Source of the DNA: Candidatus Raymondbacteria bacterium RIFOXYA2_FULL_49_16
GTDB lineage: Bacteria; Fibrobacterota; OXYB2-FULL-49-7; XYB2-FULL-49-35
Reading direction: 5' to 3'
DNA length: 32,548 nt
Assembly (NCBI GenBank): GCA_001789205.1
Contig: MFYT01000080.1
Span: 1-32,548 of the forward strand
Below are positions 1 to 32,548 of the stretch, piece by piece (positions within the stretch are counted from its first letter, which is position 1; every line of letters starts with the position of its first letter). The notes under the pieces were generated by a model that was not told the DNA's origin, ran no database searches, and saw only the letters and a program-made list of their open reading frames with translations. Made by a program: the position numbers and the translations under genes.

Positions 1-769
1 CGGAATTTCCATCTTTCCGCGGCAGTCGCTGAAGGGGAAGCGCTATCAGATTTCCGAACCCGCCATTAGGCAAGGTATCCTGACTGGGAAAGAATCGGTC
101 ATAGCTGTCCAAACTGATGTTGTGTCGTTTGGCGCGCGCGTTGGATAAAATGATTGTTCCAAGTTGTCTTGCAATCTTAGCGGAAATGGGGTCCGAAAAG
201 AAAACCCACGCATGGGCCCCATTACCTGATCGAGACCTTTCCAACCCGATATCAATCCCCATAGCAATTCCTGCAACCTGATAAGACAAAGCATCTTCTG
301 ACCACGTCTTGCCGTCAAAATCCGCTGCCAGGAAAATGCAATTGTCATTGGGGCCGATAGCGTATGTACCTGCCGTAAATTGTCCTTCCAGATGTGCGCG
401 GGCAGTTTGTTCATCAAAGGGAGTGAAAACGCGATGCGAACACTTCGAGCATTTGACCTGGGGCTTTTTGCATATATCACGCACCCATTCATTACCGCAT
501 ACCGGTGAGTATCCCTGTAATCCCTTGGCTTTGTTCTCCCATCGTTTTGGGAAAACATCGTTGCGATTGGCAAATAATTTGCAGAAAAGGGAGATGCGTT
601 CTTCGGAGGTATTTGGAATGCTATTGTATAGAGGCGTGCCGAAAATCTGTTCTGAAGGTGGAATTTCTTCCAACTGCCGAAGATCTGCGAGTAAAGCCAT
701 CTTCTCCTGTTCCAATTCCTGCAAGCGACTTTTTACCCGGGAAATAGTCTCGTGGTTCGGATTCGGCAT
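1..769 (-). CDS. TOTE-type archaeo-eukaryotic primase, N-terminal part (runs off the left edge)
   Basis: The reading frame is open from an ATG at 769 to base 1 (256 codons, no stop), so the gene is cut by the window edge. Residues 7-36 look like a coiled coil, as at the N-terminus of TOTE-system primase-helicases. Then come the block FPKRWENKAKG..GYSP (73-89), a four-Cys zinc site (C91, C100, C107, C110), a DFD catalytic pair (D150, D152), the block ERSRSGNGAHAWVFF (177-191), and QDTLPNGGFGNLIALPLQ (230-247). These match the AEP primase domain found in TOTE conflict systems, usually followed by a DEAD-type helicase; that part would lie outside the window. Family knowledge points to a defence or conflict role acting on nucleic acid. 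The gene lies 49 bases downstream of the AbiEi-like gene on the same strand, so they may be cotranscribed. A GTG at 775 is an alternative start; no clear ribosome-binding site is seen. Confidence 0.85.
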   Translation of the reverse strand, partial: MPNPNHETISRVKSRLQELEQEKMALLADLRQLEEIPPSEQIFGTPLYNSIPNTSEERISLFCKLFANRNDVFPKRWENKAKGLQGYSPVCGNEWVRDICKKPQVKCSKCSHRVFTPFDEQTARAHLEGQFTAGTYAIGPNDNCIFLAADFDGKTWSEDALSYQVAGIAMGIDIGLERSRSGNGAHAWVFFSDPISAKIARQLGTIILSNARAKRHNISLDSYDRFFPSQDTLPNGGFGNLIALPLQRLPRKDGNS

Positions 770-818
770 ATTCACAACCGTGTCATAATAAACTTGCAGT
801 CGGTGATATTTTTTTGTG

Positions 819-1385
819 TCATCTGCTAAACGCTTCCATGTAAGGCCTAATAATGGTTGTCCCGCCTACTGCTTGCGCCGCCCGGTTGATTGCATCGCGT
901 GAAACTTTGCGTTCGCTAATAGCCTCGCTAAGCGCTTCAAGGGCGATATCCAGCCCGATTTTGTTCCGATACCGAAAACAATCAACAATCGTCCGCGCAG
1001 GATCCGTTATTTGAATAGAGACACCATCAACAGTTTTCTTTTGAATCCCATATATCATGGAATTTCCTGAAAAGCGACAGACTTGGATGGGAAGTTCTTT
1101 CTGTGAAGGTTTATTCGCCTTGTAATGAACGGCAATCCAGATTTTAGCAGGATATTGAGTACCTATTCCATGGAATCTGAGCGCTGTCAGAAGGCAGAAT
1201 ATCGCATTGGGAACCGCTTTTGCAACTGCTGCCATGGAAATATTCTCGCTGAATTGGTAGTCAGAGCGGTAATAAATACCCCTATAAAGCTTAGTGATTT
1301 TCTTTTTATTAATCAGGGAATTTAGCTGGCTGCGCGATAGCCTTAATTCTTTAATCCGAAAAAGGTTAGGAATGTTGTTTTTCAT
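819..1385 (-). CDS. AbiEi-family antitoxin / transcriptional regulator
   Basis: This 188-residue protein has an N-terminal winged-helix-like segment (residues about 8-42, ending KITKLYRGIYYR). A C-terminal AbiEi-type region follows, with the typical block ITDPARTIVDCFRYRNKIGLDIALEAL (126-152) and an ending close to RPYMEAF. In type IV AbiE systems AbiEi represses its own promoter through inverted repeats and counteracts the AbiEii nucleotidyltransferase toxin. No AbiEii gene is visible: the next gene on the strand encodes a TOTE primase. The protein may therefore act as a repressor of the TOTE gene rather than as a toxin partner; this is inference. The ATG at 1385 follows an AAAGGC sequence and a good promoter (1394-1422) that overlaps a perfect inverted repeat. 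Length fits the family. Confidence 0.8.
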   Translation of the reverse strand: MKNNIPNLFRIKELRLSRSQLNSLINKKKITKLYRGIYYRSDYQFSENISMAAVAKAVPNAIFCLLTALRFHGIGTQYPAKIWIAVHYKANKPSQKELPIQVCRFSGNSMIYGIQKKTVDGVSIQITDPARTIVDCFRYRNKIGLDIALEALSEAISERKVSRDAINRAAQAVGGTTIIRPYMEAFSR

Positions 1386-1393
1386 TGCCTTTG

Positions 1394-1422
1394 AATATAG
1401 TATAATTTATCGGTATTCTCAA
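1394..1422 (-). promoter_or_regulatory. Predicted sigma-70 promoter of the AbiEi-like gene
   Basis: Read on the minus strand, a -35 box TTGAGA (1417-1422) and a -10 box TATATT (1394-1399) are separated by exactly 17 bases. The start codon follows nine bases after the -10 box, so the leader is very short or absent. The -35 box lies inside the inverted repeat at 1412-1431, so a protein bound there would block the promoter. Confidence 0.6.
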
Positions 1423-1431
1423 TAGAATACC
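1412..1431. promoter_or_regulatory. Perfect inverted repeat, likely operator
   Basis: GGTATTCT and AGAATACC form a perfect 8-bp inverted repeat around a CAAT spacer. It sits between two divergent genes: it covers the -35 box of the AbiEi-like gene and lies just after a TATAAT box (1401-1406) that could serve the plus-strand sigma-like gene. AbiEi proteins are known to bind inverted repeats at their own promoters, so autoregulation, and joint control of the divergent gene, is a reasonable inference. Confidence 0.6.
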
Positions 1432-1447
1432 TATGTGTTGGTATGGA

Positions 1448-1868
1448 ATGAAACTTAAATCCTATTTCGTTATTGCCCGAAAACATCCCAAACTTTCTCA
1501 CAAAGAAGAGCGTCTTTTGATCCGGCATGCACGCAAGGGAAATGTTGAGTCGAAAAAGAAATTAATGCTCCACCTTACCGGATTCTTCCTTTACCGTGTT
1601 CTGACGAAGCTTCATGGCGATTCTCTTCGGAGCAAAGGAGAAGATATTATCCAGGAATGCTTTTTATATGCAGATACAAGACTGAACTCTTACAAATTGT
1701 GGTTCAAGAAAAAGGGGGGACGGTAATTTTGCTTCTTACCGTTTCAGCACTTATTTATGGAAAGGGGTTACCGGAATCATGATGCGACATTTGCGAAAGC
1801 AAAAAACTGAGCAACTCAACGAGAATGACACTTATGACAACGATGACTATTTTGAGCGCGGAGAATAG
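1448..1868 (+). pseudogene. Short sigma-70 region 2-like protein, interrupted by a one-base frameshift
   Basis: The first part (from ATG 1448, or ATG 1433) reads LSHKEERLLIRHARKGN...GEDIIQECFLYA, matching sigma-70 regions 1.2-2.1. It stops at 1726 just after an A5-G6 run (about 1707-1717). Dropping one G continues the family pattern at once as GDGNFASYRFSTYLWKGVTGIMM, equivalent to the region 2.2-2.4 motif with core-binding and -10-melting residues. That frame ends at a TAG at 1866-1868 after an acidic tail. The rejoined product would be about 139 residues, with no region 3 or 4. The shift could be an inactivating mutation, a sequencing error in the homopolymer, or a programmed slip. The gene is divergent from the AbiEi-like gene and shares the inverted-repeat intergenic region. 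A role as a short sigma factor is inference from family only. Confidence 0.65.
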
Positions 1869-1944
1869 TCCTACCGTTTTTCAGATCGGGACTGATTCAT
1901 AAATGAGTTGCGGCGGCCAATAAAATTATTCCTAAACAGAGCTA

Positions 1945-1990
1945 ACGTAAAATAAAAGAACTCCTTAGGCCTTTCGACCTAAGGAGTTCC
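1945..1990 (-). terminator. Intrinsic terminator after tRNA-Phe
   Basis: A perfect 12-bp stem (1958-1969 with 1978-1989, GAACTCCTTAGG paired to its complement) encloses an 8-base loop. On the minus strand it is followed by TTTTATTTTA. It lies a few bases past the 3' end of the tRNA and is the likely end of the rpmB-to-tRNA operon. Confidence 0.85.
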
Positions 1991-1993
1991 ATT

Positions 1994-2066
1994 TGGCGCC
2001 TCGCAGAATTGAACTGCGGACACGAGGATTTTCAGTCCTCTGCTCTACCGTCTGAGCTAAAGCGCC
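1994..2066 (-). tRNA. tRNA-Phe (anticodon GAA)
   Basis: The minus strand folds as a full cloverleaf. The acceptor stem GGCGCTT pairs with AGGCGCC (one G-U) with discriminator A. The D arm is GCTC/GAGC, the anticodon stem AGGAC pairs with the CCTCG side around loop TGAAAAT giving anticodon GAA, and the T arm is CGCAG-TTCAATT-CTGCG. CCA is not encoded. The gene lies 70 bases downstream of the tex stop on the same strand and before a strong terminator, so it is probably released by processing of the operon transcript. Confidence 0.95.
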
Positions 2067-2136
2067 GTTTTTTACCTGTACGAAAGACTAAAAAAATAAC
2101 TCTTAGGCCCTGTGAACGCAAGCTTATTGCTCTGTC

Positions 2137-4515
2137 TTATGCGTTGAATTTCTTGATCAGGTCCTGGAGCGTATAGTTCTTCTTGGGTTCCTGGGGTTTC
2201 TGGAACTTCTGGGGCTTTTGCGGCATGGGTTTACGGTCAGACCGCTGTTGTTGTCCCTGCTGCTGATGCGGCCTCCTATCCCCTTCCCTGCCCTTCTGGG
2301 GCCCGGTATAACGCGGTGTCTGACCTGTCTGGCGCTGTTCAACCCGTCTCTCGGGAACCGGTCTTTCTTCCTCAAGGTTCATGGAAAGAGAAATGCGGTT
2401 TAAGGCCTCATCTACGTCTACAACTTTGACCTTCAACACCTGCCCCACTTTTACCACGGCATTTGGATCAGTCACATACTGTATGCCCATCTTTGAGATA
2501 TGGACCAGTCCGTCCTGATGCACGCCTATATCGACAAATGCACCGAAATTAGCCACATTGGTGACAACGCCTTCGAGAATCATGCCCTTGGTGAGATCAG
2601 CGATTTTGGTCACATCGTCCCTGAATTTTGCAGCGACAAATTCAGAGCGCGGATCGCGGCCGGGTTTACGTAATTCATCGATAATATCTTTGATCGTTGC
2701 AGACCCTGCGGTGTCAGTGATAAAGTCCTGAGGATTGAGCTGCGCAATTGCATCGTTGTTCGCGATAAGCTGCTTTACCGGCAGATTCACCTTTGCGGCC
2801 ATGCGCTCGACAATGGCATAGCTCTCAGGATGTACGGCCGAATCGTCGAGCGGATTGGCGCTATTCTTTATCCGTAAAAACCCTGCCGCGTTCTCAAAGG
2901 CCTTTTTTCCCAGTTTGGGTACATCGAGAAGCTGGGTACGGTCGGTAAACGCCCCATGCTCATTGCGGTAGGCAATAATGTTTACAGCAATGTCCCGCTT
3001 GAGACCAGCCACATATGAAAGCAGTTCGACTGAAGCCAGATTGAGGTCAACACCGATGAAGTTGACGCATGATTCCACCACTTCCGAGAGCTTTTTCTTG
3101 AGCAGGGTCTGGTCAACATCGTGCTGGTATTGGCCAACGCCAATGGACTTGGGATCAATTTTGACCAGTTCGGCCAGGGGATCGAGCAATCTCCTGCCGA
3201 TTGATATAGCGCCGCGCACGGTAACATCGAGATTGGGGAATTCGTCTATTGCCTGCTGGCTGGCTGAATAGACCGACGCGCCGGCTTCGCTGACAATAAG
3301 CACAGCAGGACGCGCGCCTTCGGCCGTCTTGCGCACAACCTCTCTGAGAAAAAGTTCTGTTTCGCGCGCTGCGGTCCCGTTGCCCACGGCAATAAATTTA
3401 GGCTTGTGACGCTCGATAAAAACGCACATCATCGCTTCCGCTTCAGCTTTCTTTTTCTGCGGCTCGTGGGGAAAAATCGGTTTGTATTCAAGATATTTCC
3501 CATTCTCATCCAAGCACGCGACCTTGCAACCGGTCCTGAAACCCGGGTCAACCGCGATGACCGGTACATGGCCCGCGGGAGGGGCCAGAAGCAATTCGCG
3601 CAGATTTTTTTCAAAGGTGAGTATGGCATCACGGTCAGCCTCGTGCTTCTTTTCGACCCGCACTTCGGCGGTAATGGAGTTTTTCAGCAGACGGCCATAC
3701 CCGTCGGCAACCGCTTCAGCGACAAACGCGGCAACGGGTCCGGATGTAAAACCCGTTGTTTTCTTTACCAATGCATTAATCAGAAATGCGTCATCAGCTT
3801 CAATGTCGAACAGTACCACACCCTCGTTCTCGGCCCTGCGCAGGGCAAGCATGTTGTGCGAGGGAATAGTACGCACCGGCGATTTGTATTCGTAATACAT
3901 CTCGAACTTGGTCTTTTTTCCTTCATAGTCCTTGCGCACCCGCGATACAAACATGCCCTTAGTGAAAAAATGGTCGCGCACCAGCGCCCGGTTGTCTGCG
4001 GTCTCAGCAACCTTTTCAGCTAAAATGTCACGGGCTCCCGCAAGCGCCTCATCAACCGAACCAACACCCTTGTCCGGGTTCACGTAATTTTGCGCCTCTG
4101 CCGCGATATCGGCATTGGGGTCTGTGCGGTCCATAATCCAGGCAAACAGCGGTTCAAGGCCCTTTTCCACTGCCGCGGCCGCGCGGGTTTTACGCTTTGG
4201 TTTAAACGGCAGGTAGAGGTCTTCGAGCCGCGATTTCTCGGTGCATGCGCCTATGCTTTCGCGCAGCTGGTCCGTAAGCTTGCCTTGCGCCTCAATCTGC
4301 TTGAGCACAGTCTCCTTGCGTTTTTCGAGCTCAGTGAGATAGGCGAACCGCTCCTCTATGGCGCGCAGCTGGATTTCGTCCAGGCCGCCTGTTACCTCTT
4401 TACGGTAACGCGCAATAAAGGGGACTGTGTCGTTATTAGCAAAAAGGGCAAGCGTGTTCTCGGCCTGGAAGGGCTGGAGTTTAAACTCGCTGACAATGGT
4501 CTGAAGTATGGTCAT
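2137..4515 (-). CDS. tex: Tex-family RNA-binding transcription accessory protein
   Basis: This 792-residue cytoplasmic protein has the complete Tex layout. An N-terminal helical domain carries FIARYRKEVTGGLDE (33-47) and LEDLYLPFKPKRKT (97-110). A YqgF/RNase H-like domain follows (about 317-445, starting VIAVDPGFRTGCK), then helix-hairpin-helix segments (about 495-550, including GLKRDIAVNI and VPKLGKKAF) and an S1 RNA-binding domain (about 644-715, GMILEGVVTNVANFGAFVDIG). The last 75 residues are a low-complexity Gln/Arg/Pro/Lys-rich tail, longer than in the short members of the family. Tex proteins bind nucleic acid and influence transcription elongation and RNA handling. The ATG at 4515 is two bases after the stop of the upstream barrel gene, so translation is probably coupled. 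Identification is very secure; the tail is the only unusual part. Confidence 0.97.
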   Translation of the reverse strand: MTILQTIVSEFKLQPFQAENTLALFANNDTVPFIARYRKEVTGGLDEIQLRAIEERFAYLTELEKRKETVLKQIEAQGKLTDQLRESIGACTEKSRLEDLYLPFKPKRKTRAAAAVEKGLEPLFAWIMDRTDPNADIAAEAQNYVNPDKGVGSVDEALAGARDILAEKVAETADNRALVRDHFFTKGMFVSRVRKDYEGKKTKFEMYYEYKSPVRTIPSHNMLALRRAENEGVVLFDIEADDAFLINALVKKTTGFTSGPVAAFVAEAVADGYGRLLKNSITAEVRVEKKHEADRDAILTFEKNLRELLLAPPAGHVPVIAVDPGFRTGCKVACLDENGKYLEYKPIFPHEPQKKKAEAEAMMCVFIERHKPKFIAVGNGTAARETELFLREVVRKTAEGARPAVLIVSEAGASVYSASQQAIDEFPNLDVTVRGAISIGRRLLDPLAELVKIDPKSIGVGQYQHDVDQTLLKKKLSEVVESCVNFIGVDLNLASVELLSYVAGLKRDIAVNIIAYRNEHGAFTDRTQLLDVPKLGKKAFENAAGFLRIKNSANPLDDSAVHPESYAIVERMAAKVNLPVKQLIANNDAIAQLNPQDFITDTAGSATIKDIIDELRKPGRDPRSEFVAAKFRDDVTKIADLTKGMILEGVVTNVANFGAFVDIGVHQDGLVHISKMGIQYVTDPNAVVKVGQVLKVKVVDVDEALNRISLSMNLEEERPVPERRVEQRQTGQTPRYTGPQKGREGDRRPHQQQGQQQRSDRKPMPQKPQKFQKPQEPKKNYTLQDLIKKFNA

Positions 4516-4517
4516 AA

Positions 4518-6110
4518 TTAGAACGCCCGTTGGAGCCGCAGGGTCACCTTGTCGTAATAGATGTCTGAGCCGCTGCTAAACCCGCGCATGATTGAAAGCC
4601 TCACATTTTCCTCCCGGTCTGCCACAGCCAGGCCAACCGTGGCATGGCCCATATCAGTTCGTATCTGTGAAAATAGGTTGTTGAACCCTGTATTGTCAGC
4701 GCCTTTGTCTTCCGCGTTCCATGCGCAGCCCCAATCCGCAAAAACGACGAAGAGTGCCTGCGCCTTTCTGCGCGCATCCATGAGCCTTTTATATTCGGCC
4801 GACACAAGAAAAATGCGGTCGCGGTCGAGCAACTGCGGATCTTCCCTAAAGGGAAGGCCGCGCACCGTGCCCATGCCGCCCAGGTCAAAGAGCTTCTGAA
4901 CAGGAATGGCGCCGCGTCCGTTCTTTCCCGTTATTTCACCGGTAAACAGCCGGCAGCCAACTTCCGTACGGCCGCTGATGGCCGCAAAACCGCGGACGTC
5001 AGCTGTTATTTTCCGGTAGGCAAAACCGCTGCCAATACGTCCGCCAGAATACTCCGCGCCCGCATTGCCATTGACGCCCGAACGTGGAAACGCTTTACTC
5101 GCATTGGAAAAAGCGATTGCCGCGGTTATAAAACGGTCTTCTGCCTCGGCAACCAGTGGATTGGCCCGTACCACAAGAGTGTCTGAACCAAAAAGGAAAA
5201 ACCTGGTGGCAACCCCGAGAGGGTGATAAAAAGCGCTGCCAAAAGATCCGGAAAGGACAAGACCATGAGAAAGCGACCATATGCCGCGTGCACGCGCGGT
5301 TGTGGTCAGATAGTAGTCCATAAAATCCCTGCCCGCAAAAAGCATGGCAAGGCTGTTTTCAAACACCGAGACAACCATGGTATCAACTGATTCAATAGCG
5401 CGGAAATATTCAAAGCCAAGGGTCAGCCGTCGCCTTGTATCAGGCGTAACCAGGGCGCAAAGACGGTACTGGGCCACCTCGGGCATAAAGGCATAGCCAA
5501 TATTGCCGGCAATGCCATAGGGCAGACCCGTACGGTCCCTGGTGTCGAACTCGAATCCGGCAAAAAGCCCTTCAACGCGGTTGTAGCGCACCAAACGCGC
5601 CACTTTCTCTTTTCCCACAATAGAAATCATTGGAGGCCGTATGCTGTCGTCTGGTGTTTGAATGTGCAAACTGCCGCCGTATGCGCTAAGCCAGATGGTG
5701 ACTTGAGGGCCTGTCCCCTGTTTAATAAAGAGATCCGGGCCGCCATAAAGGCCATTGCCGTGCAGACGGGTCAAAAACGCTTTTTCGCAATGGACAACGA
5801 CCCGCGCCTCTTCCGGCATGGTGAGTACAGCCGCGCCTCCCCGCGCCACCAGCAGCAGTGAAAGATCACGGGCAAGCCCCGCGCAATTGATGTACGCTTC
5901 TTCATGATGCAAAACAACCATTGCCGAATCAGGAAAGCCGTTGGTAAGGGAATCGAGCGCAATGCGGCAGTCACGCATGCGGTGCGCCGCGCCCGTCTCC
6001 ACACGCACTACACGTGATACGCTATCAAGGGAATAGGTCACCGGCGCCGGAGACGCGTGCAAGGCCAAAGTGGCCGCGGCAACCAGACAGCGCCAGTACA
6101 CGCGTGTCAT
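4518..6110 (-). CDS. Omp85/surface-antigen-like outer-membrane beta-barrel, no POTRA
   Basis: This 530-residue protein begins with a signal peptide (MTRVYWRCLVAAATLALHASPA). The N-terminal 160 residues are not recognised; a beta-rich region follows to the end. Near the C-terminus, KLFDLGGMGTVRGLPF (406-421) resembles the conserved VRG motif of the L6 loop in BamA/TamA/FhaC barrels. The last strand ends in an aromatic residue (RLQRAF), as outer-membrane proteins do. I see no POTRA repeats, so this would be a barrel-only relative of the 'bacterial surface antigen' group. Its ATG overlaps the deacetylase stop (ATGA at 6107-6110), which implies translational coupling. A role in envelope assembly or secretion is inference; another barrel family is possible. 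Confidence 0.65.
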   Translation of the reverse strand: MTRVYWRCLVAAATLALHASPAPVTYSLDSVSRVVRVETGAAHRMRDCRIALDSLTNGFPDSAMVVLHHEEAYINCAGLARDLSLLLVARGGAAVLTMPEEARVVVHCEKAFLTRLHGNGLYGGPDLFIKQGTGPQVTIWLSAYGGSLHIQTPDDSIRPPMISIVGKEKVARLVRYNRVEGLFAGFEFDTRDRTGLPYGIAGNIGYAFMPEVAQYRLCALVTPDTRRRLTLGFEYFRAIESVDTMVVSVFENSLAMLFAGRDFMDYYLTTTARARGIWSLSHGLVLSGSFGSAFYHPLGVATRFFLFGSDTLVVRANPLVAEAEDRFITAAIAFSNASKAFPRSGVNGNAGAEYSGGRIGSGFAYRKITADVRGFAAISGRTEVGCRLFTGEITGKNGRGAIPVQKLFDLGGMGTVRGLPFREDPQLLDRDRIFLVSAEYKRLMDARRKAQALFVVFADWGCAWNAEDKGADNTGFNNLFSQIRTDMGHATVGLAVADREENVRLSIMRGFSSGSDIYYDKVTLRLQRAF

Positions 6111-6967
6111 ACGCTCCTCCGTCCCTTGACAAGTAAAGCGCCATCAGCGAAACGGTTGATGATCTTGCACTTCAGATCGTCGATCCAGACAAAACGGTCG
6201 CGGGTTGCCTTGGAAAGGAAGTTGCTCAGGGTATCGGTCATATAAATGCCGTTCGCGGGAACAGCAAAGGGGTCGCGTGCGCGCTGGCATATGGGCCGGT
6301 TTATGGTAAATGCGCCCTCGTATCCGCACGCACGGGCGGCCTCCTTGACACGATAGTTATATCTGCCAAAGGGATAGGCGAGGTATTTGACCTGAATGCC
6401 GAATGTCTCTTCGAGGCGCCTGCGCGATCCCAACAGCTCTTCGGTGAGTTCGTCAGGAGAAAGCGCGGTAAGGTCGCGGTGCGTTTTGGTGTGCGACCCT
6501 ATGGTGAAACCACGGGCAATGGCCTTTCTGATATGCTCTTCGGTCATGTGTGTCGCATGGGAGAGCCGCACGTCCCAGGTATTAGGACGGCCGATATAGT
6601 CTGAAATAACAAAAAGGCTGGCCGTATACCCCACGGAAGCAAGGAGCGGCAAAGCGCTGTCGGCAACTGTGGCATAGCAGTCATCAAAAGTTATAAGGAT
6701 AGATCCCTTTCCCTCGCCTTTTCTCTGGGCGAAAAATTCACCAGGCGATAAAGATCGGATATTCCGCTCCTTGAGCGCATGCAGCTGCTTCTCGAGGCTG
6801 GCCCTGCTGGTACGTGTGGCAAGTAGACCCGGACCGCCGTGTATGTGATGATAGGTAAGGACCTGGGAGGGAAAGGAATAATTTCGTCCAAAAGAGAAAT
6901 ACCAGAACGCGTAAAGACTGACTGCCGCACCTGCGAACGCCGTACAACACAGGAGGAATACCGTCAT
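6107..6967 (-). CDS. Polysaccharide deacetylase (NodB domain), membrane-anchored or exported
   Basis: With the ATG at 6967 the protein has 286 residues and starts with a hydrophobic segment (about 1-25) that would anchor it in the inner membrane or export it. The NodB fold shows motif 1 ITFDD (catalytic/metal Asp at 95-96), motif 2 GSHTKTHRDL (metal His at 159 and 163) and motif 3 YPFGRYN. This is the CE4 pattern of zinc-dependent enzymes that remove N-acetyl or O-acetyl groups from cell-surface or peptidoglycan sugars; the exact substrate cannot be read. A TTG at 7003 in the same frame would add 12 residues and overlap pepA; ATG is preferred because the hydrophobic segment then lies at the N-terminus. 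The gene lies between pepA and a barrel gene and is coupled to the latter. Confidence 0.88.
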   Translation of the reverse strand: MTVFLLCCTAFAGAAVSLYAFWYFSFGRNYSFPSQVLTYHHIHGGPGLLATRTSRASLEKQLHALKERNIRSLSPGEFFAQRKGEGKGSILITFDDCYATVADSALPLLASVGYTASLFVISDYIGRPNTWDVRLSHATHMTEEHIRKAIARGFTIGSHTKTHRDLTALSPDELTEELLGSRRRLEETFGIQVKYLAYPFGRYNYRVKEAARACGYEGAFTINRPICQRARDPFAVPANGIYMTDTLSNFLSKATRDRFVWIDDLKCKIINRFADGALLVKGRRSV

Positions 6968-6989
6968 GGTATGCAGGGAAAAACCTACG

Positions 6990-8447
6990 TTACAGGAGTT
7001 CAATAAGTTTCAGGAAGAGCCGCACGCCAAACCCAGTGGCGCCTTCGGCATAATACTTCCAGCGTTTTTCGGTAAAGACAGGGCCAGCAATGTCGCAGTG
7101 CGCCCAGGGTATGCCCTCAGGAGCGAATTCGGAGAGAAAGAGACCGCCGGTAATTGCGCCGCCATACCGCGACCCGGTAATATTGTTAATATCGGCGCAG
7201 TGGATTTTCAGCATCTCCTTATATTCTGGGTACAGCGGTAATTTCCAGAGACTTTCGCCGCTCTTTTCAGACGCTTCGAGAAGCGCATTGACCAAGGAAT
7301 CGCTGGTCCCCATGACGCCAGCTACTTTTTCTCCCAGGGCCACCATGCAGGCGCCCGTGAGTGTGGCGGCATCGACAATATGGGTGGCGCCCAGCTTCCC
7401 GGCCATATAAAGACCGTCGGAGAGCACCAGACGTCCCTCAGCGTCGGTATTTTCCACATGCACGCTCTTGCCGTTTGCGGCAATAAATATATCGCCGGGC
7501 CTGCCGCTTGCGCCGTCAGGCATGTTTTCGGCAAGACAGAGGATGCCGGTGACGGCAATGGCGGGTTTGAGAAGCGCGACCGCTTTGAGAGTCGAGAGTA
7601 CCGCGGCAGCGCCTGCCATGTCGCCCTTCATGAGCCACATGCCCTGCGCGGGCTTGATACAGAGGCCGCCGCTATCAAAGACGATTCCCTTGCCCACCAG
7701 GCACAGGTGCTTTGACGCATTTTTTTTTGGTTTGTAGGAAAGGATGACCATGCGGGGTTTTGAGGCTGCGCCCGAACCGACGAAGAGATGGCCGTTCAGT
7801 CCCTTTTTCTTGAGCTGCGGTTTGGTCAGTTCGGTACAGGCAAGACCGCTGGCACGGGCAACCGCGCGCGCACGGGTGGCCATGGCCGTGGTAGTGGCAA
7901 TGTTCGCGGGCTCGTTGACCAAATCGCGGCATTCATTGACGCATTGGGCAGTTACGGCCAGCCTGGTCATGAGCTGGCCGCGGGCGCTAAGCACCCGTGC
8001 ATCAACCTGGAAAGCAAGAGTCACCTCGTGGTTTCTCTTTTTGGCTTTGTATTTGTCAAAATTATAAGCGCCAAGCGAAGCGCCAAAATAAGCGCGCTCA
8101 AACTGTTTCTCATCCGCGGTATCGAGAAGAATCGCGATTGAGCCATAGCCCTGTCTCTCGGTATAGGCCATGCAAGCGGCAACAGCGGCGGAAATGCGTT
8201 CGCCGGCAGAAAGACCCCCAAAGGCCTCGCCGTAAACCATGAGCAGGTGCCTGGCATGATATCCGGAGAGCGCATGGATCTTTTCACCTTTGAAACGTTC
8301 CGCGGCGAATCCAGCGCGCGATTCTCTGACAAATCGCTGCAGGGGTTTTTCGTTGAAAAGAGAAGGTTTTTTAAAAACAATTGCCGCGAGCAGGTCGGCA
8401 CTAATGCGCGCAGGGGCCTGATCGGTGAGGCGTATGTTTATTTTCAT
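6990..8447 (-). CDS. pepA: Leucyl aminopeptidase (M17 family)
   Basis: The 485-residue length is normal for M17 enzymes. The C-terminal catalytic domain shows all expected ligands: GKGIVFDSGG (K253, D258), MKGDMAGAAA (D276) and the signature NTDAEGRL (333-340, with D335, E337 and R339). Their spacing is the same as in E. coli PepA, offset by 17-18 residues. It would remove N-terminal amino acids from peptides in the cytoplasm using two metal ions. The start codon is 9 bases after the metallophosphoesterase stop, so the gene is cotranscribed with rpmB. Some PepA proteins also bind DNA; nothing here tests that. Confidence 0.95.
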   Translation of the reverse strand: MKINIRLTDQAPARISADLLAAIVFKKPSLFNEKPLQRFVRESRAGFAAERFKGEKIHALSGYHARHLLMVYGEAFGGLSAGERISAAVAACMAYTERQGYGSIAILLDTADEKQFERAYFGASLGAYNFDKYKAKKRNHEVTLAFQVDARVLSARGQLMTRLAVTAQCVNECRDLVNEPANIATTTAMATRARAVARASGLACTELTKPQLKKKGLNGHLFVGSGAASKPRMVILSYKPKKNASKHLCLVGKGIVFDSGGLCIKPAQGMWLMKGDMAGAAAVLSTLKAVALLKPAIAVTGILCLAENMPDGASGRPGDIFIAANGKSVHVENTDAEGRLVLSDGLYMAGKLGATHIVDAATLTGACMVALGEKVAGVMGTSDSLVNALLEASEKSGESLWKLPLYPEYKEMLKIHCADINNITGSRYGGAITGGLFLSEFAPEGIPWAHCDIAGPVFTEKRWKYYAEGATGFGVRLFLKLIELL

Positions 8448-8456
8448 AGGAGAACG

Positions 8457-9170
8457 CTAATGCCCTTCTTTGAGACGATTGACGAGAAATTCAGGAAATC
8501 TCGCCTTTCGCATGCGTTTCTGCGCGTTTTCAACGTCATATTTGAGACGCACGTATTCAAGAGTGCCCGCGTCGGAATCGTAAACCACGTAGCAGGCGCG
8601 GTAATCGCCGTCACGGGGCTGGCCCACGCTCCCAACGTTGACTAGATAGCGCGTCTCTTCCCTCCAAGAGTACTTCTTATCGGCAATGACCTCGCCATTG
8701 TTGGAGACGATTATGGGATAGTGGGTGTGTCCGATGAAACAGGTGCGCGTCTCAAAATGGTGAAAGGAGTCGAGGGCGTCGTCGAGATTGGTGATATAAC
8801 CCCATCGTTCAGGTTCGCGCGGTGTTGCATGGACAAAAGAAAGGTCGGCCTCACGGTTGAGGTACGGGAGTCTGCTGAGGGTCTGTTTCGCAGCGTCAGA
8901 GAGTTGGGCCATGGTCCATTCAATGGCGATACGAGCGTGGAAATTGAATTTCTCGATGATGTCGCGGTTGTTGATGGCGTAGTCGTGGTTGCCCAGCAGC
9001 ACTACGTCGAAATTTTCCACAAGCGCGATGCATTCGGCAGGGGCTGCGCAATATCCCACGATGTCGCCCAGGCAGATGCGGCGGTCGGGCTTGATCTTTT
9101 CAATGTCGTTGATCACCACCTCGAGCGCGTCGATATTGGCGTGGATATCGGAGATAATGGCATACACCAT
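8457..9170 (-). CDS. Calcineurin-like metallophosphoesterase
   Basis: The 237-residue protein has every motif of the superfamily: DIH (D8, H10), GDIVGY (G35-Y40), GNHD (N61, H62), H114 in the FVHATP strand, and GHTH (147-150). The first metal pair plus DIVGY is typical of the YfcE/MJ0936-like group that hydrolyses phosphodiesters or phosphomonoesters in the cytoplasm. The natural substrate cannot be inferred. The ATG overlaps the L28 stop codon by one base (TAATG at 9168-9172), so translation is probably coupled to that of the ribosomal protein. Confidence 0.9.
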   Translation of the reverse strand: MVYAIISDIHANIDALEVVINDIEKIKPDRRICLGDIVGYCAAPAECIALVENFDVVLLGNHDYAINNRDIIEKFNFHARIAIEWTMAQLSDAAKQTLSRLPYLNREADLSFVHATPREPERWGYITNLDDALDSFHHFETRTCFIGHTHYPIIVSNNGEVIADKKYSWREETRYLVNVGSVGQPRDGDYRACYVVYDSDAGTLEYVRLKYDVENAQKRMRKARFPEFLVNRLKEGH

Positions 9171-9394
9171 TACAGCAGGCCCGCCTTGCTTAATACCGTT
9201 GCCGCGCCCTTGGTCTTGATGGTCTTGAGAGCGCGAGTAGTCAGTTTGACCTTGACCCAGCTGTTTTTTTCAGGGACCCATATCCGCCGTTCAACCAGGT
9301 TCAGGTGGTGGCGCCGTTTGGTTTTGTTGTGGGCGTGCGAAACCGTGTTGCTGTTCATCGCCCGTTTTCCAGTAATCTGACATTTGCGAGCCAT
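9170..9394 (-). CDS. rpmB: 50S ribosomal protein L28
   Basis: The 74-residue basic protein starts MARKCQITGKRAMNSNTVSHA, followed by HNKTKRRHHLNLVERRIW and the LTTRALKTIKTKG segment, all diagnostic of bacterial L28. A single Cys (C5) remains where zinc-binding L28 variants have CXXC, so it appears to be a zinc-free form. The start has a strong ribosome-binding site (GGAGGAGAAGA directly before ATG) and a predicted promoter at 9438-9467. It is the first gene of a long operon running down to tRNA-Phe. Confidence 0.97.
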   Translation of the reverse strand: MARKCQITGKRAMNSNTVSHAHNKTKRRHHLNLVERRIWVPEKNSWVKVKLTTRALKTIKTKGAATVLSKAGLL

Positions 9395-9437
9395 TCTTCT
9401 CCTCCAATTCAGGTAAATAACATCCTTAAAAACAGAA

Positions 9438-9467
9438 AAAATACTATTAATCGTGCTATGGGGTCAA
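9438..9467 (-). promoter_or_regulatory. Predicted sigma-70 promoter of the rpmB operon
   Basis: On the minus strand, TTGACC (9462-9467) and TATTTT (9438-9443) are separated by 18 bases. The -35 box overlaps the last codons of the upstream glycerophosphodiesterase gene. The leader to the rpmB ATG would be about 35-40 bases and includes the strong GGAGGAG site. Confidence 0.5.
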
Positions 9468-10208
9468 TTTTAAAAGGGCCTGGCCTGGCTGATCCGTGAT
9501 AAGCGCCGCAGGAAGGGGATCTGCCAAAAACCGGTCCAGATCACGATTGTCCACTGTCCAGAGAAAGAGGGGCAATCCGGCATTCTCAAAGAGGGGCCGC
9601 TGTGCCGACCCCTGGGCTACCAGCGCATGATTGGGCGCGAGAAAGCCCGGACGCAGCTCTTCCACGTCCCGGACGAGGGATGCGGCTAGTATTGGGTTGT
9701 TTTCGTAGAGAATGCCCAGGGCAAGACCTGGATTAAGGGCGCGCACCTGCCTGAGAAGAGAGCCGTCAAAAGAGGTGACCGCATACACAGAAGGGCTGAG
9801 GTGGCGCTCAAGAAGGCCAAGAACAGCGCCCGCATATTCAGGACCGTATTCCTCGAACCCTGTTTCAGGGTCTCGTTTTATTTCAACATCAAGCAGCACC
9901 TGCACACCCGGCCCAAGGGCAGCGAGTATCCCGGCAAGTGAGTTGAGCACTTCCTCGAACAAAGGGATCTGTTTGCCCCTGTTGTTTTCCCGGAGCCTGG
10001 CGTAGGAGGTCCGCACAACCGGCGGCTCATTTTTTCCGCGGTGGTGCACCACGAGGAGACGGTCGCTGGTGAGGTCAACATCGAATTCAATACCGCCCAC
10101 GCCGGGAAGGCCCAATGCTTCCGCAAACGCACTGACCGTGTTCTCAGTGGCCTGGAATGGACCGCAAGTATTGCCTCTGTGCGACACTATGCGCGGCCGC
10201 CTACCCAT
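9456..10208 (-). CDS. Glycerophosphodiester phosphodiesterase
   Basis: The 250-residue protein has the GDPD TIM-barrel motifs: VSHRG (H10, R11), ATENTVSAF (E22, N23), IEFDVDLT (E41, D43), VVHH (H55-H56), and the C-terminal LFLWTVD strand. It would hydrolyse glycerophosphodiesters to glycerol-3-phosphate and an alcohol. There is no signal peptide, so it should be cytoplasmic, like E. coli UgpQ. An ABC importer of the UgpABCE/Mal type lies 1.8 kb upstream, separated by the HTH mini-gene and cotranscribed accessory genes, so a link to glycerophosphodiester import is possible. No terminator is seen after it; its stop lies within the predicted rpmB promoter, so readthrough into rpmB is possible. 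Confidence 0.9.
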   Translation of the reverse strand: MGRRPRIVSHRGNTCGPFQATENTVSAFAEALGLPGVGGIEFDVDLTSDRLLVVHHRGKNEPPVVRTSYARLRENNRGKQIPLFEEVLNSLAGILAALGPGVQVLLDVEIKRDPETGFEEYGPEYAGAVLGLLERHLSPSVYAVTSFDGSLLRQVRALNPGLALGILYENNPILAASLVRDVEELRPGFLAPNHALVAQGSAQRPLFENAGLPLFLWTVDNRDLDRFLADPLPAALITDQPGQALLKLTP

Positions 10209-10247
10209 GACATTCCGCCCGGCTGTTGACCATATAACAATAATATA

Positions 10248-10277
10248 TTGACAGATTCAAAATAATAATAGTATCTT
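10248..10277 (+). promoter_or_regulatory. Predicted promoter of the HTH mini-gene
   Basis: A consensus TTGACA (10248-10253) is followed after 18 bases by TATCTT (10272-10277) in an AT-rich intergenic stretch. A strong GGAGGT ribosome-binding site at 10299-10304 lies 7 bases before the ATG at 10312 and decides that start over the in-frame ATG at 10297. Confidence 0.55.
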
Positions 10278-10311
10278 TCTGAAAAGCAACCTAACCATGG
10301 AGGTCCTGTAT

Positions 10312-10596
10312 ATGGCATGCATTTCCAAACAAGCGCTTGTCGCGCTGCAGAAGACACTCAAGACCGACGCGGCGATCGGCGCCAAGTACGGCATTACACG
10401 CCAGGCCGTTCACCAGCTGCGCAAGAAGTACGGTCTCGATTACAACCGTAATAAAAACACCATCCGGAACAAGGAGATCGCCGCTCTCTTCAATAAAGGC
10501 GTCTCGGGCACCCGCGTGGCGCAGAAGCTGAAACTCTCCGCCTCCCAGATATACCGCATTCTCGCCACAGCGCGTAAAAAAAGAAAAAAAAGATAA
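10312..10596 (+). CDS. Small DNA-binding protein with two helix-turn-helix units
   Basis: The 94-residue protein (MACISKQAL...) holds two HTH-like segments. The first is about residues 18-41 (TDAAIGAKYGITRQAVHQLRKK), the second about 52-85 (RNKEIAALFNKGVSGTRVAQ...SASQIYRIL). The second resembles the C-terminal DNA-binding domain of Hin-type invertases and of homeodomain-like HTH_7 regulators. There is no catalytic domain. The tail ARKKRKKR is strongly basic, which suggests contact with the DNA backbone. It is the only intact plus-strand gene in the window and is convergent with the TPR gene that ends the ABC cluster (18 bases apart). It is divergent from the glycerophosphodiesterase gene, which makes it a candidate local regulator. 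Target and role are unknown. Confidence 0.75.
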   Translation: MACISKQALVALQKTLKTDAAIGAKYGITRQAVHQLRKKYGLDYNRNKNTIRNKEIAALFNKGVSGTRVAQKLKLSASQIYRILATARKKRKKR

Positions 10597-10614
10597 TCCG
10601 CCGGGAATTGTTCC

Positions 10615-11676
10615 TCATTTCCGGAGATACTGGTTCACATTTTTGAGTATTTTGTGCATCTCGCTTATGCACTCGTCGGCAATAATTTTATCCGTTTCAT
10701 TGAACCGGTAGGCAATGCCGCGCCGGCATTCGGCCGCTGCGCGGTAAAAGACCTTTGTCCTCTCATAAATCTTGGCAAGAAAAAGGCGGCACTTCAGTGA
10801 ATTGACACTGTTATTGAATTCTTCGGAATCCGCGGTGTCCATGATATACCGGAAGATCTTCTCTGATTCCGTATTGTTTCCCTGGTAAAAAAGCGCTTCG
10901 GCAAGGCCAAAGGTGAAGGTCCGGTTGTTGGGAAACTGCTTGAGCGTTACGCGCGCAAGGTCAGCCGCCTCATTGTACCGTTTCTCCTCTATCAGTATAT
11001 CAACAAGGACGTTCGCCGCAGCCTCGCGTGAAAAATGGCCATCGGTATTAACCCTCTTCAGTTGTGAAATCCCCAGTTCGCGCTTGTCACCCACGCCCGG
11101 CATCCACCAGAGGGTCTTGGAGAGCTTGCTGCTCCAGTAATAGTAGGTGCCCAGCCCGTAAAGCACATCAACGATGGTGGAGTCCTTTTCGTGGATTTGC
11201 TTGAGGAGGGAAACACCGGTCCATCCGTTCCTGAAGGCGGTAATATATCGCTTGTACCGCGATTCGTAGGTCCCCTTGATGCCATAGGCGCCGCCAAGAA
11301 AAAACATGTTCCATAGGTCGTCGGGCCGCTTAATCATGATGTTCTCGCCGATTTCAATGGCCTTGTCGCAATTTTTATAGAATTCCTGCTCCTTGAAACT
11401 CGAAAAATAGAAAATCATGCGCGATTCGAGGGCCGCGGCCACGAGGAAATATCCGATGGGATGGTCCGGATACCGGTCCTTGATCTTCTCATACATCCTC
11501 TGCGCCTCGTCAAACCGTTCGAGGTTCAGCAGGCGCAATCCCTCCTGGATTTCGGCGTCGAGACCCGCTTCTTCCTTTCCTCCAATGGAAATACTGCCGC
11601 AATAGGCGGGCCCCGGGAGCGCAACGGCCAGAAGAAAAGCCGCCGTTGCGAAAAAAATAGTGATGACTGCGCGCAT
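10615..11676 (-). CDS. Exported TPR-repeat protein
   Basis: The 353-residue protein starts with a signal peptide (hydrophobic residues about 4-25, ending GPAYCGS; the Cys is not in a good lipobox). The rest is helical. TPR-like units can be seen at AQRMYEKIKDRYPDHPIGYFLVAAAL, in the central WYWSSKLSKTL-like region with many aromatics, and at ANVLVDILIEEKRYNEAADLARVTLKQFP and its continuation. It would be a periplasmic protein-interaction scaffold. It is the last gene of the ABC-transporter run, four bases after the small lipoprotein. A weak hairpin and a T8-C-T7 run follow its stop on the minus strand (about 10578-10612) and may end transcription, though the spacing is poor. Confidence 0.75.
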   Translation of the reverse strand: MRAVITIFFATAAFLLAVALPGPAYCGSISIGGKEEAGLDAEIQEGLRLLNLERFDEAQRMYEKIKDRYPDHPIGYFLVAAALESRMIFYFSSFKEQEFYKNCDKAIEIGENIMIKRPDDLWNMFFLGGAYGIKGTYESRYKRYITAFRNGWTGVSLLKQIHEKDSTIVDVLYGLGTYYYWSSKLSKTLWWMPGVGDKRELGISQLKRVNTDGHFSREAAANVLVDILIEEKRYNEAADLARVTLKQFPNNRTFTFGLAEALFYQGNNTESEKIFRYIMDTADSEEFNNSVNSLKCRLFLAKIYERTKVFYRAAAECRRGIAYRFNETDKIIADECISEMHKILKNVNQYLRK

Positions 11677-11680
11677 AGGA

Positions 11681-12031
11681 TTACAAGTTGTATCCGTATT
11701 CCTTGTAGTACCGGTTCCACTTTCCCTGGGAAGGAGAATACCGGTATTTCCGGATTTGTTTCATGAGTATGGTCTTAAAATAATAATATTCAACCACTGC
11801 CTTGTGGGAGAACATGCTGCTTTCTGGAAAATAGGCGTATTCGGTAATACGATAATACGGTCGGTCGAGAAGGGCTTTTTGATCATTACCCCGCACCTCG
11901 GCCGCAATGTAATCAAGGTCATCGTCGCAGATATACATAAGCTTCTCCCGCACTCCCTTTTGCGGCATTCCTATGCAGCCCGCGCACACGCACAGGGCCG
12001 CAACCGCGAGCAGCAGGCGTTTATTCGCCAT
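11681..12031 (-). CDS. Small lipoprotein of unknown function
   Basis: From the ATG at 12031 the product has 116 residues and starts MANKRLLLAVAALCVCAGC, a lipoprotein signal with the acylated Cys at about position 19. The remainder is rich in Tyr, Lys and Arg (YYRITEYAYF, EYYYFKTILMKQIRKYRYSP). No domain is recognised. An ATG at 12103 in the same frame would bury the signal peptide, so it is rejected as the start. The start overlaps the end of the ABC ATPase gene by 11 bases, which suggests coupling and a function near the importer, for example as an outer-membrane accessory. Confidence 0.7.
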   Translation of the reverse strand: MANKRLLLAVAALCVCAGCIGMPQKGVREKLMYICDDDLDYIAAEVRGNDQKALLDRPYYRITEYAYFPESSMFSHKAVVEYYYFKTILMKQIRKYRYSPSQGKWNRYYKEYGYNL

Positions 12032-13139
12032 CGGTAATCCGTACGCCTGTTTCCCTATCGAAAAAGTGGATATGGCGGCCGTCAATGACCACCTGGAGCG
12101 CATCGCCCCGTTTGGGAAGATGTTCAGGGTCGGGTATCATGAAAAAAACCATGTCATGACTATTGAACTTTCCCGTGACCATGAGCCGTTCGCCCAGAGG
12201 TTCATATATCTGGACCTCAACACGGACATCAGTGTCGGAATGGCGCATGCCTTCACGGTCCTTGAAGAAATTGATCTGCTGAGGCCGTATGCCAGCGAGC
12301 ACTTCGCGACCCGTATGGCGCAGTAAAGCCTGACTGCGCCCCTTCTCCATGCACAGGGCCGTATCGCCAATGGTGACCACAGCCTCTCCCCCGGCCTCGG
12401 CAATGCGCGCGGGAAACTGATTCATTGCGGGCGATCCTATGAAATTCCCCACAAAAACAGTGGTCGGCCGTTCAAAAATGCGCATGGGAGTATCGCACTG
12501 GATAAGGCGTCCGTCACGGATCACGGCGATCCGGTCGCTCATGCGGAGCGCTTCCATCTGGTTGTGAGTGACATAGACCGAGGTGCAACCAACATTCTGA
12601 TGTATTCTCTTGAGTTCGGTGGTCATTGATTCGCGCAGTTCCTGATCGAGATTCGAGAGCGGTTCGTCAAGAAGCAGAACATGGGGTTGGAGCACCAAGG
12701 CCCTGCCCAGGGCCACACGCTGGCGTTCGCCGCCTGAAAGCTCGCGGGGAAAGCTCTTCCCTTTTTCGGACAGGTGCAGCAACTCCTTCGCCCATTCGAG
12801 TTTCTCGAAAATCTGGATTCGCGGCAATTTCTGTATCTTGAGGCCAAAGGCAATGTTCTGATCAACGGTCATATGGGGAAAGAGCGCATAGCTCTGGAAG
12901 ACCATGCCAATGTTCCGTTTGCGCGCGGGCACATCGTTCATGAGTCTTCCCCCTATGTGGATTTCTCCCGAGGAAATACTTTCGAGTCCCGCTATCATAT
13001 TGAGGATGGTTGTTTTACCGCAGCCCGATGGTCCGAGCAGGGTAAGAAATTCCCCTTCGCGGATATGCAGGTCTATCCCGTGGATGACCTCTTTTTCCTT
13101 GTACGACTTGGTGATCTGCTTGAGGATGACTTCAGACAT
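12021..13139 (-). CDS. ABC importer ATPase, UgpC/MalK type
   Basis: From the ATG at 13139 the 372-residue protein has Walker A GPSGCGKT (36-43), Q-loop Q82, signature LSGGERQRVALGRAL (134-148), Walker B VLLLDEP (154-160), and switch H192. A C-terminal TOBE-like region (about 250-370) begins at IGSPAMNQFPARI and includes LAGIRPQQI. This is the carbohydrate uptake (CUT1) ATPase layout. It would energise the two permeases from the cytoplasmic side. The frame stays open upstream to 13415, but that stretch is the antisense-frame overlap of the permease and has no ATPase features. The start overlaps the permease stop (TAATG). Confidence 0.95.
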   Translation of the reverse strand: MSEVILKQITKSYKEKEVIHGIDLHIREGEFLTLLGPSGCGKTTILNMIAGLESISSGEIHIGGRLMNDVPARKRNIGMVFQSYALFPHMTVDQNIAFGLKIQKLPRIQIFEKLEWAKELLHLSEKGKSFPRELSGGERQRVALGRALVLQPHVLLLDEPLSNLDQELRESMTTELKRIHQNVGCTSVYVTHNQMEALRMSDRIAVIRDGRLIQCDTPMRIFERPTTVFVGNFIGSPAMNQFPARIAEAGGEAVVTIGDTALCMEKGRSQALLRHTGREVLAGIRPQQINFFKDREGMRHSDTDVRVEVQIYEPLGERLMVTGKFNSHDMVFFMIPDPEHLPKRGDALQVVIDGRHIHFFDRETGVRITDGE

Positions 13140-13978
13140 TATTTGACCGCTCCCGCTGTTAGGCCAGAACGCATGTATTTCTGCAAGACCATGGTGAACA
13201 CAATGACCGGCAGAGACAACAGCATGGCAATGGCCATGAGAATGCTCTGAGGTGGCGCATATGCCATCTTCTGCTTCAAATAAATGGGCAGCGTATTCAA
13301 TTCGCCGAACCCCAGGAGAAAATATGAAAAGATGAATTCGTCCCACGAAAGGAGGAAGGTATAAATTGCCGCGGCGGCAAGACCGGTCGCGGCAAGGGGG
13401 AGCACAATACGCCATAGCGTATAGAATTTGTTCGCCCCGAGTATTTCAGCCTGTTTCTCGAGGTCCTTGGGAATGCTCTCAAAGACTCCCATGGCAATAT
13501 AGATGACGTACGGCAGCGCCAGAAGCGAATGGGCGAGCGCGCCGCCCAGGTAGGTGTCGTGGAGGTGCGCCCGGCTGAATATGACCGCCACCGGGATAAT
13601 AGAGACAATGTCGGGAAAAAGCCGTATGGAGATGAGACCGATGAGCAGCACTGCCTTTCCCGGAATATCGTACCAGGCAAGCACATAGGCCGCAGGCACG
13701 CCCAGCGTCATGGCAATGCAGATAGTAAGCAACGCGATCTTAAAGCTGACCGCGGCTGCGCGGTAGAAATCAGGATAACTGAGGATGTACAGGTAGTTTT
13801 TTAGCGTTGGCGCATAGGGCCAGAGGGGAATAACCTCGCCTCCCGTTATGATGCTTGCCCGGTCGCTGACCGAATACTTGAACATGAAGTAGAGGGGTAA
13901 AAAAACCACGCAGATCATGAGTAACAAAACCAGGAACCAGGCCACGGTGCGGTAATCGAGCCGCCGGATGAATGTCAT
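13139..13978 (-). CDS. ABC importer permease, MalG/UgpE type
   Basis: The 279-residue membrane protein has about six transmembrane segments, the first near residues 12-34 (VAWFLVLLLMICVVFLPLYFM). The cytoplasmic EAA loop reads EKQAEILGANKFYTLWRIVLPLA, the site that docks on the ATPase. Length and topology fit the MalG/UgpE side of CUT1 importers. It starts six bases after the MalF-type permease stop and overlaps the ATPase start by one base. Confidence 0.93.
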   Translation of the reverse strand: MTFIRRLDYRTVAWFLVLLLMICVVFLPLYFMFKYSVSDRASIITGGEVIPLWPYAPTLKNYLYILSYPDFYRAAAVSFKIALLTICIAMTLGVPAAYVLAWYDIPGKAVLLIGLISIRLFPDIVSIIPVAVIFSRAHLHDTYLGGALAHSLLALPYVIYIAMGVFESIPKDLEKQAEILGANKFYTLWRIVLPLAATGLAAAAIYTFLLSWDEFIFSYFLLGFGELNTLPIYLKQKMAYAPPQSILMAIAMLLSLPVIVFTMVLQKYMRSGLTAGAVK

Positions 13979-13984
13979 GGCTGC

Positions 13985-14884
13985 CTACACTTTCACCAGG
14001 AAAAGGCGCGTGCGCTTGAGCGCCCAATAGAGAAGAACGGTACAGGCGACAATGGATAAAACAAGGATGAGCGCAACCACCGCGGCATCACCGCCCCGGT
14101 TCCAGTCGTGGTAGAGTTCCTCAATCAAGGTGCCCAGGAGCCTGAAGCGCCGCGCGAGAAAATAGGGGAAGATGAATTCCTTCCACATCTCAATAGACCT
14201 GATGACCAGCACTGTTGAGATTGCCGGCAGCAGGAGCGGTAACGTGATATACATGAATTTCTGGCGTTCGCGCGCGCCCATGGTTTCAGCGGCGTCGTAC
14301 TGATCCCGGGTTATGGAGTTGAGGCCCGCCAGCAGGATAAGCATGGAGATAGGCATGTCGCGCCATACCTTGCCCACAAGGGAAATGCCCAGCGAAGAGA
14401 CCGCGGACGAACGCCAGTTGATCGGTTCTGAGAGCAGGGCGGGAAAGATCGCGTATTTTCCCATGAGCAGGTTGTTCACATGGCCGTTGGGATAGTCGAA
14501 AAGAATATAAAGGATAATGGCGGTGACCATGGCCGGAATAGCAAGAGGAATGATGAAGATGCTGCGCACCAGCCCCCTGAGGACAAAGACGCGGTAGATG
14601 ACCAGCGCAAGCACCAGGCCGGCAACAAGCTCGAGCGGCGTACCCACAATGACGAACAGCAGTGTATTGATGAAGGCGTTTTTAAACTCACCCGCATTAA
14701 AGACCGAAAGGTAGTTGTGCAGGGAAGGAAACTGCTCCGTGTAATCGGACCCCACGTAGGTGAATGAAAGTTTCACCAGGCATTGGAAAATTATCACCAA
14801 AAACCCGAACAGGAAAAGAAAGGCAGGGAGGAGCATAAGCAGCTCCACCCTGTATTTATAATACTTCCTGGCAAGATCTCTCAT
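13985..14884 (-). CDS. ABC importer permease, MalF/UgpA type
   Basis: The 299-residue inner-membrane protein has about six transmembrane segments (first near 15-35, LMLLPAFLFLFGFLVIIFQCL). Its EAA loop is DAAETMGARERQKFMYITLPLL. It matches the UgpA/MalF-type CUT1 permeases without the large periplasmic loop of E. coli MalF. It lies ten bases after the binding-protein stop and pairs with the MalG-type permease to form the channel. Confidence 0.93.
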   Translation of the reverse strand: MRDLARKYYKYRVELLMLLPAFLFLFGFLVIIFQCLVKLSFTYVGSDYTEQFPSLHNYLSVFNAGEFKNAFINTLLFVIVGTPLELVAGLVLALVIYRVFVLRGLVRSIFIIPLAIPAMVTAIILYILFDYPNGHVNNLLMGKYAIFPALLSEPINWRSSAVSSLGISLVGKVWRDMPISMLILLAGLNSITRDQYDAAETMGARERQKFMYITLPLLLPAISTVLVIRSIEMWKEFIFPYFLARRFRLLGTLIEELYHDWNRGGDAAVVALILVLSIVACTVLLYWALKRTRLFLVKV

Positions 14885-14894
14885 CGTATCGCGG

Positions 14895-16400
14895 TCAGCG
14901 GGCCGGGTACCGGTCTTTTAAAATTTGCTTCTCAATGTCGGCGTATTTTCCCGAGAGTTTCTGGGACAATTCGGCTGCGTTCACCGGCGCGGCCTTGTTC
15001 TTGCCATAGGCGTCGACACAAAGTTCGTACCACGCCTCAATGTAGTTTTTCCCGATTTCCGAGTATTCCTTTACGAGAGGAACTGTCGAATACTGGTTTA
15101 TTTCAATCTGGGCTACCGACGTCCTGAAAATATCGCCCACCCACGCCAGCTCAAAGGCGCCGGAAATATTATTCAGGATGTCCTTGCGCACCGGAATAAT
15201 GCCGAACTTAGCGCATTCAATTGCCTGGTTGTTGTGGGTGGTAATGAACCTGGCAAGCTTGTACGCCAGCGTTTTGTCGGGCGAGGTCTTGGGGATGCCC
15301 CACCACCAGCCGCCTGTGGATATTTTCTTAGAACCAACTTTCTTGTAGGTGCCATCCTTGTTCAGGGCAAACGAGACCGCGAGGGGCATAGTGGCAATAC
15401 CCATGTCGTCCGGGTCCTTGAGGTAACCCTGCATTTCCGGATCTTCATCCCAGCCGTGGATCAGAAAACAGTCAATCTGCTGGGCAATGGTAAGAAAGAC
15501 TTTGCCGTCCTTGATAGCCTCGTAGATATTGGTTCCGCGCCACGGATCTTCCCACATGCCCGGATTAAAGATGTTGTTTTTGACGTACACGGCTTCCCAT
15601 TCAAACATATCGACAATGGGGTCTGTGTTCATTTTCATGATATCGTCGGACGTGGCACCAAACTGGATCGCCTGATCAACAAGGCCCAGCGCCGTTCCTT
15701 CGTAGCGGTCGCCGCGGTGCGCAACCCGGGGCATAAAAACATTGGTGTTAAAATATTTGGTGTGGGCCCAGTAGTAGCCAGCAACCAGCACGTCGTAAAA
15801 ATCCCACAGCTCGGGATCGGATTCGAGCGCATAGTCCTTGGGAAGGCCATACCCGTTCTGCTTCTTGAGTTCCTTGTTCAAGTCTTTCTCGTACTTCTTC
15901 CAATTGGCCACGGCTTCCTGCACCTTTGATTTCAGGTAAAGCATGACCCTGGTTTCAAGCTTGCGGGGAATATAGTAGGGTTTCTCGTTAATATATCCAA
16001 GGCCAAGGGCCAGGGGATGGTATTCGGCAAGGTCCTGCTCAAGCGTGGCGTGATCAACGATGTTATCGAGCGGCTCCATGAGCTGCTTGCCCACCAAAAC
16101 GCGGGTCATTTCAAAGGGGACCTTCACCAGCGCTATATTGGGATTTTTTTTCTCTTTTTGGAGATCAAGTGCAGTCTCTATATACCACATTTTATCAAAA
16201 CTGGCAATATTGACCTTGCAGTTGTTCTCTTTCTCGAAGGGATTCAGGATCTCGTTCCTGAAATGCTTCTCCTGGTTCTGCAACATATGGATGAGGACCG
16301 TGATCTCTTTCTGCTGTGGTCCCTTGGCGCCGCATCCGGCCGCCACAAATGAAACCAGCGCTCCCGCAACCAGCGCCAGCGCAATCCGTAGAAACATCAT
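14895..16400 (-). CDS. ABC importer solute-binding lipoprotein
   Basis: The preferred ATG at 16400 has a good AAAGGAG site six bases before it and gives 501 residues. The N-terminus ends in the lipobox VAAGC (Cys23), so the mature protein is a lipoprotein. Mature sequence starts ITVLIHMLQNQEKHF..ILNPFEKENNCKVNI, the usual beginning of cluster-B/family 1 extracellular binding proteins. Near the C-terminus STGGWWWGIPKTSPDKTLAYKLARFI is the typical late block. At about 480 mature residues it is larger than most sugar-binding proteins (about 400). The ligand cannot be read; sugars, glycerol-3-phosphate or glycerophosphodiesters are possibilities for this transporter class. It precedes both permeases and the ATPase in a normal importer order. 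Confidence 0.9.
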   Translation of the reverse strand: MMFLRIALALVAGALVSFVAAGCGAKGPQQKEITVLIHMLQNQEKHFRNEILNPFEKENNCKVNIASFDKMWYIETALDLQKEKKNPNIALVKVPFEMTRVLVGKQLMEPLDNIVDHATLEQDLAEYHPLALGLGYINEKPYYIPRKLETRVMLYLKSKVQEAVANWKKYEKDLNKELKKQNGYGLPKDYALESDPELWDFYDVLVAGYYWAHTKYFNTNVFMPRVAHRGDRYEGTALGLVDQAIQFGATSDDIMKMNTDPIVDMFEWEAVYVKNNIFNPGMWEDPWRGTNIYEAIKDGKVFLTIAQQIDCFLIHGWDEDPEMQGYLKDPDDMGIATMPLAVSFALNKDGTYKKVGSKKISTGGWWWGIPKTSPDKTLAYKLARFITTHNNQAIECAKFGIIPVRKDILNNISGAFELAWVGDIFRTSVAQIEINQYSTVPLVKEYSEIGKNYIEAWYELCVDAYGKNKAAPVNAAELSQKLSGKYADIEKQILKDRYPAR

Positions 16401-16446
16401 TGAAGACTCCTTTCGTTCCTGGTAATTCTGCAATATTCTTTACTTT

Positions 16447-16968
16447 TTATGCTTTTTTAAGGTCCTTAACAAGGTCGTTACCCAGTGTCTGGGTAAGCAG
16501 AATAATCTCGTTGTCCATACGCCTGATTCGTTCAGAGAGGATCTCGAGCATGTTGTAGGCGATTTCAGGGTTGGTCAAAATTACTTTCTTAAATTCGTCC
16601 TTGCGGATCTCGAGCAGCACCGATTTCTCGTTGGCCACGGCGCCCGCGGTCCGGTGAGTGCGGCCGAAAAGACCCAGTTCGCCAAAGCACTTGCCCTCGC
16701 TGTGGTTGGCAAGGAGATATTGTTTTCCCTCTTTTTCTTTGATGATTTTGAGCGATCCCTGTTTTATTATATAAAGAGAGTCACCTAAATCCCCTTCGCG
16801 CGCAATGATATCACCGGTATTGCAGGCGATTTCGCGGGCTATCTCGGCGATGACGCCGAGACATTCGGTATCCACGTTCCTGAAGAGCTCCACCTCCTTG
16901 AGGAAAAGTACCCGTTCGAGGATTGTGAAGACCCGCTGGTCGTCATTTTCAAGGGTGTCAGGCTGCAT
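16447..16968 (-). CDS. Cyclic-nucleotide-binding domain protein
   Basis: From the ATG at 16968 the product has 173 residues. A single cNMP-binding beta-barrel (about 24-140) includes GDIIAREGDLGDSLYIIKQGSLKI and the phosphate-binding cassette FGELGLFGRTHRTAGAVA (95-112). The cassette has the Glu (E97) and Arg (R106) that contact ribose and phosphate in CAP-type domains; T107 replaces the Ser of CAP. There is no HTH domain; the last 40 residues are probably helical. It would sense cAMP, cGMP or another cyclic nucleotide and act through a partner, not DNA. The ATG overlaps the end of the NTT-HEAT gene by 11 bases, so that protein is the likely partner. The frame runs up to 17115 but has no domain features there. 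Confidence 0.85.
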   Translation of the reverse strand: MQPDTLENDDQRVFTILERVLFLKEVELFRNVDTECLGVIAEIAREIACNTGDIIAREGDLGDSLYIIKQGSLKIIKEKEGKQYLLANHSEGKCFGELGLFGRTHRTAGAVANEKSVLLEIRKDEFKKVILTNPEIAYNMLEILSERIRRMDNEIILLTQTLGNDLVKDLKKA

Positions 16969-19588
16969 TTTTATATACCTTATGTTCGATGTACAGGGCA
17001 ATCCATGAAATCCACCGGTTGTCGAGCGCCTCGAAATACCTGATGGCCGTGGAGAACGATCCGGGCTCGTTTTTCCAACGGTACGACCCGATCTTGAGCA
17101 ACTCGCGTTCGCCATACCCCTCGAGAATGGGGATCAGGTACCTCCCGATGGTCCTGTCGCCGAACGCCTCTATTAGCTCAATAATATTCGCCTTCTTACG
17201 CTCGTCAAGAAGCTTAAAATCGCGCTCGATGGTGAGCAGCGCACCTGACGGATCGAGAAGCGAGAGCATGTCAAAGACGAACATGCTGAACCGTTTCCGT
17301 TTTTCGGTTACCGCGGTCTTAAGAAGATCAATCATTTTCTGCGTCTTCCTGATGTCTGAAACCGCCGACCGCAGGGTCGCCTGCACCGCGATGTCGTAGT
17401 ACCGGTACGCGTCGAGATAGATGGACCGCATCTCGTCCATGGCCATGGCCACTAACTTATTCTTGACTTCATCGCTCTGGCGCACAGGCGCATTCTTCTC
17501 CCGGAGCTTCCGCAGCGATAGCAATTTCATTACATCGATGAGCGAAAAAGCGATCCGTTTGCGCTCAGTGGACAGGAAAAGCCCCTCAAAGATAGGATAG
17601 AACCGGAAGTTCACCCTGCTGAGACCCTCCACAATCGCGCGCTCCTTGGCGCGATCGCGGTTCTGCTCGAGAAAAGAAACCAACGACACAATGCTCCGCT
17701 CATTGTCGAACTGCAGGAGCGCGTTGACCGCGGCGTACCAGAATTCTTTGGTCTGAGAATGGATTATTTTCTCCAGGCGGCTGGAAAAGGATGAGAGCTT
17801 GAGATGGCCGATGAGCCTAATGCCAGGACACTTCTCGTCCATGCGCTCCGAATCGAGCAAGGCCGCGATCTTGGCATGCACCACCTCTTTCTCGTCGGCA
17901 TTGAGCGCGGGATAGAGAAGGCGGACCACCTCCTCAAAAACGAGTGAGTCATTGTCATAGATAAAACGGGTCAGAGAATAGCTCCCCTTATCAATATACG
18001 GATTGGTCCGTATTGACCTGATAGTACCGGCCCTTATGACAGGATTTTGTTCTTCGAGCAAGTTACGCAAGAACCCGCGCACCTCAACGCTATCAAAAGT
18101 GCTAAGCGAACGGGCAATGATCTCCTTAATCCGGTCGCTTTCTTCAAAGAACTTGTTACGCAATAATTCAAAGGCCGCATGGCTCCCGGAATACTCAAGA
18201 TATTTTATCACAACTCTTTTTAAATCAAAATCTTGAGTGTCAAAAGCCTGCAAAATTAAAGATAATATTTTTTTATTGTTTTTACCACTTATTTCTCTTT
18301 TGATCATGGTACGCAAATCATCTTTTTGCGCTTCGAATTCCTCCTTGAGGAGAATAATGCGGTATTCTTTTTTAAGCTTGATGACGAGGATTGCCATGGC
18401 AAGGGAGCATCCGGCAAGGACCAGCGCATGAACCGATAGATCGAGTTTCGCCATAAGAAGCAGGCCTGCCGAGGCTATGGCAAGCGGTTTTACGATACCC
18501 TCAAGGATAAGTTTGCCCCTGCCCCTGAACTTCCGGCTGAAGGCTGAGAAGAAAATCTGATAATTGGACGAAAAGAGCGACTCGAAAAGGAACTGCCGCA
18601 AAATATAGAACACAATGACAAAAGCGAACATGATATCAAGGGCGCGTACATGGAGCGCATAGAGGCCCATGGAACCGAGAAACATGACAATGGGCAGCAC
18701 CAGCATGGAATTGGTAACGCCGATGCGCTTGCTAATGTCGCTGGTATACGTAAATTGGAAAACAATGATAAGCAGGGTAATGATAAGGTAAATACTGAAT
18801 TTGAACGACAGAAATCCGTCTGAATTGAACTGGCCGGAAAGGTAGAATTTTTTACTGAGCTCGCGGGTAAAAATAAAATCGATATTGAAAACCAGGATAA
18901 AGACCAGGAAGTAAACCCCGGCCATGATGACAACCGCCTTTTCGCTGAAAATACTTAATGACTCGTCGCTGGTCTGGCTTTGCAGCTGCGTTTTGTCCGG
19001 GGCGTTGAGCTTGAATCCGAATTCACGCACCAGCCGGTTGACCAGAAAAAAAGGGACAATGAGCATGGCCGCCCAGAGCCAAATGAGGTTTTCAGTGTGG
19101 ATATAATGGACCACTTTGTCGGAAATAATGGTTGATACGAGCCCCCCCAGCAGTCCGCCTCCCGCAATGAGGGGAAAAAGCGATTTGCTTTTACGCGTGT
19201 CGCAGATGTCGTTGGCGATTATCCAAAAAATTGAGAAGAGGGAGAGTTTGCTGATATACGACAGGGAATAAAGTACGACGCTGGACCAGCCGTACCAGCG
19301 GGTCAGCAGCCCGCATCCAGCCACCAGCACCGCATAACTCACGGAAAGAACCCGCACCAACTGCCACCGGTGGACGCGGTCGACAAAGAGAAACATAATG
19401 AAGGTGACCACAAAAAGGAATGCCGCGTTAAGCTGATAGAGTCCGGGCAGCGCATTGACCGTCAGATGTTTGATAACCAGCGCCTCGGACAAATAGTCGC
19501 CCAAAATGGCTGCACAATAAATGGCGATAAGGAACACCAGAAGGTGATAAAACGCCTTCCTGTTTTCCTGGGAGAGGCTGCCGAACAA
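16958..19588 (-). CDS. NTT/ADP-ATP-translocase-like membrane protein fused to HEAT repeats
   Basis: Counting from a TTG at 19588 the product has 876 residues. Residues about 12-410 form an MFS-like membrane domain with roughly 11-12 segments. The block FWIIANDICDTRKSKSLFPLIAGGGLLGGLVS is characteristic of the Npt1/Npt2 nucleotide-transporter-like family. Residues about 415-870 are soluble helical repeats of HEAT type (for example GSHAAFELLRNKFFEESDRIKEIIARSLSTF). Substrate is unknown; NTT proteins of intracellular bacteria exchange ATP and ADP, but free-living fusions are uncharacterised as far as I know. A strong GGAGGA site lies 14 bases before the TTG but only six before an in-frame CTG at 19597, so the true start may be CTG. 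The gene lies just after a terminator and is coupled to a cyclic-nucleotide-binding protein. Confidence 0.8.
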   Translation of the reverse strand: MFGSLSQENRKAFYHLLVFLIAIYCAAILGDYLSEALVIKHLTVNALPGLYQLNAAFLFVVTFIMFLFVDRVHRWQLVRVLSVSYAVLVAGCGLLTRWYGWSSVVLYSLSYISKLSLFSIFWIIANDICDTRKSKSLFPLIAGGGLLGGLVSTIISDKVVHYIHTENLIWLWAAMLIVPFFLVNRLVREFGFKLNAPDKTQLQSQTSDESLSIFSEKAVVIMAGVYFLVFILVFNIDFIFTRELSKKFYLSGQFNSDGFLSFKFSIYLIITLLIIVFQFTYTSDISKRIGVTNSMLVLPIVMFLGSMGLYALHVRALDIMFAFVIVFYILRQFLFESLFSSNYQIFFSAFSRKFRGRGKLILEGIVKPLAIASAGLLLMAKLDLSVHALVLAGCSLAMAILVIKLKKEYRIILLKEEFEAQKDDLRTMIKREISGKNNKKILSLILQAFDTQDFDLKRVVIKYLEYSGSHAAFELLRNKFFEESDRIKEIIARSLSTFDSVEVRGFLRNLLEEQNPVIRAGTIRSIRTNPYIDKGSYSLTRFIYDNDSLVFEEVVRLLYPALNADEKEVVHAKIAALLDSERMDEKCPGIRLIGHLKLSSFSSRLEKIIHSQTKEFWYAAVNALLQFDNERSIVSLVSFLEQNRDRAKERAIVEGLSRVNFRFYPIFEGLFLSTERKRIAFSLIDVMKLLSLRKLREKNAPVRQSDEVKNKLVAMAMDEMRSIYLDAYRYYDIAVQATLRSAVSDIRKTQKMIDLLKTAVTEKRKRFSMFVFDMLSLLDPSGALLTIERDFKLLDERKKANIIELIEAFGDRTIGRYLIPILEGYGERELLKIGSYRWKNEPGSFSTAIRYFEALDNRWISWIALYIEHKVYKNAA

Positions 19589-19612
19589 GGAGACCAGAAA
19601 AATCCTCCGCTT

Positions 19613-19650
19613 AAAAAAAAAGCAGAATCTTATGCGCGGTAAGATCCTGC
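19613..19650 (-). terminator. Intrinsic terminator of the envelope-machine operon
   Basis: An 11-bp stem (19622-19632 with 19640-19650, one G-U pair) around a 7-base loop is followed on the minus strand by nine T residues (19613-19621). It comes 24 bases after the stop of the outer-membrane barrel gene. The next gene's ribosome-binding site begins directly after the T run. Confidence 0.85.
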
Positions 19651-19674
19651 TTTAAATGACACGTATGGACAGCG

Positions 19675-21027
19675 TTAGAACGAGTAGGTCGCCGTTATCC
19701 TCGAGAAGACGTGATGGCTGTTCCCACTGATCAGGTTCCCGAACTTATACAGGAAATCCTCGGCCACAACGCAGTCAATTTTCAGTTTCTCCTCAATGTT
19801 GAGCCCAATGCCGCCGCCGACATGGTCGCTTGCGGTCATGTCGGCCTCGGGATTTGTTTTAAGCATAGTAAGATCGCTCTGGTTTGAGTAACTTCCCCAA
19901 AGAATCTTGCGGAAACCAACCCTGAGGACCAGCCAGTCCCATACAACATTGCGTTCTATGCCAAAACTTAAAGGGATGTTGAGCGCGCTAATGTCTTTTA
20001 GTCTTCCATTCTGTTTGGGGCTTTCGGTGTTGCTCCAGTTCACTTCTGTTCCAGCCCAGAAAAAGCCGCGATCGAGCGTCACGTTTGCGCCTATACCGCC
20101 AATAACCTCGTTTTTGGTATAGTTGCGGATTGCCACATGTTTGTATTTTACAACGGGAACCAACTCGCCGTTGAGCGATACCAGGGTTGAGAAGAGGCGG
20201 GCGCTGGCGAAAATAGAGAGGTCCTGATCGTTATAGTCGGGAATGGCGTATTTTCCCAACTCGACGCTTTTGTTACCGCTGTATTGCATGATAGCAATGC
20301 CCAGGGAAACTTCGAGGTCCATATTCTGGGATACAGGCATATTAACACCAAGGTCGCCACGATACACGCCCGAGCTCCACGACATATCGCCTGTCTTTTC
20401 GGAAGCATTGAGCAACATAAGACTATCATATGCCATACCTGAAGAATCAGTGGCTGTAAGAATGCCCGCGTCTATGAGCTCCTGTTTTGAATTGTTTAAA
20501 TCCTTGAACGGGACATCAATGGTCTGCTTGGTTGCATAGAAATGACCGCCAAGCATGACGCCATTGTCAAGTGTATATCCGATAAAAAAATCTGAGTTAG
20601 GCACCACTGGTTTCGGGATAATGTGTCCATCGGGATGCAACGCATCCACATTTGCGCGTGCAGCCCCCATAAGAACATCCACTAATTCGTTCTGATGGTT
20701 CATAATGGCGCCCAGCGTGAGCATGGGATAGCGCGTTTCAGCGTTTTTGTCCTTGTTCAGGGAAAACGCAAGAATGCCGCCTCCAAAAGGTTCGGCAGGG
20801 TCCTGGTTCTTGTAGTTGGTGTTCGAATCACTGAACTCCGTGATGCGGCCCGGCTCGCCTATCAGAAAATTGGGGTAAATATTTATATTGGCTGGATTTT
20901 CGAAGATGCTGACATCGTCCATAAAAAAGGTTGCGCTTTTTCCCATTGACTCCACCCGCGCGTTGGTGGCGAAAAGGGCTGCGGCCCCTATGAGAACCAC
21001 TGCTAGAACACACACTGTTTTTTTCAT
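19675..21027 (-). CDS. Outer-membrane beta-barrel protein of unknown family
   Basis: The 450-residue protein has a signal peptide (MKKTVCVLAVVLIGAAALFA). The mature start NARVESMGKSATFFMDDVSIFENPANINIYP recalls the N-terminal plug region of FadL/PorV-like barrels. Alternating hydrophobic strands follow, and the C-terminus FSRITATYSF ends in the Phe expected for outer-membrane insertion. I do not recognise the exact family. A good AAGGAGCGATAT site precedes the ATG. It is the last gene of the nine-gene operon, after the TonB-like gene and before a terminator. A barrel encoded beside the TonB-like protein could be its outer-membrane target; this is inference. Confidence 0.75.
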   Translation of the reverse strand: MKKTVCVLAVVLIGAAALFATNARVESMGKSATFFMDDVSIFENPANINIYPNFLIGEPGRITEFSDSNTNYKNQDPAEPFGGGILAFSLNKDKNAETRYPMLTLGAIMNHQNELVDVLMGAARANVDALHPDGHIIPKPVVPNSDFFIGYTLDNGVMLGGHFYATKQTIDVPFKDLNNSKQELIDAGILTATDSSGMAYDSLMLLNASEKTGDMSWSSGVYRGDLGVNMPVSQNMDLEVSLGIAIMQYSGNKSVELGKYAIPDYNDQDLSIFASARLFSTLVSLNGELVPVVKYKHVAIRNYTKNEVIGGIGANVTLDRGFFWAGTEVNWSNTESPKQNGRLKDISALNIPLSFGIERNVVWDWLVLRVGFRKILWGSYSNQSDLTMLKTNPEADMTASDHVGGGIGLNIEEKLKIDCVVAEDFLYKFGNLISGNSHHVFSRITATYSF

Positions 21028-21063
21028 ATATCGCTCCTTAAATGAATGTCGTTTCCACGCCGG

Positions 21064-22035
21064 CTACTGTGAAAATGCAAACGGATAGGTGACCGTCGCA
21101 ATTCCGCACTTGCTGCAGGGTCCGAATTTCCAAGTCTTAATTTTCTCCACGACAGACTGCTCGAGCGTGGGGTCGCCCATGGTCGATTCGACTAGCTTAC
21201 ACATAAGTACCCTGCCCGACTGGGCAATGGTGAACTTGACCGTAATTTTACCTTTGAGCCCCGGTTTGTCGCGCAGTCGTTTGTTGTACTCGTGACGCAA
21301 GCCTCCAATGTGCTGCATGACCACCCGGTAGATGTCCTGCGGGTTGCGGCCGTTGAGTCCGTCCTGCGAATTCCAGAATGACGCGGAGTTGGGAAGGTCG
21401 ATGTCGCGCGACCTGGAACGAAGGCCTGAAACTCCCGCAGCCTCGCCTGCCAGACCGTTGAGCAGGTCATCAATTCCGCCAGCGCCGCCGCCGCCCGTAT
21501 ATCCCATGTTGAACTGGCCCCCTGCCTTTCCCATGCGCCCTACCGCTGACTGTCCAGCAGTCTTAAGCCCGCCCACATTATCGAGTATCGCGTCGAGGTC
21601 CTTGGAAAAGACATTGTTCTGGAAGGCCGCGCCAGCGACTGCATTGCTCGATGCCTTGCCTGAAACAATTGCCAAAAGTCCTTTCTGCGTCACCTTCTGA
21701 CGTATATCACCCTTGCCCACGCCCCCGGTCGCTTTTGCGCGCAGTTCCTGGGCTTTGAGCACCTTTTTCTTCATTTTATCTTCTTTTTTCTTCTCTTTTT
21801 TCTCTTCCTTCTTCTCGTCCTTCTTCACATCGACCACCAGTTTGGCGGTAAGCTCGGGGGGAAGGTTTTCAAAGAAATCAGAGACAACTTCCACTACTTC
21901 CATGGTGGAGAACCAAACCCCGAGCATCATGCCAATGGCAAGGAAGATAGCCATAATGACGCCCATACGGCGGTCGTCGTCGACCAAAAAAATGTCTTTG
22001 CGCTGGACAACAGCGACCAAACGTTGATCGGACAT
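21064..22035 (-). CDS. TonB/TolA-like energy transducer, AgmX/PglI C-terminal type
   Basis: The 323-residue protein has a 23-residue cytoplasmic start and one transmembrane helix (24-43, MGVIMAIFLAIGMMLGVWFS). A charged Lys/Glu-rich segment (71-90) follows, then a Gly/Ala-rich flexible middle (about 100-205). The C-terminal domain (about 230-323) carries NPQDIYRVVMQHIGGLRHEYNKRL, then KGKITVKFTIAQSGRV and VEKIKTWKFGP. That last part matches the AgmX/PglI C-terminal domain known from myxobacterial gliding GltJ/AgmX and many envelope TonB relatives. It would couple the ExbB/ExbD motor to periplasmic or outer-membrane partners. A Cys pair (C307, C310) near the end is unusual. It starts four bases after ExbD-like protein 1, with a GGAGG site in the end of that gene. 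Confidence 0.88.
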   Translation of the reverse strand: MSDQRLVAVVQRKDIFLVDDDRRMGVIMAIFLAIGMMLGVWFSTMEVVEVVSDFFENLPPELTAKLVVDVKKDEKKEEKKEKKKEDKMKKKVLKAQELRAKATGGVGKGDIRQKVTQKGLLAIVSGKASSNAVAGAAFQNNVFSKDLDAILDNVGGLKTAGQSAVGRMGKAGGQFNMGYTGGGGAGGIDDLLNGLAGEAAGVSGLRSRSRDIDLPNSASFWNSQDGLNGRNPQDIYRVVMQHIGGLRHEYNKRLRDKPGLKGKITVKFTIAQSGRVLMCKLVESTMGDPTLEQSVVEKIKTWKFGPCSKCGIATVTYPFAFSQ

Positions 22036-22039
22036 ACGG

Positions 22040-22519
22040 CTATTCCTCCCTTCCCATCACGGCGAACCTGATGTGGTTGTATCCCACGGTGCCGGAGGTG
22101 TTCATCAACTTGAAAAGCACGTCGAACTCGATGTTTTTATCGAGCTGGAACACGACTTCGCCTTTGACTCTCTGCAATGCCCCGATTTTGACCATGTTCT
22201 CTTCCTGGCGCATGCCGATCTCGAGCTTTTCCTGCACCGCCTCAACCACGATGTCCTGGTTCTCGCGCACCGCGTTGGTCCGGATCACGGGAATATTATC
22301 GACCATGATCCATTCGTTAGTGACCGCAACCATAAGACTAGTTTCTTTGGGACTCTCCTTGCTGGTGGAATTGGGAAGTACCAGGTTATCGGCATTGGTA
22401 AGCAGCTGTCCCTCGGCCGAATAGCTCTTCAGCAAAAAGACCAGAATGATGGTCATCATGTCCATGAGGGACGTAATGTTCATACTGCTCGCCAGTTTCG
22501 GTCTCGCATAGCGTGCCAT
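22040..22519 (-). CDS. ExbD/TolR-type motor protein 1 (canonical Asp)
   Basis: The 159-residue protein has the ExbD layout: a short basic cytoplasmic start, the motif MNITSLMDMMTIILVFLL with D20 in the place of the essential proton-carrying Asp (ExbD D25), one membrane helix (about 17-34), and a periplasmic domain. That domain includes the VKGEVVFQLDKNIEFDVLFKLMNTSGTVGYNHIRFAV segment, comparable to the ExbD/TolR fold. It would form the plug or stator of an ExbB-type proton channel. An AAGGAG site lies upstream; the gene sits nine bases after ExbD-like 2. Confidence 0.88.
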   Translation of the reverse strand: MARYARPKLASSMNITSLMDMMTIILVFLLKSYSAEGQLLTNADNLVLPNSTSKESPKETSLMVAVTNEWIMVDNIPVIRTNAVRENQDIVVEAVQEKLEIGMRQEENMVKIGALQRVKGEVVFQLDKNIEFDVLFKLMNTSGTVGYNHIRFAVMGREE

Positions 22520-22528
22520 GATGTCTCC

Positions 22529-23365
22529 TTATCCGGCCAACTTGCCGATAGAAATTTTCGGGAACCCGAACTCCCTGCAGATATCCATGACGTGGATAAT
22601 TTTATCAAACACCACGTCGTCCTCGGCAACAACCTTGATTTCACCGGCGTCAGGAACATTGGGGTAGTTGGAATAGATGCGCATGAGCCTGCTTGCCAAT
22701 TCGTCGTAGAGGGTCAGTTCTTTTATAAAATATTCAGCAGGGTCCCTCACAATTTCCATCCGTCGGTTGAGCATATTCAACACATAGACCGTATCGCCGA
22801 CATTTGGCAACTGGTTCAGCACCGCGCCAGCGCTGTTCGTCAGGGTCTCGTTGAGTTTATTCCCAAGCGCCTGCTGGACAATACCGGTGTCGTCTTCGCT
22901 TTGCTTGGTCACAGCATATAGCAATATTTCATCGCGCTCATACAAGGTAAGTCTGCGTCCAGGGTCCTGCGGACAGAGCGGCAGGTCCTTCTTCGTCGCC
23001 TTGGTGATCGGAAAAATATATTCCTCTTGATGCGCACTTCCCTTGGGAAAATTATACTTGTACTTATGGAACTCGCGGACAAAGGTGGTGGGCAGCATTG
23101 CCCCCTTGGCGCCCAACCGCACACCTTCGTCAGTGATGAAGACCGTAAGCAAAAGCCCCTCGTCCTCCTTGTCCTTCTGCTGCACCGGCTGGTTCATCAT
23201 CTGAACCTCGGGCAGATTTACATCGAGGATTTTAATGGATGCGAAGGAGGCGCACAGGAGCAAAAACGGGATGAGGTTCGAGAAGAGATTCATCATGGGC
23301 GTGAGGTTCATCTCAGCGCTCTCGACCGACATCCCGCGCCTTTTGCGCGGATTTTTCTTGGCCAT
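22529..23365 (-). CDS. ExbD/TolR-type motor protein 2, long, Asn at the Asp site
   Basis: The 278-residue protein starts with a basic tract (AKKNPRKRRG) and then MNLTPMMNLFSNLIPFLLL (19-37), which aligns with the ExbD segment INVTPFIDVMLVLL. The catalytic Asp position is N26. One membrane helix (about 22-44) is followed by a periplasmic region of about 230 residues, well above the usual 100. It ends in an ExbD-like AGEIKVVAEDDVVFDKIIHVMDICREFGFPKISIG. An insertion of about 100 residues (about 70-195) with many charges separates the halves. The protein may be structural rather than proton-conducting. It lies six bases after the ExbB-type gene. Confidence 0.85.
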   Translation of the reverse strand: MAKKNPRKRRGMSVESAEMNLTPMMNLFSNLIPFLLLCASFASIKILDVNLPEVQMMNQPVQQKDKEDEGLLLTVFITDEGVRLGAKGAMLPTTFVREFHKYKYNFPKGSAHQEEYIFPITKATKKDLPLCPQDPGRRLTLYERDEILLYAVTKQSEDDTGIVQQALGNKLNETLTNSAGAVLNQLPNVGDTVYVLNMLNRRMEIVRDPAEYFIKELTLYDELASRLMRIYSNYPNVPDAGEIKVVAEDDVVFDKIIHVMDICREFGFPKISIGKLAG

Positions 23366-23371
23366 GGGTTA

Positions 23372-24019
23372 TTATTCCCCTCCAATGAGGATATTGATGA
23401 GTTTTGATGACTTTTCGTCCATTTCCTCGATGATTCGGTCGGTCTGAGCGGATATGACACCGTGCGCAAAGAGGGTGGGGATACCGACCAGAAGGCCGAA
23501 GAAGGTGGTTGCCATGGCGACCGAGATACCGGTTGCCAGGGCTTGGGCGCGCTGGGCAGCCGGAACATTGGCAACCGCGTCGAATGCGAGAATGAGGCCG
23601 AAAATGGTTCCCAGAAGTCCAAGCAGCGTTGCTACGTTGGCAAGCATGACCAGCTGCGGGGTATACCTGAGGACCTTGGGCGTCTCGGTGAGAAAAATCT
23701 CGTCCACAGCCTTGTTCATGGCCTTTTCGCCCTTGTCTTTGTTCTCAATGATGGCAGCAACGGTCTTTGCGAGGGGCATATTGAAACCCTTGGCAAACTT
23801 GAGCGCGCGGGCATGGTCACCGGTTTTGAGAATCTGGAAAAAATCGCTCATAAATTTCTGGCGGCTGAGACCGCACTTGATGACGAGAAAATAGAAACGT
23901 TCAAAAACAATGGCGAGTGCGAGCATGGCGGGAATGATGATGGCCCACATTGACCATCCGCCAGGGCCCTGAAACCCCTGGACAAGCGCTTTGAAGAGTG
24001 CTCCGAAACTGGTACCCAT
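23372..24019 (-). CDS. ExbB/TolQ/MotA-type proton channel protein
   Basis: The 215-residue inner-membrane protein has three membrane helices (about 24-47, 122-150 and 163-190). The block VMLANVATLLGLLGTIFGLILAF and the block ISVAMATTFFGLLVGIPTLFAHG are the conserved pore helices of the MotA/TolQ/ExbB family, with the polar Thr residues at 138 and 171-172 that line the channel. Length is slightly short of ExbB, with no long N-terminus. A strong AAAGGAG site lies in the 44-base gap after the SH3-like gene, the largest gap in this operon. It would form the pentameric stator with the ExbD proteins. Confidence 0.92.
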   Translation of the reverse strand: MGTSFGALFKALVQGFQGPGGWSMWAIIIPAMLALAIVFERFYFLVIKCGLSRQKFMSDFFQILKTGDHARALKFAKGFNMPLAKTVAAIIENKDKGEKAMNKAVDEIFLTETPKVLRYTPQLVMLANVATLLGLLGTIFGLILAFDAVANVPAAQRAQALATGISVAMATTFFGLLVGIPTLFAHGVISAQTDRIIEEMDEKSSKLINILIGGE

Positions 24020-24063
24020 GTGCGATACTCCTTTCTTAAAACTTGTAGTGTGTGTAGATAGTA

Positions 24064-24558
24064 TTATTTCAAATCAAACTCTTTTTCAACCTTTTCGGGC
24101 GTGAATTTCACATCCTTATAATAATAAATTTCATTCTCCCATTCAAACTCTTCTCTCACGACGTCTCTTTTATAGAGCGGATCGAGCAGGAAATCCTTTG
24201 CCATGCGGATTGGCTTGAAATTGTCGTTCTCGAAATCGAGAATATAGACCGGGTCGACATTATCAAGATATCCGAGCACAGACACCTCTTTCATGTATAA
24301 TCGCTGTTCATTTTCCGGTTTCAGAAACTCCCTGCTTACCCAGCCTTTTTTTCCATCAACAGTTTCAATGAGCGTTTTGCCGTCGCGTTCCATGGTTGCC
24401 GTCACTGCCTGGCCCCCTGACAGAGAAAAAAGCGGCTTTTCGTACATCTTTCGTATCTCATTGAGATACACCGGGACCGAATCCGCCGCGACCACCATGG
24501 TCCACTGGGCCTGAACCGTGACGCACACAAGTATCAGGAACCCTGCCACTATTCGCAT
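24064..24558 (-). CDS. Exported SH3-like domain protein
   Basis: The 164-residue protein has a signal peptide (MRIVAGFLILVCVTVQA). Residues about 20-82 look like a bacterial SH3-like domain: VVAADSVPVYLNE, then GQAVTATMERDGKTLIETVDGKKGWVSREFLKP, with the typical GWV strand. Bacterial SH3 domains often bind peptidoglycan or protein ligands. The remaining 80 residues are acidic and aromatic-rich (FEWENEIYYYKDVKFTPEKV) and not recognised. It lies seven bases after the large TPR gene and before the motor genes. Confidence 0.7.
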   Translation of the reverse strand: MRIVAGFLILVCVTVQAQWTMVVAADSVPVYLNEIRKMYEKPLFSLSGGQAVTATMERDGKTLIETVDGKKGWVSREFLKPENEQRLYMKEVSVLGYLDNVDPVYILDFENDNFKPIRMAKDFLLDPLYKRDVVREEFEWENEIYYYKDVKFTPEKVEKEFDLK

Positions 24559-24565
24559 GTGCGGC

Positions 24566-27500
24566 CTAACGTCCCTTCAGTTCGCGTATCTCCTCGGCAA
24601 GCCGTTCCATTTCCCTTTTTGCGCTCTCCTCAAGTCCGCGTAAAATAGATATCTTTTCCATGATGGGTATGCTATTGTCTTGATAGATGGTGCCAATGGC
24701 CTTCAGGGAGCGTTCAAAAGCCTGGTCTGAAAAGCCTCCTACCGCAACACCGCTACCCTGCCCTGAAGCAGCTGTCTGTTGTTGGGGTTTTGGAGGCTCA
24801 CCGATGACGATGGAGATAGCCTGGTTCTGAGGATCACGGACCTCGAGTTCCTTGCGCATGCGTTCGACCCAGCTATTGTTGACATAGATTGCCGCGCATT
24901 CTTTAATCCCTGTCTCGAACACAGGTGTGCATTTTTCCGTGAGCTTTTTCACCATTTCGTCGATCTGAAGCTTGTATTCATCATATTCCTGGGTGCCCTT
25001 GGGAAATGGTATGGGCGCGGCCGAAAAAATCTGCCCATTCTCTATGTGCGAGAAGCCGACCTGATACCAGCATTGCGCATACTTGTCCTTTGATTGCTGC
25101 ACCCATTCGTTGTCAATGCCCATGGTGTTGCCGAATTTTTCAACATTGATTTTATAATAATTGGCCGCTTTTTCATAATAAGGCGGCAGCGCTTCATTTA
25201 TTTTAACTTTTGCATAGGCGGCCTTAAACTGGTCCTTTTCGATAATGGGCTGGTTTTTGACCGCTTCCATGAGGTTCCAAAATATTTCACCGCACATAAA
25301 GGTGGCGTGCGTGGTCCACTTATCGGTCTGCAACGCGATGCAATCGGTGAAAAACTTCAAGGGAACGGTAATGGCGTCGTTTTTAGCTTTGAGCTTTGTC
25401 TCAATCTCCTTCATTCCGTCTTTTCCCTTTTTAGACGTAAAAAGATCGAGCTTGGCGTATTGCTCAAAAGCGCGTTCGCCCAGGATATAATCGGCCTCGG
25501 CCGCATACTGGGGGTCAATGCCAAATTTTTCGCCATCCTTAGCATGAATATCTATAATATTGCGATACATCTTTTCCTCTTCGACCCTGTCGCCCATGGC
25601 CTGAAAGGACTTTGAAGCCTTGTAGAGAGCAAAGACCACGCGTGAACGGTCGCTGGCAAATCCCTTGGCATAGTCGATATAGCTTTCAGCTATTTTCTTG
25701 TTGTCGTTCAATTTTTCGTAACAGAGGGCAATAGAGAAAACCGCTTCGGCCGTATACTCCGACTGAGGAAAATCCTTCTTGAGTTTGTTGTACAGACCAA
25801 TGGCGTCCTCGTATCGTTTCGCCTTTTCGTATATGCGGCCCGCATTGTACAAAGCGCCTGGCGCCTCTTTCTCCGCGCCAACAAACCGGGTTTTGTCCTT
25901 TTTATTTTCGAGAAAAGCGTCGTAGACCTGTTCGTACACTTTTGCCGACATAAGAAGGTCTTCGGCCTTGTCGTACATGTCCGCAGCGCGGAACATGCTG
26001 GGTACAGCCTCTGCGTCCGCGGGAAAGGCGTCCTTGAATTTCAGGAAGATGCGGGCCGCCATGATATACTGCTGGCCATCTTCATAGTTCTTTGCCGCGC
26101 GGAGCAGCGCGTCCTTTCGCAGTTTTGACTCGGTGAATTTATCGAAAACGCGCTCAAATTCGCGAGCGGCCTCCTCGTACATCTTTCCTTCCTGATACGC
26201 GTTTGCTCCGTTGAAAAGCGATTTGTCGGCATTGGAAAAATCGGGATAGTCGAGTACAATCCGTTTGAAAATGTCAGCCGCACCAGAATAGTCGCCCTCT
26301 TTCTGCTTTGACTGCGCCAGCTGGAACATGGCGGCGCATATGGATTCGAGGAGCTTTTTCTTTTCATCGAGCGATGTTGGGTTGGTGGTATGATAGAGCC
26401 GCTTGTAGGTGTTGATCGCATCCTCGAATTTTCCGGCGTTCAGATAACTCTTGGCAAGGTTTTCAAGGCTGGGCCTGAATATCTTTTCGTGGTCAGGGAA
26501 CTTTTCAACGATGTACTGATACCCTTCAAGGGACTTGTTAAATTCCTTAGCATTGAAATAGAGGTTTGATTCAAGAAAAGCCACTTCCGCTGAATGTTTG
26601 GAAGCGGGGAACCTGTTCCGGAAATCCCTGATATAATTGAGATAGGCCTGGGTTTCGGGAAGGGCAAAACCCTGGTTGCCCACGGTGGTATCGGAAAGAC
26701 CGCGCGCCTTGAGCGCTTTCTGCATGATATGGTCGTAGCAGATGACCGCTGCAAAACCCGCTTCTTCAGGATTGACCGCGATTGTCCTGACCTCTTCACG
26801 GATATCGGAACGCCCCTGGTCCTTGATGTCACGCGCCTCTTTTTTCTTTTTCTCGAGCAGCTCTTCAGCGGCTTTTGAACGGTCAGGATACTTTGTAGTA
26901 TCTTCGCGCGACACCCAGTCGTATTCTGTTGCTGCCTCTTCCCACCGGTCCATGAGAGAATCGCTGAGCAGTTCGGCAAGGAAGTAATGGAAAGTGTAGG
27001 CGTTCCATTTTTCACTGGGGAAACGGCTCACGTAGGTCTTGTAGCCATCAATGGCCTTAAGGCCGTATTGGAGGGCTTCCTTTACCTGGCCCGAGTCTTT
27101 CCTGATCATGTAGAGCTTATGATAGTAGATGGGGATAATGGCCGCCGCTTCCTGGATATATTCCTTGGCCTTGGCGACCTTTTCCGGATAATTTGCATAG
27201 GATTTTTCCCACATGCTGCCCGGACCATAGTCCTTCATCATACGTTCGCGCAGGTTATTCGCGGTCTCATATTCCTTCTCAATGATGTAGCAGTCGATGA
27301 GGGCCTTGATTGCAACAGGCGCGTCGATATAATTGGGGCTGTGCTTGAGGAGAAAGTTCAGCGATTTGATGGCTTCTGACACGTTGTCGTGGTCGCGGTT
27401 TTTGAGCCCAACAGTGTAAATGACAAGGTCCTGGTAGGGCCGGCCTCCCATTTTATCAAAAAATTCAAGCGCTTTTTCAGCCCCGCCTTCGAGTTCTGAA

Positions 27501-28369
27501 AAGCTGATGGCGAGGAACTCGACCGCTTCGTTGCGCAGAATCGCACCCTTGAATTTGCCTGAGTCGGCCAATTCAACATATTCAAAGAAGCGGCTGATGG
27601 CATCTTCAAAATTGCCCATATTATAGTAGCACGAGGCAATACGGTACAACGCCAGCATATAGTTATCGGCGCCCGCGGTAAGAGGTACATTTTTATAGCT
27701 CTTGAGCGCGTTTTCGTTGTCGCGCAGGATAGTGAAATAATATTCGCCGATACGCAGGTAGGCAAAAGCGATATTGTCGCTGTTGGGATACTTCTTTACC
27801 ATTTCGTTGAACGATTCGAACGCTGATTCGAAATCGCCCAGGGAGGTGAAAATATTCCCCAATTTGTAGAGCGCCACATCGCGGCTTTTGTATATAGGGA
27901 ATTCGAGTACCAGAGTTTTGAAAGCGTTAATCGATTTTGAGTAGTCCGGAACCGGGGCGACAGGACCGGCGTCAACGCCACCCATCTTCTGCCACCGCTG
28001 GTAGAGCTTTTCGTATTGATTCTGGGCGGTAATGAAATCTTCCTGCTCTTTTTCGTAATACAGGGCGCCCAATTGGAAAAGAGCGTCGGCCCTGCGGGGA
28101 TCGTCCCTGCCAGCCGTTGTAATTACCCGCTCGAATAGGGCGATGGATTCGGCGCGTCCCTGTTGATTTTTGGTGTCTATCTGGCTGATCTTCTCCTGTT
28201 CCTTGCGCTTGATCTCGTCCTTTTTCTGGCGCAGCTCCTCGAGACGCTGGAGCAATTCCTGCTTCTTCTTTATTTCTTTGTCCTCTTTTGCTCCAAAAGC
28301 AAGACCCGCGAACACAAGAAAAGCTGCAATCGGGAGTACAACAAACAATAAATATCTCTTCTGTCTCAT
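24566..28369 (-). CDS. Very large exported TPR protein (1267 residues)
   Basis: The N-terminus has a signal peptide or membrane anchor (LLFVVLPIAAFLVFAGLAFG) followed by a Lys/Glu/Gln-rich coiled coil (about 29-70). Tandem TPR-like units then fill most of the protein, for example ADALFQLGALYYEKEQEDFITAQNQYEKLY, YPNSDNIAFAYLRIGEYYF, FPDHEKIFRPSLENLAKSYLNAGKFEDAINTYKRLY and FPQSEYTAEAVFSIALCYEKL. The spacing (about 34-37 residues, with FP at repeat junctions) is like YbgF/CpoB and BamD-type TPR. A low-complexity Gln/Gly stretch (QQQTAASGQGSGVAVGG) and a short final coiled coil end the protein. A periplasmic scaffold is likely; myxobacterial gliding also uses large TPR proteins. It starts 20 bases after the barrel-TPR gene. 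Confidence 0.85.
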   Translation of the reverse strand: MRQKRYLLFVVLPIAAFLVFAGLAFGAKEDKEIKKKQELLQRLEELRQKKDEIKRKEQEKISQIDTKNQQGRAESIALFERVITTAGRDDPRRADALFQLGALYYEKEQEDFITAQNQYEKLYQRWQKMGGVDAGPVAPVPDYSKSINAFKTLVLEFPIYKSRDVALYKLGNIFTSLGDFESAFESFNEMVKKYPNSDNIAFAYLRIGEYYFTILRDNENALKSYKNVPLTAGADNYMLALYRIASCYYNMGNFEDAISRFFEYVELADSGKFKGAILRNEAVEFLAISFSELEGGAEKALEFFDKMGGRPYQDLVIYTVGLKNRDHDNVSEAIKSLNFLLKHSPNYIDAPVAIKALIDCYIIEKEYETANNLRERMMKDYGPGSMWEKSYANYPEKVAKAKEYIQEAAAIIPIYYHKLYMIRKDSGQVKEALQYGLKAIDGYKTYVSRFPSEKWNAYTFHYFLAELLSDSLMDRWEEAATEYDWVSREDTTKYPDRSKAAEELLEKKKKEARDIKDQGRSDIREEVRTIAVNPEEAGFAAVICYDHIMQKALKARGLSDTTVGNQGFALPETQAYLNYIRDFRNRFPASKHSAEVAFLESNLYFNAKEFNKSLEGYQYIVEKFPDHEKIFRPSLENLAKSYLNAGKFEDAINTYKRLYHTTNPTSLDEKKKLLESICAAMFQLAQSKQKEGDYSGAADIFKRIVLDYPDFSNADKSLFNGANAYQEGKMYEEAAREFERVFDKFTESKLRKDALLRAAKNYEDGQQYIMAARIFLKFKDAFPADAEAVPSMFRAADMYDKAEDLLMSAKVYEQVYDAFLENKKDKTRFVGAEKEAPGALYNAGRIYEKAKRYEDAIGLYNKLKKDFPQSEYTAEAVFSIALCYEKLNDNKKIAESYIDYAKGFASDRSRVVFALYKASKSFQAMGDRVEEEKMYRNIIDIHAKDGEKFGIDPQYAAEADYILGERAFEQYAKLDLFTSKKGKDGMKEIETKLKAKNDAITVPLKFFTDCIALQTDKWTTHATFMCGEIFWNLMEAVKNQPIIEKDQFKAAYAKVKINEALPPYYEKAANYYKINVEKFGNTMGIDNEWVQQSKDKYAQCWYQVGFSHIENGQIFSAAPIPFPKGTQEYDEYKLQIDEMVKKLTEKCTPVFETGIKECAAIYVNNSWVERMRKELEVRDPQNQAISIVIGEPPKPQQQTAASGQGSGVAVGGFSDQAFERSLKAIGTIYQDNSIPIMEKISILRGLEESAKREMERLAEEIRELKGR

Positions 28370-28389
28370 ACGTGATAATTCCTTGCAGT

Positions 28390-30810
28390 TTATTCTTCCA
28401 TTTCCTTGAGTTGCTTCTGCAGGTCTTCCATCTCCTTGTCGATCTGTTTGGTCTTGTCTTGCGTATCACGCATGATGGCGCGCTTCTTCTGCGTTTCCTG
28501 AAGGTGCAATGCCGTGGCAAGCGCGTATTCAGCCTGGTTCTTCAATTGGATTGAACTCCGTTTGAAAGAAAACTGCTTCTGCGCGTCGATCTGAAAGACG
28601 TCGAAGTTCCTGATCTCTTCGTCGAACTTCTGCCATTCGGGCGTCATGGCGTCTTTCTGCGCCACCAGCGCGGGCGTGGGTTTGCGCAACGCGATATTGA
28701 GCGCTTTTTTCTGGAAATCGTTATATTGGTTCATGGCGCCGGAGTGCTGGCTTTCGCGCGCCTGGAATTCGTCGCGCGAGAGGTATTTTGCGTCGCAGAT
28801 TTCTATGCACTTTTTGTAGACGGGCACCGCTTTGTCGTACTGCTCGAGCAGGGTAAAACCATAGCCCATGAGCAGATAAGCCTCGGCCACCAGGCTTGAT
28901 TGGGGCCGGGCGCTAATAAGGTTGTCGGCGGTTTGAATAGCCTTGGTATAGGCCTCGGGTACGCCGCCTTTGACATTGGTCCAGGCAAGACCCAGAAGCG
29001 CCTCATCGTAGAACCTGCTGCTGTTACTCACCCGCGAATAACAGCCATAGGCGTTTTTCAGATTGCCCTGTTCAAAAAAGATATGGCCCATTTTGACAAA
29101 AGCAAGTTCGCGGAGCGATTTCTCGGAGATTGTTTTCAACGAATCGACCGAGATGATATTGTTGAGGTATTCGAGCGCGCCGTTAAGGTTTTTGCGGTGC
29201 ACTTCGATCATGGCGAGAGTATACTGTGCGTAGAGATAGTTCTCGTTGGTCTGATCGATGGTAGCCAGCACATTGATGGCGTCCTGATGGTCTTTTTTAT
29301 CGTAATAGATCTGGCCCGCGACATAATCAGCATCGGGCGCGATGTCGCTGTCCTTATACAGGTTCATGATGAACCCGTAATTTTTTAGCGCGTTTTCGAA
29401 ATCCATGGTTTTATAGTCAAGATTCTGTATCTGGAAGATGAATTTTGGCCTGAAGTCGGACGTGGTATATTTCTTGAGGCCCGTTGAGTATATTTCGCGC
29501 GCCACATCGTACATATGCAGGTATTCGTATGATTTGCCCATGTAGAAAGTCGCCACGTCAACCTTTGAAAATGAGGGCCATTTCGCTATGACCTTGCCGA
29601 AAGCAAAGGAAGCGAGCCAGTATTTTTTTGCCAGGTAGAGGCGCATGGCTTCGTTGAAATCATTCTGCGGTTCGCGCATGAGTTGGCGATACCACCGTTC
29701 AGAAACCGCTTCTTCGCGCGTTTTTCCAAACCTGAACCCAAGCCTGACAACATGGGAGAATTTTGAGTCGTTTGGCTGCTCGTTTTCGGTGGCATAGCCG
29801 AAATCGTAGTCGAGTTGAAACCGTTTGATGAAATTGATCCGTTTCCAGTTAAAGCTGATGCCAATGGGAATGACGCCGTTGGTCTTGATGCCGCTGCCGA
29901 TGCCGAAAAATTTAAAAGGAAACCATTTGGCGTGCACACCATATACGAAGCTGATGTTCTTTACCTGTTCCTGCTTTGCGCGCAAGGCGGCCTGAGCGTC
30001 GGCGGCATTGCTGATGCGCTCGGTTGAGGCGGGATCGCCAAAATTCTGGGCCTCAGTAATAAGATCCATGACCGCGCAATTAAACGACACTTCAAAACGT
30101 TCGAAGAAAGGCCTATAATATTCGTTGTACCAATGGACCTGCATGTGAATATTAAGGGGATATTTATTGAATTCACCCGAAAGCGTGTCGGGAAGCGCCT
30201 CGATAAAATAGATGTTCTGGAGGTTGAGACCTAAACTGAACTTTCCCAGGAGATAGTCGTCGATAGGGTGAAACCGTATACCCAAGTCTGTTGTAAAGCC
30301 GAAAGCCCCCACTTCGGTGGAGGTGGGACGGATCATGGTGGCATTAGCGCCAACCGACAACATAGGAAGCAGCCGGTAGGCATATGAAGCCTGGAGTGCA
30401 ATTTCCGAATAGTCGGTGTATTGCCCAGAAATAGCTATGCCCTTGTTGTCGGTCCGTTGAATGCCCGAAAGACCCACTTGCATGAAAGAGAGCGCCACCG
30501 TATGGTCGAGATCGAGCGGCAGGGACACCGTGAGGTATTTGGGGCTCCAAACCGTGCCGCTGCCTTTTCCCCAAGTGTTGATGCCAGCGTTGAATTCGCC
30601 CTGGTCAATGCCCGTGAGCAGCGCGGGATTGAGATATGCTGAGGAGAAATCGGAAAAGTTCGCCAGCAGATCGGAGGTGAGAATGAGGCCGGGAATACCG
30701 CCTGCCCCATAACCCATGGCGCCCTGCGACGGCGCGGCAAAAACCGCGAGCAGCGCGCATACAGCGAGGAACCGCTGGAAACCGGACGTATGTGTTTCTA
30801 TGGATTTCAC
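28390..30810 (-). CDS. Outer-membrane barrel fused to periplasmic TPR and coiled-coil domains
   Basis: The preferred start is a GTG at 30810, which gives a clean signal peptide (MKSIETHTSGFQRFLAVCALLAVFAAPSQGA) and begins 19 bases after the OmpA-fusion stop; the product has 806 residues. The first about 360 mature residues are strand-rich, with aromatic girdle patterns (for example GVHAKWFPFKFFGIGSGIK, FQLDYDFGYATENE and VVRLGFRFG). Sections similar to PorV-like barrels begin GAGGIPGLILTSDLLANFSDFSSAYLNPALL. From about residue 385 the protein is helical with TPR units (for example RPKFIFQIQNLDYKTMDFENALKNYGFIM). The last 40 residues are a coiled coil (KTKQIDKEMEDLQKQLKEMEE). It would tie the outer membrane to periplasmic partners. 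Confidence 0.8.
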   Translation of the reverse strand: MKSIETHTSGFQRFLAVCALLAVFAAPSQGAMGYGAGGIPGLILTSDLLANFSDFSSAYLNPALLTGIDQGEFNAGINTWGKGSGTVWSPKYLTVSLPLDLDHTVALSFMQVGLSGIQRTDNKGIAISGQYTDYSEIALQASYAYRLLPMLSVGANATMIRPTSTEVGAFGFTTDLGIRFHPIDDYLLGKFSLGLNLQNIYFIEALPDTLSGEFNKYPLNIHMQVHWYNEYYRPFFERFEVSFNCAVMDLITEAQNFGDPASTERISNAADAQAALRAKQEQVKNISFVYGVHAKWFPFKFFGIGSGIKTNGVIPIGISFNWKRINFIKRFQLDYDFGYATENEQPNDSKFSHVVRLGFRFGKTREEAVSERWYRQLMREPQNDFNEAMRLYLAKKYWLASFAFGKVIAKWPSFSKVDVATFYMGKSYEYLHMYDVAREIYSTGLKKYTTSDFRPKFIFQIQNLDYKTMDFENALKNYGFIMNLYKDSDIAPDADYVAGQIYYDKKDHQDAINVLATIDQTNENYLYAQYTLAMIEVHRKNLNGALEYLNNIISVDSLKTISEKSLRELAFVKMGHIFFEQGNLKNAYGCYSRVSNSSRFYDEALLGLAWTNVKGGVPEAYTKAIQTADNLISARPQSSLVAEAYLLMGYGFTLLEQYDKAVPVYKKCIEICDAKYLSRDEFQARESQHSGAMNQYNDFQKKALNIALRKPTPALVAQKDAMTPEWQKFDEEIRNFDVFQIDAQKQFSFKRSSIQLKNQAEYALATALHLQETQKKRAIMRDTQDKTKQIDKEMEDLQKQLKEMEE

Positions 30811-30829
30811 AGAATAAACCCCGTTTTTA

Positions 30830-32329
30830 TTAGTTGATTCTGACAAATTCAATTCTTCGGTTCTCGGCGCGGCCCTTTGCCGTACGGTTGCTGGAAACAG
30901 GCTGACTCTCACCAAAACCCTTGACCTGGACTCGGTCGGCGGCCACGCCGCGATTGACCAGATAGCTCTTCACTGACTGCGCACGTTCGAGCGACAATAC
31001 CATGTTCGCCTGGGCCGAACCCACATTGTCTGTGTGGCCGCGTATTTCAATCTTCACCTTGGGGAAAGCCTCGAGCGAATTATAGACATTGTCGAGAATG
31101 GAAAAGGATTCGTCGAGAAGTTCGGCGCTTCCCGTGCGGAAGTTAATGCCTTCGAGCACCAGTGTGCCTTTCATCTCAACCGGTTTTTCATCCGGGCAGC
31201 CATCCTGGTCCTTGTAGCCGTTGATAGTTTCAGGATCGTTGGGGCAACCATCGGAAACATCGAGGATGCCATCCTGATCGTTGTCTGTATCGGGACAGCC
31301 ATCGAGGTCTTCGAAACCGTCCTTGTCCTCGGGCTCAAGCGGGCATTTATCCTTGCTGTCGTAGATGCCGTCTTTGTCGTTGTCATAGTCGGGGCAACCG
31401 TCATCGTCCTCGAACTGGTCGATATCTTCGGGAATTTCCGGGCATTGGTCGCGGTCGTCAGGGATGCCGTCGTTATCTTTATCGACCGAGACCGTGCTCA
31501 TAAACTCGACCGAGAGCAGACCCACATCGATCCCGTTTTCACCAGCCTTAAGCATGGGCGACACCGGTTTGCAGAAATAATTGAAACTCGGTATTCCAGC
31601 AGTGGGGTTCTTGAACATGGGTTGCTTGTGCATGTTGGTCTTGTTTTCAATGGCAAAATAGCTAGTACCGGAAAGGAAATTGCCGAAGAAATTATTATAA
31701 ATAATACGGGTTCGCTTGGCGCTCTGATCGCAGTAGACGCCGTATTCGTCGTTGCCGGCAAGAATATTGTTCCGGACAAGGACCTGGGTTGCTTTGGCGC
31801 AGTGGACACCGTTGTAACCATTCTCGATAATGACATTGTTTTCGATTTCAGTATCAATGGCTTTTACCGACTGGCAAAAAATGCCGGTCCACTTGTTGCG
31901 CATGATGACGTTGTTGCGGATGGCGGGAAGGGCCATGATGGCCATGATACCGCTACCTTTGTTGTCGATAATAATATTGTTCTTGATGACCGGGGCGGTT
32001 GCCTTGCAGAGCACGCCGATCCGGCCATTGCGGATAGTAAAGTTCTCGAGAACCGCGCGGTCAGCGCCCGTGACCACAGCGTATCCCTTTTGCCTGCCGT
32101 TGATGACAGTGGTCTTCTGGTTTTCGCCCTGGATGACCACATCATCGACCATGACGATGTTTTCGTAATAAATGCCCTTGGACACGAAGATGGTGTCGCC
32201 GGGCTGCGCCTTGAGCAGCGCCTGATAGATGGACCTGAACTGCTGGGGCACTTTCAGCATTGCGCCATGAGAGACGCAGGCAAACACGAAAATGCAAAGG
32301 CCTGTGATAATTTTGTTTCGGATTTCCAT
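30830..32329 (-). CDS. Beta-helix, TSP type-3 and OmpA fusion protein
   Basis: The 499-residue protein has a signal peptide (about 1-23). Next comes a right-handed beta-helix of NosD/PbH1 type (about 30-240), seen in repeats such as APVIKNNIIIDNKGSGIMA, LPAIRNNVIMRNKWTGIF, TEIENNVIIENGYNGVH and TQVLVRNNILAGNDEYGVY. Thrombospondin type-3 calcium-binding repeats follow (283-382), with DKDNDGIPDDRDQCP, DNDKDGIYDSKDKCP and DNDQDGILDVSDGCP. The C-terminal OmpA/Pal domain (about 388-499) keeps the peptidoglycan-binding residues: HTDNVGS (432-438, D434), R449 and NRR (490-492). The protein would be peptidoglycan-bound, with the beta-helix reaching across the periplasm or surface. It is the first gene of the nine-gene operon, just after a good promoter. 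Confidence 0.93.
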   Translation of the reverse strand: MEIRNKIITGLCIFVFACVSHGAMLKVPQQFRSIYQALLKAQPGDTIFVSKGIYYENIVMVDDVVIQGENQKTTVINGRQKGYAVVTGADRAVLENFTIRNGRIGVLCKATAPVIKNNIIIDNKGSGIMAIMALPAIRNNVIMRNKWTGIFCQSVKAIDTEIENNVIIENGYNGVHCAKATQVLVRNNILAGNDEYGVYCDQSAKRTRIIYNNFFGNFLSGTSYFAIENKTNMHKQPMFKNPTAGIPSFNYFCKPVSPMLKAGENGIDVGLLSVEFMSTVSVDKDNDGIPDDRDQCPEIPEDIDQFEDDDGCPDYDNDKDGIYDSKDKCPLEPEDKDGFEDLDGCPDTDNDQDGILDVSDGCPNDPETINGYKDQDGCPDEKPVEMKGTLVLEGINFRTGSAELLDESFSILDNVYNSLEAFPKVKIEIRGHTDNVGSAQANMVLSLERAQSVKSYLVNRGVAADRVQVKGFGESQPVSSNRTAKGRAENRRIEFVRIN

Positions 32330-32389
32330 CGCGACTTTACCGGTTAAGTGTAGGTTTTATACCATTATTTTTTATTAAAATGTAAAACG

Positions 32390-32419
32390 AATATACACAA
32401 TTCTCCCCGTACCAGTCAA
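32390..32419 (-). promoter_or_regulatory. Predicted sigma-70 promoter of the nine-gene envelope operon
   Basis: On the minus strand, TTGACT (32414-32419) and TATATT (32390-32395) are 18 bases apart. They leave a leader of about 55 bases before the ATG at 32329. A second, weaker pair, TTTACA (32381-32386) and TATAAA (32356-32361), 19 bases apart, lies nearer the gene and may be a second start. Confidence 0.6.
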
Positions 32420-32548
32420 TAGTATTTCCTTTAAATCCACCCATTTAGACTTAAAGATGATTTATAGCTGCTTTTAATATAATTAATGAAATACATAAAT
32501 ACAAGCCGCCAATTATTCACCCAGCCTTAACGATTAGGGTGGGTTGCC
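32420..32548. other. AT-rich intergenic end of the window
   Basis: No reading frame, RNA gene or convincing repeat is visible in these 129 bases upstream of the operon promoter. A short CACCC/GGGTG inversion near 32515-32540 is too weak to call a terminator. Confidence 0.5.

Follow-up and report, generated by a model that had tools for sequence, protein, structure and literature searches.

Two overlapping genes of the window, by which we mean the whole 32,548-nucleotide stretch of DNA that was analysed, encode an NTT-like membrane domain with a HEAT-repeat tail (NTT-HEAT) and a separate cyclic-nucleotide (cNMP) sensor. We propose that this pair is the known NTT-HEAT-cNBD protein encoded by two genes, in which the cNMP sensor is predicted to control the membrane domain in support of an adjacent uptake system, a reading to which we give an even chance of being right. 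Split and fused NTT-HEAT-cNBD forms in free-living bacteria were described by Major, Embley & Williams (2017, PMC5381601), whose sequence set includes one Fibrobacteres sequence, who placed NTT-HEAT proteins in a monophyletic clade and who proposed control by cAMP as a guess; the fused proteins from other phyla that the earlier note mentioned are those published in that study. The window pair has the NTT domain, the C-terminal HEAT repeats and the cNBD as next gene by which the family is defined, and its domains, their order and the existence of split and fused forms are all as described there. What is new in comparison with Major et al. is the context of a solute-binding protein (SBP) and an ABC importer, a conserved terminator, the loss of the pair as a cassette and a second locus type, all in Fibrobacterota. 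Neither solute-binding nor ABC proteins are named in the text of Major et al., and after a light search of other literature we do not firmly claim priority for this context, which concerns Fibrobacterota loci only. Proteins of the NTT-HEAT(-cNBD) kind have a wide distribution that includes cyanobacteria, Chlamydiae and oomycetes and are functionally uncharacterised, and the conserved link to an SBP/ABC importer provides a concrete lead to the role of the NTT-HEAT-cNMP module.

Re-reading the window bore out the open reading frames, strand, lengths and 11-base overlap given in the earlier note (Table 1). On the minus strand, the NTT-HEAT coding part runs from 19588 to 16961 and that of the cNMP gene from 16968 to 16450, with the stop codon extra in both cases, and the 3' end of the former shares the 11 bases ATGCAGCCTGA with the 5' end of the latter. 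TTG 19588 is the first standard start of the NTT-HEAT frame and lies 15 nt after GGAGG, and the candidate start CTG 19597, 3 aa apart from it, has GGAGG 6 nt upstream. We also found both protein features that had been read from the letters, namely the Npt1/Npt2-type block ANDICDTRKSKSLFPLI in the membrane domain and a HEAT tail, which gave a Pfam HEAT_2 match (E 3.8e-9). The AlphaFold2 model (pLDDT 85) has 12 long helices in residues 7-422, then a helical solenoid of about 450 residues up to residue 872. The source genome measures 5.4 Mb, a free-living size that agrees with the earlier suggestion that the host need not be an intracellular parasite.

Table 1. Features of the window around the NTT-HEAT and cNMP genes.
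Feature	Position	Strand	Remarks
TPR protein	10615..11676	-	last conserved gene of the SBP/ABC unit
Conserved 140-aa ORF	11681..12103	-	SBP/ABC unit; no Pfam match
ABC ATPase, MalK/UgpC-like	12021..13130	-	true start probably near 13130, since the extended ORF, from 13415, runs into permease 2
ABC permease 2, MalG/PotC-like	13139..13978	-	BPD_transp_1
ABC permease 1, MalF-like	13985..14884	-	BPD_transp_1
Solute-binding protein, SBP_bac_8	14895..16433	-	lipoprotein-like N-terminus (FVAAGC)
cNMP-binding-domain protein, 173 aa	16447..16968	-	ATG overlaps the NTT-HEAT stop by 11 bases; PF00027, E 1.6e-21
NTT-HEAT protein, 876 aa	16958..19588	-	TTG start, CTG 19597 possible; residues 7-422 12-TM NTT/MFS, 425-872 HEAT solenoid
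Intrinsic-terminator-like hairpin	19619..19653	-	14 pairs and a T run; lies in the gap from OMP to NTT-HEAT, a placement that relatives share
Outer-membrane porin-like protein (OMP), PopA-like	19675..21027	-	last gene of the upstream ExbB-ExbD-TonB unit
TonB_C/GltG-like	21064-22035	-	upstream unit
ExbD	22040-22519	-	upstream unit
ExbD, second copy	22529-23365	-	upstream unit
ExbB/TolQ-like	23372-24019	-	upstream unit, whole 21064..24019

The label NTT-like is not one that Pfam could provide, since the window protein had no match to the TLC model (PF03219) at E<0.1. This model matched only 2 of the 29 NTT-HEAT family members and is too narrow for this branch, and it is the profile and fold searches that settle membership. 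By using HMMER, we ran a family profile built from the membrane part of 28 sequences against PDB chains, and it matched CpNTT1 (9j3n) at 6.4e-14 and AtNTT1 (9j3j) at 2.3e-13, the next match being at 0.078. With the AlphaFold2 model of the window protein, the five best PDB matches in Foldseek were all five NTT entries, from Arabidopsis (AtNTT1, 9j3j/l/m) and Chlamydia pneumoniae (CpNTT1, 9j3n/o). Profile and fold thus agree in placing the membrane domain soundly among the NTTs, and the earlier NTT-like label holds. The window protein has the 12-TM fold in common with AtNTT1 and CpNTT1 at 12-14% sequence identity in the fold alignment, and in this comparison the KVKGK region corresponds to RGRGK. 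In contrast to the window system, these two proteins have neither a HEAT tail nor a cNMP partner. TLC-positive proteins of 431-480 aa, the canonical size of a single-domain NTT, were also seen in the Fibrobacterota genomes G036 (C117:23054-23980) and G154 (contigs C177 and C302).

The substrate site was judged by four AtNTT1 residues from mutagenesis, K155, E245, E385 and K527, cited in PMC4256464 as important for transport (adding 84 to the chain number gives the full AtNTT1 numbering, an offset deduced from all four residues then fitting the right letters). The window protein keeps none of the four in place. In the HMMER alignments, E245 corresponds to Tyr111, an invariant Tyr of the family, E385 to Asp237 and, in one of two alignments, K527 to Ile371; at the K155 position, aligned by eye in a region outside the HMMER alignment, the window protein has Gly49, and 9 of 10 fused relatives have Lys. 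Four residues ahead of the K527 position stands an invariant lysine, Lys367, which the CpNTT1 alignment pairs with the K527 lysine. Also, at about 25% overall identity, nearly all of the 29 sequences keep K114, D127, R331, K359 and K367, L038 being the main exception. Judged from these alignments, the membrane domain appears to be under selection, with a charged site that is conserved yet different from the ATP/ADP-exchange set. Since the charged residues for ATP/ADP exchange are not in place, ATP transport by the window protein is unlikely. The earlier note had warned that transport of nucleotides was not assured and had proposed to compare the membrane domain with ATP transporters at key residues; this comparison justifies its caution.

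The cNMP protein belongs to PF00027 by its fold and by the Glu and Arg of its phosphate-binding cassette, FGELGLFGRTHRTA, in which E97 and R106 are intact and were correctly numbered from the start. Among 27 aligned cNMP domains of relatives, the cassette Arg is kept in all 27, and the Glu position holds Glu in 22 and Asp in 4. The whole 5.4-Mb source genome contains 12 cNMP domains and three class III cyclase matches (PF00211).

By searching the whole phylum, we found NTT-HEAT in 25 of 168 Fibrobacterota genomes, and the named records of relatives belong to Fibrobacterota (Chitinivibrionales, Chitinispirillaceae and others). A single-sequence search of genome contigs with the window protein found no relatives, and a plasmid search gave, among the matches listed, matches to the cNMP domain only. 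The earlier note had taken the two genes for a single functional unit, a view that depends on their occurring together in relatives, and had called for a search for fused and split versions. Both forms, fused with cNMP (about 1060 aa) and split, do exist across Fibrobacterota genomes. Among the 30 Fibrobacterota NTT-HEAT loci with enough downstream sequence, the cNMP part is fused or is the next gene in 27, and one SBP family comes next after NTT-HEAT(-cNMP) in 24. The adjacency of NTT-HEAT and cNMP is not chance, because 27 of 30 loci have the pair versus 12 cNMP domains in a whole genome.

In the NTT tree, which is midpoint-rooted, the window groups with its closest relative, G167, for which the contig breaks off within the NTT-HEAT gene. 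Their sister group is a clade of 13 rows with 100/100 support, all complete members of which are fused, and other split forms lie outside both groups. Derivation of the fusion from a split state looks like the simpler reading of this tree, whose midpoint rooting keeps it short of proof, and it agrees with the order of events in Major et al. (2017, PMC5381601). On the same topology, fission of the gene in the lineage of the window would be the less simple reading. In G026, the NTT-HEAT-cNMP frame (L037 5036-8223) is broken inside the membrane domain into ORFs of 275 and 764 aa, through either an assembly error or a real split.

The window locus belongs to a first type (type A), with the order OmpA/beta-helix, TPR-OMP, TPR, ExbB, ExbD, ExbD, TonB_C, OMP, NTT-HEAT(-cNMP), SBP, permease, permease, ATPase, 140-aa ORF, TPR, which is kept in more than 10 genomes from several families. 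A strict scan placed a terminator-like hairpin at the OMP>NTT junction in 9 of 13 loci (12 of 13 folded sequences by eye) and at the OMP>SBP junction in all 3 loci without NTT; among the other junctions scored, about 148 in all, only 3 gave one. This conserved predicted terminator between OMP and NTT-HEAT indicates that NTT-HEAT-cNMP is the first cistron of the SBP/ABC unit; because of it, a reading in which the NTT gene belongs to the ExbB-TonB operon was rejected. In the SBP tree, type A SBPs form one clade (100/99) with the window basal, which matches the NTT tree. Three genomes (G036, G037 and G038; L116-L118) have a type A locus without NTT-HEAT and cNMP in which SBP, permeases and ATPase are intact. 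Because the SBPs of these genomes are nested inside the type A clade, the trees point to loss of NTT-HEAT-cNMP as a cassette, and natural genomes with and without it offer a ready comparison.

In the second locus type (type B), NTT-HEAT, cNMP and SBP are followed by a TPR protein, a protein of about 400 aa, an HTH protein (HTH_18) and a transglutaminase-like protein (e.g. L083 2831-12765; also, with parts missing, L122-L127, L134 and L135), and no ABC permease homologue was detected beside the SBP. Within the available sequence, G021-G023, G034 and G039 (L124-L127, L135) have cNMP-SBP-TPR without an adjacent NTT-HEAT, and G016, G017 and G006 (L122, L123, L134) have SBP-TPR with neither NTT-HEAT nor cNMP. 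One small clade (G021, G022, G023) has NTT-HEAT with no cNMP or SBP adjoining. NTT-HEAT, cNMP and SBP recur as a triad in both locus types, and the source genome's own paralogue has it too. Thus, the three often travel together and none strictly needs the others; a strict need of the SBP for NTT-HEAT is ruled out by the SBPs that persist without it. Since L116-L118 keep the type A locus without the cassette and there are SBP-TPR loci that lack both NTT and cNMP, NTT-HEAT-cNMP is dispensable for the neighbouring SBP system. In the paralogous locus (G000:C96, L089 8160-12835; also L031), the second NTT-HEAT gene is followed by an overlapping cNMP gene, an SBP gene and then a MetH-like gene.

Together, the sequences fit best with a transporter or transceptor that is under cNMP control and serves the SBP system. 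In the mechanism that we favour, cAMP or cGMP made by the class III cyclases of the cell would bind E97/R106 of the cNMP protein, which would dock on the cytoplasmic HEAT solenoid. Nucleotide binding would alter that contact and thereby set the activity of the membrane domain, whose probable role is to transport or sense some anionic metabolite, though not ATP/ADP, and which would so aid the adjacent uptake system. By analogy, control of a membrane transport module by a cytoplasmic cNBD is plausible, because SLC9C1 and the CNG/HCN/SthK channels carry such a domain. These proteins were among the top Foldseek matches of a fused relative, the SLC9C1 match having a low TM-score (0.1) and covering parts only; unlike the window system, they have unrelated membrane domains and no HEAT solenoid. 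If the proposal is true, an ATP/ADP-carrier fold in free-living bacteria serves a role other than energy parasitism.

The NTT-like domain could instead have ceased to transport and act as a transceptor, sensing a solute while HEAT/cNMP relays the signal to the adjacent ABC importer or to regulators. We regard this as doubtful: its place as first cistron of the ABC unit would suit a relay, as would a cassette loss that leaves SBP, permeases and ATPase intact in L116-L118, but near-invariant charged residues inside membrane helices are expected of a substrate site, even if a sensor could share them. Transport of nucleotides (ATP/ADP or NAD) under cAMP control, as suggested by Major et al. (2017), is decidedly unlikely in view of Gly49, the invariant Tyr111 and, in one of two alignments, Ile371 at the K155, E245 and K527 positions, and of a free-living genome without evident need for ATP import; the NTT fold, the profile similarity, Asp237 at E385 and the nearby Lys367 speak in its favour.

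A closer partnership, in which the SBP lipoprotein hands its ligand over to the NTT-like domain and cNMP/HEAT gates it, would make of NTT-HEAT-cNMP and the SBP one machine, a cyclic-nucleotide-gated MFS transporter fed by a periplasmic SBP that in type A would be shared with the ABC permeases. The adjoining triad of type B, with no permease homologue detected beside it, and the recurrence of the triad in both locus types and the paralogue would fit, whereas SBPs persist without NTT-HEAT both with ABC permeases (L116-L118) and with none (L122, L123, L134). We know of no precedent for such a transporter and consider it very unlikely. Least probable of all, in our judgement, is that the cNMP protein is a cytoplasmic sensor for another target, merely co-transcribed with NTT-HEAT: a cNMP gene does stand beside the SBP with no adjacent NTT-HEAT in the available sequence of G021-G023, G034 and G039, but throughout one clade cNMP is fused to the HEAT end.

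Elsewhere in the window, large TPR and OmpA/beta-helix proteins precede the ExbB/ExbD/ExbD/GltG-like TonB_C/OMP unit (21064-32329, minus strand). The OMP family is present in 155 of 168 Fibrobacterota genomes, which makes this unit look like part of the core envelope machinery in the phylum. Also, at 819-1385 on the minus strand there is a weak match of AbiEi antitoxin type (E 2e-4), which narrowly misses the Pfam cut-off.
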